Source of the DNA: Mycobacterium sp. UM_CSW
GTDB lineage: Bacteria; Actinomycetota; Actinomycetes; Mycobacteriales; Mycobacteriaceae
DNA length: 64,000 nt
NCBI RefSeq assembly: GCF_000455205.1
Contig: NZ_AUWQ01000005.1
Coordinates: 1-64,000 of the forward strand
Reading direction: 5' to 3'
Below the pieces are notes generated by a model, which was given only the letters and a program-made list of their open reading frames with translations, searched no databases and was not told the DNA's origin. Positions within the stretch are counted from its first letter, which is position 1, and every line of letters starts with the position of its first letter. Shown here piece by piece: positions 1 through 64,000 of the stretch. Made by a program: the position numbers and the translations under genes.

Positions 1-17
1 GGGTCGCCACCATCGGT

Positions 18-671
18 CTAGCGCGGGTCCCTGGGTGCCCGACGGCGGATCTGCCCCTTCGCCCGTCGCACCCGTTTCACCGGATCTCGGCTTGTGCCGC
101 CGGCGATCTCGTCGCGCAGCTGCGCGATGTTGGAGATCTCCGCATACAAACCGCGAATCGCATAGTCGAGCACCGCGAACGAGCAACGCTGGTCCGGGTC
201 ATCGGCCAGACCGAGGTCGCGAGAGCGCTGCCGCGACCACAGCGCCTCGTCCAGCCGGGCGCGGGTCGCCTCGAGATGGCGGTCCAGCGTGTCGACCAGG
301 TGTTCCGGATTTTCGCCGCGCGCAAGCCAGGTCTTGAGGATGACGGGGTGTTTGATGACCACCCGATCCTCGGCCGGAAAGTGCTGGACCCACCGGCGCA
401 GCGCGTCCAGGCCCGAATCGGTGGTCTCGTACAACGTGATCGCGCGCTTGCCGGATTGGGCGCCGATCTCGCTGACCATGCCCCGCTCCAGCAAGCGGTT
501 CAGCTCGCGCCGCACGTGGCTCACCGACGGCGACCAGTAGAAGTGGCCGACCGAAAGTTCGGCACGCATCTTGATCTCGCCGGCGGTGAGTTGCTCGTCG
601 TTGGCGGCCAACACGCCCAGCACCAGGTAGGCCGTCACCGGAAGGCCGTTGCTGGTGCGGGCGGGACTCAT
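18..671 (-). CDS. PadR-family transcriptional regulator
   Basis: A 217-residue DNA-binding protein. Its N-terminal half (about residues 10-95) reads as a PadR-type winged helix (LVLGVLAANDEQLTAGEIK, then a wing ending in LYETTDSG), followed by a helical C-terminal half rich in Arg and Glu, as in PadR proteins with the Vir-type dimerisation domain. The open frame continues upstream, but ATG at 671 is preferred: it overlaps the stop of the OB-fold gene as ATGA, and the residues before it are not domain-like. It is the last gene of the minus-strand catabolic operon, so it probably regulates that operon. Its ligand is unknown. Confidence 0.75.
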   Translation of the reverse strand: MSPARTSNGLPVTAYLVLGVLAANDEQLTAGEIKMRAELSVGHFYWSPSVSHVRRELNRLLERGMVSEIGAQSGKRAITLYETTDSGLDALRRWVQHFPAEDRVVIKHPVILKTWLARGENPEHLVDTLDRHLEATRARLDEALWSRQRSRDLGLADDPDQRCSFAVLDYAIRGLYAEISNIAQLRDEIAGGTSRDPVKRVRRAKGQIRRRAPRDPR

Positions 672-1090
672 TGCAATCCAGTGAAATACGGCAGGGTGAC
701 GTCGGCGCCGACGGCGTGGAATTGCACCCGGACGCGCATGCCGATCGCCAGGTCGCCCGGGTCCACCCCGACGACGTTGGTCAGCATCTGGTAGCCCTCG
801 TCCAGCGTGACGATCGCCGGCGCATAGGGCGGCTCGAATTCCGCGGTGACCGGGCGATGCACCACCGTCCAGCTGTAGATCTCGCCGAGCCCGCCGCTGC
901 ACTCCCACCGCAGTTCGGCCGAAAGGCACTGGCGGCAATGCTCGGTCGGCGGAAAGTTCGACAGGCCGCACGCTTCGCAGCGTTGGTAACGCAACTCCCC
1001 CGCCCCGCAGCCCTGCCAGAAGGGGACGCTGAGTTCGCTGCCGGCGTGGGGCACCGGCCCGGTCTGTGGCCGCAACGGTTCGGATGTCAT
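668..1090 (-). CDS. Zn-ribbon OB-fold (DUF35) protein, partner of the thiolase-like enzyme
   Basis: A 140-residue protein with an N-terminal rubredoxin-like zinc ribbon (C38, C41, C52, C55 in CEAC and CRQC) followed by an OB-fold strand pattern (GEIYSWTVVHRP, then GMRVRVQF). This is the DUF35 architecture. In steroid side-chain catabolism DUF35 domains (ChsH2) form a complex with a thiolase-like aldolase (Ltp2). Here it directly follows a thiolase-like gene with ATGA-type overlap (1087-1090), so a two-subunit enzyme acting on acyl-CoA is likely. The substrate cannot be read from the sequence. Confidence 0.82.
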   Translation of the reverse strand: MTSEPLRPQTGPVPHAGSELSVPFWQGCGAGELRYQRCEACGLSNFPPTEHCRQCLSAELRWECSGGLGEIYSWTVVHRPVTAEFEPPYAPAIVTLDEGYQMLTNVVGVDPGDLAIGMRVRVQFHAVGADVTLPYFTGLQ

Positions 1091-2262
1091 AACGCTTCGT
1101 CTCCCAAGATCAGCACTGTGGTGAACAGCGCTCCCGCACCCCCGTTGCTGCAGAACGCGATGTGCGCGTCGGGCACCTGGAGGTCACCGGCCTGGCCGCG
1201 CAGCTGCTGAACGGCCCGGACGGCCCGCTGCATCATCTGCGGATTGGAGCCGGCGTGGCTGAAGGACATGGTCCCCCCGTCGGTGGTGACCGGATGGCTG
1301 CCGTCGATCGCGATGTGGCCATCTGCGACGAACGGTCCGCCCTCGCCGTCGCCGCAGAAGCCGAAAGCCTCTAGCTGGCGGATGATTTCGAAGGAGAACG
1401 GATCGTAGAGCTCCAGCACATCGACGTCGTCGGGACGCAGGCCGGCGTGGGCGAAGGCCCGCTCGGCCGCGCGCCTGCCCACGACGCCATTGACGTAGTG
1501 GCCGTGATCGCCGCGCCGGCCGGCGAGGTCCCACGCGGGCGGGTGCTGATACGACGGGCCATGAAAGTCCGCGCCGCTGCCCAACGCGTAGATCGGTTGG
1601 CCGGCGACGTCCACCTGGTCGATGTTGGCCACGACGAGTGCGCAGCCGCCCTCGGAGGTGGTGGCGCAATCGAGGAGATGAAACGGGTCGGCGATCGGCC
1701 GCGACGCGGTGATGTCTTCCGGCGCGAACGGACCCCGTTGGTAGTAAACGGCTTCGGGGTTTCGCGACCCGTTGTTGCGAATGGTCGCCGCGACCATCGA
1801 CAGTTGTTCGCGGGTGGTGCCGTAGACGTGCATGTGGCGCCGGGCGATCAGCGCGAACTCGGCGGTGGTGAACATCCCCCAGGGCGCGACGAATTCGTTC
1901 TCGGGCCGGGTCCACGGAGCAGTGGCCTGATGGTCGCGGTATTCACCGGCTTGCGCGGCGACCAAGACGACGACGTCGGCCATGCCGTGCTCGATCGCGG
2001 CCGCCGCCTCGGTGATCATGCCTACCCCGAACGCCAGTCCCTGCCAGGCCGGCCCGAGGCGCAGGTCGTAGATCAACGCGGTGGACAGCGGGCCCGCGCT
2101 GATCCCGTCGACGTCCTCGAGGCTCAGGCCGGCGTCGGCGAGCGCTCCGTGAATGGCCTTGAGCGCCAGGCTTCGTGACGTTTCGCCGTCCAGTCGGCGG
2201 CCCTGCCGGGTGTTGTGCACTCCGGCGATCGCCGCGGTCCGCTTCGACGGGCTAGTTTTCAT
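1087..2262 (-). CDS. Thiolase-fold enzyme (lipid-transfer/Ltp2-like), first copy
   Basis: A 391-residue thiolase-superfamily protein. The start at 2262 gives the expected N-terminus (AAIAGVHNTRQGR...SLALKAIHGALADAGL) and removes 68 unrelated residues. The region where thiolases carry the nucleophilic Cys has no cysteine (AGPLSTALIYD..., GVGMITEAAAA). The C-terminal half keeps ELYDPFS, a GG-S-H motif (GGTMSFSHAGSNP) and a glycine-rich end. Lack of the nucleophile argues against ordinary thiolysis and favours an aldolase-like role with the DUF35 protein encoded next. The start overlaps the end of the preceding 109-residue gene by 11 bp, indicating one operon. Confidence 0.78.
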   Translation of the reverse strand: MKTSPSKRTAAIAGVHNTRQGRRLDGETSRSLALKAIHGALADAGLSLEDVDGISAGPLSTALIYDLRLGPAWQGLAFGVGMITEAAAAIEHGMADVVVLVAAQAGEYRDHQATAPWTRPENEFVAPWGMFTTAEFALIARRHMHVYGTTREQLSMVAATIRNNGSRNPEAVYYQRGPFAPEDITASRPIADPFHLLDCATTSEGGCALVVANIDQVDVAGQPIYALGSGADFHGPSYQHPPAWDLAGRRGDHGHYVNGVVGRRAAERAFAHAGLRPDDVDVLELYDPFSFEIIRQLEAFGFCGDGEGGPFVADGHIAIDGSHPVTTDGGTMSFSHAGSNPQMMQRAVRAVQQLRGQAGDLQVPDAHIAFCSNGGAGALFTTVLILGDEAL

Positions 2263-2581
2263 CCGCGACAACTCCCAGGTAGGTTCCGACGACGTCGTAT
2301 TGTTGCCCGTCGCGTTCGATGGTGCCGATCGTCGTGGTCCGCGCGCCGCGGGGTGCGGCACCGGTTTCGACCACGTCGATCCGCACGTCGATCGGCCGTG
2401 CCGATTGCGGATCGGTGATCTCGACGACCATCCCCACCGCCCGTTCGCTCTCGTCCCACTCGACACCGGTGATCCGATGGCGGGCGGTCAACTCCATCAC
2501 CACGGAGTCCTGGCGCACCAGGAACCGGACGGGGGCGCAGGGCTCGCCGGCGCGCGGCGGGACGCACAGCGTGACCGCCAC
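2252..2581 (-). CDS. Conserved-looking hypothetical protein, 109 aa
   Basis: A small protein starting with GTG at 2581, just overlapping the stop of the CoA-transferase gene, and ending inside the start of the thiolase-like gene. It looks like a beta-rich fold (VVMELTARHRITGVEWDE, AVGMVVEITDP, RPIDVRIDVVETG). I recognise no family. The tight overlaps on both sides and the codon usage support it as a real operon member. It may be a small accessory subunit of the acyl-CoA pathway, but that is inference. Confidence 0.6.
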   Translation of the reverse strand: MAVTLCVPPRAGEPCAPVRFLVRQDSVVMELTARHRITGVEWDESERAVGMVVEITDPQSARPIDVRIDVVETGAAPRGARTTTIGTIERDGQQYDVVGTYLGVVADEN

Positions 2582-2582
2582 G

Positions 2583-4916
2583 TCAGAGGCCCGCCGGGCG
2601 TGCGCTGGTGGCCCCCAAGGCGCGCAGCTCTACCAGATCCCGTTGGCTGCGGCCGAGAATTCCCGTCAGCACCTCGTCGGTGTGCTGGCCATACAGCGGG
2701 GGCACCCGCCGAAGCCAGCGTCGTGGCTTCCCGACGAAGGCGAAGGGCATGCCGGTGCACAGGAACGAACCCGCGACGGGGTGGTCGATCTCTTCCCAGA
2801 AGCCTCGGGCGAGCAGTTGCGGGTCGCTCAGCAGCTCCGCGGCCGGCGTGACGCGCGCCGCCGCCAGCCCGCCGGCGCGCAGCGCCGTCACCGCGTCGGT
2901 CGCCGAACGCCGGGCGGTCCAGCCGGAAATGAGCTTGTCGATTTCGTCGGCCCCTTCGCGCCAGGCGGCGCTGTCGGGGCCGAGGTCGGGTCGCTCGATG
3001 AGCGCCGCCAACGACGCGCGAGCGGCGTCTCCCAGGGCGGCGAGCGCGACCCATTCGTCGTCGCCACGGCACGGGTACACGCCCTGGGGTGTCGCGCCCG
3101 GGCCCCTGTTTCCGTTGCGGCGCAACTCGATCCCGTTGCGCGAGTACTCGACCACCACCTCGGCCGCCACGTTCAGCGCAGCCTCGACCATCGTCGACTC
3201 GACATGCATCCCGGTCCCGTCCCGGTCGCGAACCACGAGCGCCGCAATCGCCGCGAACGCGGCATGCAGCCCCGCCATCGGGTCGCATACCCCACGCGGG
3301 ATCACCGGCGGGCCGTCGGCGTGTCCGGTCACCCACGCCATTCCGGTCGCCTGCTCCATCGTCTGGGCGAAGCCCACGCGATCGCGCCACGGGCCGTCGA
3401 GGCCAAACGCGGGCATCCGCACCATGATCGCGCGCGGATTGGCCGCGGTCACCGCATCCCAGTCCAGGCCGAAATTCTCCATCACCCGCGGTGAGAAGTT
3501 CTCGATCACCAGATCGCTCGCGGCGATGAGCTCCAAGGCGATGGCGCGCCCTGCGTCGACGCTGAGTTCGGCGCTGATGCCGCGCTTGTTGTTGTTGCTG
3601 CACAAGAACACCGGGCCCCACTCCCACCACTGGTCCCAGTCGGGTGGGCGGCCGGCGGAGAGCCTCATGCCGTCGGGCCGGCGGACGCCCTCGAGCTTGA
3701 TCACGTCGGCGCCGAGGCAGCCCAGGAATTGGGTGGCGACCGGTCCCGCCCAGAACGCGGTGAAGTCGGTTATCCGTATGTCGGACAACGGGAGTGCGTC
3801 CGCGTCAGCGGCTGGCGGCCGGTGGGGCCGCGGCGGCCAGTGGACGCCGCCGTTGTCCGCGCCCAGCAGCGGGGGCCGTCCGGGCGGCGTGGTCGCCATC
3901 GCGTCGCTCCGATACGGCACCCGTGGCTGCACGCCGCCGGGTCCCGATTCGACGAAGACGCCGCGTTCGACGAAGTGGTCGACCTTCGGGAGTGTGGCCG
4001 GGGTGCCGATGGGAGCCACCGGGATGCGGAAGGCCACTGCGAGGTCGATGATCTCTTGCGTGGTACGGGTTTCCGTCCACTGCGTGACCATGCTGAGGAA
4101 TTCGTCGCGGCGCTCGACCCGTCCGACGAACGACGCGAGCTCGGCGTCGTCGAGCAGGTCGGCACGATCGATCATCACCAGAAAGTCCTGGAACTGTTGC
4201 GCGGTGATGGTGCAGAAGCCGACCATGCCGTCGGCCGTGGGAACGATCGACGGTAGTTCCAGGCTGCGTTGCTGCTGAAGGGAATCCGCGCCCAGCACGC
4301 TGGCCGACATGGCGGACAGCCCGCCCATCGCGATCGCCATCGCCTCGTAGGTCGAGACGTCGATGACCTCTCCGCCTCCGCCCCGGGCGGCGCGGCGGGC
4401 CGTCGCGGCGGCGACGGGCGCGGCGAACGAGCCGGCCAGCCACTCACCGAGCCGCCCACCCGCCTGTACTGGTTCGTCGCCCGGCCAGCCGCGGCCGTCG
4501 ATCGAGCCGCACAGGGCCTGCAGGATGAACTCGTTGGCCACCACCTGTTCTTCGACGTAGGGCCCGGTGGTGCCGAACGGCGTCACCGCCACGATCACCG
4601 CCGACGGTCCGGTGTGCGCGGTGATGTCGTCGAGGGTCCAGCCGTCGGTCAGGTCGGTGAGCACGATGTCGGCGCCGGCCAGCAGCGCCGCCGCCCGCCC
4701 ACGGTCGTTCACCGACTTCTTGCCGGCGGCCAGGTAGCCGAACAGTGCGCCGGCGGGTCCGCCGGCCGACCAGCTCCGCATCGAATCGCCCTGCGGTGAT
4801 TCAATTTTCACGACGTCGGCGCCGGCATCGACGAACATCTTGCCGCAGTAGGACACCGCGATGCCGTTGGATAACTCCAGCACCCGCCAGTCGGCGAACG
4901 GTGCCCGGGCGGCCAC
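2583..4916 (-). CDS. Fused family III CoA-transferase (CaiB/BaiF), two tandem domains
   Basis: A 777-residue protein made of two family III CoA-transferase domains. The N-terminal copy begins WRVLELSNGIAVSYCGKMFVDAGADVVKIE and the C-terminal copy begins near residue 380 (IRITDFTAFWAGPVATQFLGCLGADVIKLE). Such enzymes move CoA between carboxylic acids through an aspartyl-CoA thioester. The catalytic Asp is visible in the C-terminal half (RGVCDPMAGLHAAF), while the matching N-terminal place reads GEWLAGSF, with Glu. Fused proteins of this size (Rv1866 type) occur in mycobacteria. The GTG start directly follows the amidohydrolase stop, so the two are co-transcribed. It probably activates an acid as its CoA ester. 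Confidence 0.88.
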   Translation of the reverse strand: MAARAPFADWRVLELSNGIAVSYCGKMFVDAGADVVKIESPQGDSMRSWSAGGPAGALFGYLAAGKKSVNDRGRAAALLAGADIVLTDLTDGWTLDDITAHTGPSAVIVAVTPFGTTGPYVEEQVVANEFILQALCGSIDGRGWPGDEPVQAGGRLGEWLAGSFAAPVAAATARRAARGGGGEVIDVSTYEAMAIAMGGLSAMSASVLGADSLQQQRSLELPSIVPTADGMVGFCTITAQQFQDFLVMIDRADLLDDAELASFVGRVERRDEFLSMVTQWTETRTTQEIIDLAVAFRIPVAPIGTPATLPKVDHFVERGVFVESGPGGVQPRVPYRSDAMATTPPGRPPLLGADNGGVHWPPRPHRPPAADADALPLSDIRITDFTAFWAGPVATQFLGCLGADVIKLEGVRRPDGMRLSAGRPPDWDQWWEWGPVFLCSNNNKRGISAELSVDAGRAIALELIAASDLVIENFSPRVMENFGLDWDAVTAANPRAIMVRMPAFGLDGPWRDRVGFAQTMEQATGMAWVTGHADGPPVIPRGVCDPMAGLHAAFAAIAALVVRDRDGTGMHVESTMVEAALNVAAEVVVEYSRNGIELRRNGNRGPGATPQGVYPCRGDDEWVALAALGDAARASLAALIERPDLGPDSAAWREGADEIDKLISGWTARRSATDAVTALRAGGLAAARVTPAAELLSDPQLLARGFWEEIDHPVAGSFLCTGMPFAFVGKPRRWLRRVPPLYGQHTDEVLTGILGRSQRDLVELRALGATSARPAGL

Positions 4917-6272
4917 TCAGTTGCCCAGGGTGGTGGCGCGCCCGGCGATGCCCGTTATCTCGACCGTCGGCGGCGGCTGCCCCTGCGCCAGGGCCTGCAG
5001 ACCAGCCTGCGTCATCCGGGTCCACGCGTCGCGGTCGCGCTGGCCGGCCGGGCGGCCGACGTGTGTGACGACGTCGACGTCGCTGGCCTGCGAGCGCAGG
5101 TAGCCGGCGCGGGCGTGCTCCTTGGGGATGTACCGGAAGGGGTCGAACGAGTATGCGGCCATGGCATTTTGGTGCGTGATCTTGTCGATGACCGAGTCGT
5201 CCAGGTGCCCCATGGTCTCGATGACGTCCTCCGGTGCGAACGGCCAGTTGCTGTCGGAATGCGGGAAGTCGGACTCCCAGCACAGCATGTCCTCGTTGAA
5301 CCAATCCATGTTGCGCACGCCGACCTTGTCGCTGATGAAGCAGGTGTAGAAGTGGCGCTTGAACACATCGCTGGGTCCGGCATAGCCGGGTGGAAATTTC
5401 GCCAGCGTCCAGCCCGAGTGGCGGTTGTAGACGTGCTCGGCGCGCCAGAGGAAGTAGGGAATCCAGCCGACATCACCCTCGGTCAGCGAGAACTTCAGCT
5501 GCGGGAAGTCGGCCCAGAATTCGGCCCAGATCAGCTCGGTGAAGGTGAACATGCTCATCATCGACGACGCCGTCATCTGCACGCTGGGCGGCGCGTCCGT
5601 CGACACCTGCGGAGAGCGAGACGCCGAGCCCACATGGGTGCACAGCACCGTCTTGTTCTCGCAGACGGCCTCGAACAGCGGATACCAGTATTTGGTGTGA
5701 ATGCTGGGCATTTGCAAGGCTTCCGGGTTCTCCGAGAATGTCACCGCGTGGCAGCCCTTGTCGGCCAGCCGCTTGACCTCCTTGGCGGCCTCGGCGACGT
5801 CGAAGAGTGGCAGGATGCCGCAGGGGATGAACCGGCCCGGGTAGGCCGCACACCACTCGTCGACGTGCCAGTCGTTGTACGCCTTGATCATCACCAGGTT
5901 CACGTCACGGTCGGGACCCTGGTTGAGCACCTGGCCCGAGAAGCCGGTGAAATTGGGGAAGTTCAGGCCCGCCAGCTGCCCGCCGGCGTTCATGTCGCGG
6001 ACCCGCTCGTCGACGTTGAAGCAGCCCGGCCGCATCTCGTCGTAGCGCGAGGCGTCGATGTTGTACATCTCGCGGGGCTTTCCGGCGACGGCGTTCAGGC
6101 CCATGTTGCGTCCGCGAACCTCGCCGTAGTACCACTGCTGGACGCCGTCGGGTTCGAGGACCACCCGGGGGGCCAGGTCCCTATATTTCGCGGGGACGTG
6201 CGCGTCGAACATGTCGGCCGGCTCGGCGATGTGGTCGTCCACGCTGATCAGGATCAGGTCGTCCTTGTTCAT
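4917..6272 (-). CDS. Amidohydrolase-2 family metal-dependent hydrolase
   Basis: A 451-residue TIM-barrel amidohydrolase of the ACMSD/decarboxylase-like branch. The N-terminal metal motif appears as VDDHIAEP (residues 11-18), with later conserved stretches CTHVGS, LSLTEGDVGWIPYF and a C-terminal ESDFPHSDSNWP whose Asp is the typical last metal ligand. It is the first gene of the minus-strand operon and has a clear ribosome site (GAGGAG about 7 nt before ATG 6272). These enzymes hydrolyse or decarboxylate cyclic or aromatic substrates, so it may open a ring or remove a carboxyl group before or after CoA activation. Confidence 0.85.
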   Translation of the reverse strand: MNKDDLILISVDDHIAEPADMFDAHVPAKYRDLAPRVVLEPDGVQQWYYGEVRGRNMGLNAVAGKPREMYNIDASRYDEMRPGCFNVDERVRDMNAGGQLAGLNFPNFTGFSGQVLNQGPDRDVNLVMIKAYNDWHVDEWCAAYPGRFIPCGILPLFDVAEAAKEVKRLADKGCHAVTFSENPEALQMPSIHTKYWYPLFEAVCENKTVLCTHVGSASRSPQVSTDAPPSVQMTASSMMSMFTFTELIWAEFWADFPQLKFSLTEGDVGWIPYFLWRAEHVYNRHSGWTLAKFPPGYAGPSDVFKRHFYTCFISDKVGVRNMDWFNEDMLCWESDFPHSDSNWPFAPEDVIETMGHLDDSVIDKITHQNAMAAYSFDPFRYIPKEHARAGYLRSQASDVDVVTHVGRPAGQRDRDAWTRMTQAGLQALAQGQPPPTVEITGIAGRATTLGN

Positions 6273-6296
6273 GCCGCACTCCTCTGCCGATATAGC

Positions 6297-6444
6297 GACT
6301 AGTAGACAATGATTCCTGTCACAGAGTCAACGGCGCCGTGTGTCATGGCCGAGCGGCAAATACGTGCTGGCACCGCCATTATTCAACCGCTTCAATCGCC
6401 CGCCCACCATGGAGTCCCAGTCAATAGTGAGGGACTATTAGTCC
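6297..6444. promoter_or_regulatory. Divergent control region with GACTAKTAG motifs and overlapping inverted repeats
   Basis: This lies between divergent operons starting at 6272 (minus) and 6542 (plus). GACTAGTAG at 6297-6305 and GACTATTAG at 6433-6441 differ at one base and sit near each flanking gene. Around the second copy two inverted repeats overlap: AATAGT-N5-ACTATT (6423-6439) and GGACTA-T-TAGTCC (6432-6444). This looks like a repressor operator; the PadR regulator ending the minus operon is the obvious candidate, by inference. Confidence 0.4.
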
Positions 6445-6541
6445 AGCACTGCGGGTGAGCCCGGACGGGGGCCGCGCGTCCCACGTGGGTCGCCCTCCCG
6501 ATATTCGGGCGAATCGGCGCCCGGAGGCTGACGCATCGTCT

Positions 6542-7633
6542 ATGCATGTGGCTATGGCTGAAACCCAGGCTCCGAAGGCGCGCGCCGCGTGGCAGTTCTT
6601 CCAGCAGATGCTGGCCGACGTCACCAAGATCGTGACCGAGGACGCCGAATCTGAACGGGAGCTCCTCGAGGGGCTGCGCGTCATCGCCCGCGTCTCGTCG
6701 CTGTGTTCGCAACTGTCCGTCGAGGCCGACCCCGACCGGCCCGCGTTCTTCGATATGTGTTCTCCGACAAGGATGGTCGGCGGCCCCAACCCCGACGGCA
6801 ACTACTACCTGGCGATGATCCGCGGTGATCGGAGCTACCGGATCACCGGCACCCGAGGCACCAGCGCCTATCTCGGGTTTCAGATCCTGGCCGGCACTGG
6901 CCTGACCCCCCGCCGGATGGCGAACTACGTCAGCGACACCGGCTTGACGCTAAGCGGCGACGAGTTCGCGCTGGTGCTGTCTTCGGAAGAACCCGCCGAT
7001 CTCGCCGGCGCGCAATGGGTGAAGATTCCCGAGGACGCGTCCTCGGTTGTCGTCCGCGAGTACATCGGCGATCCCGCCTCCGAGACGTTGGCCACCATGC
7101 GCATCGACGCCCTGGACCCCGACCCCGTCGCGCCGTTGACCGACGACGAACTCGCCGACCAGTTCACGGCGATGGCGTGGTCGCTGATGAAGCTGGTCAC
7201 GCTGCACCGCACCATCAAGCCCGAGCTCCTGGAGACGCCCAACACCCTGCTGACCGCCGAGGCCGCCGATCTGGGTGCCGCCGACACCACGCCGGACAAC
7301 CTGTACATGATGGGGACATTCCGGCTCGATCCCGGGCAGGCGCTGGTTCTCGACATCGAGCCGCCCGACACGCGCTACTGGAACGTGACGCTGGAAAGCC
7401 TCTGGCACGAGTGCCTGGAGCCGCGCCGCCGGCACAGCTCGGTGACAAGTCGCGCGGTGCGGCCCGACGCGGACGGGCGGGTGCGGATCGCCATCTCGGC
7501 GGAGGACTTCGGCATCGGCCACTGGCTCGACACCGGCGGCCGGCACCGCGGGTTCGTGGTGGTGCGCTGGCTGGACAACCCCAGCCCGCCGGACGTCTCG
7601 GTGTCGGTCCACGAGGGAAAGGTCCGGGCATGA
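6542..7633 (+). CDS. DUF1214 domain-containing protein
   Basis: A 363-residue protein with the DUF1214 pattern: NPDGNYYLAMIRGDRSYRITGTRGTSAYLGFQ near the N-terminus and the C-terminal block WNVTLESLWHECLE...VTSRAV...DGRVRIAISAEDFG. The function of this family is poorly known; members often sit beside lipid or steroid catabolic genes. The start is uncertain: ATG 6542 (GGAGG 14 nt upstream) and ATG 6554 are both possible, and the longer open frame to 6455 is unlikely. The stop overlaps the sulfotransferase start as ATGA, so the pair is one operon. Confidence 0.75.
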   Translation: MHVAMAETQAPKARAAWQFFQQMLADVTKIVTEDAESERELLEGLRVIARVSSLCSQLSVEADPDRPAFFDMCSPTRMVGGPNPDGNYYLAMIRGDRSYRITGTRGTSAYLGFQILAGTGLTPRRMANYVSDTGLTLSGDEFALVLSSEEPADLAGAQWVKIPEDASSVVVREYIGDPASETLATMRIDALDPDPVAPLTDDELADQFTAMAWSLMKLVTLHRTIKPELLETPNTLLTAEAADLGAADTTPDNLYMMGTFRLDPGQALVLDIEPPDTRYWNVTLESLWHECLEPRRRHSSVTSRAVRPDADGRVRIAISAEDFGIGHWLDTGGRHRGFVVVRWLDNPSPPDVSVSVHEGKVRA

Positions 7634-8802
7634 CGCTGCAGGAGCGATTCGCCCCGGAGCGGCTGATCGCCGCCGCCTGCGAGGAGGCCGGGAGTGACGA
7701 CTTCGGCGACGACGGGTGGCAGGCCGGGCTGCAGCGGCTGACCGATGGGCTGGTCAACGAGGCGCGTTTGTCGGCGATCGGGGTAGAGATCGCCTACCTC
7801 GACGTCATGCGTGCCCTGAAGAACCGGCTCGGCGTAATCGACTGGCGCAAGCAACATCCGGAGGTCGCCGACAAGCCGATCACGGCGCCGATCTTCATCG
7901 TGGGCCAGCCGCGCAGCGGCACCACGATCCTCTATGACCTGCTCGCCCAGGACCCCGACCTGCGGGCGCCGCTGACGTGGGAGGTGGATGCGCCCTGTCC
8001 GGTCCCGCAGCCCGAGACCTATCACGACGATCCGCGGATCGCGCAGACGCAGGCCAGCATCGAACTCTCCGAGCAGATCATCCCGGGGTTCTTGGCATTT
8101 CACCCGATGGGCGCGCTCGTCGGGCAGGAGTGCGTCCGCATCACGGCCAGCGAGTTCACCAGCATGATCTTCTCGGTGCAATACCGGCTGCCGAGCTACT
8201 ACCGCTGGCTGCTGTACGAGGCCGACCACACCGGCGCCTACCGCTTCCACCGAATCTTCCTGCAGCACCTGCAGTCCGGCGTTCCCGGTCAGTGGCTCCT
8301 GAAATCGCCGGCGCACCTGTGGCACCTCGACACCCTGCTCGCCGAATATCCGGACGCGCTGATCGTGCAGACCCACCGCGATCCGCTCAACGTCATCTCG
8401 TCGATCGCCGCGCTGACCCACCACCTGCGGCGGATGGGCAGCGACGAATCCGACATCGCCGAGTGCGCGGCCCAGTCCTACGAAGAAGTGGTCGTCGGCC
8501 TCGAGCGCGGGATGGCTTTGCGCGACAGCGGCGCGGTGCCGCCCGGCCGCGTGGTGGACGTCCTGTTCACCGATTTCATGAACGACCCGTGGACCACGAT
8601 CAAGGACATCTACCAAAAGCTGGGCCGCGAGCTGAAACCCGAGGCCGCACAGCGGATGCGCGACTTCCTGGCTGCCCACCCCGGCGACGGCGGGGGCAGC
8701 CGATACACGTGGTCGGACACCGCCCTGGACGCCGCCGAGGTCCGCGACCGGGTGAGCGCCTATCAGGACCGCTACGGGGTACCGACCGAGCGGCTGAAGT
8801 AA
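7630..8802 (+). CDS. Sulfotransferase family protein
   Basis: A 390-residue sulfotransferase. The 5'-phosphosulfate-binding loop is clear at residues 91-99 (VGQPRSGTT), followed by strand-helix patterns typical of Stf-type enzymes (WLLKSPAHLWHLDTLLAEYPDALIVQTHRDP, with the Arg and Ser that contact the 3'-phosphate). It would transfer sulfate from PAPS to a hydroxyl or lipid acceptor. Mycobacteria carry many such genes and the acceptor cannot be deduced. ATG 7630 overlaps the DUF1214 stop, which fixes the start against a longer upstream open frame. Confidence 0.88.
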   Translation: MTLQERFAPERLIAAACEEAGSDDFGDDGWQAGLQRLTDGLVNEARLSAIGVEIAYLDVMRALKNRLGVIDWRKQHPEVADKPITAPIFIVGQPRSGTTILYDLLAQDPDLRAPLTWEVDAPCPVPQPETYHDDPRIAQTQASIELSEQIIPGFLAFHPMGALVGQECVRITASEFTSMIFSVQYRLPSYYRWLLYEADHTGAYRFHRIFLQHLQSGVPGQWLLKSPAHLWHLDTLLAEYPDALIVQTHRDPLNVISSIAALTHHLRRMGSDESDIAECAAQSYEEVVVGLERGMALRDSGAVPPGRVVDVLFTDFMNDPWTTIKDIYQKLGRELKPEAAQRMRDFLAAHPGDGGGSRYTWSDTALDAAEVRDRVSAYQDRYGVPTERLK

Positions 8803-8828
8803 TTGGCGCCTAACGTGCCGGCCGAGGT

Positions 8829-8880
8829 CCCGGCTGGCCGGGCGTTCGAATCCTTTCGCCCGGCTGGGCGGGCGCTCGAA
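8829..8880. repeat. Two-copy 22-bp direct repeat between convergent genes
   Basis: 8829-8850 and 8859-8880 both begin CCCGGCTGG and end CGAA. They match at 20 of 22 positions and are separated by the 8 bp TCCTTTCG (30-bp period). The repeat lies in the 85-bp gap between the sulfotransferase and OB-fold stop codons. It could be a seed for a variable-number repeat or a shared terminator structure. Confidence 0.7.
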
Positions 8881-8887
8881 GCGAGGC

Positions 8888-9295
8888 TTACGCGGGTTCG
8901 TACCGCAGCATGGTGACGTCGTGCTCGGGATAGTCACAGAACACCGGGCGCACCCGCATCCCGACCCTCAGCTCCGCCGGGTCGACGTGCACCATCTCGG
9001 TGGAAAACCTTGGCCCCTCGTCCCATTCGACAATGGCCAGCAGCTGGGGAACCGCGTCGGCGAAGTGCGGACCGACGGGGCGGCGCGCCACCGTGAACGA
9101 GTACAGCGTTCCCATCCCGGATATCTCGCGCCATTCCAGGTCGTCGGCCAGGGTATGCGGGGCACGCACCCGCGGATAGAACACGTAGCTTTGCGACGAC
9201 GGCGAATACTGGACGACGATGCGGTGCTCGGCCAGCGCATCCCAAAATGGCGCGGTGGTCGGCGTTTTGACGGGCATCGGCCGCTCGAGGGTCAT
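8888..9295 (-). CDS. OB-fold (DUF35-like) protein with degenerate zinc ribbon
   Basis: A 135-residue relative of the 668-1090 protein. The OB-fold half is well preserved (GMGTLYSFTVARRPVGPHFAD, LRVGMRVRPVFCDYPEHDVTMLRYEP), but the N-terminal ribbon has lost all four cysteines: the region reads VVQYSPSSQSYVFYPRVRAPHT. It sits 2 bp downstream of the second thiolase-like gene. It is probably the partner subunit of that enzyme, with the zinc site not needed for assembly. The function beyond this is inferred. Confidence 0.78.
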   Translation of the reverse strand: MTLERPMPVKTPTTAPFWDALAEHRIVVQYSPSSQSYVFYPRVRAPHTLADDLEWREISGMGTLYSFTVARRPVGPHFADAVPQLLAIVEWDEGPRFSTEMVHVDPAELRVGMRVRPVFCDYPEHDVTMLRYEPA

Positions 9296-9297
9296 CG

Positions 9298-10506
9298 TCA
9301 GTCTCCCTGCAGGATGAGCGCCGTCTGCTCGGACAGGATTCCACCGTTGCCGGAGACGAAGGCGCGGTTGCAGTCGGCGACCTGAGCCGCGCCGGCGCGC
9401 CCCATGATCTGGCGGGTGGCGTCACATACGTGGTGCATGCCGCCCGCCAATCCGGCCTGGCCGAAACCGAGTTGGCCGCCGGCGGTGTTGAGCGGGAAGT
9501 CGCCGCGGAAGGTCAGGTCGTGGTTGGCGACGAACTCCATGCCCTTGCCCTTCTCGCAGAACCCCGCGTCCTCCAACGACAGCAGCACGGTGATGGTGTA
9601 GCAGTCGTAGATCGACACCATGTCCATGTCATGGCGGGTCAGATCGGTCATCGCGAAGGCGGTGTCCGCGGCCTCCGCGATCGGGGTGTGCAGCAGATCC
9701 TTTGCGTAGGTCGGGGTTTTGAACGGCACGTGCTCGCCGAATCCCTTGATCCACACCGGACGATTGCGAGACCGCCGCGCCAGGTCGGCGTTCGCAACGA
9801 CGACGGCGGCGCCGCCGACGCAGGGCATCACGATCTCGAGCATGTGCAACGGGTCGGCGATCACCGGGCTGGCGATGACGTCCTCCACGGTGAGCGGCTT
9901 GTCCTTCCAGATCGCGCCCTCGGTGTAGTTGGCGTTGACCCGCTGGTCGACGACGATCTTGGCCATCGCCCGCTCGTCGTAGCCGTAGACGGCCGCGTAG
10001 CGCTGGGCGACCTGGCCGTACGGGCCGTTCTGGCCGAGGTTGCCGTATGGGATCTCGAATTCCGCCTGCGGGGAGCCATATTGGTTGCTCGATGAGCCGA
10101 AGTACAGGGCGTCGCCGTAGGTTTTGGGCTTCTTCTTGGACATGGGAGTGATGTAGCGGGCGGGCAGCGCGCACAGGACCGCCTCGCAGATGCCGAGTTC
10201 GACGGCGGCGGCCGCCCGCCACACCATCGCCGCGGCGCTGGCCCCGCCGAGGTCAACGTGCTCGGCGAATCTCGCCCCGACACCGAGGTATTCGGCGATC
10301 GTCGAGGGTACGAAGATCTCCGACTCGGCCAGGTGCGAGGCCACGATGCCGTCGACGACCTCGAACGGCAGTCCGGCGTCGCCCAGCGCGGCGGCACCGA
10401 GCTCGGCCCATTGCTCGATGGCGAAAGGCGCGGGTGACGCCTTGCTCATGCGCTCAGGCGGCAGCTCGACGTACCCGGCGATCGCGGCTTCTCCACGTAA
10501 TCCCAT
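9298..10506 (-). CDS. Thiolase-fold enzyme (lipid-transfer/Ltp2-like), second copy
   Basis: A 402-residue thiolase-superfamily protein paralogous to that at 1087-2262. Where classic thiolases have the nucleophilic Cys it reads DLGGASAAAMVWRAAAAVELG, with none. Other family stretches are kept: MVSIYDCYTITVLLSLEDAGFCEKG, NTAGGQLGFGQAGLAGGMHHV and the glycine-rich NGGILSEQTALIL. It is followed by its DUF35 partner and preceded by the fused acyl-CoA dehydrogenase, so a dehydrogenation then carbon-carbon cleavage series is plausible. No hydratase gene was seen in this cluster. Confidence 0.8.
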   Translation of the reverse strand: MGLRGEAAIAGYVELPPERMSKASPAPFAIEQWAELGAAALGDAGLPFEVVDGIVASHLAESEIFVPSTIAEYLGVGARFAEHVDLGGASAAAMVWRAAAAVELGICEAVLCALPARYITPMSKKKPKTYGDALYFGSSSNQYGSPQAEFEIPYGNLGQNGPYGQVAQRYAAVYGYDERAMAKIVVDQRVNANYTEGAIWKDKPLTVEDVIASPVIADPLHMLEIVMPCVGGAAVVVANADLARRSRNRPVWIKGFGEHVPFKTPTYAKDLLHTPIAEAADTAFAMTDLTRHDMDMVSIYDCYTITVLLSLEDAGFCEKGKGMEFVANHDLTFRGDFPLNTAGGQLGFGQAGLAGGMHHVCDATRQIMGRAGAAQVADCNRAFVSGNGGILSEQTALILQGD

Positions 10507-10515
10507 GCGGTGTCC

Positions 10516-12741
10516 TTATTTCCGGGGCAAACCGAGAATCATCTGCGCGATGATGTTCAGCTGGATCTCCCTCGTCCCGCCGCCGATCAGCTCGGCCGGC
10601 AGGTGCAGATAGGGTTCCACGACCGCGGCGTCGGGGTCATCGACCATCGCCACCTGCCCGGTCAGCTGCAGCGTGGCCTCGAAGGTGCGGCGCAGCAACA
10701 CGTTCATCGCCACCTTGGCGATGCTCGAAGCCGGACCGGACGCCTGCCCGTCGAGTAGCCGGATGGTTTCCCGCACGCCGAGCGCCCGGATGGCGTTGGT
10801 GTAGGCGTCGAGTTCGCCAAGCTCACGCAGGGCATCGTCACGATCCGGCCCGGGTTGTACGGCGAGGCGGCGGAGCGCGACGGCCCGATCGAACTTGACG
10901 TATCCGCTGATGGCCGAACGCTCTTCGGCCATCGTGGCGATCGCCAGGCTCCAGCCTTCGGTGGGGCCGCCCAGCAACATCTCGTCGGGAACGAAGACGT
11001 CGTTGAAGAACACCTCGTTGAAGTGCGCCTGCCCGGTCGCCGTCTTGATGGGCTGGATTTCGATTCCGGGCGACCGCATGTCGATGATGAAGTAGCCGAT
11101 GCCGCGATGCTTGCTGGCTTCGGGGTCGGTGCGCGCCAGCAGCGCGCCCAGGTCGGCGTACTGCGCCAACGAGGTCCAGATCTTGTGGCCGTTGATCCGC
11201 CAGCCGCCGTCGACCTTGGTGGCCCGGGTGGCCAGCGACGCCAGGTCGGAGCCCGCACCCGGCTCGCTGAACAGCTGGCACCAATGGATCTCGCCGCGCT
11301 GGGTCGCCGGGATCAGCTTCTCCTGCAGCTCTTTTGGTGCGGCGGTCAGCACCGAGGGCAGGATCCACTCGGCGATGTTCAGCGATGGCCGGACCAAGGC
11401 GGGCCGCTTGGCGAACTCCTCGTCGATGATGAGCTGTTTGAGCGGGCCCGCGTCGACGCCCCATGGCGCGGGCCAGTGCGGCGCCATCAGCCCGGCGTCC
11501 GCGAGCAGCGTGCGCTGCGGCCCGGAGGCCTGGTCCGGGTAGTCGCCGTGCGGCGCGGGCGTGTCATTGCGCAACTGCATTGCCGCGTCGAGGGTTTCGG
11601 CGACCCAGGCACGAAACTCGGATTCGGCGTCGCCGAGGTTGACGGACATGTCGCGGGTCCCGGTGCAGGTGAGCTCGCCCAGCCGCCGCGCCCAGCGGTT
11701 CGCCGGTCCGATCGATCCCGCCAGGCTGATGGCCCGGCGCCAGTACAGGTGCATGTCATGTTCCCAGGTGAAGCCGATGGCGCCGAGCATGGTCAGCGCG
11801 TCGAGCACCAGGTCCGGAATCGGCGAGACGGCGATCGTCGCCGCCCCGCCCGCGGCGAGGCGGTGCTGGTCGAGTGGTTCGTCCACGGCGCGGACCGCGT
11901 CCCAGGCCGCGGCGGTCGCCAACTCCGTGTTGACGAGCAGCATCGCCGCGCTGTGCTGCAGGGCCTGAAAGGTACCGATCACCTTGCCGAACTGCTCGCG
12001 GATTCGCAGGTGCGAGGTGACCGCGTCGACACACCACTGCGCGATGCCGGCCATCACGCTGGCTACCAATCCGACGGCGACGCACTCGGCGCGGTCGGCG
12101 TCGAGCCCCCCGAGCACGGCGGACTCGGCGGCGACGTATTCGCTCAACCGCAAGATCCCCACATCGGTCACCAGGTCGGTGCCGCGCACGGATTCGGCTG
12201 CCGCCGTGGGCTGTGTGGTGTCAACCGCCACCCAGATGTCGTCGTCTTCCCCGGTCCGAGCGCACACCAGGACGACCCGCGCCGAACAGACGCCCGCCGT
12301 CACGTCCGACGCGCCGTTGACCACCCAGCCTTGGCCGTCGCGACGCGCGTGGAAGTCACCGCCACCGGGAAGGACGACCGCCGCAGGCAAGCCGGACGCG
12401 AGGTCGCGCACCAGTGACTCCGCGGTCAGGTTCGGATCGGCAAGCAGCGCAACGGCTCCCGCGGTCACGGTTGGCAGGAGCGGGCCGGGCAGCAACGCCT
12501 TGCCGGCCGATTCCAGCACACACGCCGCGTCGATGAGCCGTCCGCCCTGGCCCCCGAGGCGCTCGGGCAGGTGCACCGCGTGAAAGCCGTTGGCAACCAA
12601 CGCGTCCCACCACTCCGGAAGGCATCCTGCGGCCAAGTCGTCGAAGCTCTCGCGGGTCGCGGCGATCGGGGCGTGCCGGCCGGCGAACTGGGCGACGGCG
12701 TCGCTGAGGTCCTGTTGTTCCGGGGTCAGTCCCAGCGTCAT
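10516..12741 (-). CDS. Fused double acyl-CoA dehydrogenase (FadE type)
   Basis: A 741-residue protein of two acyl-CoA dehydrogenase domains: residues 1-360 (LTPEQQDLSDAVAQFAGRHAP..., GTFQALQHSAAMLLVNTELATAAAWDAV) and about 375-741 (WCQLFSEPGAGSDLASLATRATKVDGGWRINGHKIWTSLAQYADLGALLART..., GGGTREIQLNIIAQMILGLPRK). The second half keeps the flavin and substrate motifs more completely. Fused or heteromeric FadEs of this kind (FadE34/ChsE3) act on bulky steroid-type acyl-CoAs. The start is taken at ATG 12741; a GTG at 12771 would add ten residues. A 12-codon upstream ORF ends on this ATG. Confidence 0.85.
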   Translation of the reverse strand: MTLGLTPEQQDLSDAVAQFAGRHAPIAATRESFDDLAAGCLPEWWDALVANGFHAVHLPERLGGQGGRLIDAACVLESAGKALLPGPLLPTVTAGAVALLADPNLTAESLVRDLASGLPAAVVLPGGGDFHARRDGQGWVVNGASDVTAGVCSARVVLVCARTGEDDDIWVAVDTTQPTAAAESVRGTDLVTDVGILRLSEYVAAESAVLGGLDADRAECVAVGLVASVMAGIAQWCVDAVTSHLRIREQFGKVIGTFQALQHSAAMLLVNTELATAAAWDAVRAVDEPLDQHRLAAGGAATIAVSPIPDLVLDALTMLGAIGFTWEHDMHLYWRRAISLAGSIGPANRWARRLGELTCTGTRDMSVNLGDAESEFRAWVAETLDAAMQLRNDTPAPHGDYPDQASGPQRTLLADAGLMAPHWPAPWGVDAGPLKQLIIDEEFAKRPALVRPSLNIAEWILPSVLTAAPKELQEKLIPATQRGEIHWCQLFSEPGAGSDLASLATRATKVDGGWRINGHKIWTSLAQYADLGALLARTDPEASKHRGIGYFIIDMRSPGIEIQPIKTATGQAHFNEVFFNDVFVPDEMLLGGPTEGWSLAIATMAEERSAISGYVKFDRAVALRRLAVQPGPDRDDALRELGELDAYTNAIRALGVRETIRLLDGQASGPASSIAKVAMNVLLRRTFEATLQLTGQVAMVDDPDAAVVEPYLHLPAELIGGGTREIQLNIIAQMILGLPRK

Positions 12742-12776
12742 GACCGCGACCCCGCGCGGCTGAGGCGACACGCCAT
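12738..12776 (-). CDS. Possible 12-codon upstream ORF coupled to the fused acyl-CoA dehydrogenase
   Basis: An ATG at 12776 opens a frame encoding MACRLSRAGSRS. Its TGA stop overlaps the dehydrogenase ATG as ATGA. A purine-rich stretch GGAAGGGG lies 12 nt upstream. The dehydrogenase ATG itself has no visible ribosome site, so translation may be coupled through this leader. It is short and could be chance. Confidence 0.35.
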   Translation of the reverse strand: MACRLSRAGSRS

Positions 12777-12798
12777 CGAAGACCGCTGCCCCTTCCTT

Positions 12799-12822
12799 AC
12801 AAGACGAACCGTCTCGTCTTGT
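12799..12822. promoter_or_regulatory. TetR-type operator, 9-bp perfect inverted repeat
   Basis: ACAAGACGA (12799-12807), a 6-bp spacer, then TCGTCTTGT (12814-12822). It lies between the divergent dehydrogenase operon and the TetR gene at 12910, where an autoregulating TetR repressor would bind. Confidence 0.7.
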
Positions 12823-12909
12823 GGCAGACTACGGGGCGGGTCAAGATATGTAAAGCGGACCAGATCCGGCGGACGACCGGCGACACCTGGGGAGATGAGG
12901 ATCACTTAG

Positions 12910-13494
12910 ATGCCAACCGATCTCACCCAGAGCTACCCGAGGCGCCGCAGCGAGAAATCGCGCACGGCCATCGTGACGGCGACCCGAGAACTGCTTCTCG
13001 AGCGCGGATTCGACGGCCTGACCATCGAGGCGGTGGCCGCCCGGGCCGGTGTGGGAAAGCAGACCATCTATCGCTGGTGGCCCAGCCGTCCGGTGCTGGT
13101 CGCCGACGTCATGCTCGAGGACGCGGACAAGATCCTGGCGTCGGTGGACCACACCGACGACCTGGCGGCCGACCTCGTCGGGTGGGTTCGCAAACTTGCC
13201 GCAACGCTGACCGCACCGCGGGGCTCGGCGATGCTGCGCATCCTGACCGTCGCCTGCATGGAGCACCCGGAAACCGCCGCCAAACTGCGGGCCGGGTTCA
13301 GTTTGCCGCTGCATGAAAGCGTCCGCAGCCGGCTTCTCGCGGACGGTATCGACGAGGCAACGGCCGAGTCAGCGGCCGACGCCATCGTCGGCGGCGTGGT
13401 GTACCCGATTCTCTCTGACGCACAGTCATATTCACGACGCCGAGCCGAGCGCACCACCCGGATCATCGTCGAGGCGCTCGGGGCCCGCCGCTGA
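12910..13494 (+). CDS. TetR-family transcriptional regulator
   Basis: A 194-residue regulator with a textbook N-terminal TetR helix-turn-helix ([52 protein letters not shown], about residues 17-65) and a C-terminal ligand-binding helical domain. It is divergent from the fused acyl-CoA dehydrogenase operon with a perfect palindrome between them, so it probably represses that operon and itself in response to an acyl-CoA-like ligand. Its 3' end overlaps the convergent pyruvate-kinase-like gene by 63 bp. Confidence 0.9.
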
Positions 13495-15354
13495 CCAAGA
13501 GTGCAGCGGACGCAGCAACGAGTTCTTCTTGTAGTAGTGCTCCGCCATTCTGCGCATGATGTTGTCGAGCACGGTCACCGCCTCGGGCAGGTAGGGACCC
13601 TTGTTAAGCATCACGCATTCGGCCCGTTCGCTCATCGCCGCATCGCTGATCTCGGCGCGCGACGGCAGGCCCGTCTTGGCGAGCTGCTCGAGCACCTGCG
13701 TCGCCCAGATCACCGGCAGGTGCGCCGCCTCGCACAACCACAGAATCTCCTCCTGCAGCTCGGCCATCCGCTCGTAACCGCATTCGACCGCCAGATCGCC
13801 GCGGGCGATCATCACCCCGACCCGCGGCCGGCGCATCGCGGTGAGCAGCAGCTGCGGCAGGTGTTCGAAGGCGCGCCGGGTTTCGACCTTGAGCACGATG
13901 CCCAGCTCGTCGGCGCCGAGCCGATCGAGCTCGTCCAGCAGCCGCTCGACATCCGCCGGGCTCCGAACGAACGACATGTCCACCAAGTCCGCCAGTTCGA
14001 CGGCGACGGCGAGGTCGGCGACGTCGCGGTCGGTGATCGCCGAAATCGGCAGCTCGGTGTCCGGCATGTTGATGCCCTTTGCGGCCTTCAGGCGAGCCTC
14101 ACCCTCTTCGGGATGGTCGATGCGCACGGTGATGACGTCGGAATCGACGGACACCACCCGCCCGCCGATCCTGCCGTCGTCGAAATGGATCGCATCCCCG
14201 GAGCGGGCATGATCGAACGCCTCGGGCAGCGTGCAACCGATCCGCGCAACGGGTTGATCGCCGTCCACCGGGGCCGGCGAACAGTCGCGGGTCAGCCGCA
14301 GCAGGTCTCCGGCGCGCAGCACCAGGCTCTGCTCCTTCGCCGGGAGCGGACCCACTTCGGCCGGCTTTCTGCCGTCTCCGGCGTGCAGGGCCGTGCCGGT
14401 CACCAGGTAGGTGGTCTGCTGGGCGGTCAGCACGAATCCACCTGAAGCGTCGACGGTCTCGAGTCCCAGCCGCCGCCTGGACCCCCGTGCGTCCCGCAAT
14501 ACCAGTACGTCGCCGCCGTTGCGGTTGGTCAGCCACCGTCGCGGGACGGTGATGACCGCCTTGCCGGGCTGGGGCGGGTCCGTCGGCTCCTCGATCGACG
14601 TCAGCCAGGCGCGTGCCGGCGCGACGACCTCACCGAGGGCGTTTCGGGGTGGGCGCAGTTTGATGACGCGGGGACCCGGCTCCAGCGGCCCGGTCCGCAG
14701 CTTCGGCCCCGCGAGATCCATTGCCACCAGGCAGGTTTCGCCGGCGCGGGCGGCCGCATCCCGGACGTGGTGCGCCATCGCGCGCCACGCCGGCGCGTCG
14801 TCGTGCGCGCAGTTGATCCGGGCGATGTTCATGCCACGTCGCACCAGCCCGCGAACCAGGTCGGCGTCGGTGGCGGCCTCCGACGGCAGCGTGACCATGA
14901 TCCGGGTCGCGCGATGCGGCGGGCGCGGGCCCAGCAGGTCCACCGTATGTTGGCGCAGTATCTCGGCTCCCCGCTCGATGGGTACCACCGAGGGCGGCGG
15001 CGGCTCCCACGTGCCTCCCACGATGGCGGCGATGGCCGCGCGAACCGCCGCAAGGGTGGCGTGAACATGTGATTCGCTGCGGCCCAGCGACGAAAGCCCG
15101 AATTCCGCCAGGTCCGTCTGCAGCTCCCGCAAGTCATATTGCCGAATGGCCCAGTAGTGGACCAGGTTTCGCGCGCTCGACCGATGCTCGGGCGCCACGG
15201 TGGTCAGCCAGTCCGCCCACGCGCGCTCGGCCTCGGACAGCCTGGTCAACAAGCCGTCGATCCGGTCGAGCAAACCTGCCAGTCTCCGCAGGTCACCTCC
15301 CCCGGCGATGCGCTCAGGAAGCACGACGACTCCTTCGTGGTTTTGCGGCCACAT
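13432..15354 (-). CDS. Atypical pyruvate-kinase-like protein with N-terminal extension
   Basis: A 640-residue protein (start ATG 15354; earlier codons lack domain character). Residues 1-140 form a helical domain I do not recognise. A pyruvate kinase barrel starts near 152: ARINCAHDD (standard RxNxSH, Ser replaced by Ala), [11 protein letters not shown] (about 212-222), [31 protein letters not shown] (keeps the catalytic Lys and metal-binding Glu), [18 protein letters not shown] and [14 protein letters not shown]. The insert between motifs is long and the usual C-terminal allosteric domain is absent. It may make pyruvate from PEP or use another phospho-substrate. A DUF190 protein and a class I aldolase gene are nearby. 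Confidence 0.8.
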
Positions 15355-15504
15355 GGTGTTAACGTCCGCGTAACGGTAACGATCCGAAACATCAAGGCAC
15401 ACACCAAATTAGCGGCCGCTGCGGCGCCACAGCAGAGGAATTGGTCCCAAATCCGGGTGGCGCGGATCCAATGGGTAAGATCCCGCACGGCGACAGGAGC
15501 GGGC

Positions 15505-16584
15505 ATGGACGAGGACTGTCTGAAGCTCAGTGCCTATCTGGCGGAGCGCCGGCGGACCGGCGAGGGCTTCGTCTCCGACGTGCTGCTCAACCTCTACCAA
15601 CAGCATCGGATCGCCAGCAGCGTCGTGCTGCGCGGCATCGGCGGATTCGGGACGGGTCGGCACCTGCGAACCGACGAGTCGCTGACGCTATCCGAGGACC
15701 CGCCCGTGGTGATCGTCGCCGTGGACACCCGTAAATCGATCGAGGCCCTGATCGATCCGGTGCTCGCGATCAAACAGCGCGGCCTGGTCACGCTGGAGCG
15801 CGCGCGGCTGCTGCGCCAGGACGTCAGGTTGCCGGAGCTACCCGACGACTTGCGCGAGGCCGTCAAGCTGACGATCTACCTCGGCCGCAAGGAGCGCGCC
15901 CAGGGAGTACCGGCCTACGTCGCGGTCTGCGATCTCATGCACCGGCGCCACATCGCCGGCGCCTCAGTCTTCCTGGGTGTCGACGGCCTCATCCACGGAC
16001 AACGGCACCGCGCCCACTTTTTCGGTCGCAACGCCGATGTACCGATGATGGTCGTCGCGGTCGGGTCCGGCGATCGGATCGCTCGGGTGCTGCCGGAGCT
16101 CGGCGACCTGCTCCGCCAGCCAATGTTCACGCTGGAACGGGTCCGCGTGTGCAAGCGCGACGGCGAATTGCTGGAACGGCCGCATGCCCTGCCGGGGGTT
16201 GACGAACACGGCCTGCCCCTGTGGCAGAAGCTGATGGTCTATACCTCCGAATCGGCGCTGCATGACGGGGTGCCGATTCACCGCGCCATCGTCCAGCGGC
16301 TTCGTCAGCGCGAATCGCCGGACGGCGCGACGGTGGTCCGGGGCATCTGGGGTTACCACGGGGACCATCGGCCCCACGGGGACAAGCTGCTCGCGTTGAG
16401 GCGTCGCGTGCCGGCGGTCACGATCGTCGTCGACACTCCGGCCAACATCGCGGAATGCTTTGACGTCGTCGACGAACTCACGCAGCACGAGGGGCTGGTC
16501 ACCAGCGAGATGGTGCCCGCGCTGGTGTCGGACGACGGCGAACCCGGCCAGGGCGGGCCGCCCTTGGCCAACCACCGCTACTAG
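15505..16584 (+). CDS. Triple DUF190 (PII-like) domain protein
   Basis: A 359-residue protein (start ATG 15505, AGGAG 5 nt upstream) made of three tandem DUF190 domains of about 110-120 residues. They begin LKLSAYLAERRRTGEGFVSDVLLNLY, VKLTIYLGRKERAQGVPAYVAVCDLM and QKLMVYTSESALHDGVPIHRAIVQRL. Each continues with a G-hydrophobic strand and a conserved VVIVAVDT, MMVVAVGS or VTIVVDTP strand. DUF190 proteins normally hold one domain of about 110 residues with a ferredoxin-like PII fold that makes trimers; here the three units are covalently joined. Its role is unknown; a sensor of a small metabolite is possible. It is divergent from the pyruvate-kinase-like gene. Confidence 0.85.
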   Translation: MDEDCLKLSAYLAERRRTGEGFVSDVLLNLYQQHRIASSVVLRGIGGFGTGRHLRTDESLTLSEDPPVVIVAVDTRKSIEALIDPVLAIKQRGLVTLERARLLRQDVRLPELPDDLREAVKLTIYLGRKERAQGVPAYVAVCDLMHRRHIAGASVFLGVDGLIHGQRHRAHFFGRNADVPMMVVAVGSGDRIARVLPELGDLLRQPMFTLERVRVCKRDGELLERPHALPGVDEHGLPLWQKLMVYTSESALHDGVPIHRAIVQRLRQRESPDGATVVRGIWGYHGDHRPHGDKLLALRRRVPAVTIVVDTPANIAECFDVVDELTQHEGLVTSEMVPALVSDDGEPGQGGPPLANHRY

Positions 16585-16593
16585 AGCCGGGCG

Positions 16594-17487
16594 TCAGCCC
16601 GCGACGGACGCGTCGTAGATCGACTGGATCGACCTGTCCAGGGTGGCGTTGAACTGCTCGTCGGACTGGTCGACCGCAAGCCCCTCGGTCAGCGCGCGGC
16701 TGAAGCTGGCGATCAGCCCGGTGTTCTTCGCCAGCAGCTCGTTGGCCTCCTCGCGCGAGTAGCCACCGGACAGCGCGACCACCCGCATCACCTTGGGGTG
16801 CTCGATCAGCGGACGGTAGAAGTTGACCTCGGTGGGCAAGCTCAGCTTGATCATCACGCGCTGACCGGCCGGCACGGTTTCGAGTTGCTTGGTGATCTCG
16901 TCCCGCAGGATGGCCTCGGCCTCGGCCTTGTCCGGGATCGAGATGGTGACCTCGGGCTCGAGGATGGGAACCAGGCCGTGCGACAGCACCTGGTGGCCGA
17001 CCTCGAACTGCTGGGCGACGATCGCCGCGATGCCCGCCGCGTTGGCCCCGCCGATCACCGACCGTTCCTTAGTGCCGAAGACGCCCTTGCTCACGGCCCG
17101 CTCGAGCAGCTCGTCCAGTCCCGGCATCGGCTTCATCAGCTGGACGTCGTCGGACGCCTCCGCCAGGCCCTTGTCGATCTTCAGGATGGGCACCACGCCC
17201 TTGGTCTCCCAGAGGTACGTGGTCGACGGCACCCCCTCGATGTCCCGGTCCATGGTCTGTTCGAACAGGATCGCCGCCAGCACCCGGTCGCCGTTGAACG
17301 CCGGGGAGGTGATGATCCGCGAACGCATCTGGTGGATGAGGTCGAACATCTCCGCGTCGGAGGAATACGCGTCCTCTTGAATCCCGTATAGACGCAGCGC
17401 CTTGGGTGTCGAGCCGCCGCTCTGGTCGAGCGCTGCAATGAACCCCTTGCCCGACGTCATCCGGTCGGCCTGCTGCTGGTTCGGCAT
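16594..17487 (-). CDS. fda: Class I fructose-bisphosphate aldolase
   Basis: A 297-residue aldolase of the bacterial class I type: N-terminal GFIAALDQSGGSTPKALRLYG, then FEQTMDRDIEGVPSTTYLWETKGVVPILKIDKGL, VIGGANAAGIAAIVAQQFEV, VPILEPEVTISIPDKAEAE, MIKLSLPTEVNFY (region of the Schiff-base Lys) and VVALSGGYSREEANELL. It cleaves fructose 1,6-bisphosphate to triose phosphates without metal. M. tuberculosis relies on a class II enzyme for this step, so a class I copy is an alternative glycolytic or gluconeogenic enzyme. It is convergent with the DUF190 gene, with a 9-bp gap. Confidence 0.92.
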   Translation of the reverse strand: MPNQQQADRMTSGKGFIAALDQSGGSTPKALRLYGIQEDAYSSDAEMFDLIHQMRSRIITSPAFNGDRVLAAILFEQTMDRDIEGVPSTTYLWETKGVVPILKIDKGLAEASDDVQLMKPMPGLDELLERAVSKGVFGTKERSVIGGANAAGIAAIVAQQFEVGHQVLSHGLVPILEPEVTISIPDKAEAEAILRDEITKQLETVPAGQRVMIKLSLPTEVNFYRPLIEHPKVMRVVALSGGYSREEANELLAKNTGLIASFSRALTEGLAVDQSDEQFNATLDRSIQSIYDASVAG

Positions 17488-17560
17488 GGAACTTCCCCAC
17501 TCCCTCGTGGCACTGTCGGGTGCCGATCATATTCGTCCGATCGGGGCGCGAGCGGGCAGG

Positions 17561-18559
17561 TCATCCGTCGGTGCTTGCCAGCTCGCGTTGCCCGACCACC
17601 CCGCTGATACCCGCCGCGCCGAGCCGCTCACGGAACGCCTGCGCTGTGTAGCCGACCGCCGTCGCGTCGGTTCGGGCGCGCACCGTCGCCGAACGCGGCA
17701 TGTGGAACAGCACGCCCATTTCGCCGAAGTAGTCCCCGGGCCCGGCGACCTTGACCAGCTCCTCGCCGCCGTCGGCCAGTTCGCGCACGATGTCGAACTC
17801 GCCCTCCGACACGACGTAGATCAAATCGCCCATCGTGCACTGCTCGAACAGCACCTCGCCGGCCTTCAGCTGGACGGCTTCGGGGGGCCGGTTCGTCGAC
17901 GCGTGCGCGGGCGCCAGCTCGACGACGTGGTCGGCCAGCGGCAGTATCCGGCTGTCGTGGGTCGCGACCACCACCACGCGCTCGCCCTCGGCGAGCGAGC
18001 GGATTAGCCGCAGTACCTCCTCCACCTGGATGAAGTCGAGGTGCGCGGTCGGCTCGTCCGCGAGGATCAGCGGCGGCTCCAGCGCGATCGCGCGAGCCAC
18101 CGCGACCCGTTGCTGCTGCCCGCCGCTGAGGTCCCCGGGGCGGTGCTTCATCCGCTCTGAGAGGTTGACGCGGTTCAGCAGTTCCTCGGCGCGGCGGCGC
18201 GAGGCCGCGCGCGACCATCCGGCGGCGCGCAGCGGAACCATCACGTTCTCCAGCGCAGTGAGGCTGGGGACCAGGTTGAAGGCCTGGAACACGATGCCTA
18301 CGGTGTCGCGCCGATACTTCGCCAGCTCGCGGCCGTCGAGCGCCGTGACGTCGATGTCACCGAACTTGATTGCCCCGCTCTTCGGCCGCAAGATCCCGCC
18401 GAGGCAGGACAGCAACGTCGTCTTTCCGCAGCCGCTGGGACCGAGCAGGATCACCAGCGACCCGGCCGCCACGTCGAGGTGCATGCCGTTAATGGGGCGA
18501 AGTGCGTAACCCCCGCTGGAGTACTCGACGACGAGGTCTTGAATGCGTAGCTGGTCCAC
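17561..18559 (-). CDS. ABC transporter ATPase fused to a cyclic-nucleotide-binding domain (Rv0073-like)
   Basis: A 332-residue protein. Residues 1-220 form an ABC ATPase: Walker A GPSGCGKTT (40-48), signature LSGGQQQR (144-151), Walker B ILADEP (165-170) and switch His (ATHD, 199-202). Residues 230-320 are a cNMP-binding domain with GEVLFEQCTMGDLIYVVSEGEFDI and a phosphate-binding cassette GDYFGEMGVLFHMPRSATV (276-294) that keeps the Glu and Arg contacting cAMP or cGMP. It works with the permease encoded just upstream, from which it is separated by 3 bp. The size and order match the M. tuberculosis Rv0072-Rv0073 pair, annotated as glutamine transport, though the permease is of the MacB/FtsX type. 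Confidence 0.9.
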   Translation of the reverse strand: MDQLRIQDLVVEYSSGGYALRPINGMHLDVAAGSLVILLGPSGCGKTTLLSCLGGILRPKSGAIKFGDIDVTALDGRELAKYRRDTVGIVFQAFNLVPSLTALENVMVPLRAAGWSRAASRRRAEELLNRVNLSERMKHRPGDLSGGQQQRVAVARAIALEPPLILADEPTAHLDFIQVEEVLRLIRSLAEGERVVVVATHDSRILPLADHVVELAPAHASTNRPPEAVQLKAGEVLFEQCTMGDLIYVVSEGEFDIVRELADGGEELVKVAGPGDYFGEMGVLFHMPRSATVRARTDATAVGYTAQAFRERLGAAGISGVVGQRELASTDG

Positions 18560-18562
18560 GGT

Positions 18563-19612
18563 TCAGGGACCTCCGAACGCAAGTGCCGGATCGACCCCGA
18601 CAGCACGTCTTAGTCCAGCGCCGCTGGCCAGCAAACCGACCATAATCGCGATCACCGGTAGCGCCAGGTAGGCCGACATGGGAATCACGACATTCATCGG
18701 GAACAACGGTGCCAGCAGCTGCGCAAGGATGACTCCCAGCAGCGCCGCCAGCACCGCGACGACGACCGCCTGCAGCGCAAGACCGGCCAGAATCGACCGC
18801 GTCGGCACACCGATCGCCTTGAACACCGCAAAGTCGCGCAGGCGCTCCAGCGCGGACAGGTAGATCAGTGATCCGACGATCAGCACCGCCAGGATCCACA
18901 GCAAGAAGGCCACGATCGTGATCGCACCAGCAGGGTCCTTCACCGGGCGTAACAGGTCGCTGACACCGCCTGCTCGATCGACGGCTTGGTAGCCGTTCGG
19001 GAGCTGTCGGGGTGTGCCGACGATTCCTATCGACGTGATCAGCGGCTGACCGTTGTAGGCCAGTTGCTGCAGGCCCTCGGTCGTCAGGAAGATATTGGGC
19101 TTCTTCGCTTGTGTAGTGGAATTGGGCACAATGCCGACGAGGCGCAATGTGCGCGCACCGACCTGCAGATCGTCGCCGATGTGCTTGCCCAGCGTGCTCG
19201 ACACCGCCATCTCATCCGGCGTCGCCGGTGGCCGACCCTCCGAGACGCGCGGCATGCCGGGTCCATGCTCCGGCGCGCCGAAGACCGTAACGTTGTGCGT
19301 TGCCGTGCCCTCCCTGATAGTCGACGCCGCAGTCACCAGTGGGGCCGCAGCCGCGACACCCGGCACACCGGCCACCCGGGTCAGATCCACTTGGTCGAAT
19401 GGTGTTGCCCCCAGGAACGGTCCGGCCGCGCCGGCCTTGATGACGAAGGCGTCGACACCCATCGAATCGACGGTTCGCTGGGCCTCGACGCGGAAGCCGT
19501 TCGCCAGCCCGGTCAGCACCAACGTCATCGCGAAGACCAACCCCGTGCTGATGATCGCGATGACGAGGCGCCGCCGTCGCCATTGCATATCGCGCAACGC
19601 CGCGATCAGCAT
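18563..19612 (-). CDS. FtsX/MacB-type ABC permease (Rv0072-like)
   Basis: A 349-residue membrane protein: one N-terminal transmembrane helix (LVIAIISTGLVFAMTLVLTGLANG), a large extracytoplasmic domain (about residues 45-215), then three C-terminal helices (ITIVAFLLWILAVLIVGSLIYLSALERLRDFAVFKAIGVPTRSI, LQAVVVAVLAALLGVILAQLL and YLALPVIAIMVGLLASGAGLRRAV). This is the FtsX/MacB topology, with the ALERLRDFAVFKAIG coupling helix. It pairs with the ATPase-cNMP protein. Such pairs export lipids or peptides or act as mechanotransmitters rather than as nutrient importers. Confidence 0.9.
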   Translation of the reverse strand: MLIAALRDMQWRRRRLVIAIISTGLVFAMTLVLTGLANGFRVEAQRTVDSMGVDAFVIKAGAAGPFLGATPFDQVDLTRVAGVPGVAAAAPLVTAASTIREGTATHNVTVFGAPEHGPGMPRVSEGRPPATPDEMAVSSTLGKHIGDDLQVGARTLRLVGIVPNSTTQAKKPNIFLTTEGLQQLAYNGQPLITSIGIVGTPRQLPNGYQAVDRAGGVSDLLRPVKDPAGAITIVAFLLWILAVLIVGSLIYLSALERLRDFAVFKAIGVPTRSILAGLALQAVVVAVLAALLGVILAQLLAPLFPMNVVIPMSAYLALPVIAIMVGLLASGAGLRRAVGVDPALAFGGP

Positions 19613-19630
19613 GCTCAGACGCTACCGCCG

Positions 19631-19861
19631 TTACTTCAGCGCGTCGACAACATCGTCCGCGGTGACCTCGTAACCCAGTTCGGCGCCGTATCGGACCATG
19701 GCCTCCAGGCAGGTGTGCGCGATGAGTCCCATCACCATGAGTCGACGGATGCCGTGCCTCCTGAGCAAAACATCCAGGTCGGTGTTGTCGAAACCGCTGG
19801 AACACCAACGCTCTTGGGCGACGATGTCGCCCGGTTGCGGCTCGAACCCGCGATGGAGCCT
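19631..19861 (-). pseudogene. Remnant of an isochorismatase-like cysteine hydrolase
   Basis: The minus-strand frame from 19861 to the stop at 19631 reads GDIVAQERWCSSGFDNTDLDVLLRRHGIRRLMVMGLIAHTCLEAMVRYGAELGYEV, the centre of an isochorismatase-like hydrolase including the catalytic-Cys motif (AHTCLEA). The first half is missing: upstream lies the cytochrome b561 gene in another frame. After GYEVT the frame jumps to TADDVVDALK, which looks like the family's last residues, so the usual 35-40 residues between (RDATAAF...) are also absent. There is no start codon of its own in a sensible place. It is an N-truncated, internally deleted gene remnant. Confidence 0.7.
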
Positions 19862-19872
19862 CGGCACAGCCG

Positions 19873-20466
19873 CTATGCCGTGGTTTCGTCCTGTCGCGGG
19901 GCGCGCCGTTTGGTGGGCCACACCGCCATGCGATCGAGCAGCCCGTCGCGCAGCACCAGTGTGTGAAACAGCACGGCGCAGACGTGGGCGGTGAACGTCA
20001 GGAAGAGCAGGAAGGCGAACACGTTGTGGGCCTGCCGGAGCACCGCGTACAGATCGAGGTTGTGCGGCGCGATCCCCGGTAGCCGCAGCGGCCCCGCCAT
20101 AGTGACCGGGAATCGTGCGGCCGACAGCATCGCCCACCCGATCAGCGGCTGGATGAGCAGCAGCGCGTAAAGCAGGTATTCCGACCACGACGCGATGCGG
20201 CGTTCGGCCTTGCTCATCGTCGCCAGGAATGGGGGGAGCCGGTGGGTGAGCCGGTTCACCAGGCGCACCACGGCGAAGACGAGGATCAACACCCCCAGCG
20301 GGCGATGGATGGCCAGCAGCAACGGGTAGTAGGTCAGCGAAGCGATCATGGTCACGCCGATCACCAGCTGGACGATGACCATCGGCGCCATCAGCCAGTG
20401 CAGAATTCGGGAGGGGACGGCGAAACGTGCTGGGGCGCTGGTAGTTTCGCTTGCGGTTTCGGTCAT
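19873..20466 (-). CDS. Cytochrome b561-like membrane protein
   Basis: A 197-residue four-helix membrane cytochrome: RFAVPSRILHWLMAPMVIVQLVIGVTMIA, LLAIHRPLGVLILVFAVVRLVNRLTH, YLLYALLLIQPLIGWAMLSA and VLRQAHNVFAFLLFLTFTAHVCAVLFHTLV. Paired histidines in helices 1, 2 and 4 suit two b haems, as in the prokaryotic cytochrome b561/YodB family. ATG 20466 overlaps the catalase-like stop as ATGA. It probably passes electrons from the quinone pool to the haem peroxidase encoded just before it. Confidence 0.88.
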   Translation of the reverse strand: MTETASETTSAPARFAVPSRILHWLMAPMVIVQLVIGVTMIASLTYYPLLLAIHRPLGVLILVFAVVRLVNRLTHRLPPFLATMSKAERRIASWSEYLLYALLLIQPLIGWAMLSAARFPVTMAGPLRLPGIAPHNLDLYAVLRQAHNVFAFLLFLTFTAHVCAVLFHTLVLRDGLLDRMAVWPTKRRAPRQDETTA

Positions 20467-21593
20467 GACAGCACCTTGCTCACGTTGACCTCGCTGGGCG
20501 ATTTGGGCTCCTCGGCGCGACGGGTGAATGAGCGTGCGTAGACGGCCGACCTCGCCGGCGGCAGCGGGTCGTCCGATGCGGTGATGCCGTCCGGCAGGAC
20601 CAGCGGGTCGAAGTTGATATCGCGCGCGTTGCCGGCTTCCTCCGTCTGCACCGCCGTGATGGTGATGGTGCCGGCGTCGATAGTCCGCCGCGACGGCGGC
20701 CACGGCTTGGTCGCGTCGTGGGTCGGATCGCCCGGCTCGCCGACCGTGAGCACCAGCCGCCAGCTCAGCGGCCGTTGCGACGCCGCGCGGATGAGGTCGT
20801 CGAAAAGGTAGTCCTTGCCGTGCGGCGGCTGCGGGCCCCCGCCGTGGCCGGCGTCCACTGGCACCACCGACCAGCGCACCGGAACGGTGGCGCCGGCGGT
20901 GTTGGTGAACCAGAAGGCGTTCAGCCCGTAAAACGTGCTGTCCGCGAACCCGGCGGTGGGCGGGGACTGCTTGATGATCTTCATCGCCGCGACGGTTTCG
21001 GGATGCCGATCGAGGAACGCGGCCAGCTTTTGCGGGTCGGGCTTGCCCGTCTCGGGCAGCGGCTTGGAGGCGAGCAACCGCTCGTAAAACCCCTCCGGGG
21101 TGCTGTCCGTGAAGACGGGGAAGTTGATCATCGCGGTGCGCCATTGCTGGCCGCCGGCCTCGAACAGCAGCCCGAGGCCGCGGACGGTGTCGGGCTTGTC
21201 CGCCTGGTCCGGCAGGCCGCCGCCCAGCGAGAACCGGCCGACGACCGGCACGGTTCCGGGCCGGAAGACCGCGGCCCGGCAGATGGCCGCGCCGGCCCCG
21301 TTGCTCGCAAAAGACCCCGTTGCGCTGAGTCCTTTGGCATGGTTTCGCCGAAACCCGTCGTGGCGGCCGAAGACGTGCTCGAAGCGATCGGCGAACCGGG
21401 GTGGGGTGAGTGTGTCCGGCCGCAGCCAGCCGCCGGCATAGGCAAAGCCGCCGACGTCCACCGCCGCGAAGCCCGCGACGGCGCCCAGTCCGAGCAGCGC
21501 AGCCCGCCGATTCAGTGCGACGCGACGGGAGTGTTCGGGTTTGGTCGTGTCAACGTCGTCTTCCGGGACGCCATCCTGATCACCGGCCCCCAT
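20463..21593 (-). CDS. Catalase-related peroxidase with twin-arginine-type N-terminus
   Basis: A 376-residue small catalase-fold protein (start ATG 21593, GGAAAGGA upstream). Residues 23-55 carry a twin-Arg stretch and a hydrophobic helix (NRRAALLGLGAVAGFAAVDV), suggesting Tat export or membrane anchoring. The haem-side His is in FRRNHAKGLSATGSF (H85). Later family motifs include VVGRFSLGGG, RGLGLLFEAGGQQWRTAMINFPVF and FYGLNAFWFTN. Such single-domain catalase-like proteins (SrpA type) act as peroxidases. The adjacent cytochrome b561 suggests an extracytoplasmic peroxide-reducing chain. Confidence 0.87.
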   Translation of the reverse strand: MGAGDQDGVPEDDVDTTKPEHSRRVALNRRAALLGLGAVAGFAAVDVGGFAYAGGWLRPDTLTPPRFADRFEHVFGRHDGFRRNHAKGLSATGSFASNGAGAAICRAAVFRPGTVPVVGRFSLGGGLPDQADKPDTVRGLGLLFEAGGQQWRTAMINFPVFTDSTPEGFYERLLASKPLPETGKPDPQKLAAFLDRHPETVAAMKIIKQSPPTAGFADSTFYGLNAFWFTNTAGATVPVRWSVVPVDAGHGGGPQPPHGKDYLFDDLIRAASQRPLSWRLVLTVGEPGDPTHDATKPWPPSRRTIDAGTITITAVQTEEAGNARDINFDPLVLPDGITASDDPLPPARSAVYARSFTRRAEEPKSPSEVNVSKVLS

Positions 21594-21984
21594 CCCACCG
21601 TCCTTTCCCGCTTTTCCGGGCCAAGCCGCGCAGCCTGGGAACGACACTCGGTGGAAGCAATTCATCCACCTGAGGCTGCCGTGCGCAACACCTGCGGCGG
21701 TCCTCACGCACACTGCGACCACGTCGCGGCGCCGGAATTCGTTCAGCGGTCGCCTAATGACAACCGACGTTGTAAGCACCCGCCCGGGGCTGGAGCCGCC
21801 CTGCCGATCTCCCGTGGCTTAGGATCGAATGATCACGTGCGGCTGCGCTCCGCCTAGCGGCGCAGGATCGATGGAGTATTTGTCCTCTACATGGGCGTGT
21901 TACGCGGGTTGAGTCGACAGCCCCGGCTTGGCGGTAGCTGTTGATTTCTCTGTCCCCGCACCGGACGAATGTGAGTGATGAACC
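21594..21984. other. Intergenic region, 391 bp, no gene recognised
   Basis: This lies between the divergent catalase-like and STAS genes, so both promoters should be here. Open frames in it run out of the flanking genes in wrong frames and have no domain character. I found no strong palindrome, hairpin or RNA motif. Confidence 0.5.
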
Positions 21985-22383
21985 ATGATCGAACAATCCG
22001 GCGACTCGGCCGATCCGATCGCCTTCGAGGTAGGAAAACGGCAGGTAGACCAGACGGTCGTACTCACCGTCTCGGGCGAAGTGGACATGCTCAGTGCGCC
22101 GCAACTCGCCGAGGCGATACACACCGAGCTGGCCACCGGACCGGCGGGACTCGTCGTAGACCTGTCCAAAGTGGATTTCCTGGCCTCGGCCGGGATGACC
22201 GTCCTGGTGTCCGCGCAGGCGGACGTCGCGCCGCCCACTCGGTTCGCGGTCGTCGCGAATGGCCCGGCCACCAGCCGGCCGATCAAGCTCATGGGTTTGG
22301 ACAACGTGTTGTCGCTGTACAGCACGCTCGACAGCGCGCTGTGCCGTGTCTCCGAGGGTTCGACCTCGGAAGAGCTCGCCTGA
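21985..22383 (+). CDS. STAS-domain anti-sigma factor antagonist
   Basis: A 132-residue single STAS domain: VVLTVSGEVDMLSAPQLAEAIHTEL, GLVVDLSKVDFLASAGMTVLVSAQ. The expected phosphorylation Ser is S68 in DFLASAGM. Such proteins bind an anti-sigma kinase of the RsbW/UsfX type and release an alternative sigma factor when unphosphorylated. No anti-sigma or sigma gene is adjacent, so its partner lies elsewhere. The first 20 residues are a variable tail. Confidence 0.9.
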   Translation: MIEQSGDSADPIAFEVGKRQVDQTVVLTVSGEVDMLSAPQLAEAIHTELATGPAGLVVDLSKVDFLASAGMTVLVSAQADVAPPTRFAVVANGPATSRPIKLMGLDNVLSLYSTLDSALCRVSEGSTSEELA

Positions 22384-22387
22384 CGCG

Positions 22388-23473
22388 CTAAGTGGCGGGC
22401 GCCAGGACCTGCTGAATGCGTTCGTCGCGCGGCAGCACGGGACCGTCGTCGAGCGCTTCGTCGACGCCTAGCTCGGTCAGGCCGGCTTTGGTCATGAGCG
22501 AGGTGCCGTAGGCGGCGAGAGCGAGCTTTTGGTCGTCGCTGTGGCCATCCTCGATGAGCATCGCGCCGATCAGGCAGATGACGGCCATCTTGTAAGCGTT
22601 GAACGCGCGATACCACGCGCGGTTGCAGACCGTAATCCCGCTGACCGACTCGTAGTGCGCCAGTAGGGCGTCGATGCCCAGCGCCGCCGGGTGGGTGTTG
22701 ATACCGACGGGCTGCATCCACAACATCTCGAGCCAACCGATGTCGGTCAATGGATCGCCCACGGTCGTCATCTCCCAGTCGAACACCGCGCTGACCTCGC
22801 CGCCGCGAAAGGCGAAGTTGCCCGGTTTGGCATCGCCGTGCACCAACGTGACCTTCGGGCATGGCCGGGGCCTGCCGGCGCGCAGCGCCTCGTGGAGCCG
22901 TTCCAGGGCGGGCAGCCGGTCGCGCTTGACCCGGTTCATCTCGGCAACCCAGTGGTCGAGTTCGCGGTCGAGATGACCGCGACCGTCGTCCAGCGCGTCG
23001 AGCCCGGTCCGTGCCAGGTCGACGGTGTGGATCGCCGCGAGTTGTTCGACCAGGCTCTGACACATCCCCACCACGGTCGAGTCCGCGACGCCGGCCGGCG
23101 CCTCCATCTCGTAGACCTGACCGGCGGCCCGTTCCATCACGAAGAAGGGGCGGCCGAGCACGTCGCCGGTTTCTTCGAGCCACAGCGCCCGCGGAACACG
23201 GACCGCCGAGTCCGCCAGGGCGCGCAGGATCGCGAACTGGCGCGCGAGATCGTAGGGCTCCAGCAGCGCGGGTGGTTTGGGCCGCAGCCGCAGCACCGCA
23301 TCTTGGCGGGTGTCCCGGTCGCCGTGCCGGGTGACAACGCTCAGCATCATCATCTCGGCGGAATGTCCGAAGTCCACCCGGTCCAGCCCCTCGGCACGGA
23401 CGTCGTCAGCGTCGGGTACCTGCGTGCGCAGCCAGGCCGTCAGGCGCTCTTCGGAGTTGGCGTCCACCGTCAT
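22388..23473 (-). CDS. Aminoglycoside-phosphotransferase-like (acyl-CoA-associated) kinase
   Basis: A 361-residue APH-fold protein of the mycobacterial group often found beside FadE genes. It has an N-lobe (AVLRLRP..., FFVMERAAGQVYEME), catalytic loop LVHGDAKPGNFAF (HGD, with the Asn of DxxxxN) and metal-binding Asp in AVFDWEMTTVGDPLTDIGW. ATG 23473 overlaps the upstream CrtC-like stop as ATGA, so the long upstream frame is not used. The substrate is unknown; it is probably a small hydroxylated or CoA-linked metabolite rather than an antibiotic. Confidence 0.85.
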   Translation of the reverse strand: MTVDANSEERLTAWLRTQVPDADDVRAEGLDRVDFGHSAEMMMLSVVTRHGDRDTRQDAVLRLRPKPPALLEPYDLARQFAILRALADSAVRVPRALWLEETGDVLGRPFFVMERAAGQVYEMEAPAGVADSTVVGMCQSLVEQLAAIHTVDLARTGLDALDDGRGHLDRELDHWVAEMNRVKRDRLPALERLHEALRAGRPRPCPKVTLVHGDAKPGNFAFRGGEVSAVFDWEMTTVGDPLTDIGWLEMLWMQPVGINTHPAALGIDALLAHYESVSGITVCNRAWYRAFNAYKMAVICLIGAMLIEDGHSDDQKLALAAYGTSLMTKAGLTELGVDEALDDGPVLPRDERIQQVLAPAT

Positions 23474-24609
23474 TGGCGGACCGGATCGTCTTCTCCGGCC
23501 AGCCGGTCGACGGGTGTCTTGTCCTGGGTGAACGCCGACATGTCCATGGCCGTCCAGTTCGGATAGCGTTGGTAGCCCTGCCCGCCGAGCAGCAATTCGA
23601 AGACGCCCCAACCGATGTCGCCATCGATCTCGAACCGCATCAACTGGTCGAGCGCCATCGATTTGCCCTCGGTTTCCGCGAGCTGCTCGGGATCGGTGCT
23701 GTCCCACTGGAAATGGATGAAGTACGCTCCGTTGCCCAGGTCCTCGTATTGGCAATGCGCCATCGGAAGGCCGTAGTAGGCGTTGACTTCCTGGCGGGCG
23801 GCGTCGGCGAAGACGCGGTAGGCCTTGCCATCTTCGTCGGTGAAGACCAGTGTCGCGCGGGCGGGCCGCTTGCTGTCGCCGTCGAATTCCACCTCGTGCT
23901 CGATCTCGACGAATCGCTTCGACAGGGTGCCGTCGGCGTGAGTGATCCCGCCGTCGACGTAATTGACTGTGCCGTCCGAGGATTCAATGACCCACGCCTC
24001 GATGGCACGGTCGTCGAATCCGGCGTCGAGCCACAGCCAGAAGTCGATCTTGTCCGAGACGCGCACGCCGAACGTGCGGTCGCGCCCGCCGTGGAACCCG
24101 TCCACGCTGATGCGCTCGCCGTCGATCGTGACCCAGCCGCTCCATCGTCCGGGTTCCTTCATGTGATACATGTCGGCCAGCAGCTGGCCGTCCTCACCGT
24201 GCACCTTCATCGGCAGCAGCTCCCACATCGGGGCGGTGGGCTCGTAGTAGAGCTCCCACTCGATGCCGGACTTGTTGGGCGCGACGTCGAGCCTCCACTT
24301 CTTCAGTGGCTCGACGCAGGTCCAGCTCATCGGGCCGGCGCGCAGGTCGGCGCGGTCGGCGCCGGTCACGGGCCGGCCCGCCAGAAGGTCCCAGTGCCGG
24401 CCGTCGGCGAGGCTGACCTTGACATATCCCAGCGCGGTTCCGGTGTTGGGGTTGTTGCCGTAGCCGCTGGCCAACAGCATGGTGCCGTCGGGCGACGCGG
24501 CGAAGAAGTAGCACCGGTCCGACCACGTCGGATCGGGATCGTGCACCCGGTCGAAGGTCGTCGGGAGCTGGTGGGTGAACGACTCGTCGGCGGCGGAGTA
24601 GCCCATCAT
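23470..24609 (-). CDS. CrtC/AttH-like lipocalin-fold hypothetical protein
   Basis: A 379-residue beta-rich protein without signal peptide. Features include HDPDPTWSDRCYFFAASPDGTMLLASGYGNNP near the N-terminus, GRWSGWVTIDGERISVDGFHGGRDRTFGVRV in the middle and WLWLDAGFDDRAIEAWVIESSDGTVNYVDGG. The WxG...DGFxxxRDRxxGxR pattern resembles hydroxyneurosporene synthase/AttH lipocalin-like proteins. It forms an operon with the phosphotransferase gene and is divergent from a TetR gene. Function is unknown; binding of a hydrophobic ligand is a guess. Confidence 0.6.
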   Translation of the reverse strand: MMGYSAADESFTHQLPTTFDRVHDPDPTWSDRCYFFAASPDGTMLLASGYGNNPNTGTALGYVKVSLADGRHWDLLAGRPVTGADRADLRAGPMSWTCVEPLKKWRLDVAPNKSGIEWELYYEPTAPMWELLPMKVHGEDGQLLADMYHMKEPGRWSGWVTIDGERISVDGFHGGRDRTFGVRVSDKIDFWLWLDAGFDDRAIEAWVIESSDGTVNYVDGGITHADGTLSKRFVEIEHEVEFDGDSKRPARATLVFTDEDGKAYRVFADAARQEVNAYYGLPMAHCQYEDLGNGAYFIHFQWDSTDPEQLAETEGKSMALDQLMRFEIDGDIGWGVFELLLGGQGYQRYPNWTAMDMSAFTQDKTPVDRLAGEDDPVRQ

Positions 24610-24717
24610 CGCCCTCTCAGTCCGGTTAATGACCTGGGCGACAAGAAGATCCGGTGCATCGCGAACGCGCCGCGGTTGCCCGTGGCATCAGATACCGAAG
24701 TAGCACAACGCATCCCG

Positions 24718-24723
24718 TACCAT
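24718..24723 (+). promoter_or_regulatory. -10 element for leaderless TetR transcript
   Basis: TACCAT ends 7 nt before the ATG at 24731 and no ribosome site is visible. The TANNNT-to-start spacing matches mycobacterial leaderless promoters. Confidence 0.5.
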
Positions 24724-24730
24724 CGGCGAG

Positions 24731-25351
24731 ATGGAACCGAGCCGGTGGTGGGGCGCCGACCGCGCGATCCTCGACGACGAGGAGGCCCGCAGGCGGATCC
24801 TCGACGCCGCGGGGCGCTGCATCGTCCGCCGGGGGAACTCTCAGTTCCGAATGGGTGAGGTGGCCGACGAGGCCGGGGTGTCGCGGTCGACGGTGTACCG
24901 GTACTTCCCCGGCCGCGACGATGTGTTGCTCGGCCTGATGCTGATGCGGGTCGACAAAGCGCTTGGTGATCTGGTGCGCTCGCTGCCCGCGCCGGACGAC
25001 CCGGTTCGGTCGGTGCCCGAGATGGTGTTGGCGCGGGTCGAGTCGGTGGCCAGCAATCCACTGAACGAGGCGATGTTCGCCGCGGAGAGCACCGCGGTGG
25101 CCGCGGCCCTGGAGAAGGGCTCGGAACCCTTCGTGGAGCTGCTGCTGCGGCACTACGAACCCCTGCTGAATCGGTGGAAGCGGGCGGGGCGCCTCTACGA
25201 CGACCTCGACTTTCGCTCGATTGTCCAGTGGTTGCACACCACCACGTTGTTTCTGCTGGGGCCGTCGTGGCGGTATCGCCCGGCCGCGGACAAGCGCCAG
25301 TTCGTCGAGCAGTTCGTGGTGCGGGCCCTGGTGCCACAAATCAGACAATAA
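24731..25351 (+). CDS. TetR-family transcriptional regulator
   Basis: A 206-residue regulator with a TetR helix-turn-helix at about residues 20-66 (ARRRILDAAGRCIVRRGNSQFRMGEVADEAGVSRSTVYRYFPGRDDVLLGL) and a mostly helical effector domain. It is divergent from the CrtC-like/kinase operon and upstream of a second kinase gene, with an inverted repeat over its own stop codon. It probably controls the neighbours on one or both sides. Confidence 0.9.
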   Translation: MEPSRWWGADRAILDDEEARRRILDAAGRCIVRRGNSQFRMGEVADEAGVSRSTVYRYFPGRDDVLLGLMLMRVDKALGDLVRSLPAPDDPVRSVPEMVLARVESVASNPLNEAMFAAESTAVAAALEKGSEPFVELLLRHYEPLLNRWKRAGRLYDDLDFRSIVQWLHTTTLFLLGPSWRYRPAADKRQFVEQFVVRALVPQIRQ

Positions 25352-25395
25352 TCACGTATTGTCTGATGTCCAGACGTTCGGGTATTTTTGTCTGA
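25340..25395. promoter_or_regulatory. Inverted repeat and extra half-site before the kinase gene
   Basis: ATCAGACAATA (25340-25350), 6-bp spacer, then TATTGTCTGAT (25357-25367) is a perfect 11-bp-arm inverted repeat over the TetR stop codon. A further TTGTCTGA half-site is at 25388-25395. Three copies of TTGTCTGA within 55 bp, without a U tract, fit an operator better than a terminator. Confidence 0.6.
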
Positions 25396-25456
25396 CGGGA
25401 CCCCGCGTCGGTTGAGTGACCCCTCCCGCCGGCACGGGGCTCCCGAACCAGAACGG

Positions 25457-26599
25457 ATGCATATGAAAAGCCTTGCGCAACAAGCTTTTTCCCTCGCGGG
25501 CTTGGCCGCTCACCTGGGCCAGGGGGTCCGCCGGGTGGCCGCCGACGCCGTGGTGGGGGCCCGGCTGGGGTTGCCCCGGACGGTCGCTGACATCGACGCC
25601 CGGGTCCTGTCCAAGCTGATGGGAACCAGCGTTCGGTCGGTCCGCGTGCTCGACCGGGACGCCGGGACCTCGTCAAGGGCCCGGCTCGTGCTGACCGGCA
25701 AGAACGTCCCCGAGTCGGTGTTCGTCAAGGTCGCCGCCGAAACCACCGCCACCCGCCTGATGGGCGAGCTCGGCCGCCTCGGACACACCGAGGTGCGCTT
25801 CTACAACGAACTGGCGCCGCAACTGCACGGCGTGCCGTATGCCTACGGCGCGGCGTTCGACACCTGGACGGGCCGTTACCTGCTGGTTCTGGAAGACCTG
25901 CCCGCCGGATCGTGCGAATTCCCCGACACCCTGCACCCGCTGTCCCCCGACCAGGCCAGCCTCATCGTCGAATTGCTGGCCGATCTGCACGCCACCTTCT
26001 GGGACCGCCTCCCGCGCGACCGCCGCGGCCCGCTGGGCTGGCTGTACACCCCGTCTGACGACGTCACGTCGTTGTTGACCGGTTCGCTGATGCACGCCTC
26101 GATCAAACGGCTCGCAGGACGCAGCGAAATCCCCGTCGAGAACGGCGCTTTCATCGCCGACAACTACCGCGCCGTCGCCGCGCTGATCGACACGGGACCG
26201 CACACCGTCATGCACGGCGACGCCCACCCCGGCAACATGTATTTCGACGGCGGCAAGGCGGGGCTGCTGGACTGGCAGGCGGTGCGGCGCGGACACCCCT
26301 CCCGCGAGCTGGCGTACACGCTGATCACCAGCTTGACCCCGGAGGACCGCATGGCGAACCAACGGGAGCTGCTCGACGACTACCGACGCGCCCTCGCGGC
26401 GGCCGGCGGACCGGACCTCGACCGCGACGAGCTGTTGCGGCGCTACCGGCAGGGCGCGCTGTACGCGTATGTGGCCCCGCTGATCACCGCGGGGATGGGC
26501 GGAATGCAGGTCGAAGGCATCGCGATGGAGGGCCTGCGGCGCGGCGTGGCAGCGCTGGACGACCTGGAAACCATTGCGGCACTGAAGAGTTGTCTCTAG
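25457..26599 (+). CDS. Phosphotransferase (APH/ecdysteroid-kinase-like)
   Basis: A 380-residue APH-fold kinase, different from the one at 22388. It has a N-lobe SVFVKVAAETTATRLMGELG, hinge YLLVLEDLPAGS, catalytic loop VMHGDAHPGNMYFDGGK and metal Asp in GLLDWQAVRRGHPSRELAYTL. The start is ATG 25457 or 25463 (two in-frame ATGs). Its N-terminus is close to those of ecdysteroid-kinase-like proteins encoded in mycobacterial lipid or steroid clusters. The operator just upstream suggests control by the adjacent TetR. Confidence 0.82.
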   Translation: MHMKSLAQQAFSLAGLAAHLGQGVRRVAADAVVGARLGLPRTVADIDARVLSKLMGTSVRSVRVLDRDAGTSSRARLVLTGKNVPESVFVKVAAETTATRLMGELGRLGHTEVRFYNELAPQLHGVPYAYGAAFDTWTGRYLLVLEDLPAGSCEFPDTLHPLSPDQASLIVELLADLHATFWDRLPRDRRGPLGWLYTPSDDVTSLLTGSLMHASIKRLAGRSEIPVENGAFIADNYRAVAALIDTGPHTVMHGDAHPGNMYFDGGKAGLLDWQAVRRGHPSRELAYTLITSLTPEDRMANQRELLDDYRRALAAAGGPDLDRDELLRRYRQGALYAYVAPLITAGMGGMQVEGIAMEGLRRGVAALDDLETIAALKSCL

Positions 26600-26654
26600 C
26601 CCCAACTTCGCAGGATTCATTGACTGAAGGTGCCGGGAGGAATATCGTCTGTAC

Positions 26655-26677
26655 TTACGCTACGCGGCGTAGCGTAA
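26655..26677. promoter_or_regulatory. Perfect 23-bp palindromic operator
   Basis: TTACGCTACGC (26655-26665), a single central G, then GCGTAGCGTAA (26667-26677). It lies 20 bp before the amidohydrolase ATG and overlaps the expected core promoter. The pattern is typical of TetR-family operators. The regulator is not obviously encoded in this window. Confidence 0.8.
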
Positions 26678-26696
26678 TGCGGCGGAGAGGCCCCTC

Positions 26697-28457
26697 ATGT
26701 TCGATCTCAAGATCACCGGTGGCACTGTCGTCGACGGCACCGGCGCCGACCGCTATCGGGCCGACGTCGGCATCAAGGACGGCGTGATCGTCGACGTCGT
26801 CCGCCGCGGTGCCGACGACCCCCCGATGACCGGTGAGGCCGCCGAAACCATCGACGCGACAGGGCATCTGGTGGCCCCCGGGTTCGTCGACATCCACACC
26901 CACTACGACGGTCAGGTGAGCTGGGACGGCCTGCTCGAGCCGTCCAGCGGCCACGGCGTCACGACGATCGTGACCGGCAACTGCGGGGTCGGCTTCGCCC
27001 CCGTGCGGCCCGGCAGCGAGCAATGGCTGATCGAGTTGATGGAGGGCGTCGAGGACATCCCCGGCACCGCGCTCACCGAGGGCATCACCTGGGGCTGGGA
27101 AACCTACCCCGAGTACCTCGACGCCATCGGCAAGCAGAAGTTCGCGATCGACGTGGGCAGCCAGGTCGCCCACGGCGCCATCCGCGCCTACGCGATGGGC
27201 GAGCGGGGCGCCCGCAACGAGCCGGCCACGCCCGACGACATCGCGGCCATGTCGCGGCTGGTCACCGAGGCCGTCGAGGCCGGCGCGCTCGGATTCTCGA
27301 CGTCGCGCACGATGGGCCACCGCGCGATGGACGGCGAGCCGGTGCCCGGCACCTTCGCCGCCGAGGAGGAACTGTTCGGCCTGGGCCGCGCCATGGCCGC
27401 CGGCGGTCAGGCCGTGTTCGAGCTGGCCCCGCAGGGGGCCGCCGGCGAGGACATCATCGGCCCGAAGAAGGAATTGGACTGGATGCGCCGGCTGAGCGCC
27501 GAAATCGACCGCCCGGTGTCGTTCGCCCTCATTCAGGTGGACGCCGACCCGAAGCTGTGGCGCGAGATGCTCGACCTCTCCGCAGATGCGCACGCGGCGG
27601 GCGCACGGCTGCACCCGCAGATCGCGGCGCGCCCGTTCGGCATGATGATCGGCTTCCAAGGGCATCACGGCTTCAGCCATCGCCCGACGTATCGTCGGCT
27701 CGCGGCCGAATGCAGCCGCGCCGAGCTCGCGCAGCGCCTCGCCGATCCCGCGGTGAAGGCGGCGATCCTTTCCGAGGACGACCTGCCGGTGGACCCGACG
27801 CTGCTGTTCGACGGGATGTTCGCCTTGGTGCAGCACTCGCTGCACCGCCTCTACGCGCTGGGCAACCCACCCGACTACGAGCCGACGCCCGACCGCACCG
27901 TCGCCGCGATCGCCAAGGAACGCGGCGAGGATCCGCTGGCCACCCTCTACGACCTCATGCTCGAGGCGAACGCGACCAACATGTTGATGCTGCCGCTGTT
28001 CAACTATGCCGACGGCAACTGCGACGCGATCCGGGAGATGATGCTGCACCCGGCCGGCGTGCTGGGACTCTCCGACGGCGGTGCGCACTGCGGAATGATC
28101 TGTGACGCTTCCTATCCCACATTCCTGCTGACGCACTGGGCCCGGGACCGCCGGCGGGGCGAGAAGCTGCCGCTCGAGTACGTGATCCGCAAGCAGTCCC
28201 GCGACACCGCGCACCTGTTCGGCCTCACCGACCGCGGCACCATCGAGGCCGGCAAGAAGGCCGACATCAACGTGATCGACATGGACGCCCTGCGACTGCA
28301 CCCGGCGGCGATGGCCTTCGACTTGCCGGCCGGCGGCCATCGGATCCTGCAGGGCGCAAGCGGCTATGCCGCCACGATCGTCAGCGGGACCGTGACCCGC
28401 CGCAACGATGTCGACACCGGGGCGCGCCCCGGCCGCCTGGTGCGCGGAGCGCGTTAG
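26697..28457 (+). CDS. N-acyl-D-amino-acid-deacylase-type amidohydrolase
   Basis: A 586-residue amidohydrolase of the D-aminoacylase/dihydroorotase group: N-terminal small beta domain ([28 protein letters not shown]), metal HxH at H67 and H69 ([11 protein letters not shown]), [16 protein letters not shown], and C-terminal metal Asp region [14 protein letters not shown] followed by [27 protein letters not shown]. Ribosome site GGAG precedes ATG 26697. It likely hydrolyses an amide or cyclic imide. Ten base pairs separate it from the Rieske oxygenase gene, so both may act on one xenobiotic or natural amide. Confidence 0.88.
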
Positions 28458-28467
28458 GGCTCCGCGC
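28442..28467 (+). promoter_or_regulatory. RNA hairpin abutting the Rieske oxygenase start codon
   Basis: GCGCGGAGC (28442-28450), 8-nt loop, GCTCCGCGC (28459-28467): nine perfect GC-rich pairs. The TAG of the amidohydrolase is in the loop and the ATG of the next gene starts at the following base. The stem occupies the place of the ribosome site, so it could couple translation of the two genes. Confidence 0.6.
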
Positions 28468-29826
28468 ATGAACGCGTCAGTGGGCAACCCCGCTCGAACC
28501 CGCCCCCATGCCCAAGAGGACGCGATCGGCACCCCGCCCGCCTGCCCGACCCTGGTGCCGGCCGAGCGCTACTACTCGCCGGCGTTCGCCCAACTCGAGG
28601 TCGAACGGATGTGGCCGAAGGTGTGGCAGCTCGCGTGCATGGTCGACCACGTCGCCGAGCCGGGCGACTACTTCGAGTACCGCTGCGGCCCCTACGGGGT
28701 GCTGATCGTGCGCGGTCAGGACGGCGTCTTGCGCGCGTTTCAGAACGCCTGCCGCCATCGCGGCAACTCGCTGTGCACCGGCTCGGGTTCCGGGCTGCGC
28801 GAGCTCAAGTGCGGGTATCACGGGTGGACCTGGGACCTCGCCGGCACGCTGAAGCGGGTGCCCGACCGCAAGGGCTTCGGCTCGCTGCGGATGTCCGACT
28901 TCCCGCTGATACCCGCCCGGGTCGACACCTGGGAGGGGCTGGTCTTCGTCAACCTCGATGTCGGCGCGATGCCGCTGCTCGAGTACCTCGAGGCGGTGCC
29001 CGACGACATCGCCTGGTGCCACCTGAGCGACTTCCGCTGCTACGCGACGCTGACCATCGACGTCGACGCCAACTGGAAGACGATCGCCGATGGCTACAGC
29101 GAGACCTACCACATCCAGACGCTGCATCCCGAGCTGCTGCGCTGCGTCGACGACGTCCATGCGCCCCAACAGATCTGGGGCCACACCGGCAAGTCGGACC
29201 AGCCCTACGGCGTGCAGAGCCCGCGCTTCGAGGGCGCGCTGAGCGACGAAGAGGTCTGGGACGCGTACGTCTACACGCAGGGCGCGCTGATGGGCGCGGC
29301 CGAAGGCACGCCCTTCCCCGCCGACGAACGCCAGCCAGGGCAGACCGTCCAGGACTTGATCGCGGCGCGCACCCGCGCCTTCGCGGCCAGCCGCGGGGTG
29401 GACCTCGACTGGGCCGACACCGACCGGGTCACCCGGCTGCACCAGTACAACGTGTTCCCCAACATGACGTTTCTCGCCAACGCCGATCACTTGACGCTGA
29501 TGTGCTCGAGGCCCGGCGCCGACCCCGATCACGGCGAAATGGTCATCTTCTTGATGACCCGGATGGCGCCGGGGGCACCGCGGTGCAAGCCAGCGGACAT
29601 GCGAAGCACCGCCGGGGAGGCCGAACCGGGCTTGGTGCTGACCCAGGACATCCGGCTGCTCGCGGGATTACAGCGCGGCCTGCACCAACCCGGGTTCACC
29701 CACCTGGCGCTCTCCAGCGAGGAACGGCGCGTCATCAACATGCATCGCAACCTCGAGCGCTACCTGGACCTGCCCGAGTCCGAGCGGATAAGCGGCGGTG
29801 AAAAGGTGCCGTCGGAATTCGATTAG
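28468..29826 (+). CDS. Rieske-type aromatic ring-hydroxylating oxygenase, alpha subunit
   Basis: A 452-residue oxygenase component. The Rieske [2Fe-2S] ligands are C95-R-H97 and C115-GY-H118 (CRHRGNSLC...CGYHGW). The mononuclear iron site begins with YSETYHIQTLHPEL (two His), and a helical C-terminal catalytic domain follows. Such enzymes insert oxygen in rings or demethylate, using electrons from a separate reductase. No reductase or beta subunit gene is adjacent, so it must borrow one. ATG 28468 is chosen because it follows the stop of the previous gene by 10 bp. Confidence 0.9.
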   Translation: MNASVGNPARTRPHAQEDAIGTPPACPTLVPAERYYSPAFAQLEVERMWPKVWQLACMVDHVAEPGDYFEYRCGPYGVLIVRGQDGVLRAFQNACRHRGNSLCTGSGSGLRELKCGYHGWTWDLAGTLKRVPDRKGFGSLRMSDFPLIPARVDTWEGLVFVNLDVGAMPLLEYLEAVPDDIAWCHLSDFRCYATLTIDVDANWKTIADGYSETYHIQTLHPELLRCVDDVHAPQQIWGHTGKSDQPYGVQSPRFEGALSDEEVWDAYVYTQGALMGAAEGTPFPADERQPGQTVQDLIAARTRAFAASRGVDLDWADTDRVTRLHQYNVFPNMTFLANADHLTLMCSRPGADPDHGEMVIFLMTRMAPGAPRCKPADMRSTAGEAEPGLVLTQDIRLLAGLQRGLHQPGFTHLALSSEERRVINMHRNLERYLDLPESERISGGEKVPSEFD

Positions 29827-29853
29827 ACCTCCCGAAATCGGGTAGGCGCGCAT

Positions 29854-29859
29854 TAGACT
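29854..29859 (+). promoter_or_regulatory. -10 element for leaderless membrane-protein gene
   Basis: TAGACT lies 8 nt before the GTG at 29868. No ribosome site is seen, which fits a leaderless transcript. Confidence 0.45.
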
Positions 29860-29867
29860 CCCGGCTT

Positions 29868-30248
29868 GTGACGAGTCCGTCCGATGCCTGGGGCTACGAA
29901 CGGCGGCAACTCTTGCATCAGGTACAGATGCGATGTCAGGCACTCGGCCGCAGGCGGGCGCGGCGGCTGTGTCACCATTTCGAGCGCGTCGGGGTCCACA
30001 CCGCCCCCGAACGGCTACGCCAGATGGTGGCTGGGGTGCCCGTTGCCGACGATGAAGTGACGGATGTGAATTTCGCGTTGATCGCGATGCAACTCAATCG
30101 CGAGGCCCGCGGCGCGCGGGTCAAGCGTCTCAAGCGCCAGGGCACCCGCTCGCTGCTGTTCATGGGCCTGGTCCTGGTAGTACTCAACTTCCTCTTCTGT
30201 ATCGCCTACGTCTTGCTGAACCTGGCCCAGCAGGCCACCCCGCTGTGA
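29868..30248 (+). CDS. Small membrane protein of unknown function
   Basis: A 126-residue protein (GTG start) with an Arg-rich soluble part (RRQLLHQVQMRCQALGRRRARRLCHHF), a middle region containing VADDEVTDVNFALIAMQLNREARG, and one C-terminal transmembrane helix (SLLFMGLVLVVLNFLFCIAYVLLNLA, about residues 93-118). I do not recognise the family. The orientation would leave most of the basic N-terminus in the cytoplasm. It is followed by the convergent response regulator gene. Confidence 0.65.
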   Translation: MTSPSDAWGYERRQLLHQVQMRCQALGRRRARRLCHHFERVGVHTAPERLRQMVAGVPVADDEVTDVNFALIAMQLNREARGARVKRLKRQGTRSLLFMGLVLVVLNFLFCIAYVLLNLAQQATPL

Positions 30249-30332
30249 ATTCGGGCTATTAGGTCGCCGTCACTGCTCGACCGTGCGGCTGGCCGCACGT
30301 TCGCAGGCGCGGTCGCCGCACCTCTTGACTTT

Positions 30333-30998
30333 TCAACGCGGGGCGACGATCCCGTTGTCGTAGGCGTAGACGATGGCCGCGGCGCGATCCCGCAGGTCGA
30401 GTTTCCCGAAGATCCGGCCGATGTGACTTTTGACGGTGACACCCGAGATGCACAGTTCGTCGGCGATTTCGCTGTTGGACAGTCCCTTCCCGATCAGCGT
30501 CAGCACGTCCAACTCGCGCGTGGTGAGTTGGGCGATCTCGTTGCCCCGCCGTTCGCAGGCGTCGGGGGCGGCGGCCTTGCGGTAGGTGGTTAGGACGCGC
30601 GAGGTGACCGCGGGATCCAGGTAGCTGTCTCCCCGGGCCACCGTCCGCACGGCGCGGATCAACTCCTCGGCCGACGAGTCCTTGAGCACGAATCCGGCGG
30701 CCCCGGCCCGCAGCGCCCCGGACAGCAGGTCGTCCTCATTGAATGTGGTCAACGCGAGCACCGGCGGGCCGCCGGCCAGCCTTCGTGTCGCCTCGATCCC
30801 GTCGACCCGCCGCATCCGCAGGTCCATCACGACGACGTCGGGCCGGTGCGCGGCCACGGCGGCGGGCACCTCGTCCCCGTCGGCGCATTCGGCGACCACG
30901 TTGAATCCGTCCTTGCGGCGCAGGATCCGGCGCAACCCGGACCGCACCAAGTCCTGGTCATCGACCAGCAGCACCGCGATCTCGGCCTCGTCGATCAC
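30333..30998 (-). CDS. NarL/LuxR-type response regulator
   Basis: A 221-residue two-domain regulator. The receiver domain (AVLLVDDQDLVRSGLRRIL, phospho-acceptor D59 in VVVMDLRM, Lys in GFVLKDSSAEEL) is followed by a LuxR helix-turn-helix (LTTRELDVLTLIGKGLSNSEIADELCISGVTVKSHIGRIFGKL). GTG 30998 overlaps the histidine kinase stop as GTGA, which fixes the start. It forms a two-component system with the upstream kinase. The MmpL operon lies across a divergent gap from the kinase and is a candidate target. Confidence 0.92.
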   Translation of the reverse strand: MIDEAEIAVLLVDDQDLVRSGLRRILRRKDGFNVVAECADGDEVPAAVAAHRPDVVVMDLRMRRVDGIEATRRLAGGPPVLALTTFNEDDLLSGALRAGAAGFVLKDSSAEELIRAVRTVARGDSYLDPAVTSRVLTTYRKAAAPDACERRGNEIAQLTTRELDVLTLIGKGLSNSEIADELCISGVTVKSHIGRIFGKLDLRDRAAAIVYAYDNGIVAPR

Positions 30999-32203
30999 AA
31001 CTTGCACCACGGCGGCCGCCGGCCCGTGTCGCCCGCTTCGAGCGGGATCTCGGCACGCACCGACCACCCGTCGCTCGTCGGGCCGACGTCGATCGCGCCG
31101 CCCAGCAGTTCGACGCGCTGGCGCATGCCGCTCACCCCGCGCCCTTCCACGCACGGGGCCGCGGCCACCGCGGCCGGCAGCCGATTGTCGATGACGAGGC
31201 TTGCTGAGACCGCTGAAACGCTCAGCGCCACCGTTGATTTCGAATCGGGGGCATGTTTGGCGATGTTGGTCAGCGATTCCTGGGCGATGCGATACAGCGC
31301 GTGGCCGACGGCCGCCGAGACGCGCGGGGTGGGGCCCTCGACGCGCAGTGTGACGGCCAGACCGGCGCGCTCGTAATCCCCGACGAGGAGCCGGATGTCG
31401 TCGATGCCGGGCTCGGGCGCGATCTTCATTGGCGAATCGTTGAGCAGCCCGACGGTCCGGCGGATGTCGGCCATCGCCTGCCGGCCCAGCCGCTCGGCCT
31501 GTTCGAGCGCCTCCACCGCGTCATCGACGTCGCGATCCTGCTGCAGCGCCCGCCGCGCACCGGTCACGTGCAACAGCGTGATGGACAGCGAGTGGGCGAT
31601 GACGTCGTGCACTTCTCGGGCGATGCGCCGACGCTCGTCGGCGGCGGCGTGCTCGGCCAGCGCCTCCTGCGCACGGATCTGCTCGGCCAGCAGCAGCCGT
31701 TGGCTGCGCATGATGTAGCCGAGCAGCCAGCCCGCCGCAACGAAACCGAGGTATAGGGCGACCGCGTCCAGGCGGTGAAGCGCGGCCGCCGCAAGCAGCA
31801 GCCCGGCCGCCGACGCGGCTGCCAGCAAGCCGCCCGCAATGGAGCTCAATGTCGCGACGGATAGGACCATGAGCACCAGCAGCGCCGGGGCGAAATCGGC
31901 ATGAACGGGTGTCGGCGTGCCGAACAGCATGATGGCGGTAGCCGTCGACCAGGTTGCCCACATCAGCAACGGGCTGAGCTTCATGTTGAAGAAAAAGAAC
32001 AGCAGCGTCGGTGAGACCGACACCGCGAGCGCCGCCAGCACCACGGGCAGGCCGGCGGTTGGGCGTTGCAGGATCGCGATCACCCAGGCGCCCACCTCGG
32101 TGACGTCGACAGCGACAAACGACGTCCAAGTGATACCCACGGGGATCAGCTCGCTGCGCCGGCGAAGCTGTTCCCGCAGGTAATCCGCCACGACACGCAA
32201 CAT
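30995..32203 (-). CDS. NarL-type sensor histidine kinase (HisKA_3)
   Basis: A 402-residue membrane kinase with about five to six hydrophobic segments in residues 22-165, a short linker, the phospho-accepting H199 in ERRRIAREVHDVIAHSLSITLLH, and a C-terminal HATPase domain (ALYRIAQESLTNIAKHAP, GRGVSGMRQRVELLGGAIDVGP). There is no large periplasmic loop, so it may sense a membrane signal. It is co-transcribed with the response regulator and divergent from the hypothetical/MmpL pair. Confidence 0.92.
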   Translation of the reverse strand: MLRVVADYLREQLRRRSELIPVGITWTSFVAVDVTEVGAWVIAILQRPTAGLPVVLAALAVSVSPTLLFFFFNMKLSPLLMWATWSTATAIMLFGTPTPVHADFAPALLVLMVLSVATLSSIAGGLLAAASAAGLLLAAAALHRLDAVALYLGFVAAGWLLGYIMRSQRLLLAEQIRAQEALAEHAAADERRRIAREVHDVIAHSLSITLLHVTGARRALQQDRDVDDAVEALEQAERLGRQAMADIRRTVGLLNDSPMKIAPEPGIDDIRLLVGDYERAGLAVTLRVEGPTPRVSAAVGHALYRIAQESLTNIAKHAPDSKSTVALSVSAVSASLVIDNRLPAAVAAAPCVEGRGVSGMRQRVELLGGAIDVGPTSDGWSVRAEIPLEAGDTGRRPPWCKL

Positions 32204-32324
32204 CGTCCAATCCTAAGAGAGCTTCGCTCCTCGTCACATCATGCCGAGGTCGGCACCCGTCTCCGCCCGTGGTAGGAGGCAAAAACCGAACCTCGGCACG
32301 ACGCGCGGCAGAGGTCCGCCTTCC

Positions 32325-32330
32325 TACCGT
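32325..32330 (+). promoter_or_regulatory. -10 element for leaderless hypothetical/MmpL operon
   Basis: TACCGT lies 6 nt before the ATG at 32337 and no ribosome site is visible. Confidence 0.5.
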
Positions 32331-32336
32331 CGAGTC

Positions 32337-32714
32337 ATGACATGGACACTGCTGCACGACCGGATGGCCTTCATGGCCAACGTGATCAAGGCCGCCGAGA
32401 CCGATCCCGAGGCGGCCCTCGCGCTGGCCGACGGTTCGTCCGAGGTGTCGCGGCTGTTCGGCGACGAGGAGGGCCTACTGCTTTCGCTGCGGCAGCGCTG
32501 GATGACGATGCTCGTCGCCAAGCTGGATCAGGCGGCGCACGACGGCGTTGCGGCCGAACGAGTGCGGGCCGACCTCGCGGCCGCCGAGCCCGGGCTGCAC
32601 GCCCTGCTGGAGATCGCCTCCAGGCGCTCGCTGCGGGTGCGTTCCCTGTCCGGGGACGAGCGACGGGTGATGGAGTTGCTGGGCGGACCCAGCGATCGGC
32701 AGACCGTTGCTTGA
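32337..32714 (+). CDS. Hypothetical protein upstream of the MmpL-like gene, 125 aa
   Basis: A 125-residue helical, soluble protein (TWTLLHDRMAFMANVIKAAETDPEAALALADGSSEVSRLFGDEEGLLLSLRQRWMTMLVAKLDQAAHDG). I do not recognise a named family. It overlaps the MmpL-like start by 8 bp, so the two are co-expressed. It could be an accessory or regulatory protein of the transporter, by position only. Confidence 0.7.
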   Translation: MTWTLLHDRMAFMANVIKAAETDPEAALALADGSSEVSRLFGDEEGLLLSLRQRWMTMLVAKLDQAAHDGVAAERVRADLAAAEPGLHALLEIASRRSLRVRSLSGDERRVMELLGGPSDRQTVA

Positions 32715-35559
32715 CGGAACGGGAATCGTCTCGCGCCTTACCGGCCGATACGCGATCCTGATCGTCGGCCTGTGGATCCTGGCGGCGGCCGGCGCCAATC
32801 TGGCCGTGCCGCAATTGGAACGGGTCGTGGACACACACGCCCGCACGTTCATGCCTGCTGACGCGCCGAGTTCCGTCGCCGCGTCCCGCGCCGCCGGGCT
32901 GTTCGGCCAAAAGCCAAGCAACAACTTCGTTTACGTCGTGCTGGAAAGTGATCAGCGCCTCACGCCGCGCGACCGCCAGTTCTATGACGCGCTGACCGCA
33001 GCCCTGTCCGCCGATCGTGGCCACGTCAACGCGTTGACCGACTTGTGGTCACAGCCCGCCACGGCGGCGGGCGCCCAGAGTTCCGACGGGCGGGCCGTCA
33101 GCCTGATGGTGCGGCTCGCCGGAATGCTCGGCACGTCCGCGGCCCGCGATTCGGTGAATGCCGTGCGCGGCGACGTGGCCAAGCTGTCACCACCGCCGGC
33201 CCTGCGCGTCCTCGTTACCGGTCCCGGCGCCACCATCGTCGACGAATTCTCCGCCATCGACCGGCAGATGCTCATGATCACCGCCGCCACGGTCGGTGTC
33301 ATCCTGCTGTTGCTGCTGTTGGTATACCGATCACCGATCGCCGCGGCGATCCCCCTGACCTCGGTCGGCATCGCGCTGGCCTTGGCCCGTTCCCTCGCTG
33401 CGGCGTTTGGCCAGGCCAATGTCGTTGAGGTGTCGCTGTTCTCGGCGGCGCTCATGGCGGCGATGACGTTGGGCGCCGGCACCGACTACGCGATCTTCCT
33501 CATCGGCCGCTACCACGAAGGCCGGCGCCGCGCTATCGCGCCGCCGCAGGCGCTGGCCGAGGCCTACCGGGCCGTCGCGCCGGTGGTCATCGGATCGGCG
33601 CTGACGGTGTCGGTTGCGCTCGGATGCCTCGGGTTCGCCAGGGTCGGAATGTTCCGCAGCGCCGGGATACCATGCGCGATAGGAGTTTTGGTCACCATGG
33701 CCGCCGCGCTGACGCTGACGCCCGCGCTCATGGGCCTGGCCCTGCGCGGTGGGTTTCTCGAGCCGCGGCCCTCGACGACGTCGCGGCGCTGGCGGCGCGT
33801 GGGAGCAGCGGTGACCCGCTGGCCCGGCCCCATCCTGATCACCGCGGGCGGCTTGACCCTGCTGGCGGCGCTGCCGCTGGCGGGCACGCGGATCGGGTGG
33901 AACGAACCGGCCGCCACCCCCGCCGGCGCCGAATCCAGCCGCGGCTACGCGGCCAGCGACCGGCACTTTGCGTCGAATTCGCTACTGCCCGAAGTCGTCA
34001 CCATTCAGGCCGACCACGACCTGCGCAACCCGGCGGGGCTGATCGCGGTCGAACGGATCACACGCCAGATCATGGCGATCCCGGGTGTGCGCATGGTGCA
34101 GTCCGCGAGCCGCCCCGACGGCAGGGTGCCCGACGAGGCGACGTTGACGTATCAGACCGGAGTGCTCGGCCGTCAGCTCGGGGACACGATCGACTCACTG
34201 ACCCAACGGCTGAACCGGGTCTCCGAACTCGACAGCGCTCTGGCGCAGACACAAATCGCGGTGGACAGGCTGGGGGGTGGATTGCGCGGCGGCAGCGCGG
34301 GTTTGGCCGACATGTCCGCGGCCGCGGACGACATGCGTAGCGGCATGGACGGCGTCCAACGTTCCGTCACCACAGTATCGGGTTACCTCGACCCGCTGCG
34401 GGATTTCGTCGCTCGCACCCCGGGCTGCGATGCCAACCCGATCTGCTCGACGGTGGACCGTGCGCTCCAGCCCGTCGACAACCTGGTGCAGACTTCGACG
34501 CGGCTCGGCGACGGCGCGGCCAAGCTGACCAGCGGGTCAAGCGCCGCCGCGACGGCCATCTCGAGCTTGCCGCAGACCGTGAATTCGATGAAAGACGCTC
34601 TAGGACAAGCGCGCTCGGCCACTCACGAATTGCTGAGCCTGAGCGAGACGATCGGGCCGCAGCTGCACCAGTTGACCGATTACCTGACCGAGATCGCCAC
34701 CCAATTTCAGGGCAGCGCCGCGTCCGGTTTCTACCTGCCGCAACGCGCGCTGACCGACCCGCGGTACATCGAGGTCCTGCACCAACTGATCTCGGCCGAT
34801 GGCCGCTCCACCTACCTGCTGGTCTACGGCGAGGGGAATGAATGGGGCGCCGAGGGCGCGGCGCGGGCGGATCGGGTGCGCACGGCGATCAAGGAGGCCA
34901 CCAAGGAAGGAACGCTGGCGCCGACGGGCGTCGACCTGGCCGGCGTCGGCCCCGTGACCTCCGATCTGCAGCACTTTGTCGCGCGTGACAGCGCATTGCT
35001 CGTGGGTGCGGCGCTGGTCCTCATCTTCCTGATCGTCACGGCGATGCTGCGCAGTCCGGTGGCCGGGCTGGTCGTCGTCGGCACCGTCGTCGCCTCCTAC
35101 GCGTCGGCGCTGGGCATCAGCGCGCTCATTTGGCAGCGCCTGCTTCATCACGAGTTGCACTGGGCGGTCGCGCCCATCGCCTTCATCGCATTGATCGCCG
35201 TCGGCGCGGACTACAACCTGCTGCTGGCGTTGCGGATCAAGCAGGAGGCAACCGCGGGAATCAGAACGGGCATCATCCGCGCGTTCGGTGGCACCGGCGG
35301 GGTAGTCACGACCGCGGGCATCGTCTTCGGGCTCACCATGCTCGCGTTGCTGGGCAGCAGCGTGCTCAGCATTGCGCAGATCGGCACGACCATCGCGATC
35401 GGGTTGATGATGGACACGCTGGTCGTGCGGGCGCTCGTCGTGCCGTCCATTGTCGCGTTGCTGGGTAGGTGGTTCTTCTGGCCGCGGGCCGTCCCGCCGC
35501 GGGGTCCGGCGCCGATGAAAGCGCCCGAGCGCCAACTGGTTTCGGCGGCAAGCAGCTAG
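32707..35559 (+). CDS. MMPL-family RND transporter
   Basis: A 950-residue RND-type transporter. It starts with TTG 32707 inside the end of the previous gene. There is an N-terminal helix (ILIVGLWILAAAGANLAV), a first porter loop, helices 2-6 including ALMAAMTLGAGTDYAIFLIGRY (the proton-relay GTDY), a long second loop (residues about 390-740) with a heptad-like stretch, and a second helix bundle with FIALIAVGADYNLLLALRIKQE. Members export lipids or siderophores. The short C-terminus lacks the large domain of MmpL3. Confidence 0.9.
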   Translation: MLDGTGIVSRLTGRYAILIVGLWILAAAGANLAVPQLERVVDTHARTFMPADAPSSVAASRAAGLFGQKPSNNFVYVVLESDQRLTPRDRQFYDALTAALSADRGHVNALTDLWSQPATAAGAQSSDGRAVSLMVRLAGMLGTSAARDSVNAVRGDVAKLSPPPALRVLVTGPGATIVDEFSAIDRQMLMITAATVGVILLLLLLVYRSPIAAAIPLTSVGIALALARSLAAAFGQANVVEVSLFSAALMAAMTLGAGTDYAIFLIGRYHEGRRRAIAPPQALAEAYRAVAPVVIGSALTVSVALGCLGFARVGMFRSAGIPCAIGVLVTMAAALTLTPALMGLALRGGFLEPRPSTTSRRWRRVGAAVTRWPGPILITAGGLTLLAALPLAGTRIGWNEPAATPAGAESSRGYAASDRHFASNSLLPEVVTIQADHDLRNPAGLIAVERITRQIMAIPGVRMVQSASRPDGRVPDEATLTYQTGVLGRQLGDTIDSLTQRLNRVSELDSALAQTQIAVDRLGGGLRGGSAGLADMSAAADDMRSGMDGVQRSVTTVSGYLDPLRDFVARTPGCDANPICSTVDRALQPVDNLVQTSTRLGDGAAKLTSGSSAAATAISSLPQTVNSMKDALGQARSATHELLSLSETIGPQLHQLTDYLTEIATQFQGSAASGFYLPQRALTDPRYIEVLHQLISADGRSTYLLVYGEGNEWGAEGAARADRVRTAIKEATKEGTLAPTGVDLAGVGPVTSDLQHFVARDSALLVGAALVLIFLIVTAMLRSPVAGLVVVGTVVASYASALGISALIWQRLLHHELHWAVAPIAFIALIAVGADYNLLLALRIKQEATAGIRTGIIRAFGGTGGVVTTAGIVFGLTMLALLGSSVLSIAQIGTTIAIGLMMDTLVVRALVVPSIVALLGRWFFWPRAVPPRGPAPMKAPERQLVSAASS

Positions 35560-35562
35560 CCT

Positions 35563-36009
35563 TTAGGATGCCGGCGCGGCGTCGAGCCGGAACACCGCAC
35601 ATCGGCCGGCGAGGGCCTCGAACTCATCGGCGGTGCCGTGCTCCACCAGCCCGGAGCGCTTATAGAACCCCACGCCCCGCGGCACCTTTTCGGGAAAAGC
35701 GCGCAGCACGGGGCGGGCCTGCTCCACGGAGAGCTCGGCAAACGCCACACGCTCAGCTTTGCGGCCGCGCTTGATGGTTCCGGTGCTTGCGGCGCGCGCG
35801 TTGCGCACCCAATCGGCCTGCGAATGTCCGACGAGGTAGCGGCTGTCATGACGCGTGAACGGCGTGACAGGCGTGCTGCGCAGCTGTCCAGATTTGCGGC
35901 CCGGCACGGTAAGAACCCGGACTGGTCCGGCGACGATGCCGAGTTTCTGCATCTCCATCATCACCTTGTTCATCGCCTTGAGCCAGGCTGGTGGTTTGGG
36001 ATCAGTCAT
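35563..36009 (-). CDS. Deazaflavin (F420)-dependent nitroreductase/quinone reductase, Ddn-like
   Basis: A 148-residue split-barrel flavin-like protein: PPAWLKAMNKVMMEMQKLGI, then VLTVPGRKSGQLRSTPVTPF (the RKSGxxRxTP motif of F420-binding Ddn proteins) and YLVGHSQADWVRNARAASTGTI. These use reduced F420 to reduce quinones or nitro compounds. It ends 3 bp from the convergent MMPL stop. A sigma-A-like promoter can be seen upstream. Confidence 0.9.
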   Translation of the reverse strand: MTDPKPPAWLKAMNKVMMEMQKLGIVAGPVRVLTVPGRKSGQLRSTPVTPFTRHDSRYLVGHSQADWVRNARAASTGTIKRGRKAERVAFAELSVEQARPVLRAFPEKVPRGVGFYKRSGLVEHGTADEFEALAGRCAVFRLDAAPAS

Positions 36010-36058
36010 CTCGTCCCCCGGTCACTCGTCGGCGAATCGGCGTGGCGGCGCTTCCCCA

Positions 36059-36087
36059 GTGATATCAACCTGCCTGATTCATGTCAA
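36059..36087 (-). promoter_or_regulatory. Sigma-A-like promoter of the Ddn-like gene
   Basis: On the minus strand, a perfect -35 TTGACA (36087-36082), a 17-bp spacer and TATCAC (36064-36059) precede the ATG at 36009, leaving a leader of about 40 nt. Confidence 0.5.
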
Positions 36088-36102
36088 GGGCCCTGATACC
36101 CA

Positions 36103-36501
36103 TTAGTCGCGGTCGTGGTGGCACACGGCCTCGAGACGCAGACCGAAGGGGTCGTACCAGAAGGTGGCGTAATAGTGCCCGGAGTACTGCGGGAAATGCT
36201 GCGGGGGATGGATGACGGTGCCGCCGATCCGAAGGACATGGTCGTGTACGGCGTGCACCGAGGACCGGCGCCGCACCATGAACGCCAGGTGCTGCAGACC
36301 GGTCCGCTCTGCGGAGTACTCGCCCGGTTGGCCCGACGGGTAGAAGAACAGGTACGTGCCGGGCTTGTTGTTCGCGGGTTTGTAGGCGAATTCGTCGACG
36401 ACATCAAGGAAGGGCTCGAATCCGACCAAGGGCATCAGCGCGTCGTAGTACCGCTTCGCGGCCCGGAGGTCCGGCACGTTGACACCGAGGTGGCCGAGCA
36501 T
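36103..36501 (-). CDS. Glyoxalase/VOC-family protein
   Basis: A 132-residue VOC-fold protein: MLGHLGVNVPDLRAAKRYYDALMPLVGFE at the N-terminus and FWYDPFGLRLEAVCH at the C-terminus, with metal-site-like residues H4, E67 region and E124. The reaction (isomerase, dioxygenase or resistance protein) cannot be told. It starts 4 bp after the stop of the PrrB-like kinase gene and so is probably co-transcribed with it. Confidence 0.85.
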   Translation of the reverse strand: MLGHLGVNVPDLRAAKRYYDALMPLVGFEPFLDVVDEFAYKPANNKPGTYLFFYPSGQPGEYSAERTGLQHLAFMVRRRSSVHAVHDHVLRIGGTVIHPPQHFPQYSGHYYATFWYDPFGLRLEAVCHHDRD

Positions 36502-36505
36502 CGCG

Positions 36506-37882
36506 TCAGCTGGCCGGCCCGCGCCCGTCACCGGCCAGCCGGAGCAGCAGACGCGTGCCGCCCAACGGACTGGAGTGCAGGGATGCTGTCCCGCCGTGTA
36601 GTTCGGCCTGCTGGGCGACGAGGGCCAGTCCGAGACCCGACCCGGAACGGGAAGCGGTAGACCCGCGCGAGAAGCGTTCGAAGACCGCGGCGCGCTCGGA
36701 CTCGGGCACCCCGGTGCCGTTGTCGTCGACGGCGATCTCCACACCCTCGCCGGAACTGGTTACGTAGAGCCGGATTTCGGTGGCGCTACCGTGTTTGACG
36801 GCGTTGGCGATCGCGTTGTCGATCACCAGCCGCAGCCCCGTGGGCAACCCCACCATCAGCACCGTGGGCGACGGCACCAGCGACACCTGCACGTCGGGGT
36901 AGATCCGAAGGGCGTCGTGCGCGGCACGATCCAGAAGCTCCGTGATGTCGAACGGAACAAAGTCGTCGACCGTGGTCAGTTCGCCCTGCGCGAGCCGTTC
37001 CAGCGCCGTCAGCGTCGCTTCGATCCGACTCTGGGTGCGGATGACGTCACCGATCACCTCTTGGCGTTGTTCCCGCGGTATTTCCAACGTGGACAACACT
37101 TCCAGGTTGGTGCGCATGGCGGTCAGCGGGGTGCGCAGCTCGTGCGACGCGACGGCGGCAAAATCGCGGGCCGACTCCAGCGCCGCCTTCGTGCGCTGTT
37201 GCTCGTTGCCGATGCGAGCGAGCATGCCTTCGACGGCTTCGGCGATCTCCACGGCCTCGCGCACGCCCCGAACCTGGACTTCGTCCGGGCTGGATTGGGC
37301 GTTGATGGCGCGGGCCTGCTGCGCCAGCAACAGGAACGGATTGACCATGATCAACGAGATCACCCAGCCGACAAGGATCGTGCCGCCGATCACGCTGCCG
37401 CAGATGAGCAACACCCGCAGGTGCAGTTCGTTGATCCGGTGCTGCGCTTCGGCCAGCGGGGCGGCGAGCGCGATCGAGGCGGGGCCCGCGCTGAAGGTGC
37501 GGACGCGGTACTGCACGCCGTTGATGGTGGTGTTGGCGTATCCATTCGGAAGCTTCGGCAAAACGATATTGCCCGGAACGGACACCGTGACATCCCCGAT
37601 GCGCGCGGTGCGCACCAAGTTGCCGTCCGGCGTCGGCCGATCGGGATTGGCCAGCTGGCCGCTGTTGATCAGCGTGTTGATGTCTCCCAAACTGCTCACC
37701 GAGTCCAGCCGGCGGTCGAGCTGGCTGTATTGATCGTTGGTGACGCCGATCCACACCCACGCGCCCAGAAGGACGACCAGCGTGATCACCGACAGCGCGG
37801 CGACGATGAGGATGGTGCGCAGCGAGAGCACCTTCATCGGCAACCGCAGACGATGAGGCGGAGGCCTATCGGTCGCCATCAC
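36506..37882 (-). CDS. PrrB-like sensor histidine kinase without adjacent regulator
   Basis: A 458-residue kinase with two transmembrane helices (residues 20-47 and 157-182), a periplasmic domain, a HAMP-like linker, the H box ESARDFAAVASHELRTPLTAMRTN (H247) and a full HATPase domain (DNAIANAVKHG, DDNGTGVPESERAAVFERFSRGSTASRSGSGLGLALVAQQAELHGG). The catalytic half is very close to what I recall of M. tuberculosis PrrB, but the upstream gene is not a PrrA-like regulator. It starts with GTG 37882 or ATG 37879, directly after a 12-codon ORF. Confidence 0.9.
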   Translation of the reverse strand: MMATDRPPPHRLRLPMKVLSLRTILIVAALSVITLVVLLGAWVWIGVTNDQYSQLDRRLDSVSSLGDINTLINSGQLANPDRPTPDGNLVRTARIGDVTVSVPGNIVLPKLPNGYANTTINGVQYRVRTFSAGPASIALAAPLAEAQHRINELHLRVLLICGSVIGGTILVGWVISLIMVNPFLLLAQQARAINAQSSPDEVQVRGVREAVEIAEAVEGMLARIGNEQQRTKAALESARDFAAVASHELRTPLTAMRTNLEVLSTLEIPREQRQEVIGDVIRTQSRIEATLTALERLAQGELTTVDDFVPFDITELLDRAAHDALRIYPDVQVSLVPSPTVLMVGLPTGLRLVIDNAIANAVKHGSATEIRLYVTSSGEGVEIAVDDNGTGVPESERAAVFERFSRGSTASRSGSGLGLALVAQQAELHGGTASLHSSPLGGTRLLLRLAGDGRGPAS

Positions 37883-37921
37883 TCACACCGTCCGCGGCAG
37901 CGGCCGAACTTCTCGTGACAT
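37883..37921 (-). CDS. 12-codon upstream ORF coupled to the PrrB-like kinase
   Basis: ATG 37921 opens a frame for MSREVRPLPRTV, with a good ribosome site (GGAAGG, 4 nt spacing). Its TGA is immediately followed by the GTG and ATG of the kinase. The kinase start lacks its own ribosome site, so coupling is likely. Confidence 0.5.
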   Translation of the reverse strand: MSREVRPLPRTV

Positions 37922-38027
37922 CTTGCCTTCCGTCTTGGCCCTGGCTTGACCAACGAGCTCAGGATATAGGCGCGATGTTTGAGGTTAGCGGTTCACACGC
38001 GCGGCGCTACGAGCGCCGCCGCAGCGG

Positions 38028-39623
38028 TCAGCTCCCTTCGGCCGATCCCGTCTTCGGATGGACCAGGGTCAGCTGGGCACCGCCGCGCTCGACGTTAGCG
38101 GCCTCACCGTCGGACGGACCGGACCCGTCCGGCTCACTCATGCCATGGATACGCACCGTGCCGCCGGTATGCCGATGGTGGCGCAGCCAGTCGCTAATCG
38201 CCTGGTGCGCGGCGTGATCGAGGTAGTTGGCCGCGACGTTGACGGTCACCTTCGCGCCCGCCGGGACGGACGCCAGCACCCGGGTCAGCCGGGGCAGGGC
38301 GAGAAAGGTGCATGCGCCTCCGACGTCGATCGTCCATTCGTCACCCACGCGCGCGGCCTCGACCCTGGCCCGTATCACCCGCCAGCCGGTCAGCGCCACC
38401 GCGACCGCAAGGCCGATCATGACGCCGTGCAGCAGATTGAGGAAGACCACCGCGAGCGCGGTGACGATATACACGGCGAGATCTCCGGTGCGGCGCGCGG
38501 TCTCGATATGGGCCGGCTTGAGTAGCTGAATTCCAATGACGATCAGCAGGCCGGCTAGCGCCGCGCTTGGAATCTGCTCGACCAGTTCCGCGAACGGGAG
38601 AGTGAACAGCAGGATCCAGACGCCGTGCATGACCGTCGAGGCACGGGATTTTGCGCCCGCGTTGACATTAGCCGCGCTGCGCACAATGACACCGCTGATC
38701 GGCAGGCCACCGATCACGCCCGACACCATGTTCGCGGCGCCCTGTCCGATCAGCTCGCGATCGAAGTCGGTCCGCGTTCCGTTGTGCATTCTGTCGATCG
38801 ACACTGCGGTCAGCAGGCTCTGAACGCTGGTGACAAGCGCGACCGTCAGTACACCCACCGCGACGGCGCCCCAACCGCCGTCGGGCAGTTCCGGCAGCTG
38901 CAGCGCGTCCAAAACGGATCCCTCGAGCTCGATCCGCGGCACGTCGAACGGAAAGACCAGTGAAATAACCGTGACGGTGACGATGGCGACGAGCGCGCCG
39001 GGTATGCGGGCGACTTTGGCGGGCGCCCACCGCCATCCGATCAGAATCAAAACCACCAGCACGCCCAGGATCACGCCGGGTCGGTGCGCGCCGAGCACCT
39101 GGTCCGGTAGGCCGATAACGTTTTGCCAGGCAGTACTTTTCGATTTGCCGCCCAACAACACATGAACCTGTTGAAGCGCGATGGTGATTCCGATTCCCGC
39201 CAGCATCGCGTGCACGACGACCGGTGAAATCGCCAGCGCTGACCGCGCGACGCGGCTCATGCCCATCAAAACCTGCAGGACACCGGCGGCGACCGTGATC
39301 AAACATGTCACCCCCCAACCGAAGTGGGACACCAGGTCGGCGACGATGACAGTGAGCCCGGCCGCGGGACCACTCACCTGTAGTGGCGATCCTCCGATCA
39401 ACCCGGCGACGATCCCACCGACGATCGCGGCGATCAGGCCTGCGAGCACTGGAGCGTTGGATGCGATGGCGATCCCGAGCGACAAGGGCAGAGCCACCAG
39501 GAACACAACCAGCGACGCCGGTAGATCGCTGCGAATCACGGAGCGCAGCCGGTCGTTTCGTTCGCGTCGTGAAGCTTGGTCGCGGCCGGCGCCTCGCTCC
39601 GGTAATTCTTCGACTTGCTGCAT
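38028..39623 (-). CDS. SulP-family anion transporter with C-terminal STAS-like domain
   Basis: A 531-residue transporter (start ATG 39623). The SulP core is clear: DLPASLVVFLVALPLSLGIAIASNAPVLAGLIAAIVGG, GSPLQVSGPAAGLTVIVADLV, GGLPISGVIVRSAANVNAGAKSRAS and about 12 hydrophobic segments. The C-terminal 120 residues form a degenerate STAS domain (WTIDVGGACTFLALPRLTRVLASVPAGAKVTVNVAANYLDHAAHQAI). It probably imports sulfate or bicarbonate. No carbonic anhydrase is fused or adjacent. The last 40 residues are polar and variable. Confidence 0.9.
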   Translation of the reverse strand: MQQVEELPERGAGRDQASRRERNDRLRSVIRSDLPASLVVFLVALPLSLGIAIASNAPVLAGLIAAIVGGIVAGLIGGSPLQVSGPAAGLTVIVADLVSHFGWGVTCLITVAAGVLQVLMGMSRVARSALAISPVVVHAMLAGIGITIALQQVHVLLGGKSKSTAWQNVIGLPDQVLGAHRPGVILGVLVVLILIGWRWAPAKVARIPGALVAIVTVTVISLVFPFDVPRIELEGSVLDALQLPELPDGGWGAVAVGVLTVALVTSVQSLLTAVSIDRMHNGTRTDFDRELIGQGAANMVSGVIGGLPISGVIVRSAANVNAGAKSRASTVMHGVWILLFTLPFAELVEQIPSAALAGLLIVIGIQLLKPAHIETARRTGDLAVYIVTALAVVFLNLLHGVMIGLAVAVALTGWRVIRARVEAARVGDEWTIDVGGACTFLALPRLTRVLASVPAGAKVTVNVAANYLDHAAHQAISDWLRHHRHTGGTVRIHGMSEPDGSGPSDGEAANVERGGAQLTLVHPKTGSAEGS

Positions 39624-39904
39624 TGCTCGCCTTCTCGTTGGTTGTTGCCTTGTGCGTCGCAATATTCGGCGCCGACGCCTGCGTAACACGTTGGGGCCTA
39701 GCGGTTTACCCGACTAGCGGTGTCGTCATTCGGATGCGAAGTCCTGCCCCCTGCCGTGAAAGGTAATTGGGGTGTTGGGAGCCGGGCAACCCGACGGGCC
39801 CGGCGCTTATCGAATGCAAATGTTCCCGCGGGCCCATTTCGTCGCCGGCGAATGCCCGCTGGCGCGCGATGTGAACTTCGCAACACAGATATGGCCACAG
39901 CATT
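39624..39904. other. Intergenic region between divergent SulP and TetR genes
   Basis: About 280 bp with no convincing gene; the short open frames have no domain character or ribosome site. It should hold the SulP promoter. The TetR operator lies at its right edge and is listed separately. Confidence 0.5.
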
Positions 39905-39926
39905 GGTGAGTGAGTACTCTCTCACC
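39905..39926. promoter_or_regulatory. Palindromic operator overlapping the TetR -10 element
   Basis: GGTGAG-T-GAGTACTC-T-CTCACC is a 22-bp palindrome with one mismatched pair. TACTCT (39915-39920) inside it lies 7 nt before ATG 39928 and would be the -10 of a leaderless transcript, so repressor binding would directly block the promoter. Confidence 0.65.
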
Positions 39927-39927
39927 T

Positions 39928-40545
39928 ATGCAACCTTCGGGGCGTGACCGACTGCTGGGCGAAGCGCTGCGGCTTTTCGCCGACAAGGGTTACGCCGCCA
40001 CGTCGGTGGCCGATATCCAGCGGGCGTCCGGCCTGGCGCCGGGGTCGGGCGCGCTCTATAAGCACTTCGGCTCCAAGCGAGAGCTGCTGGAGGCCGCCGT
40101 CGCGCACCGGATCGACAGCATCGTGGCCGCCCGGGAGCAGTACGACGCCGGAGAGCCCGGCAGCGTCGAGCAGGCGGTGCGAACGGCGGGCCAGTTGATC
40201 TGGGGCAACCTCAAGGAGAGCGAGGACTTGCTCAAGGTCATGCTGCGCGAACCCGACGAGCTCGGCGATCTCGGCGAGAAGACCTGGCAGGTCATCACCG
40301 ACAACGCCTACCAGCGGTTCGCCGACGAACTGGCCGCGTTGAATCGATCGGGCCGCAACGAGATACCCGATCCCGCGGCGACCGCGGCCGTGGCGATCGG
40401 GTCGTTGTCCTACGCCGCGACGTTGCAGTCGCTGACCGGGCGCCTGCCCGGCAATATCGCCGAGGACCGCTACATCGAGGCGTGGGTGAACCAGACGCTC
40501 AGCGTCCTCAAGCAATATCGCAAGCCGGAAAAGCCGGAAAGCTGA
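39928..40545 (+). CDS. TetR-family transcriptional regulator
   Basis: A 205-residue regulator with a TetR helix-turn-helix at residues 6-52 (DRLLGEALRLFADKGYAATSVADIQRASGLAPGSGALYKHFGSKRELLEAA) and a helical ligand domain. ATG 39928 is preferred over GTG 39910, because the latter lies within the operator and -10. It is followed 30 bp later by an acyl-CoA dehydrogenase gene, so it likely senses a fatty acyl-CoA and controls both. Confidence 0.9.
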   Translation: MQPSGRDRLLGEALRLFADKGYAATSVADIQRASGLAPGSGALYKHFGSKRELLEAAVAHRIDSIVAAREQYDAGEPGSVEQAVRTAGQLIWGNLKESEDLLKVMLREPDELGDLGEKTWQVITDNAYQRFADELAALNRSGRNEIPDPAATAAVAIGSLSYAATLQSLTGRLPGNIAEDRYIEAWVNQTLSVLKQYRKPEKPES

Positions 40546-40575
40546 AATCCACCAACCTATTTCAGGAGCCAACCC

Positions 40576-41787
40576 GTGACATTCTCACTGCAATTGAGCG
40601 ACGACGTGATCGAGGTGCGCGATTGGGTGCACAAATTTGCGGCCGAAGTGATCCGCCCCGCCGCATCGGAATGGGACGAGCGGGAGGAAACCCCGTGGCC
40701 CGTAATCCAGGAGGCCGCGAAGGTCGGTCTGTACTCCCCCGATTTCTTCGCCCAGCAGGCGGCCGAGCCGAGCGGGTTGGGATTTCTGACCACGTTCGAG
40801 GAGATGTTTTGGGGTGACGCCGGCATCGCGCTGTCCATCCTGGGCACCGGTCTGGCCGCGGCGGCGTTGGCGGGCAACGGAACCCCGGAACAGCTGGGCC
40901 GCTGGCTTCCCGAGATGTTCGGTACGCCCGGCGAACCCAAACTCGGCGCGTTCTGCTCCTCGGAGCCCGACGCGGGCTCGGACGTCGGCGCCATCCGCAC
41001 CCGCGCACGCTACGACGAGGCGGCCGGCGAATGGGTGCTCAACGGCACCAAGACGTGGGCGACCAACGGCGGCATCGCCAATGTTCACATCGTGGTGGCC
41101 TCCGTCTATCCCGAGCTCGGCACCCGCGGCCAGGCCACGTTCGTCATCCCGCCGGACACCCACGGCCTGTCGCAGGGGCAGAAATTCAAAAAACACGGGA
41201 TCCGCGCCTCGCATACCGCCGAAGTAGTGCTGGACAACGTCCGGCTGCCCGAGGACGCGATTCTGGGCGGACGGGAGAAGTTCGAGGAGCGCATCGCCCG
41301 AGTCAAGTCCGGCGCCTCGTCGCGCGGGCAGGCCGCGATGAAGACCTTCGAGCGCACCAGGCCCACGGTCGGCGCGATGGCCGTCGGGGTGGCCCGGGCC
41401 GCCTATGAATACGCCCTCGAATATGCTTGCCAGCGCGAGCAATTCGGCCGCAAGATCGGCGAATTCCAGGCGATCGCGTTCAAGCTGGCAGACATGAAGA
41501 GCCGCATCGACGCGGCGCGGATGCTGGTGTGGCGGGCCGGCTGGATGGCCCGCAACAACCAGAGCTTCGACTCGGCGGAGGGCTCGATGGCCAAGCTGGT
41601 GGCCAGCGAGACCGCGGTCTACGTCACCGACGAGGCCATCCAGATTCTGGGCGGCAACGGCTACACCCGCGACTACCCGGTGGAGCGAATGCACCGCGAC
41701 GCGAAGATCTTCACCATCTTCGAGGGAACGAGCGAGATTCAGCGCCTGGTCATTTCGCGAGCGGTGACCGGCTTGCAGATTCGTTAA
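40576..41787 (+). CDS. Acyl-CoA dehydrogenase
   Basis: A 403-residue single-domain acyl-CoA dehydrogenase (GTG start, AGGAG 8 nt upstream). Motifs: [43 protein letters not shown] (flavin and substrate binding), [23 protein letters not shown] and [37 protein letters not shown], whose Glu in FEGT is the position of the catalytic base. It oxidises an acyl-CoA at the alpha-beta bond with electron transfer flavoprotein as acceptor. Chain-length preference is unknown. Confidence 0.92.
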
Positions 41788-41797
41788 GCCGGCCACC

Positions 41798-42919
41798 TCA
41801 TCGCCGGGCCCACTCCTCAGCGAGCAGCCGATAGGACCGAACCCGGTCCTGGTGATCGTGAGTGATCGTCGTGATGATCAGCTCGTCTGCCTCGGTCGCA
41901 TCGCGTAATCGCTCGAGCTGATCGGCGACCTGCACCGCGGAGCCGACGAACTGGGTCTCGACGCGGTCCGCGACTAGTTCACGGTCGGCCGCGGTCCAGG
42001 TGTGCCGGCGCGCTTCGTCGGGGGTGGGAAACGGGATCGCGCCCTCGCCGGTGCGAATGCTGCGCACCCAGGGCCCGTAACCCGCGGCGAGGTTGCGTGC
42101 GGTGGCCTCGTCGTCGGCGACGACGACGTCGGCCGACACCGAGACGTACGGCCGGTCGAGCTCGGGCGAGGGCCTGAAATCAGCCCGATAGGCATCGGTG
42201 GCCTCCAGGACCGCCGCCGGCGCTACGTGGTAGTTGGCGGCGAACCGCAGGCCCCGGTCGCCGGCGACCGCCGCGCTCTCCCCGCCGCTGCTGCCGAGGA
42301 TCCAGATCTGCAGGTCGGCGCCTTCCCCCGGCACGACATGCGCCTCTTCGCCCTCGGCGGATCGATAGGCACCGGCGATCAGGGCGAGAATGTCGTCCAC
42401 CTGCTCGGTGTAATTCTGCGGTTCGGCACCCGGCTGCGACAGCAAAGCATTGTGCAACGCGAGGCGCGGCGAGCTCAGTAGCGGCGTCGGATCGAATCTG
42501 GCAGGGATGCGCAATCCATTCGATGCGTGCCCATTGACCACCGGCCGCGGCGCCGGGGCGACCCGTGCCGGCACCCGCGGCTTGCCACCGGAACGCCCCA
42601 GGCCCAAATCGAATCGGCCCGGATGCGCCGCATCCAGCAAGCCGAATTCCTCCACTGCGGACAAGGCGGTGCGATGCCCCATCTGGACCGCGCCCGAACC
42701 GAGCCGGATCGTCGACGTGTGCGCGGCGGTCAGGGCGAGCAGCACCGCGGGAGAGGTGCCCGCGACGCCGGGGTTGAGGTGGTGTTCGGCGAACCAGTAG
42801 CGCGCGTAGCCCATGCCTTCGGCGTGCCGCGCGAGGTCGATGCTGTTGCGCAGGGCCTGCGCGGCGGTCGAGCCTGACGAGATCGGAACGAGGTCGAGGA
42901 CCGTTAGTGGGGTAGTCAT
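41798..42919 (-). CDS. Luciferase-like (LLM) flavin monooxygenase, MsnO8 type
   Basis: A 373-residue LLM protein: LTVLDLVPISSGSTAAQALRNSIDLARHAEGMGYARYWFAEHHLNP, SGAVQMGHRTALSAVEEFGLLDAAHPGRFDLGLGRSGG and LQIWILGSSGGESAAVAGDRGLRFAANYHV. The EHH motif and the absence of a signal peptide are typical of the MsnO8/bacterial luciferase-like branch using FMN. It is 5 bp downstream of the NtaA-type gene and ends an operon-like series of three flavin monooxygenases. Confidence 0.88.
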   Translation of the reverse strand: MTTPLTVLDLVPISSGSTAAQALRNSIDLARHAEGMGYARYWFAEHHLNPGVAGTSPAVLLALTAAHTSTIRLGSGAVQMGHRTALSAVEEFGLLDAAHPGRFDLGLGRSGGKPRVPARVAPAPRPVVNGHASNGLRIPARFDPTPLLSSPRLALHNALLSQPGAEPQNYTEQVDDILALIAGAYRSAEGEEAHVVPGEGADLQIWILGSSGGESAAVAGDRGLRFAANYHVAPAAVLEATDAYRADFRPSPELDRPYVSVSADVVVADDEATARNLAAGYGPWVRSIRTGEGAIPFPTPDEARRHTWTAADRELVADRVETQFVGSAVQVADQLERLRDATEADELIITTITHDHQDRVRSYRLLAEEWARR

Positions 42920-42924
42920 GAGCC

Positions 42925-44319
42925 CTACGAAGCCACCCCCCTGGAGGCGTCCGGGTCGGCCGATCGCCCGGGCACCGGCAGCGGCGGCAAGCCGAGGTGC
43001 TCGCGCAGGGTGGTGCCCGCGTAGTCGGCGCGGAACACGCCGCGTTCCTGCAGCAGCGGCACGACCTGATCGACGAAGGGATCGAGCCCCCCGGGCGTGA
43101 TATGCGGGACCAGGATGAACCCGTCGCTGGCGTCGGCCTGCACGAAGTCGTTGATGGTAGCGGCGACGGTCTGCGGTGACCCGATGAAGGACTGGCGCCC
43201 GGTCACCTCGACGATCAATTCGCGACTGGTCAGCTTTTCCGCCTCGGCTTTAGCCCGCCAGTCATTGGCGATCGCGATCGGGTCCCGAAACATGCGGACG
43301 CTGGCCCTCCCGCGCGAAACGGTGTTTTCCCCCACGATGGGGTCGATGGCGGGCAACGGGCCGTCCGGATCGTGGTCCGACAGGTCTCGGTTCCAGAGCT
43401 GTTCGAGGAATTTGATCGCCGTCTGAGGGGAAACCTGCGCCAGCCGCACCTCGTGGGCGATGTCGGCGGCCTCGGCGTCGGTGTCACCGATGACGAACGT
43501 TGCGGCGGGCAGGATGAGCAACTCGTCGCGACGTCGCCCGTATCGGGCGAGGCGTCCCTTGACGTCGGCGTAGAACGCTTGCCCGGCTCCTAGCGTGCTG
43601 TGTCGGGAGAAGATCGCGTCGGCGGCCGAAGCGGCGAACTCGCGACCCTCGTCGGAATCGCCGGCCTGGAAGATCACCGGCCGGCCTTGCGGGCTTCTCG
43701 GGACGTTGAATCGACCGTGGATGTCGAAATGTGCGTCTCGGTGGGCGAATGCGCCCGCGTGTGGGTCGGACAGAAAGACGCCGGTTTTCTTGTCCGCCAC
43801 GATTTCGTCGCCGCGCCACGAGTCGAAGAGCTCCAGCGTCGTCTGCAGGAACGTCTTTGCCCGCTCGTAGCGCTGATCCTCGGCCAGGAATCCGCCCCGG
43901 CGGAAGTTCTCGCCGGTAAACGCATCCCAGGAGGTGACGACATTCCACGCGGCGCGCCCGCCGGAGAGATGGTCCAGCGAGGCGAACTGCCGGGCCACTT
44001 CGTAGGGCTCGTTGAAGGTGGAGTTGATCGTGCCGGTCAGTCCAAGGCGGTCGGTCACCGCCGCGAGCGCGGCCAACACGGTGAAGGTGTCGGGACGGCC
44101 CACCACGTCCAGGTCGTAGATCTGTCCGTTCTGTTCGCGCAACCGCAGGCCTTCGGCCAGGAACAGGAAATCGAACTTGCCTCGCTCGGCCGCCTGAGCA
44201 AACCGCGCGAACGAGCTGAATTCGATGTGGCTTCCCGCCGCCGGGTCACTCCACACCGTCGTGTTGTTGACGCCGGGAAAGTGGGCCGCCAAGTGAATCT
44301 GTTTTGCCGGAGCGCTCAT
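42925..44319 (-). CDS. NtaA/DszA/DmoA-family FMN-dependent monooxygenase
   Basis: A 464-residue LLM oxygenase of the NtaA/SnaA/DszA group, recognised from MSAPAKQIHLAAHFPGVNNTTVWSDPAAGSHIEFSSFARFAQAAERGKFDFLFLAEGLRLRE, GRAAWNVVTSWDAFTGENFRRGG, RPVIFQAGDSDEGREFAASAADAIFS and ITPGGLDPFVDQVVPLLQERG. The group oxidises amines and sulfones or dimethyl sulfide with FMNH2 from a reductase. It starts 27 bp after the end of another LLM gene, and the SsuD gene lies upstream, pointing to organosulfur scavenging. Confidence 0.9.
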   Translation of the reverse strand: MSAPAKQIHLAAHFPGVNNTTVWSDPAAGSHIEFSSFARFAQAAERGKFDFLFLAEGLRLREQNGQIYDLDVVGRPDTFTVLAALAAVTDRLGLTGTINSTFNEPYEVARQFASLDHLSGGRAAWNVVTSWDAFTGENFRRGGFLAEDQRYERAKTFLQTTLELFDSWRGDEIVADKKTGVFLSDPHAGAFAHRDAHFDIHGRFNVPRSPQGRPVIFQAGDSDEGREFAASAADAIFSRHSTLGAGQAFYADVKGRLARYGRRRDELLILPAATFVIGDTDAEAADIAHEVRLAQVSPQTAIKFLEQLWNRDLSDHDPDGPLPAIDPIVGENTVSRGRASVRMFRDPIAIANDWRAKAEAEKLTSRELIVEVTGRQSFIGSPQTVAATINDFVQADASDGFILVPHITPGGLDPFVDQVVPLLQERGVFRADYAGTTLREHLGLPPLPVPGRSADPDASRGVAS

Positions 44320-44346
44320 CGGGAGATCCTCAATATCGGGCTTGTT

Positions 44347-45552
44347 TCAGGCGACCGCGTAGCGGTTGGTGGGACGGCGCAATCCGAGCAGTCCGCGAAG
44401 CGTGTCCGCCTCGTAGGCGGCACGGAACAGCCGGCGACGGCGCAATTCGGGCACCAGGCCCTGGGTGATCTGCACGAGGTCGTGGGGCAAAGCGGCCGGC
44501 CGTAACCGGAATCCCGACAGCCCTGCGGCATGCCACTCCTGCAGCACGTCGGCCAGCTGTTTCGGGGTCCCGACGAAAACGTGTGCGTCGCTGCGGTATT
44601 CGGCTCCGGTCAGTTCATCAAGTCGGCGTCGCCTGGCCTGAGCGGCCTGCGGGGTGCGATCGAGGAACACCACCACGTCACCGAATATGTGCAGCGCGTC
44701 GCCGCTCGGGCCCGCGGCGCTTCGCAACGCCCTGATCTCGCCGACGATATCGCTCGCCTGCGCGGCGTCGCGCGGTGTGACGAACCCGACGTCCGCGCTG
44801 CCCGCGATCAACTGGTACGACACACGGTTGTGTCCCAGTGCGGCGACGATCGGCTGCCCCTGCGGCGGGCGCGGGGTGATCGACGGTCCCTTGACGGAGA
44901 ACCACCGGCCTTCGAAGTCGATGTAGTGCAGCTTCTGACGGTCGATGAACCGTCCGGTCGCGACGTCACGGATCTCGGCGTCGTCCTCCCAGCTGTCCCA
45001 CAGGCGACGCAGCACCTCGACGTAATCCGCGGCCTCGGCGAAATGCTCGCGGATCTGCTCCTGAACGGCGGGATCATCGATCACGTCGAGGGACAGGCGA
45101 GGCAGCGTGCGGCGCCCGAAGTGCGCCGCCGCGTCGTTGCGAGCGGAGATCTGGACCCGGACCCCAGCCCGGCCGGTGCTCACGTAGTCGAGCGTGGCGA
45201 TCGACTTCGACACATGGAATGGTTCGGTGTGAGTGATCGTCGCCGTCGGCACGAACCCAATGCCTTTGCTGCGCGGGGCGATTCGGGCGGCGACGAGGAC
45301 CGCGTCCAAGCGACCGCTGACGCGGTCGACGCGATTGTCAGGCTCGAAGGGATCGTCCGACTGGACGGTCATCGCGTCCTCGATAGTGACGAAGTCCAGC
45401 GATCCGCTCTCGGCTTCGGCGACCAGGTCGGCCCAGTAGGCGGGGTCAAACAGTTCGTGCGGTCGCGCTTCGGCCTCCCGCCATGCGGCCGGATGCCAGC
45501 CGGCACCATCCAACGCCACCGCCAGGTGCACGAGGCTCGACGAATCGGGCAT
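44347..45552 (-). CDS. LLM-class flavin-dependent monooxygenase
   Basis: A 401-residue luciferase-like protein: LVHLAVALDGAGWHPAAWREAEARPHELFDPAYWADLVAEAESGSLDFVTIEDAMT, IATLDYVSTGRAGVRVQISARNDAAAHFGRR and QPIVAALGHNRVSYQLIAGSADVGFVTPRD. It resembles the NtaA/DszA group and its neighbour at 42925. Start ATG 45552 follows AGGAAGG. An in-frame GTG 33 nt upstream is an alternative. A 450-bp leader region without a recognised gene separates it from ssuD. Confidence 0.85.
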   Translation of the reverse strand: MPDSSSLVHLAVALDGAGWHPAAWREAEARPHELFDPAYWADLVAEAESGSLDFVTIEDAMTVQSDDPFEPDNRVDRVSGRLDAVLVAARIAPRSKGIGFVPTATITHTEPFHVSKSIATLDYVSTGRAGVRVQISARNDAAAHFGRRTLPRLSLDVIDDPAVQEQIREHFAEAADYVEVLRRLWDSWEDDAEIRDVATGRFIDRQKLHYIDFEGRWFSVKGPSITPRPPQGQPIVAALGHNRVSYQLIAGSADVGFVTPRDAAQASDIVGEIRALRSAAGPSGDALHIFGDVVVFLDRTPQAAQARRRRLDELTGAEYRSDAHVFVGTPKQLADVLQEWHAAGLSGFRLRPAALPHDLVQITQGLVPELRRRRLFRAAYEADTLRGLLGLRRPTNRYAVA

Positions 45553-46003
45553 CACCAGACCAGCCTTCCTAACGAATACAACCACTGTGCCGCGGTGCGC
45601 CCGGAGACGCGGACCGCGACGGCGGTTTTGGCCGGGCCCAGCCACCGAGGGGAATAACTACTCGATGATCAGGTTGGCGTCGCACGGCGGGCGGCGCCGT
45701 CACCCCCGTTGAGCAGGAAAACATGCCGGCGTCGGGGTGGCCGGTTTGCCGGCCGGGGGTTCACCTCTCGCGCACCGCTCGCCCGCCGTGACTTCGCTTG
45801 TTGCGCTTGTGATCCCATCAGTTTGCTTTCCGCGCCCATCGGCGGTTCGGACGCCCAGCGGCAGCGGCCGGAAGCGCGCTGACGGCCCCAGCGCGGCGCG
45901 TGCTTAGGCGGCAAATACGCGCTCTCGCGCTGCATGGCCGGGGCGCTGGCGCTCTTGGAATCACACGGATTACAACCCCGTCACGACGCCCAGCAGGGAT
46001 CCG
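45553..46003. other. Long 451-bp gap between ssuD and the LLM gene, with possible small ORF
   Basis: No known gene or riboswitch was recognised. A minus-strand frame at 45669-45935 (88 codons, ATG start) encodes a basic peptide (MQRESAYLPPKHAPRWG...) with good codon use only in its first half and no clear ribosome site. A perfect hairpin GGCCGG-TTTG-CCGGCC is at 45739-45754. The gap could be an untranslated leader, a small RNA or a small gene. Confidence 0.35.
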
Positions 46004-47083
46004 CTACTTCGGCAGCAGGGGCAGCACGCCCTCGGCGAACCAGTACGCCTCTTCGAGGTGTGGGTAGCCCGACAGGATGAACTCCTCGAAGCCCAGCGAA
46101 TGGTATTCCAGGATTAGGTCCGCGACCTCCCGGTGGCTGCCGACCAGCGCCGTGCCGGCGCCGCCGCGGACCAGACCGACTCCGGCCCACAGATTCGGGT
46201 AGACCTCGAGCTTGTCCACCTGGCCGCCGTGCAGGGCCGTCATCCGTCGCTGTCCCTCGGATTCCGATTTGGCATGCAGCGATGTGGCTTTGGCGATCTC
46301 CTCGTCGGTCAGATCGGCAAGCATCTCGTTCGCGACGGCCCAGGCCGCCGCCGAGGTGTCGCGGCTGATGGTGTGCAATCGAATGCCGAACCGAACCTTG
46401 CGGCCAACCGCGGCGGCCTGCTCGCGCATGCGCTCGATCTTGGCGGCGGCGTCGTCCGGGGGCTCGCCCCAGGTGAGGTACACGTCGGCATACTCGGCAG
46501 CGATCGGCAGCGCCGCCGCCGACGATCCACCAAAGTAAATCTCCGGCAAGGGATTCGGCGGCGCCGACACCCTGGCGTCGGCGACTCTGTAGTACTTGCC
46601 GGTGAAATCTACCGACTCCTGCGTCCACACTGAGGTGACGATCTGTAGGAACTCGGCGGTGCGAGCGTAGCGCTCGTCGTGGCCGAGCCAGTCGCCGAAA
46701 CGGCGTTGTTCGGCATCGTCGCCGCCGCTGACGACGTTGAGCAGCACCCGTCCACCGGAAAATCGTTGCAGCGTAGCGGTCTGCTGCGCGGCCAGGGTGG
46801 GAGGCACCAGCCCGGGGCGGAATGCGACCAGAAACTTGAGCTTCTCGGTCTCGGCCAGCAACGCTGCCGAGGTCAGCCACGCGTCTTCGCACCAAGTCCC
46901 GGTCGGTGTCAGCACTCCCTCAAAACCCAGCCGGTCCGCGGCGCGAGCCACTTCCGCCAGATAGCGGCGGCTCGGTGGGCGATATCCGTTCGGAATGGCG
47001 CGGTTCGACGATGCGTGTGATCCGCCGACAATCGAACGGCTGTCACCGGTGGTGGGCAAGAACCAGAAGAATCGAGGAGTCAT
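46004..47083 (-). CDS. ssuD: FMNH2-dependent alkanesulfonate monooxygenase
   Basis: A 359-residue SsuD-type enzyme: FFWFLPTTGDSR at the N-terminus, YLAEVARAADRLGFEGVLTPTGTWCEDAW (with the conserved Cys), RPGLVPPTLAAQQTATLQRFSGGRVLLNVVSGGDDAEQRRFGDWLGHDERY and EIYFGGSSAAALPIAAEYADVYLTWGEPP. It releases sulfite and aldehyde from alkanesulfonates using FMNH2 and oxygen. The transporter genes ssuB, ssuA and ssuC lie 2-5 kb away on the same strand. The FMN reductase gene was not seen. Confidence 0.9.
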   Translation of the reverse strand: MTPRFFWFLPTTGDSRSIVGGSHASSNRAIPNGYRPPSRRYLAEVARAADRLGFEGVLTPTGTWCEDAWLTSAALLAETEKLKFLVAFRPGLVPPTLAAQQTATLQRFSGGRVLLNVVSGGDDAEQRRFGDWLGHDERYARTAEFLQIVTSVWTQESVDFTGKYYRVADARVSAPPNPLPEIYFGGSSAAALPIAAEYADVYLTWGEPPDDAAAKIERMREQAAAVGRKVRFGIRLHTISRDTSAAAWAVANEMLADLTDEEIAKATSLHAKSESEGQRRMTALHGGQVDKLEVYPNLWAGVGLVRGGAGTALVGSHREVADLILEYHSLGFEEFILSGYPHLEEAYWFAEGVLPLLPK

Positions 47084-47200
47084 CTGCCGTCGACGCTAGG
47101 TTCCTGCCGAGCGGAGGGCAAGCTGGGTTGTGGCCCCACCCAACGGGTGCCCGAGGGAGGTGCGGGCACTGCCCCCGACGGCACGAGACATGATGGCGGC

Positions 47201-48418
47201 ATGAGCACCGACATTCGCGTCCTCGAGGGCGAGGACGACCTCGTCGCTGCGGCCAACGTGTTCCGCGCCGCCATGGTCGGGTTCCCGCCGCTGACGAACC
47301 TGGCGCCCGGCCAGATCACCGAGCTGGTGGAACCCGGCCGCACGATCGGCGCTTTCGTGTCGGGGCAACTCGTCGGCACCGCCGACGCGGTGACGAGCGG
47401 ACTTACGCTTCCCGGCGGCGCGATCGTGGGCCATGCCGCCGTGACCCATATCGGGGTGCTGCCGTCGTTCACCCGAAAAGGCATCGCCACCGACCTGATA
47501 CATCATCAGCTGCGCGACATCGCCGCGCGGGGCGAAGCGGTCGCGACGCTGCGCGCCTCGGAGGCGACCATCTACGAGCGGTACGGCTATGGCGTGGCGA
47601 GTTCGTCGCAGACGGTCGAGGTTCAGACCGCACGGGCCGCGCTGCGCCCAGGGGTGCCAGCCGGCGGTCCGGTGCGGCTGGTGGAGGTGGGCGAATCCTG
47701 GGACCTCCTGCCCCGGATCTACGCCGAGAATCGTCCGTCCCGCCCGGGAACCATCGACCGCCCGGCGGTTTGGTGGCGCAGCCTGCGGATGCGCGCCGAA
47801 TCCTCGCCTGGCGCTTCGTATGTCGCGGTGCACGGCGAACCGGGATCGGAGTCCGGATTCGCTCGCTACCGCCCCGTCGACACCGATGCCTGGTTCGTCA
47901 GCGACCAGCGCACCATCGCGGTCGAGGACTTCTTCGCGCCCACGATGCATGCCTACGTCGGGTTGCTGCGTTTCCTGCTCGGGCTCGATCTCATCGATCG
48001 CGTCGTGTTCTGGATGCTGCCGGCCGATGCTCCGCTGCCCTGGCTGCTCGTAGATCGGCGAGCCGCGCGGGTTACCGCGGTGCACGACGAGACGTGGCTG
48101 CGCGTCGTCGACGCGCGAAAGGCGTTGGCGGCGCGCGGATATGTCGGGGATGGAGAGGTCACCATGGCGGTAGACGACCCCCTGTTGCCGGAGAATTCGG
48201 CCAGCTTCACCATCACCGCCGCGGGCGCGAAGCCGACGGACCGACCGGCCCAGTTGCACACCGGGGTCGAAGCACTCGGCGCCGCGCTGCTCGGTGGCGC
48301 GACGTGGCGCGCCCTGGCCACCGCCGGACTGGCCCGCGCCGATGACCCGCAAGCGCTCGCCGTCGCCGATCGGCTGTTCGCGGTGCCCGACGCCCCGCAC
48401 GCAGGGTTTTACTTCTAG
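47201..48418 (+). CDS. eis: Eis-type N-acetyltransferase
   Basis: A 405-residue Eis homologue: GNAT N-terminal domain (AAVTHIGVLPSFTRKGIATDLIHHQLRDIAARGEAVATLRASEATIYERYGYGVAS), a second degenerate GNAT region, and a C-terminal SCP-like domain ending in GFYF. The terminal Phe carboxylate and the Tyr of RYGYG are the acid-base residues in M. tuberculosis Eis. The enzyme acetylates amines, including aminoglycosides, at several positions. ATG 47201 gives the family N-terminus. The FAD oxidase gene follows at 3 bp. Confidence 0.9.
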   Translation: MSTDIRVLEGEDDLVAAANVFRAAMVGFPPLTNLAPGQITELVEPGRTIGAFVSGQLVGTADAVTSGLTLPGGAIVGHAAVTHIGVLPSFTRKGIATDLIHHQLRDIAARGEAVATLRASEATIYERYGYGVASSSQTVEVQTARAALRPGVPAGGPVRLVEVGESWDLLPRIYAENRPSRPGTIDRPAVWWRSLRMRAESSPGASYVAVHGEPGSESGFARYRPVDTDAWFVSDQRTIAVEDFFAPTMHAYVGLLRFLLGLDLIDRVVFWMLPADAPLPWLLVDRRAARVTAVHDETWLRVVDARKALAARGYVGDGEVTMAVDDPLLPENSASFTITAAGAKPTDRPAQLHTGVEALGAALLGGATWRALATAGLARADDPQALAVADRLFAVPDAPHAGFYF

Positions 48419-48420
48419 CG

Positions 48421-49368
48421 ATGATCGTCATCGTCGGCGCGGGCATCTGTGGACTGGCGGCCGCCTACGAGCTGTCCCGGCGCGGGGAACAGCCGGTCGT
48501 GTTCGAGCGCGGTGCGCCGTTCGCGGAACAATCCGCGGGACTGGCGCGCATCTTCCGCATCGCGCATCGGCGCCCCGTGCTATGCAGGCTCGCCATGCGG
48601 GCCTGCGACGGCTGGCAGCGCTGGGAGACCGAGTTCGGCGCCGGACGCCTGCTCGGCACGGAGGGCTTCATCGCCGCCGACGCCGGCCCGGACATTGCGG
48701 CCGCAATGGACGATGCCGGCGCCGCTTACTTTCGACTTGACCGATCCGAAATCACGGCGCGGATACCGTTTTTGGCCGCGCCGTGGGAAACCGGAGTGTT
48801 CGATCCGCAGGGCGGGAGCCTGCGCATCCGCCGCGCGCGCGACGCCCTGGCGCGCCGCGCCGCCATCGAGCGCGGCCAGGTCGTGTCGGTCGACGACGAC
48901 GGCGCGACGACGCTCGCGGACGGCACCGTCGTGCACGCGGACCGCGTGCTCATCTGCGCGGGTGTCGAGACGCCGGCCCTGTTCGGTCCGCTGGGCATCG
49001 AATTCGCCCCGCACACGCGCTTCACCTACGAGGGCGCCGAAGCGGTTGGCGCCGCATGCCTTTCCGCGCCCGAGGGATACGGGTTGCCGCTGGGCAGCAC
49101 GGGGCGCTGGGCGTTCGGGCAGGAGGTGCCCGACGCCGCGACCGTGCGCGCGCTGTTTCCGTCCCTGTCACCGGTGGGCCGGGTGGACTGCGTCACGGCT
49201 CGCGCCGAGTGGCTGGACTCGGGTGGCGATGGCTGGACGGTGGCCCGGCGGGGTCGCGTCGTCGCCTTCGTCGGCAGCAACCTGATGAAGTTCGGGCCGC
49301 TGCTCGGCGAATTGCTGGCCCACGCCGTGTTGAACGACGAGCCGCCGAGCGAGCTCCTCCTGGGCTAA
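48421..49368 (+). CDS. FAD-dependent amine/amino-acid oxidase (DAO family)
   Basis: A 315-residue DAO-family flavoprotein: dinucleotide motif IVGAGICGLAAAYELSRRG (G6, G8, G11), a substrate domain, RVLICAGVETPALF and the C-terminal WTVARRGRVVAFVGSNLMKFGPLLGELLA. It resembles sarcosine or N-methyltryptophan oxidases but is about 60 residues shorter than usual. It starts directly after the eis stop, so both are translated from one message. Eis-like acetylation next to an amine oxidase suggests polyamine or amine turnover, by inference. Confidence 0.83.
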   Translation: MIVIVGAGICGLAAAYELSRRGEQPVVFERGAPFAEQSAGLARIFRIAHRRPVLCRLAMRACDGWQRWETEFGAGRLLGTEGFIAADAGPDIAAAMDDAGAAYFRLDRSEITARIPFLAAPWETGVFDPQGGSLRIRRARDALARRAAIERGQVVSVDDDGATTLADGTVVHADRVLICAGVETPALFGPLGIEFAPHTRFTYEGAEAVGAACLSAPEGYGLPLGSTGRWAFGQEVPDAATVRALFPSLSPVGRVDCVTARAEWLDSGGDGWTVARRGRVVAFVGSNLMKFGPLLGELLAHAVLNDEPPSELLLG

Positions 49369-50111
49369 GTGCGCCGCCTCACCATTCGGCGCTCGAGCGT
49401 GCCCAGCGCGGCGTCACTGAGTTTGCCCAACCCGGCGAGCAGGACGATCGCCAGCAGCATCACATCCGTGCGCCCGGTGTTCTGGCTGTCGATGAGCAGG
49501 AAGCCGAGCCCCTTCGACGAAGCGATCAGCTCCGCCGCCACCAGAAACAGCCACGCATTCGCCAGGCCCAATCGCAGACCGTTGACCAGCCCGGGCGCGG
49601 CCGCCGGCAGCATGACGGTCGCCAACAACGCGGCACCGTGCCGACCGTAGGCGCGGCCCACCTCCAGAAGCTGCGGGTCGACGTGCGTCAGTGCCGACGC
49701 CGTCGTCGTGTAGATGGGAAAGAACGCACCGATGGCGACGAGCAACACCTTCGGCGTCTCGTCGATCCCAAACCACAAGAGCAGCAACGGCACCCAGGCC
49801 AACGAGGGCACCGTGCGAAGCGCCGCCACCGTCGGCGCCAGCAGGCTGCGCGCGGCACCCGACAGACCGATCAGGGAACCGAGCGCGAGCGCGGCCGCCG
49901 CGCCCGCCAGGTAGCCGAGCACCACCCGTAACAGGCTGGCTTGCAGGTGGGTCCACAGTTCACCGTGGCGGAGCAGCCCGCCGAGGGCGGCCACCACATC
50001 GCCGGGGGGCGGCAACTGACTGGCCGAGAAAAGTCCCGCGGCAGTGACCAGTTGCCATGTCGCCAGCAGCAGCAGCGGAACGACGAGTCCCGCCACCGGT
50101 GCGGCGCGCAA
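49365..50111 (-). CDS. ssuC: Sulfonate ABC transporter permease
   Basis: A 248-residue BPD-type permease with six hydrophobic segments (AGLVVPLLLLATWQLVTAAG, VVLGYLAGAAAALALGSLIG, KVLLVAIGAFFPIYTTTASAL) and the EAA loop (EVGRAYGRHGAALLATVMLPAAAPGLVNGLRLGLANAWLFLVAAEL). TTG 50111, 2 bp after the SsuA stop, is the best start. The open frame continues upstream through ssuA, but that part is not membrane-like. Its stop overlaps the FAD oxidase stop on the other strand. Confidence 0.85.
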   Translation of the reverse strand: MRAAPVAGLVVPLLLLATWQLVTAAGLFSASQLPPPGDVVAALGGLLRHGELWTHLQASLLRVVLGYLAGAAAALALGSLIGLSGAARSLLAPTVAALRTVPSLAWVPLLLLWFGIDETPKVLLVAIGAFFPIYTTTASALTHVDPQLLEVGRAYGRHGAALLATVMLPAAAPGLVNGLRLGLANAWLFLVAAELIASSKGLGFLLIDSQNTGRTDVMLLAIVLLAGLGKLSDAALGTLERRMVRRRT

Positions 50112-50113
50112 CC

Positions 50114-51079
50114 TCAGGATGCGTGTTGGGCGTACTTCGGGTCGATGATCGTGTTCAAGGCGCCGCGCCCGGCTTCGTCGGATTTGATGTCCGAGTCCGC
50201 CACGGCGATCGGCAAGATGTTGGTCAGGACCGCGCGCTGGGGATCGCCCGGCGCGGGCTGGATGTCCAATGCCGTTCGCTGCAACTCCTCCTGGGCCACG
50301 CTCTGTGTCACCTTCGCCTGCGAGGCCAGCAACGCCGCCAACTCCTCGGGATGTGCTTTCGCCCATTTCCGGGCCTCCTCATAGCTATTGACCACGGATT
50401 GGACGAGATCCGGATGCGCGGTGATGAAGTCCTCGCGGGCGTTCAACACGCCGTAGGAATTGAAATCCGGGTTGCGGTAAAGCAACCGCGAGCCTTGTTG
50501 CTGGACGGTCTGGGCCATGAACGGGTCCAGTCCTGACCAGGCATCCACGTCGCCGCGCTCCAGGGCGGTCTTACCGTCGGCATGCTGCAGGTTGATGATC
50601 TCCACGTCGGCAGGCGAAAGCCCGGCCGTCGCAAGCGATTGCAACAGGAAGAAGTACGGATCGGTCCCCTTGGTAACCGCGATCTTCTTGCCCTTCAGGT
50701 CGGCCACCGAGTTGATCGGGGAGTTCTTCGGGACAACCAGGGCCGTCCATTCCGGCTTGCTGTACACGTCGATGATCTTGATCGGTGTGCCGTTGGCCCG
50801 CGCGACCAATGCGGCCGAACCTGCGGTCGACCCGAAGTCCAGCGCTTGCGAACGGAGCCCCTCGTTGGCCTTGTTGCTGCCGGCCGAAAGAACCCAGGTG
50901 ACGTTGTAACCCCGGCCCTCGAGCAGGTGCTGGTCCCGCACCACCAGACTCAAAGGGTTGTAATAGGCGTAATCGAGTCGGATGTCCTTCGAAGCCGTCG
51001 GACCCGCTTTCGAACCGCAGGCGGACACGGCCGCGGCCACCGCGAAAACCGAAATTGCCGCCAGATAACGGGCTTTCAT
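50114..51079 (-). CDS. ssuA: Sulfonate ABC transporter substrate-binding lipoprotein
   Basis: A 321-residue SsuA/TauA-type binding protein with a lipoprotein signal (AVAAAVSACGSK, lipidated C21) and a type II periplasmic fold: DYAYYNPLSLVVRDQHLLEGRGYNVTWVLSAGSNKANEGLRSQALDFGSTAGSAALVARANGTPI, GKKIAVTKGTDPYFFLLQSLATAGLSPADVEIINLQHADGKTAL and DAWSGLDPFMA. It captures an organic sulfonate and delivers it to SsuBC. ATGA-type overlap with ssuB fixes the order. Confidence 0.9.
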   Translation of the reverse strand: MKARYLAAISVFAVAAAVSACGSKAGPTASKDIRLDYAYYNPLSLVVRDQHLLEGRGYNVTWVLSAGSNKANEGLRSQALDFGSTAGSAALVARANGTPIKIIDVYSKPEWTALVVPKNSPINSVADLKGKKIAVTKGTDPYFFLLQSLATAGLSPADVEIINLQHADGKTALERGDVDAWSGLDPFMAQTVQQQGSRLLYRNPDFNSYGVLNAREDFITAHPDLVQSVVNSYEEARKWAKAHPEELAALLASQAKVTQSVAQEELQRTALDIQPAPGDPQRAVLTNILPIAVADSDIKSDEAGRGALNTIIDPKYAQHAS

Positions 51080-51888
51080 CGTGCTATTGCCTCCTCATCG
51101 CCGGCAGCGCCGTGCCGGCGCACGCCGAGTTCGTCCAACAACCGATCACGCAGCCCGACGATGCGCGGGTCGCCACGGTCGCGCGGTTTGGGAATGGTGA
51201 TGTCGAACGTCGCGGCAATGGTCGCGACGCCCCCGGCTTCGGCGCGGTCATCGGCGCGCAGGATCAGCACGCGGTCGGCCAGGATCACTGCCTCGTCGAC
51301 GTCGTGTGTCACCAGAAGCGTGGTGGTGCCCGCCTCCTGCTGCACAGTGTCGAGCAGGTCCTGCATCCGCAGCCGAGTCAATGCGTCGAGAGCCGCCAAC
51401 GGCTCGTCGAGGAGCAGCACGCTGGGCCGCCGGGCCAGGGCGCGCGCGAGCCCTGCGCGTTGGGCCATACCGCCGGACACCTGCCGCGGATAGTGGTTGC
51501 CGAATTCACGCAGCCCGACCACATCGAGCCAATGCTGCACCACGGCTGGCCCTTTCGACCGCGTGGTGCCGCGAGGCAGGCCGAAGGCCACATTGTCCGC
51601 CAGGTTTCGCCATGGCAGCAGTCGAGGTTCCTGAAAGACCATGGCGCAGCGCGGATCGATCCCGCGAACCGGAATGCCGTCGATCTCGATCCGCCCGTCC
51701 GTCGGACGGTCCAGCCCGGCGATGAGCCGCAACAGCGTCGACTTGCCGCTTCCGGACGATCCGAGCAACGCGACCACCTCGCCCGGCTCGATCTCGAGGT
51801 CGACGTCGTCCAGCACGGCGTGCTTGCCGAACGTTCGGTTGACACCGCGCAAGGACACAAGCGCCGGCGCGGGGTTGCTCGACGTCAC
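51076..51888 (-). CDS. ssuB: Sulfonate ABC transporter ATPase
   Basis: A 270-residue importer ATPase: Walker A GSSGSGKST (43-51), signature VSGGMAQR (136-143), Walker B VLLLDEP (157-162), switch His in LLVTHDVDEAVILADRV. GTG 51888 is the start and is preceded at 6 nt by TAGGCT, which suits a leaderless transcript. It is first in the ssuB-ssuA-ssuC operon. Confidence 0.9.
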   Translation of the reverse strand: MTSSNPAPALVSLRGVNRTFGKHAVLDDVDLEIEPGEVVALLGSSGSGKSTLLRLIAGLDRPTDGRIEIDGIPVRGIDPRCAMVFQEPRLLPWRNLADNVAFGLPRGTTRSKGPAVVQHWLDVVGLREFGNHYPRQVSGGMAQRAGLARALARRPSVLLLDEPLAALDALTRLRMQDLLDTVQQEAGTTTLLVTHDVDEAVILADRVLILRADDRAEAGGVATIAATFDITIPKPRDRGDPRIVGLRDRLLDELGVRRHGAAGDEEAIAR

Positions 51889-51894
51889 CCGCGC

Positions 51895-51900
51895 AGCCTA
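51895..51900 (-). promoter_or_regulatory. -10 element for leaderless ssuB operon
   Basis: On the minus strand TAGGCT (51900-51895) is followed by 6 nt and the GTG of ssuB, with no ribosome site. Confidence 0.45.
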
Positions 51901-51967
51901 GGAATCGGCGTCGGCGGTCACCAGGTTTGGATCGGTCGTGATTTGAACCCGGCGGCGGTCAGCCCGG

Positions 51968-52249
51968 TCAGCCGTGCGGAGCCTCGGAGATCTTCGTGTC
52001 CGGCTTGCCCAACGTTTGGCAGTACGTCAACGCGGACAGCCGGGTCGCCGTGATCTCCGCGTTGGTCGGATCGGACCCGTTCTTGTCCTTGAGCATCTTG
52101 CTGACCTCATCGCTCTGCTTCTTTTCGTCCTGCCCGGTGAAGTCCTTGCATTTCGTGTCGCCGCCGGTGTTGACGATCTGGGAGGCCGAGCACGCGCCGG
52201 ACAGCAGCGCGGCCAGCGCGATCGTGGCCGCGGCGGTTTGCTTGATCAT
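51968..52249 (-). CDS. Small lipoprotein of unknown function
   Basis: A 93-residue protein (start ATG 52249, AGGAGGG 4 nt upstream) with a lipoprotein signal (TIALAALLSGAC, lipidated C20) and a short extracytoplasmic domain with two more Cys (KCKDFTGQDEKKQSDEVSKMLKDKNGSDPTNAEITATRLSALTYCQTLG) that could form a disulfide. The helical two-Cys layout recalls HdeA-like acid-stress chaperones, but that is only a resemblance. Confidence 0.75.
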   Translation of the reverse strand: MIKQTAAATIALAALLSGACSASQIVNTGGDTKCKDFTGQDEKKQSDEVSKMLKDKNGSDPTNAEITATRLSALTYCQTLGKPDTKISEAPHG

Positions 52250-52263
52250 TTGCCCTCCTAGGT

Positions 52264-52319
52264 CCGGTTTGAGCTGTCTGTTCACCAAACCGGCTGATCT
52301 CAAACCTCACTCTGGTTTG
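52264..52319. promoter_or_regulatory. Cluster of GGTTTG/CAAACC half-sites
   Basis: GGTTTG occurs at 52266-52271 and 52314-52319, and its complement CAAACC at 52286-52291 and 52301-52306. They make nested inverted repeats (CCGGTTTG with CAAACCGG; GGTTTGAG with CTCAAACC). The cluster lies between the divergent lipoprotein and MFS genes and may be a regulator array. Confidence 0.4.
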
Positions 52320-52416
52320 CGCCGACGGACGTTGTGTTTGCTTGCGCTGACGCGGGAATACCTTCGTAAGTCGCTACGTCTATTCGTGAGTTAGCAAGCC
52401 CTGGGAGGACAAAGCA

Positions 52417-53634
52417 GTGAGCCCGTCGAACGCGTCGGCGTTGGCGACGGCGGACGAGCGCGACGCGGGCCTCGAGTCGGGCGCGAACCGAACCGTGTTC
52501 GCGAGCGTGCTGGCCTTGCTGCTGTCGACGGGATGGGTCGCCAACCACTTCGTCGCGTTGATGCCGTCGATCGACGACCGCCAGCACCTCGGCGCGGCCC
52601 GGCTCGACGCCATATTCGGGATCTACGCGCTCGGGTTGTTGCCCGGCCTGCTTTTCGGCGGGCGCGCCTCGGATGCGCTCGGGCGCCAGTCCGTGGCGTT
52701 GGCAGGCTCGACGACCGCTCTGGTGGGCACGCTGGCCATGCTGTTCTCGCAACAACCCGACGTCTTGCTGGCGGGACGGTTGGTCGTCGGACTCGGGGTG
52801 GGTCTCCTGATGAGCTCTTGCACCGCATGGGCGTCCGATCTGAGGGGTCCCGCCGGCGCGGCCACCGCGGGCGCGGTGTTGCTCGCCGGGTTCGCCGTCG
52901 GGCCGTTCGCCGCAGGCGCGATCGCGCGGGCCGGCCAGCCGGGCATTCGGGTGTCGTTCGGGCTAGCCGCCGCCCTCGTCGTGGCGGCGATGATTTTCTC
53001 GATCCTGGCGGTGCGGAGCTCGGACGAGACGACGACGGCAGCGCGCGCCTGGGAGCCCTCGACCGCGGCGCGACGGGGAACCGCGTGGGCCCTGAGCTGG
53101 GCCATGCCGCTCGCGCCGTGGGTGTTCGCCTCGGCGACTTTGGGATTCATCGCCATCCCCAGCCGCCTGCACACCGGGCTCGCGGCCCCGATGGCCGCGG
53201 GAACCGCCACGCTGATCGTCAACGGCGTGAGCGGACTCGTCCAAATCCTGGGCCGCGTTCTTCGCTGGGGACCGCACGCCGGCACCGCCGGCGCCGTGCT
53301 GGCCGCGCTCGGCTACGCGGCTACCGCGGTGGCCCCGCCGACCATGTCGGTGGCGCTGGGCGTGCCGCTGTTCTTGATCCTGGGGTGCGCGTCGGGCCTA
53401 TGCCTGCGCGAGGGTTTGATCGACCTGGAAGCCGCGGCACCGCAGCGGCTGCGCGGCGCCCTGGTCGGAGTCTTCTACGTGGTGACCTACGTCGGCTTCG
53501 GCCTGCCGCTGATACTCAGCACCGCCGGATCCGCGGTCTCGACGACGATCTTGGCCGTCATGTCGGTGCTGGCGTTGGCGACAGCGGTGACACGCGCGGT
53601 GCGGCTGCGACGGGCTGCTCACCGCCAGAGTTGA
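52417..53634 (+). CDS. MFS transporter
   Basis: A 405-residue 12-helix MFS protein (GTG 52417, GGGAGG upstream). Visible segments include TVFASVLALLLSTGWVANHFVALMPSI, AIFGIYALGLLPGLLFGGRASDALGRQSVALAGSTTAL (the GxxxDxxGRR loop), LAGRLVVGLGVGLLMSSCTAWASDL and later paired helices. The substrate is unknown. The last helices contain CLREGLIDLEAAAPQRLRGALVGVFYVVTYVGFGLPLIL. Confidence 0.88.
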   Translation: MSPSNASALATADERDAGLESGANRTVFASVLALLLSTGWVANHFVALMPSIDDRQHLGAARLDAIFGIYALGLLPGLLFGGRASDALGRQSVALAGSTTALVGTLAMLFSQQPDVLLAGRLVVGLGVGLLMSSCTAWASDLRGPAGAATAGAVLLAGFAVGPFAAGAIARAGQPGIRVSFGLAAALVVAAMIFSILAVRSSDETTTAARAWEPSTAARRGTAWALSWAMPLAPWVFASATLGFIAIPSRLHTGLAAPMAAGTATLIVNGVSGLVQILGRVLRWGPHAGTAGAVLAALGYAATAVAPPTMSVALGVPLFLILGCASGLCLREGLIDLEAAAPQRLRGALVGVFYVVTYVGFGLPLILSTAGSAVSTTILAVMSVLALATAVTRAVRLRRAAHRQS

Positions 53635-53651
53635 TTTGGCGGTCGGATGCC

Positions 53652-54281
53652 TTATGCCGCAACGATTTTGGGTCGCTCGCCGACGACGCTCAGCCCCGCC
53701 AAGCGCCGCCATGAGCGAATGGCGTGGCGCGTGATCTCCAAGACGCGGGCGGCTCCAGCGTCCGCGTTTGCCAATCGATGCGCTTTGAGGGCGTTGCCGG
53801 TCACAGCATCCAGCGTGTAGCAGTCGTCGGTCTCGACGAGTGCCGTCGATTGAGCGGCGGTCCGGACGGCATACCTTTCGGCGGTCACCGGTGCGGTACC
53901 GATCGCGCGCGCGGCGCGGGCGGCGCCGTCCCACTCGGCGATCGGCGGCAACTCGCCGGGGACGAGCCGGCGATGCAGTTCTGCGATGTCGGTGATCGCG
54001 CCTGCCGCCGCCGCGTTCTCCGCGTAGCGAATGACGCCCCACGGCGGGCTGACCAACAGCTTCGCGACCCATGGGTGCACGACGGTTCCGGTGACGTCGG
54101 CGGTGCCAACCGTCAGCCACGCCAAGTCGAGCACCACCATGCTGTCATCAGGCGCGAGATACCCGTCGGGTCCGGCCAGCAGGTCGTTGCACAACTGGAC
54201 GAAGGAGGCCAGCGGCCGCGCCGAGGTCGCCGGGAAGTCGGTGATCTGCTCGTCGCCGTTGATGTACGAAATCACGTTCAT
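53652..54281 (-). CDS. Hypothetical protein, 209 aa
   Basis: A soluble protein starting MNVISYINGDEQITDFPATSARPLASFVQLCNDLLAGPDGYLAPDDSMVVLDLAWLTVGTADVTG, then a helical Ala-rich half (HRRLVPGELPPIAEWDGAARAARAIG, ...LEITRHAIRSWRRLAG). I do not recognise a family. ATG 54281 removes a 26-residue low-complexity extension of the open frame. It is convergent with the MFS gene and 159 bp downstream of the F420-type oxidoreductase. Confidence 0.65.
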   Translation of the reverse strand: MNVISYINGDEQITDFPATSARPLASFVQLCNDLLAGPDGYLAPDDSMVVLDLAWLTVGTADVTGTVVHPWVAKLLVSPPWGVIRYAENAAAAGAITDIAELHRRLVPGELPPIAEWDGAARAARAIGTAPVTAERYAVRTAAQSTALVETDDCYTLDAVTGNALKAHRLANADAGAARVLEITRHAIRSWRRLAGLSVVGERPKIVAA

Positions 54282-54440
54282 TGCACAGCCTTTGCCCGAT
54301 CCGGGCCGATGCGATCCTCGGGCGAGCCTCAGCGGGTGGGTGATTCGGTCCAGGTCCATTGCAGCTGCTTTCTACGGTCTGCCGGCGCGATAAACACATG
54401 CTATGGCAAGCGCGGCCTTGGCAGGGCGTGACGCCGGCGG

Positions 54441-55478
54441 TCAGAGCAGCTCGCGCAGCGTCTCGATCAGCTTGATCCGCTCCTGCGGCGTGCCCGCCAT
54501 GGGCGCAACGTTCAGCGTGGTCACGCCCGCCTCGCGGTAGGCCGCGAGGCGGTCCTTGACGAATTCGCGCGTACCGATCAAGTTGACGTCTCGCACCAGT
54601 TCGTCGGGCACCACCTTCGCCGCGCCGTCCTTGTCGCCGGCCAGGTAGAGCTCTTGAATGCGGTCCGCTTGCGGGCCGTAGCCGTACTTGGTGGCCAGGG
54701 TGTGATAGAAGTTCTTGCCCTTGGCGCCCATCCCCCCGATGTAGAGCGCCAGGTGCGGTTTGACGAATTCGCGCAGGGGCTCGACGTTTTCGCCGATGGC
54801 TAGCACCGGTCCGGCGTACACGTCGAGCGGCCCGAGCGCGGGGTCGCGCTTGGCCTGACCGGCGGCCAGCGCCTCCCCCCACACGTCGCGCGCCTTCTCG
54901 GGCAGATAAAAGATCGGCTGCCAGCCCTCGGCGATTTCGGCGGCCAGCTCGACGTTCTTGGGCCCCAGCGCGGCAACCAGGATCGGGATGCGCTCTCGGA
55001 CAGGGTTGTTGATGAGCTTCAGCGGTTTGCCGAGCCCGCTGCCCTGGCCCGCGGGCAGCGGGATCGTGTAGTGCTTGCCGCTGTGTTGCAGGGTCTCGCG
55101 GCGCCACACCTGGCGGCAGATGTCGATGACTTCGCGGGTGCGCGCGATCGGGGCGTCGTAGGGCACGCCGTGGAAGCCCTCGATCACCTGGGGGCCGGAG
55201 GCGCCTAAGCCGAGTGTGAACCGGCCGTCGGAGACATAGTCGAGACCCGCGGCGGTCATGGCGGTCAGCGTGGGGGTGCGCGTGTAGAGCTGCAGGATGC
55301 CCGACGCCAGCTCAACCCGTTCGGTGCTCGCCGCCAGGTAGCCCAGCGCGCTGACCGCGTCGAACGAATACGCCTCGGGGACAAAGACGATGTCCAACCC
55401 GGCGCGTTCCAGGTCGGCCACTTCGGCGGCGACGTCCTTGAACCCGCCGGCGTAGTTGATTCCCAATCCGATCCGCAT
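54441..55478 (-). CDS. F420-dependent LLM-class oxidoreductase (Rv3520c-like)
   Basis: A 345-residue LLM protein of the F420-dependent kind: MRIGLGINYAGGFKDVAAEVADLERAGLDIVFVPEAYSFDAVSALGYLAASTERVELASGILQLYTRTPTLTAMTAAGLDYVSDGRFTLGLGASGPQVIEGFHGVPY and ILVAALGPKNVELAAEIAEGWQP. The length and motifs match the Rv3520c-type proteins associated with cholesterol catabolism. ATG 55478 gives the standard N-terminus. It lies 11 bp after an NTF2-like gene and is likely in its operon. Confidence 0.88.
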   Translation of the reverse strand: MRIGLGINYAGGFKDVAAEVADLERAGLDIVFVPEAYSFDAVSALGYLAASTERVELASGILQLYTRTPTLTAMTAAGLDYVSDGRFTLGLGASGPQVIEGFHGVPYDAPIARTREVIDICRQVWRRETLQHSGKHYTIPLPAGQGSGLGKPLKLINNPVRERIPILVAALGPKNVELAAEIAEGWQPIFYLPEKARDVWGEALAAGQAKRDPALGPLDVYAGPVLAIGENVEPLREFVKPHLALYIGGMGAKGKNFYHTLATKYGYGPQADRIQELYLAGDKDGAAKVVPDELVRDVNLIGTREFVKDRLAAYREAGVTTLNVAPMAGTPQERIKLIETLRELL

Positions 55479-55489
55479 GATCCCTGCCC

Positions 55490-55921
55490 CTATGCGGTGG
55501 CGAACTGGTTGGCCAGTTCGACGGCCTCTTGCTGAATCCGATCGAACTGCGCGGCCATCGCCTCGGACAGCGCGGTTGCACCCGACAGCGGCCGGACCAT
55601 CACCATGAAGTCGTCGATCAGCCCGTCGTCGTTGAAGTGCAGGAAGTCGCAACCCGTGATCTTTACACCCGGCGCCCCCGCTATCCCGGTCTCGAATACG
55701 AGCGCGTGGTCACGCCCGTTGCCGTCGCCGATTTCGCGGACGTAGTGGAAGTCCTCGAAGACCCGCAGCACACCGCGCAGGATCGCGGCGGTTATCGGCT
55801 TGCCGATATAGGGCTTGAACGCCACCGGGCTGGTGAACACCACGGTGTCGGCCAGCATCGCCTGGATGGCCGCCTCGTCGCGCTCCTCGACCGCCTTGCG
55901 AAAGGGATGCTTAGCACTCAT
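55490..55921 (-). CDS. NTF2/SnoaL-like protein
   Basis: A 143-residue cone-fold protein: KHPFRKAVEERDEAAIQAMLADTVVFTSPVAFKPYIGKPITAAILRGVLRVFEDFHYVREIGDGNGRDHALVFETGIAGAPGVKITGCDFLHFNDDGLIDDFMVMVRPLSG. This is a SnoaL-like domain. Members act as isomerases, cyclases or binding proteins. It starts at ATG 55921 (GAGG 7 nt upstream) and is divergent from a PadR gene with a shared operator region. Confidence 0.85.
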   Translation of the reverse strand: MSAKHPFRKAVEERDEAAIQAMLADTVVFTSPVAFKPYIGKPITAAILRGVLRVFEDFHYVREIGDGNGRDHALVFETGIAGAPGVKITGCDFLHFNDDGLIDDFMVMVRPLSGATALSEAMAAQFDRIQQEAVELANQFATA

Positions 55922-55934
55922 GCGACACCTCGCA

Positions 55935-56017
55935 TAGTCAATTAGTTGAATAGGCGTGCTCGACGCTAAAGCCTGTCGGTCCGTATGTCGATGTGCGATT
56001 AGTCACTTTGTTGATTA
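55935..56017. promoter_or_regulatory. Two copies of an 18-bp PadR-type operator
   Basis: TAGTCAATTAGTTGAATA (55935-55952) and TAGTCACTTTGTTGATTA (56000-56017) agree at 14 of 18 bases and have a partly palindromic TCAN-N4-TTGA core. One lies beside each divergent gene (55921 minus and 56041 plus), so the PadR protein may control both. Confidence 0.6.
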
Positions 56018-56027
56018 TTCACATCGT

Positions 56028-56033
56028 TACACT
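56028..56033 (+). promoter_or_regulatory. -10 element for leaderless PadR transcript
   Basis: TACACT lies 7 nt before the GTG at 56041; no ribosome site is present. Confidence 0.5.
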
Positions 56034-56040
56034 GTCAGGC

Positions 56041-56607
56041 GTGTCCCTGCGTGATGCGGTGCTGGCCGCGCTCCTCGACGGCGAAGCCTCCGGGTACGAC
56101 CTGGCCAAAGGCTTCGACGCTTCGGTCGCGAACTTCTGGATGGCCACCCCTCAGCAGCTGTATCGAGAACTCGAGCGGCTCGCCGAGCAGGGTCTCATCC
56201 GGGCGCGGGTCGTGCAGCAGGATCGTCGGCCCAACAAGCGCATGTTCTCGCTGACCGAAGCCGGCTACGAAGCGATCGTGCAGTTCACCGCCCGCGCGCC
56301 GAAGCCCTCCGTGATCCGCGACGAGCTCGCGGTCAAAGTCATGGCCGTCGACGCCGGTGACGCGCGGGCGGTGCGCGACTTCATGGTGGAACGAGTGGAA
56401 CGGGCGAAGGCCAAATTGCAGCGCTACGAACGCACGCGCACCCGAATGCTCGACGGACGCAGCGAAGCGGCATATCTGGCCCAGGCCGAACGGGTGGGTC
56501 CCTATCTGACGCTGCTGCGTGGAATCTCGTTCGAAAAGGAGAACATTCGCTGGGGTGAGCGCGCGCTGACGATCATCGAGCATCGGCTACCCGGCTCGCG
56601 CGCCTAG
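56041..56607 (+). CDS. PadR-family transcriptional regulator
   Basis: A 188-residue PadR protein: SLRDAVLAALLDGEASGYDLAKGFDASVANFWMATPQQLYRELERLAEQGLIRARVVQQDRRPNKRMFSLTEAGYEAI (winged helix) and a C-terminal coiled-coil-like domain (FMVERVERAKAKLQRYERTRTRML). GTG 56041 is chosen over an upstream ATG at 55993 because the family begins here and a leaderless -10 sits 7 nt before. The stop overlaps the convergent decarboxylase stop by 4 bp. Confidence 0.9.
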   Translation: MSLRDAVLAALLDGEASGYDLAKGFDASVANFWMATPQQLYRELERLAEQGLIRARVVQQDRRPNKRMFSLTEAGYEAIVQFTARAPKPSVIRDELAVKVMAVDAGDARAVRDFMVERVERAKAKLQRYERTRTRMLDGRSEAAYLAQAERVGPYLTLLRGISFEKENIRWGERALTIIEHRLPGSRA

Positions 56608-59600
56608 GAGCGCTGCTCGGTCTGCACCGCGTCGCCGGGTTGCTGCTCGCCCATCAATTCGTCCACGCCAACCTCGGGGACATCGCCTTCGTCGGCCGTC
56701 GGCGGGTCCGCCGCGAGCGCGTCGCCGGGGTGCTGCGAACCGACCAGTTCCTCGTGCCCGACCTCGGGGACGTTCCCGTGGCCGTTGGACCGACCGTGCT
56801 TGGCCGACTTCTTCTTCGGCCCCTTCGCCGCTGCCGGCGCGGCCTTGGCTCGCGAGGGGCGATGACCGTTGGGCGCCAGCCCGACCGCCTCGCTGACCAT
56901 CTCCATGGCCTTCTCGGTGTACACGCGGTACCCGAAATTCGGTAGGTAGCCGTGGATTTCGGGTGTGTCGAGGTCGCGCATGAACTGCAGAATCTCGCGG
57001 CTGAACACCTGGCCGGGCACCAAGACCGGAAACCCTGGCGGATAAGGCGTCACATACGTCGCCGACACGATGTCGACGCCCGCGTCCAGGCGTTCGTCGA
57101 TCTGCTCGCCGGTGAGGTATTCGCAATTGGTGTCATCGTAGGAGAGGTAGAACGCTCGGCGGACATCCCCTTCGGGCGTCACCTCACTTCCGCTGTGATC
57201 CAGGAACGCCGGGTGGAAGCCGCTGAAATCGGGCAGGGGCAAAGACATTTCGGTGAGTCGATAGACCGCCCGCGCGAAGTGTTCGCGCTCGCCGAGGCTC
57301 ATCTCGGAGATGTTCTGGTCCAGCTCGCGGGCGATGTTGACGAGCACCTCTACCAGGAAGGCCACCGAGCTGCGGGTGGTGCCGATGTTGGTCATGAACA
57401 GCACGCTGTTGCGCGACGTCTTGTTGATCTGAATTCCGTAGCGGTCCATCAACTGTTGGCGCTTGAACGTGTCGCCGTCGTAGCCCGTTGGCCCGATGAA
57501 CAACGTGATTCGGGACGGATCGAGCACGAACTCGTCCTGATCCCAGGCGGCCATCATGTTGCGCAGACCGGAGCGCAGCGGCTGTTCGATGGCCGACGGC
57601 CGGTAATCCTCGGGAATCAAATCGGAGGTCCGCAGGCAGCGCATGTACTTGCTGAGCAGCGGATGGTTGTCGATCGCGTCGCGCAGCTGCATCGCGTTCT
57701 CGATCTGCCGCTGCACCAGCTCGACACCCTCCAGCGCCACCTGCCGGCGGCCGAGATCCAGCGACGCGAGGATCTGGTAGTTGGGCGAGGTGGAGGTGTG
57801 TGCCATGTACGCCTCGTGGAACGGTTCCGCCACCTTCTGGTCGTAGTCCTGATCGAAGACGTGGATCATCGATCCCTGTCGGAGCGCGGTCAGGGTCTTG
57901 TGCGTCGACTGGGTCGCATAGACCCGCACCCGGGCCCGTGCGGGGTCGGGAAGCAGGCGGCGGTCCAGCAGGTCGTCGTCGCTGGGCGCACCCTCGGTTG
58001 CCAGCTCCTCCTCGAATCGGCGCTTGTACTCGGGGTCGGCCAGCCGCTCCCGCAGCGCGCGTGCCGCCGCCATGGCGGTGCGGGTCCGATATACGGGGTG
58101 GAAGCGGGCAAACGCGAACCATGCCTCGTCCCACAGGAACACGAGATCGGGCTTGATCGCGAGGCACTCCTCCATGACCCGCTCGACGTCGTAGACGATC
58201 CCGTCGAAGGTGCAGTTCGTCAGCGACATCATCTTGACGCGGTCGAGCTTGCCGGCGCGCTTGAGCGCCAGCAGTTTCGATTTGATCTCGCGCAGCGGGA
58301 CCGCGCCGTACATGGAGTAGTCGTTGAGCGGATACGCCTCGAGGTAAATGACATTCGCGCCCGCGAGCATCATCCCGTAGTGATGGGACTGGTGGCAGTT
58401 GCGGTCCAGCAGCACGATGTCACCGGGCGCCACCAACGCCTGCGTGACGATCTTGTTGGCCGTCGAGGTTCCGTTGGTGACGAAGTACGTGTGCCGCGAC
58501 CCGTAGGCCTCCGCGGCGAGCTGCTGGGATTCGCGCAGCGGCCCGGTCGGCTCGAGCAGGGAGTCCAGGCCGCCACACGTCGCCGACGTCTCGGCCATGA
58601 ACACGTCCAGGCCGTAAAAGCCGACCATATCCCGGATCCAGTGCGAGTTGACGATCGACTTGCCCTGCGAAATCGGCAGGGCGTGGAAGACGCCCGTGGG
58701 CCGGTGACTGTACTGCTTGAGGGCGCTGAAGAACGGGGTGCGGTAGCGCGCCGCCACACCCTGCAGGATCGACAGGTGAAGCTCGAGCATGCCTTCCCGA
58801 GCGTGGAACACCCGGCGAAAGTACTGGCCCAGCCGCCCCGCGATGTCCTCCACCTCGATCTCGGTCATCAGGTAGAGGTCGAGTTCGGGCCGCAACTTCG
58901 CGAGGGAAACCGCGAGGATCTGTGCACGTTCCTCGGGCGACTGGTGGTCCGCCAACTCGTGCGACACCCCGGTATCGACGAACTCCGCCAGCGCCGACAG
59001 GTCCCGGGTCGATTGGTGTGAGAAGCGCCGTCGGATCACCACCGCCTGCAGGTTGACGTTGAGCCGTGCCGCAATGAGTGCCTCATCGCCGCTGGACACC
59101 ACCACCAGCTCGTAGACGAATTCGTCGTCGGGGCGCCGCCATTTGCGGACCTCGTTGCGCAGCGCCCGCTCCTGGTCTTCGGTCATCTTCTCGACGACCA
59201 ACACCTCGAAATAGGGGCGGTCCCGCTGCGTCGCCGGCTGATGCTCGACCAGCTGACGCGGGTCGGACGGGAACATGTCGAGGTCGTCGCTTCCCGCGTT
59301 CTCCACGTCGCCCGTGCGGTACGACTCCGTGGTCAGCGCGCGGTTGATCTGTACCAGGGCTTGCGCGAACTTGTCGTAGCTGCCGGCGGCGAACAGTCGC
59401 TGGACGCGGGCGAAATGCGGCGAACCCGGATAGGCCCAGTACGGCTCGAGAGTGCTTAGCCGCGTGAGCAATTCCTGGCAGGTGTTGATGCACTTCGTCT
59501 TCAGCGCGCCCTCGGTGGTCGGGCGGGTGAGCCGGTCGGCGGCCTCCTCCAATCGGCACCACGAGTCGCTACGGACCTGCCAAAGACTGTTGTAAGCGCG

Positions 59601-59615
59601 CAAATGTTCCGTCAT
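56604..59615 (-). CDS. Orn/Lys/Arg-type PLP-dependent decarboxylase (Rv2531c-like), extended C-terminus
   Basis: A 1003-residue fold-type I PLP enzyme. The N-terminal third is a wing/receiver-like region (HQPATQRDRPYFEVLVVEKMTEDQERALRNEVRKW). The core has AYGSRHTYFVTNGTSTANKIVTQALVAPGDIVLLDRNCHQSHHYG, LWDEAWFAFARFHPVY (cofactor Asp) and the Schiff-base Lys in YATQSTHKTLTALRQGS. The PLP-Lys motif is standard, so decarboxylation of a basic amino acid is expected. It is longer than the 947-residue M. tuberculosis homologue because of a C-terminal low-complexity tail with a repeated segment. Confidence 0.9.
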   Translation of the reverse strand: MTEHLRAYNSLWQVRSDSWCRLEEAADRLTRPTTEGALKTKCINTCQELLTRLSTLEPYWAYPGSPHFARVQRLFAAGSYDKFAQALVQINRALTTESYRTGDVENAGSDDLDMFPSDPRQLVEHQPATQRDRPYFEVLVVEKMTEDQERALRNEVRKWRRPDDEFVYELVVVSSGDEALIAARLNVNLQAVVIRRRFSHQSTRDLSALAEFVDTGVSHELADHQSPEERAQILAVSLAKLRPELDLYLMTEIEVEDIAGRLGQYFRRVFHAREGMLELHLSILQGVAARYRTPFFSALKQYSHRPTGVFHALPISQGKSIVNSHWIRDMVGFYGLDVFMAETSATCGGLDSLLEPTGPLRESQQLAAEAYGSRHTYFVTNGTSTANKIVTQALVAPGDIVLLDRNCHQSHHYGMMLAGANVIYLEAYPLNDYSMYGAVPLREIKSKLLALKRAGKLDRVKMMSLTNCTFDGIVYDVERVMEECLAIKPDLVFLWDEAWFAFARFHPVYRTRTAMAAARALRERLADPEYKRRFEEELATEGAPSDDDLLDRRLLPDPARARVRVYATQSTHKTLTALRQGSMIHVFDQDYDQKVAEPFHEAYMAHTSTSPNYQILASLDLGRRQVALEGVELVQRQIENAMQLRDAIDNHPLLSKYMRCLRTSDLIPEDYRPSAIEQPLRSGLRNMMAAWDQDEFVLDPSRITLFIGPTGYDGDTFKRQQLMDRYGIQINKTSRNSVLFMTNIGTTRSSVAFLVEVLVNIARELDQNISEMSLGEREHFARAVYRLTEMSLPLPDFSGFHPAFLDHSGSEVTPEGDVRRAFYLSYDDTNCEYLTGEQIDERLDAGVDIVSATYVTPYPPGFPVLVPGQVFSREILQFMRDLDTPEIHGYLPNFGYRVYTEKAMEMVSEAVGLAPNGHRPSRAKAAPAAAKGPKKKSAKHGRSNGHGNVPEVGHEELVGSQHPGDALAADPPTADEGDVPEVGVDELMGEQQPGDAVQTEQRS
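56628..56777 (-). repeat. Coding repeat in the decarboxylase tail
   Basis: Two 20-residue units at a 30-residue spacing: GNVPEVGHEELVG... (56777-56718) and GDVPEVGVDELMG... (56687-56628), 14 of 20 residues identical. Both follow a Lys-rich stretch outside the catalytic domain. Confidence 0.65.
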
Positions 59616-59858
59616 GGTCGCCCTTTCTTTGGTCGCGGCGACTCCGTCCCGGAGCGTCGGTCAAGGTTCGCAGACACAATCCGCCCGCCGGTTACCAGAA
59701 GACAAATATTGCACGTCCGTCGAGTAGACAGCACCCGGAGACAATGGTTACGGGCTCTTGGAACGCGTGCGTCCAACCACGCCGCCATCTGTTTAGGCCC
59801 TTGGCCCACGGGTAGGCCTCACACGTCAATTCTGACGACGACCTTAAGGAGGCGCGCA

Positions 59859-60074
59859 ATGGCCACGGGGGAAACCGGCTTCGACGATGTGACCTACGAC
59901 CTTGTTTCGGTGCAGTACCACTCGTTGAAGGCCGGGCACGACTACGGACAGTACGTCCGCGATGCCAAGAACGCGGGGCTCGACGACGTGGCCTCGTTCT
60001 TCGAGGATGTCATGGCGGAGGATTCCAAGCGCGCGCAGCGCTGCCATGAATTCCTGGTGCAGCTCACCAAATGA
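59859..60074 (+). CDS. Small conserved-looking protein, 71 aa
   Basis: A 71-residue acidic, helical protein with a strong ribosome site (AAGGAGG, 7 nt before ATG 59859): DDVTYDLVSVQYHSLKAGHDYGQYVRDAKNAGLDDVASFFEDVMAEDSKRAQRCHEFL. The spacing of His, Tyr, Glu and Asp residues recalls half of a ferritin-like bundle, but no metal motif is complete. It is divergent from the decarboxylase gene with a 243-bp gap in which I see nothing else. AGCTCA-N5-TGAGCT spans its stop. Confidence 0.7.
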   Translation: MATGETGFDDVTYDLVSVQYHSLKAGHDYGQYVRDAKNAGLDDVASFFEDVMAEDSKRAQRCHEFLVQLTK

Positions 60075-60090
60075 GCTCACCTTCAATAAG

Positions 60091-60121
60091 GTTGCGTCGC
60101 AACTCAATTGGTCGCTATCGT
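60091..60121 (+). promoter_or_regulatory. Palindrome and -10 element before the 83-aa gene
   Basis: GTTGCG-T-CGCAAC (60091-60103) is a perfect short palindrome near the -35 position. TATCGT (60116-60121) lies 7 nt before ATG 60129, with no ribosome site, so the transcript is probably leaderless. Confidence 0.45.
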
Positions 60122-60128
60122 CGCGTAG

Positions 60129-60380
60129 ATGAGTGAAGTAACCGGTAACGACCGAATCGACGACGTCGCACCTGGCGATGTGATCGCCGTCGACCGCGGT
60201 GCCGGCGAGCAGCCATACAAGGTGGTGTTCAAGGACTTCACCGACGGCCGCTTCGTCGTGACACTCGAGGGCGCCGGCGAGACGTTCCAGCTCGGCCTGG
60301 CACCCGGCACGCCGGTCAACAGATCCCTCGCGGCGAAATGGGAATCGGGTCAGAGTCCCACACCGCATTCAGACATTTGA
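60129..60380 (+). CDS. Small hypothetical protein, 83 aa
   Basis: An 83-residue beta-rich protein (DVAPGDVIAVDRGAGEQPYKVVFKDFTDGRFVVTLEGAGETFQLGLAPGTPVNRSLAAKWESGQSPTPHSDI). The strand pattern with Gly turns resembles a small SH3- or KOW-like barrel, but no family is recognised. It is probably transcribed by its own leaderless promoter. Confidence 0.65.
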   Translation: MSEVTGNDRIDDVAPGDVIAVDRGAGEQPYKVVFKDFTDGRFVVTLEGAGETFQLGLAPGTPVNRSLAAKWESGQSPTPHSDI

Positions 60381-60407
60381 TCGAAATCGTTTAGATCCGG
60401 CTGCGCA

Positions 60408-60428
60408 GATCCCCGTCTCGAGGGGATC
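60408..60428 (+). terminator. Stem-loop downstream of the 83-aa gene
   Basis: GATCCCC (60408-60414), 7-nt loop, GGGGATC (60422-60428). It has no U-rich tail, as is common in mycobacteria, so terminator function is only suggested. The rest of the 207-bp gap to the next gene shows nothing recognisable. Confidence 0.35.
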
Positions 60429-60587
60429 GAGCCGTCCAACGACCCTCGGCCCGAGTTGCGCGTCGCCGTTTACCTGATCGGCGGGCGCGAGCACCGCGCC
60501 GCATAATGCGCCGGGAATCAAGTCGGGAGTCCCTGGGTTCATCTGAACGAACAGCCATTTCGGACGGCCGATCGCCGAGGATTTTCG

Positions 60588-61658
60588 ATGAAGTTTCTAC
60601 TCATCACGCTGATTACCCACCTGCCCGACCCCGTTTCGGGTGAGAAGAAGAGCCCCGCCGATCGGCTGCGCGATGTGCTCGACAAGGCAGCCCTCGCCGA
60701 AGAACTGGGCTTCGACGGTTTCGCGGTTGGTGAGCGCCACGAGGACCCGTTCATCTCCTCTTCGCCTCCAGTGGTGCTCAGCCACATCGCGGCGCGCACG
60801 TCGAAGATCGGCTTGTTCACGGGCGTGACGACGTTGAGTCTGCTCGATCCGGTTCGTGCGTTCGAGGATTATTCAACGCTCGACAACCTCTCCGGCGGCC
60901 GGCTCGAACTGATCATCGGCAAGGGCAACGGTGCGGCGCAGGTCGAGCTGTTCCACGTGACCACCGCCGATCAATGGGACCGCAATCGTGAAGGCTACGA
61001 ACTGTTCCGGTTGCTGTGGGAGAACGAACGCGTGACGTGGTCGGGCCGGTTCCGCCCGCCACTCGTCAATGCGAAGGCACTGCCCCGGCCGCTTCAGCAC
61101 CGAATTCGAATCTGGCACGGCAGCGCAACGAGTACCGATTCGGTCGACCTTGCCGCCCGCCACGGGGACCCGATCTTCTCCGCCAACGTCAGCAACACCA
61201 TCGAGCCCTACGCCGAACTGGTTCGCCACTACCGGCAGCGCTGGGAGTCTTACGGTCACCGGCCCGAGGACGCCCTCGTCGGGGCGGGAACCGCGGGGTT
61301 CTACATCGCCCCGACGTCGCAGGAAGCGGTGGCCACGTACCGTCCGATGTTCGAGGCACGCCTGGCGGCGCAGCGCCGTGCCGGGATTCCGGTGGTATTC
61401 GAGTCGATCGAAGATTTCGTCGAGCGAAGCTCGGCGTTGGTAGGTAGCCCAGAACAAGTGATCGACAAGGTGGGTCGCTACCACGAGCGGCTCGGACACG
61501 AAGTGATGCATCTCGCTGCGGACACCGACGGGGTGACGGCCGCCCTGCAGCGCCGTAGCCTCGAGCTGTTTCAGTCCGAAGTCGCGCCCATTCTCCGCGA
61601 GCTGATTCCGAGCCGGCCGCTTGTTTCACAGCTGACGGCCAAAGAGTTTGTCAGTTAA
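60588..61658 (+). CDS. LLM-class flavin-dependent oxidoreductase
   Basis: A 356-residue luciferase-like protein: KFLLITLITHLPDPVSGEKKSPADRLRDVLDKAALAEELGFDGFAVGERHEDPFISSSPPVVLSHIAARTSKIGLFTGVTTLSLLDPVRAFEDYSTLDNLSGGRLELIIGKGNG. The GERH motif and the glycine-rich strand place it with FMN-dependent alkanal or LLM monooxygenases. GAGG lies 7 nt before ATG 60588. The substrate is unknown and the gene stands alone on its strand. Confidence 0.9.
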   Translation: MKFLLITLITHLPDPVSGEKKSPADRLRDVLDKAALAEELGFDGFAVGERHEDPFISSSPPVVLSHIAARTSKIGLFTGVTTLSLLDPVRAFEDYSTLDNLSGGRLELIIGKGNGAAQVELFHVTTADQWDRNREGYELFRLLWENERVTWSGRFRPPLVNAKALPRPLQHRIRIWHGSATSTDSVDLAARHGDPIFSANVSNTIEPYAELVRHYRQRWESYGHRPEDALVGAGTAGFYIAPTSQEAVATYRPMFEARLAAQRRAGIPVVFESIEDFVERSSALVGSPEQVIDKVGRYHERLGHEVMHLAADTDGVTAALQRRSLELFQSEVAPILRELIPSRPLVSQLTAKEFVS

Positions 61659-61673
61659 GCGGTTTCCGCCGTC

Positions 61674-61862
61674 TTAGGCAGCCGCGGTGGCGGCCGGGTA
61701 CACCGACGTCACCTCGGAGTGGAGGTGACCGCAAGCGCCGCACTGCACCTCGTACTCGAGCTTGTTGTCAGCGAGTTCAAGAAATTGATACTCGGCCCAC
61801 GCCGCGCACCGCGGGCATCGCGCCCGTCCACGTTCCACCGCCATCAGAATCTCGTCTCCCAT
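61674..61862 (-). CDS. Small zinc-ribbon protein, 62 aa
   Basis: A 62-residue protein with two CxxC pairs (C16-x-x-C19 in ARCPRCA and C41-x-x-C44 in QCGACG), the pattern of a small treble-clef or zinc ribbon. A longer open frame upstream lacks domain character, so ATG 61862 is used. It is 80 bp after the Nudix gene on the same strand. Function is unknown. Confidence 0.6.
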   Translation of the reverse strand: MGDEILMAVERGRARCPRCAAWAEYQFLELADNKLEYEVQCGACGHLHSEVTSVYPAATAAA

Positions 61863-61942
61863 TACTCGCTGCACAACCCCAGAGAGACATACCCATTCGG
61901 GGCTCGGCCGAATCACCGGCTCGCCGGCGAGAGGCGCTAAAC

Positions 61943-62662
61943 CTACTTCCAGGCGAACACCGGCTGTTCCAACTCGTCCACCCGGTCGTCGCGGCCTTCC
62001 AGGCACAGCCACCGCAACTGCAGGAGCACCGCGCCGGTCGGGGCGTGGATGAGGTCGTTCCCCAGCGGGATCTGTACGACCGGTCGTGGGCTCTCCGGAA
62101 TGCTGATGAACCGCGGCGAATCGTCCCGCTGCAGTTGGTGCAGGCCCACCCGGTACACCGCCAGGACCTCCGCGGGCGCGGGCCGCGGGTCCAGTCGTCC
62201 GCCTCCCCAGATCACCACCGGGGTGATGACGTAGCCCGACCGGGTCGGGTAGTCGTCGAGCAAACCCAACACCGCCGAGTCGCGCAGTTCGATGCCGACC
62301 TCCTCGCGCAATTCGCGCAGCGCCGCGTCGACGGCCGGCTCACCCGGATCGACCCGGCCACCTGGGAGCGCCCACTGCGCCGCATGGGAAGTGAGGCGAG
62401 ATGCCCTGCGGCACAGCAGGAAAGCCGCGCCACCGGACACATCGACCATGCGGCCGTCGAGGTCGTTCTCCAACTCCGGGCCCACCGCGATCCAGTCGTC
62501 CAGCGGCGCGGGATCGACCCTGTCCTCCCCGAGCTCCGAGTCGACCAAGACCACCGCGACGGCCGCGTGCCGCTTCGTCGGGTCGGTGACCGTGCGCCGG
62601 TCATGGGCGGCCAAGTGTGCCCGGATCCGGTCGCGCAGGCCTTCGTCATAGGAGATCGTCAC
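61943..62662 (-). CDS. Nudix hydrolase, CoA-pyrophosphatase-like
   Basis: A 239-residue Nudix enzyme. The Nudix box is GGRVDPGEPAVDAALRELREEVGI (101-124) with all canonical Gly, Glu and Arg residues. The N-terminal region (RDRIRAHLAAHDRRTVTDPTKRHAAVAVVLVDS) and the distance to the box suit the CoA diphosphatase branch. It hydrolyses a nucleoside diphosphate-linked compound. The C-terminal half is a less conserved beta-rich extension. Confidence 0.88.
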   Translation of the reverse strand: MTISYDEGLRDRIRAHLAAHDRRTVTDPTKRHAAVAVVLVDSELGEDRVDPAPLDDWIAVGPELENDLDGRMVDVSGGAAFLLCRRASRLTSHAAQWALPGGRVDPGEPAVDAALRELREEVGIELRDSAVLGLLDDYPTRSGYVITPVVIWGGGRLDPRPAPAEVLAVYRVGLHQLQRDDSPRFISIPESPRPVVQIPLGNDLIHAPTGAVLLQLRWLCLEGRDDRVDELEQPVFAWK

Positions 62663-62753
62663 TTGTCGAGCCTAAGCAACGGCCGGTTGAACTCTGGCCC
62701 GGCATGGAACACGATGGCCGAAGGTGTAGCGGTCCGAGAGGTTAGGAGCCGGC

Positions 62754-63329
62754 ATGGCTGATATCACGGTCCTGATCCAGACCGACCACGACTGGTTCCG
62801 CGAGCAGTTCGCCAGGCTCGACGCGCTGCGCACGCAGGCGCCGGTGAACAATTCGGCACTCGAGCGGGTGTGGCGTCCCCTCGCTGACAAGCTGGATGTG
62901 CACGCCTACATCGAGGAGAAGATCTTCTACCCGCAGCTGCTGAAGCGCGGTACCAACGATCCCGAAGGCGAGACGCTCGACGCCATCGGTGATCACAACG
63001 ACATTCGGGACGGGGTGCGCGACGCCAACGCGGCTCGGGTCGGCACGGATGAGTGGTGGGCCGCCGTCGGCCGCACCCGGTCGGCGAACGACGACCACAT
63101 GGGCGAGGAGGAACGGGACGGGCTGCCCGATTTTCGTCGCAACGCCCCGATCGGTCTGCGCGAGGCGCTCGGGCGGCAATACAGCGAGTTCATGGCCGAG
63201 CATCCGACCACCGAGGGGTTGCCGATCGTCGACCGCGACCCCGAAGACTACGTCGACACGCTCGAAACCGATCCGCCGCCCAAACGCACGGACTTTTCCC
63301 TTCGGATCGGCAGCCTGAAAGGCCAATGA
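62754..63329 (+). CDS. Hemerythrin-domain protein
   Basis: A 191-residue HHE-type hemerythrin-like protein (AGGAG 6 nt before ATG 62754). Likely iron ligands: H12 in TDHDWFREQF, H50 and E54 in LDVHAYIEEKIFYPQL, H81 in GDHNDI and H115 with nearby Glu in DDHMGEEERDGLP. Such proteins in mycobacteria take part in peroxide or nitric-oxide stress. It is divergent from the Nudix gene. Confidence 0.9.
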   Translation: MADITVLIQTDHDWFREQFARLDALRTQAPVNNSALERVWRPLADKLDVHAYIEEKIFYPQLLKRGTNDPEGETLDAIGDHNDIRDGVRDANAARVGTDEWWAAVGRTRSANDDHMGEEERDGLPDFRRNAPIGLREALGRQYSEFMAEHPTTEGLPIVDRDPEDYVDTLETDPPPKRTDFSLRIGSLKGQ

Positions 63330-63403
63330 GTCCGTGGCCGCGCACGGCGGCCGCGGGGTGTCCTCGGGACGGCTCCCGACGAGCGGCGTGGTTAACTGCG
63401 AAC

Positions 63404-64000
63404 GTGCGCAGAGAACCGGCGTTGGCGCGGCGCTTCTTCGACCGATTCGAGCCGGTGCATGCAGTCACCTACTTCGCGCCGGAAGCGCGGGCGGCGCTCG
63501 ACGCGCTGGGTTACCGCGGCTTCTGGATGGGGTACTTCGCCGCCCGATCGGCGCCGTTGGGCATCGTGCCGCGCGAGGTCGTCACCGCGATCTTCTACAA
63601 CTTCGCCCCCGAGCGCGTCGCGAAGGCGCTGCCCGCGGCGTGGGAGATCGCCGGCCCCGAGGCCGCGTTGCGTGCCCGGCAGGAATCGGCGGTCGCGGCC
63701 CTGCGCCGATACGGCGTCGAGGCGGATGAAAACGTCGCCGTCGCAGCCGAATTGGCGGCCAAGGCGGCCCGAGGGGCGCCGCTCGACGGGCGACCGCTGT
63801 TCGCCGCGAATCTGGCGCTGCCCTGGCCGGACGAACCGCTGACCGCGCTTTGGCATGCCGCGACCCTGCTGCGTGAGCAACGCGGCGATGGGCACGTGGC
63901 GGTGCTGGCGGCCGCCGGTGTCTCGGGGCGGGAATCCAACGTGCTGCACGCGGCGACCGGCCGGGTCGAGCCCGACTACATAGCCCGCACCCGCGATTAC
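63404..64000 (+). CDS. SCO6745-family protein, cut by the window end
   Basis: An open frame of at least 199 codons, without stop before the window edge. It starts with GTG 63404 and reads VRREPALARRFFDRFEPVHAVTYFAPEARAALDALGYRGFWMGYFAARSAPLGIVPREVVTAIFYNFAPERVAKALPAAWEIAGPEAALRARQESAVAALRR. This is the SCO6745 (SalK-like) helical family found in actinomycetes, whose function is unclear. TTAACT lies 6 nt before the GTG but does not fit TANNNT well. Confidence 0.75.
   Translation, partial: MRREPALARRFFDRFEPVHAVTYFAPEARAALDALGYRGFWMGYFAARSAPLGIVPREVVTAIFYNFAPERVAKALPAAWEIAGPEAALRARQESAVAALRRYGVEADENVAVAAELAAKAARGAPLDGRPLFAANLALPWPDEPLTALWHAATLLREQRGDGHVAVLAAAGVSGRESNVLHAATGRVEPDYIARTRDY

Follow-up and report, generated by a model that had tools for sequence, protein, structure and literature searches.

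Two modules built on Cys-less thiolase-fold proteins in Mycobacterium sp. UM_CSW: a Sal/Atf1-type operon and a candidate hydroxylation/retro-aldol module

Organisation of the locus

The window considered here is a stretch of 64,000 nucleotides of Mycobacterium sp. UM_CSW, base 1 of which is also the start of its contig. Two gene groups of interest lie at its beginning, here termed module B (18-6272, operon 1) and module A (8888-13494), each containing one of the two thiolase-like/DUF35 gene pairs that an earlier note had described from the sequence alone. These pairs are indeed real, in that the open reading frames lie where the note had placed them, all on the minus strand, and both pairs carry PF22691 and PF01796 (OB_ChsH2_C).

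Module B is encoded on the minus strand, its last gene (18..671, with the start at 671 taken from the ORF) lying close to the contig end and encoding a regulator for which the name 'PadR-like' is a reading, since its weak MarR_2 and Vir_act_alpha_C matches both fall under the Pfam cut-offs. The remaining genes encode DUF35a (P0001, 668..1090; PF01796 and PF12172), its partner ThlA (P0002, 1087..2262; PF22691 Thiolase_C_1), the conserved P3small (2252..2581, 109 amino acids, all-beta by prediction), which had been missed earlier and belongs to the same operon, the fused double family-III CoA-transferase CoAT2 (2583..4916; PF02515 in two stretches) and a PF04909 protein that would ordinarily be annotated as an 'amidohydrolase' (4917..6272). 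With the starts as assumed, these genes are separated by 0-1 base or overlap by 4-11 bases. The C-terminal half of CoAT2 has as its best match a benzylsuccinate CoA-transferase subunit (9fn0_B).

Module A comprises, on the minus strand, the ChsH4-like DUF35b (P0004, 8888..9295; PF01796 only), the Sal/Atf1-type protein P0005 (9298..10506; PF22691 Thiolase_C_1) and FadE2 (10516..12771), a fused, ChsE6-like acyl-CoA dehydrogenase pair, the N-terminal half of which matches 6wy8_A (Tcur3481) and the C-terminal half 6wy8_B (Tcur3483). A palindrome at 12799..12822 then precedes a divergent TetR regulator gene on the plus strand (12910..13494; PF00440 TetR_N). The two DUF35 proteins are distinguished by their zinc cysteines, in that P0001 keeps a four-Cys zinc ribbon and P0004 has lost it. 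Between the modules, on the plus strand, are genes for a DUF1214 protein (6455..7633; PF06742) and a sulfotransferase-family protein (7618..8802; PF13469); paralogues of these two (28% and 34%, respectively) are found on contig C55, the first a few kb and the second ~1 kb from a KshA gene.

Loss of the nucleophilic cysteine

As the earlier note had claimed, the nucleophilic Cys of canonical thiolases is absent from both P0002 and P0005, as seen in an alignment with paralogues from the same genome and four PDB chains. To this must be added that each protein has another Cys of note: C302 of P0005 is of the catalytic type, its counterpart in CtSal being a proposed proton donor and not a nucleophile, and P0002 has Cys371 in a C-terminal loop. 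The absence of the nucleophile is, moreover, not a rarity, since 13 of the 20 thiolase-like proteins of this genome are without it and seven retain it (from 21 matches, the 73-residue fragment L021 being dropped). A Tyr at the position of ThlA Tyr286 tracks the loss, occurring in 12/13 Cys-less proteins versus 1/7 of those with Cys. Within the same genome the 4U4E group and a YDGF group (L005, L010 and L013) resemble ThlA in being Cys-less with a Tyr in a YDxF motif, and have DUF35 either as a gene alongside (L003, L010) or fused (L005); ThlA differs from them in forming its own clade (100/100, stem 0.69) and in its YDP, SH and, mostly, C371 features.

The Sal/Atf1 operon

P0005 matches the bile-acid retro-aldolase CtSal (PDB 9MYR) with 455 bits and 215 identities in 399 aligned residues (54%), and groups with it in the tree at 100/100. 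Its YDCY motif comprises Y300, the catalytic-type Cys C302 and Y303; these residues, together with Q345 and Q350, are invariant in all 17 aligned relatives. In CtSal the YDCY cysteine, Cys304, has been proposed to be a proton donor rather than a nucleophile (PMC12329534). The likeness to the CtSal-CtShy(DUF35) system of Comamonas testosteroni (PDB 9MYR, PMC12329534) thus extends to YDCY, Gln345, Gln350 and a DUF35 partner, although the partner here is a separate protein, rather than part of a fusion with a MaoC hydratase carrying a C3H1 zinc site, and has no zinc cysteines, which are likewise absent from 15/15 aligned Sal-linked DUF35 proteins.

The partner genes of the sterol HBC operon, atf1-chsH4-chsE6-kstR3, published for Mycolicibacterium neoaurum (PMC10398937), are all present in module A, that is, a DUF35-only protein, an acyl-CoA dehydrogenase-like protein and a TetR regulator. 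By the published description the same four kinds of gene occur in both, and the DUF35-only proteins are of similar length (138 amino acids in M. neoaurum, 135 here); the gene order as printed, with atf1 before chsH4, is slightly different, and, unlike in that description, module A adjoins module B and its predicted operator also precedes fadD1. In the HBC operon, sal1 from Pseudomonas rescues an atf1 knockout (PMC10398937), and retro-aldol activity has been demonstrated with CtSal and, by genetics, with Atf1 (PMC12329534, PMC10398937). Module A belongs with the published Sal/Atf1 (HBC) operons of actinobacteria, its own activity being a prediction from these similarities. In this regard, the aldolase idea of the earlier note fits pair 2, though with Sal/Atf1 as the precedent in place of the Ltp2-ChsH2 retro-aldolase; and since the HBC operon is already in the literature (PMC10398937, PMC12329534), pair 2 does not count as undescribed.

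By analogy, FadE2 most likely makes the side-chain enoyl-CoA, to which water would be added by a hydratase encoded elsewhere, after which Sal-DUF35b would cleave the 22-hydroxy C5 steroid side chain in a retro-aldol reaction to give acetyl-CoA and a C22 aldehyde; Tyr300 would serve as the base and Cys302 as the acid. On contig C41 there is a sister operon, FadE-FadE-MaoC-MaoC-Sal-DUF35, a gene set that recurs on a Rhodococcus qingshengii plasmid with two CoA-transferase genes in between.

A shared palindrome and fadD1

From the shared HBC gene set, the TetR protein is predicted to be KstR3-like, and it would act as a repressor at the palindrome at 12799. The 19-base core of this palindrome is perfect in 30/30 TetR-FadE2 intergenic regions, the HBC promoters, these being the 30 of 90 loci examined in which the FadE2 and TetR starts lie within 1500 bases. 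In the genome itself 12799..12822 is the only perfect site; a second site, with one mismatch, lies 27 bp upstream of fadD1. Of 87 loci, 59 had a locatable fadD1 start, and the site is present in 49 of these and missing from 10, or present in 46/56 when three contigs fetched twice (L085/L122, L086/L144 and L089/L197) are counted once. Across 20 genomes, at ≤1 mismatch, the pattern gives 20 forward sites versus 9 for a reversed control; one genome (G187) has the HBC operon and no palindrome site at this threshold.

The two modules are separable, yet this one palindrome links the Sal operon to fadD1, which lies at the opposite end of the cluster. The result predicts that fadD1 falls within the KstR3 regulon of these mycobacteria, where its synthetase, related to FadD17 and CasI, would re-activate the C22 acid once the aldehyde had been oxidised. 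In M. neoaurum, the genes reported to change on deletion of kstR3 comprise four from the HBC region plus three without a clear sterol link, and fadD1 is not named among them (PMC10398937).

ThlA and its neighbours

Pair 1 (668-2262) forms an uncharacterised clade of its own, marked by Y286-D-P, H336 and C371, and ThlA stands apart from both the Sal and Ltp2 clades in the tree. Its motif is YDPF with His336, and neither the YDCY of Sal nor the YDHF with Tyr344 of Ltp2; in other words, it lacks either known aldolase residue pair, the residue that aligns with CtSal Cys304 being Pro and that with TcLtp2 Tyr344 His. P0005, with YDCY and Gln350, likewise departs from Ltp2. Both window pairs share with TcLtp2-ChsH2(DUF35) (PDB 6OK1) a Cys-less thiolase fold, a Tyr base and a DUF35 partner, but the motifs and the separate clades rule out the assignment of both as Ltp2 aldolases.

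Y286, D287, H336 and C371 of ThlA are invariant in 81/81 rows, a result that is partly circular for YDPFS, as LYDP[FN]SFE was one of the two patterns used in the collection scan; H336 and C371 lie outside the search patterns. Both are missing from some distant relatives, Cys371 from the two most distant, L041 and L042. It could be imagined that this invariance marks an unusual thiolase or acyltransferase in which Cys371 or His336 replaces the lost nucleophile, more so as a His of 7YVY aligns with H336. This is improbable, however, given that the Mycobacterium proteins have a shortened Cys loop, that the Cys-less group typically has Tyr instead of His in YDxF and that C371 can be aligned only to within one column. 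The name 'lipid-transfer protein', borne by several of the weakly matching family models, and the lack of a complete known catalytic pair would suit a protein that carries bulky CoA esters, or serves as their scaffold, without catalysis, but a mere carrier would have no need of the four conserved residues (even allowing for the circularity of the YDP part), making this the most doubtful of the readings and very improbable. An aldolase role for ThlA is the reasonable inference, the Tyr base being kept. The AlphaFold2 model of ThlA has a pLDDT of 83.3 and a pTM of 0.88.

DUF35a is near ThlA in 80/80 relatives, the PadR-like gene is beside it in 66/80 and P3small occurs in 72/80 (the latter two at ≥50% identity). 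P3small belongs to operon 1 in Mycobacterium, is also present at the loci of Actinomadura and Streptosporangium, and was not detected in 11 loci (L219-L229); it gives nothing over cut-off in a Pfam scan and, from a model with an AlphaFold2 pLDDT of 83.6, no PDB match at E ≤ 0.001 in a fold comparison. The gene content of module B is retained in shuffled order across Mycobacterium, Actinomadura and Streptosporangium, and the Mycobacterium species that are named are mostly slow growers. A search of the open-access literature found no papers on the ThlA module.

A predicted dinuclear oxygenase

The product of 4917-6272 matches DitZ (8uyr) with 312 bits over residues 2-402, and PtmU3 (6omp) with 90 bits. 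The ligand set D-x-H/H/E/D-x-x-H-x-D (D12, H14, H213, E265, D335, H338 and D340) is full in 80/80 close and 20/20 distinct distant relatives, the count being of matches running from residue 10 or earlier to residue 345 or later, and being confined to these relatives. Pfam bears out the fused CoA-transferase and the fused FadE of the earlier note; the name 'amidohydrolase', though, is misleading, as the similarity to DitZ and PtmU3 and the dinuclear ligands rule out a plain hydrolase, and the protein is better read as a predicted DitZ/PtmU3-type dinuclear oxygenase. On this reading the chemistry to be proposed is a hydroxylation in place of a hydrolysis. In platensimycin biosynthesis, hydroxylation by PtmU3 comes before the cleavage of ring A. 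PtmU3 is reported to be a β-hydroxylase accepting CoA-ligated substrates (PMC7782822). PtmU3, DitZ and AibH2 (PMC7782822, PMC10811679) share the full ligand set and PF04909 with the window protein, the likeness to DitZ being one of PDB entry name and sequence match; unlike theirs, the gene here is part of an operon that also encodes a fused CoA-transferase and a thiolase-DUF35 pair of the Cys-less kind.

Some amidohydrolase-related dinuclear oxygenases have an adjacent Rieske or ferredoxin electron donor; among ten proteins scanned here there is no such partner. The genome contains 14 strong relatives of the oxygenase, with ligands checked in three (C5, C41 and C14:42436), and one of these 14 lies within 20 kb of 7/13 Cys-less thiolases versus 0/7 Cys-containing ones, a contrast that is not significant at 5 and 10 kb.

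Proposed chemistry

Taken together, the interval is on balance probably one of two catabolic modules, each around a Cys-less thiolase-fold protein and a DUF35 protein, with A of the published HBC kind and B performing hydroxylation and then retro-aldol cleavage. The activities of module B are all drawn from sequence classes, conservation of ligands and motifs, operon structure and linkage. A ligase or the fused CoA-transferase would first turn an acid into its CoA thioester. The dinuclear oxygenase would then hydroxylate the carbon β to the thioester, and ThlA-DUF35a would break the α-β bond by retro-aldol reaction, using Tyr286 as the base and either His336 or Cys371 as the acid. Such β-hydroxylation would let a hindered carbon react where dehydrogenation and hydration may fail. 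A polycyclic terpenoid acid or a steroid acid is the probable substrate.

The alternative that both modules serve a single sterol side-chain route, in which the aldehyde left by Sal after loss of acetyl-CoA is oxidised to the C22 acid, FadD1 activates this acid anew and ThlA-DUF35a, as a second retro-aldolase, takes away the C3 remnant in the manner of Ltp2 elsewhere, draws on the palindrome common to the HBC operon and fadD1, on the occurrence of Sal within the flanks of ThlA in 45/80 relatives and on the FadD1-like genes that adjoin both Sal clusters, one by synteny only (such genes scoring next best to FadD17 and CasI, under those cut-offs). It is nevertheless unlikely. Three Ltp2-type proteins, with YDHF and the counterpart of Tyr344, are encoded in the genome already, an operator was sought before operon 1 and none was found, and such a route has no need for an oxygenase. 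Moreover, in Actinomadura, Streptosporangium and family f20 the stretches read contain the ThlA module with no Sal nearby, and four Mycobacterium genomes have the Sal operon without ThlA. One fixed pathway for both modules is thus ruled out, and the joint pathway of the earlier note receives partial support, through the shared palindrome.

The general form of the hydroxylate-then-cleave proposal can be put forward tentatively, at somewhat less than even chances: a route for hindered acyl-CoAs in which a PF04909 oxygenase would put a hydroxyl on the β carbon, ring-fusion carbons beyond the reach of ordinary β-oxidation included, and a dedicated Cys-less thiolase-DUF35 pair having a Tyr/His/Cys, YDP site would make the retro-aldol cut, a pairing that may be repeated across several clades of Cys-less thiolases and in clusters of the terpenoid type. 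Against the hydroxylation/retro-aldol reading of module B are the absence of both known aldolase residue pairs from ThlA and the enoyl-CoA hydratases adjoining its Rhodococcus relatives, which fit hydration first.

Half of the finding, module A, is already explained and hence is not to be reported as new. Module B provides two orphan groups, the dinuclear-site PF04909 'amidohydrolases' and the Cys-less thiolase-DUF35 pairs, with a proposed reaction that can be tested. If true, it would explain how bacteria cut bulky terpenoid and steroid acids where β-oxidation is blocked, and would supply catalysts that cleave C-C bonds or, when run backwards, form them.

Gene layout

The genome comprises 6.39 Mb in 186 contigs, with the window opening contig C5, and the window's proteins were assigned to families with Pfam and NCBIfam. 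Operon 1, on the minus strand, encodes a PF04909 'amidohydrolase' (AmidoH, 6272-4917), a fused double family-III CoA-transferase (CoAT2, 4916-2583), a small protein (P3small, 2581-2252), the thiolase-fold protein ThlA (P0002, 2262-1087), its DUF35 partner DUF35a (1090-668) and a PadR-like protein (671-18). With the ORF starts as assumed, these genes are separated by 0-1 base or overlap by 4-11 bases. The best matches of P0002 that carry a name are from Mycobacterium (99% to Mycobacterium sp. E796). Operon 2, also on the minus strand, encodes FadE2, a fused acyl-CoA dehydrogenase pair (12771-10516), the second thiolase-fold protein, Sal (P0005, 10506-9298), and DUF35b (9295-8888), with a TetR gene (12910-13494) divergent from it. 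A DUF1214-sulfotransferase gene pair is found on the plus strand (6455-8802); its paralogues lie close to a KshA gene on contig C55, hinting at a link to steroids.

Thiolase-fold proteins without the nucleophilic cysteine

The observation in the earlier note that both thiolase-fold proteins lack the nucleophile is borne out by alignment, the relevant column containing no Cys in either P0002 or P0005. Such loss is not rare, since Cys is absent from 13 of the 20 thiolase-like proteins in this genome (21 matches less one fragment). The YDxF motif begins with Tyr in 12/13 of the Cys-less proteins versus 1/7 of those with Cys (Fisher p 0.0012, albeit for paralogues, which are not independent). Several motif classes can be distinguished: YDCY with Gln in Sal, YDHF with Tyr344 in Ltp2, YDSF with His, YDGF with Arg, and YDP with His in ThlA. 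The Ltp2 precedent that had been invoked for both pairs does not hold at this level, as P0002 (YDP, His) and P0005 (YDCY, Gln) each depart from the YDHF and Tyr344 of Ltp2. Elsewhere in the genome, C17:8397-9509 (L005) encodes a 564-aa fusion of DUF35 with a YDGF-class Cys-less thiolase. A Massilia putida plasmid cluster has the two as separate proteins, to which the parts of the fusion are 49% and 44% identical.

Pair 2 belongs to a described operon

P0005 matches PDB 9MYR, the CtSal-CtShy(DUF35) complex (PMC12329534), with 455 bits, and is identical to CtSal at 215 of 399 aligned positions. Indeed, Tyr302, Cys304, Tyr305, Gln347 and Gln352 of CtSal correspond to Y300, C302, Y303, Q345 and Q350, invariant in 17/17 aligned sequences, and in a tree of 35 proteins P0005 groups with CtSal (support 100/100). 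The window also carries the same four gene kinds as the atf1-chsH4-chsE6-kstR3 operon (HBC operon) of M. neoaurum, in which 4-HBC is reported not to form without atf1, Pseudomonas sal1 rescues its formation in the atf1 deletion, ChsH4 is a DUF35-only protein of 138 aa and KstR3 is a negative regulator (PMC10398937). In view of the likeness to CtSal and this published gene set, pair 2 is a further case of an already described operon, and the suggestion of an undescribed pathway fails for this half of the interval. Related accounts assign the same role to a thl aldolase (PMC12409849), mention YDCY homologues in cholesterol-degrading Actinobacteria (PMC12329534) and, in a 2021 review, describe R. 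jostii RHA1 as without a Sal1 homologue and using a thiolase instead (PMC8399759). A Sal relative with 55% identity to P0005 is also present on the Vibrio alfacsensis plasmids NZ_AP024168.1 and NZ_CP140104.1.

Two features of these operons are new here: the loss of zinc-binding cysteines from the Sal-linked DUF35 proteins, and sister operons with separate dehydrogenase and hydratase genes. In contrast to TcChsH2 and CtShy, which have C4 or C3H1 zinc sites, the zinc Cys are absent from all 15 aligned actinobacterial Sal-linked partners (window 8888-9295 and 14 other loci), and likewise from a Rhodococcus qingshengii plasmid copy. A second Sal operon in this genome (C41:85972-90855) has the order FadE-FadE-MaoC-MaoC-Sal-DUF35, such that genes for two separate acyl-CoA dehydrogenases and two MaoC hydratases precede the Sal-DUF35 pair, and the R. 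qingshengii plasmid carries the same set with two CoA-transferase genes in between. Together with the match of the two FadE2 halves to chains A and B of 6wy8, these operons suggest that ChsE6, the role of which is left open in the account of the M. neoaurum operon (PMC10398937), is the dehydrogenase that produces the enoyl-CoA. Past the C41 operon, a FadD1-like gene follows at ca 3 kb and a PF04909 gene of the oxygenase-like kind at ca 14 kb.

The operon also shows signs of decay. In one genome (G147; L254:4354-4467) Sal is reduced to a short match, and in another (G167; L252) FadE2 is shortened and a search of the region for Sal gave no match; TetR and the operator are kept in both. In G147 the TetR and FadE2 genes are separated by an NAD-dependent epimerase/3-beta-HSD-like gene (L254:6696-7706), and L092 has a start similar to it. 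The best NCBIfam models for its product, HpnA and the sterol demethylase SdmB, both score under cut-off, and it is a candidate C22-aldehyde reductase.

A predicted operator shared with fadD1

The palindrome ACRAGACGNNNCGTCTYGT is perfect in 30/30 TetR-FadE2 intergenic regions. The window's genome has one perfect site (12799), one site at 1 mismatch (C147:9512-9530) and nine more at 2 mismatches, one of which overlaps the first, versus eight sites for a reversed control at the 2-mismatch limit. The 1-mismatch site is 27 bp upstream of fadD1 (C147:9557), a gene that abuts the left edge of the window as judged by synteny with G124, G069 and G136; in a sister genome, FadD1 reaches 1015 bits with the FadD1 model (cut-off 800), the next-best models, FadD17 (614) and CasI (524), being under their cut-offs. 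The palindrome precedes fadD1 in 49 of 59 listed loci (46/56 without repeats). Across 20 genomes, 20 forward sites with at most 1 mismatch occur in 13 genomes versus nine in seven for the reversed control. All 10 perfect sites lie between TetR and FadE2, and of the ten 1-mismatch sites four are before fadD1, one is between TetR and FadE2 and five are elsewhere. G187 has the HBC operon, and no palindrome was found there at up to 1 mismatch. Given the palindrome at both promoters, the Sal operon and fadD1 probably form one regulon. No palindrome was found before operon 1, which has its own PadR-like gene.

ThlA and the conservation of its module

P0002 forms a separate clade in the 35-protein tree (support 100/100; stem 0.69 changes per column), and relatives are found in 13/201 family genomes (E<=1e-70) and 17/394 class genomes (E<=1e-90). 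AlphaFold2 gives a model of good overall quality for P0002 (pLDDT 83.3, pTM 0.88). The presumed base Tyr is kept and neither known acid is present. Y286, D287, P288, H336 and C371 are invariant in 81/81 alignment rows, the invariance of YDP being partly circular since the collection scan searched for this pattern; the two remotest relatives in the relatives' alignment lack C371, one also lacking H336 and one P288.

Among the best 80 of 179 loci passing the collection scan (at least 50% identity; flanks of at most 10 kb, less where the contig is shorter), ThlA is accompanied by DUF35a in 80, CoAT2 in 73, P3small and AmidoH in 72 each, PadR in 66 and Sal in 45. It had been proposed that both pairs, the CoA-transferase, AmidoH and FadE2 could form a single pathway, which is only partly borne out. 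The 45 loci with Sal agree with it, but G052, G099, G187 and G197 have the Sal operon and no ThlA match (E<=1e-70), and the ThlA module occurs elsewhere without Sal. Actinomadura and Streptosporangium loci (L194-L196, L198) keep the set in differing gene orders, and their flanks contain no Sal. Mycolicibacterium moriokaense (L183) has AmidoH, CoAT2, P3small, ThlA, DUF35a and PadR, with flanks that lack the HBC operon. Of the 11 loci from another family of the same class (f20), CoAT2 and PadR are found with ThlA in 10, AmidoH (at least 72%) and DUF35a are present in nine, and searches for P3small and Sal gave 0/11 each. This retention of gene content while order shuffles speaks for a functional module, module B, independent of Sal.

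P3small (109 aa) is conserved, all-beta by prediction and without a Pfam family above cut-off; C6, C15 and H35 are invariant in 35/35 aligned sequences and the C-terminus is almost fixed. Outside Mycobacterium, the acyl-CoA ligase gene of module B has next to it a gene for a small Cys-containing protein (L099, L100, L111, L194-L196, L198); the two copies scanned had no Pfam family above cut-off.

A predicted dinuclear oxygenase and a proposed route

The best solved relatives of AmidoH are DitZ (8uyr, 312 bits, residues 2-402) and PtmU3 (6omp, 90 bits), and PF04909 is reported to include dinuclear oxygenases such as PtmU3, AibH2 and SfbO (PMC10811679, PMC10401708). The metal ligands of AibH2 are Asp25, His27, His211, Glu265 and Asp337, with His340 and Asp342 nearby (PMC7782822); AmidoH carries D12, H14, H213, E265, D335, H338 and D340, which would be the equivalent dinuclear set and are found in 80/80 close (at least 70%) and 20/20 distant (below 50%) relatives. 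Besides the YDGF-class Cys-less thiolase-DUF35 pair, the same Massilia putida plasmid cluster encodes an AmidoH relative (42% identity) and a long CoA-transferase that shares 28% identity with CoAT2 over its second half. The genome has 14 strong AmidoH relatives (>200 bits). The distance to the nearest of them is 20 kb or less for 7/13 Cys-less thiolases and for 0/7 of those with Cys (two-sided Fisher p 0.0445), ca 1/13 being expected by coverage; with limits of 5 and 10 kb the two groups do not differ significantly (p 0.52 and 0.25).

PtmU3 is reported to be a beta-hydroxylase active on CoA-ligated substrates (PMC7782822). Pseudomonas abietaniphila forms a 5-hydroxy resin acid, by structure a beta-hydroxy acid, for which the authors name a different P450 as the possible source, and insertion in the sterol-carrier-like ditF abolishes growth on several resin acids (PMC13063091). 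In module B, an acid would be activated with CoA, the acyl-CoA beta-hydroxylated by AmidoH and the product cleaved in a retro-aldol reaction by ThlA-DUF35a. Two observations count against this mechanism: Rhodococcus ThlA relatives (41%) adjoin enoyl-CoA hydratase genes, and no electron-transfer partner for AmidoH was seen among ten window proteins scanned. The proposed hydroxylation followed by cleavage would require neither dehydrogenase nor hydratase, in keeping with the gene content of operon 1. What is new in pair 1, as read from its sequence, is a Cys-less thiolase-DUF35 pair inside a module that contains a predicted oxygenase.
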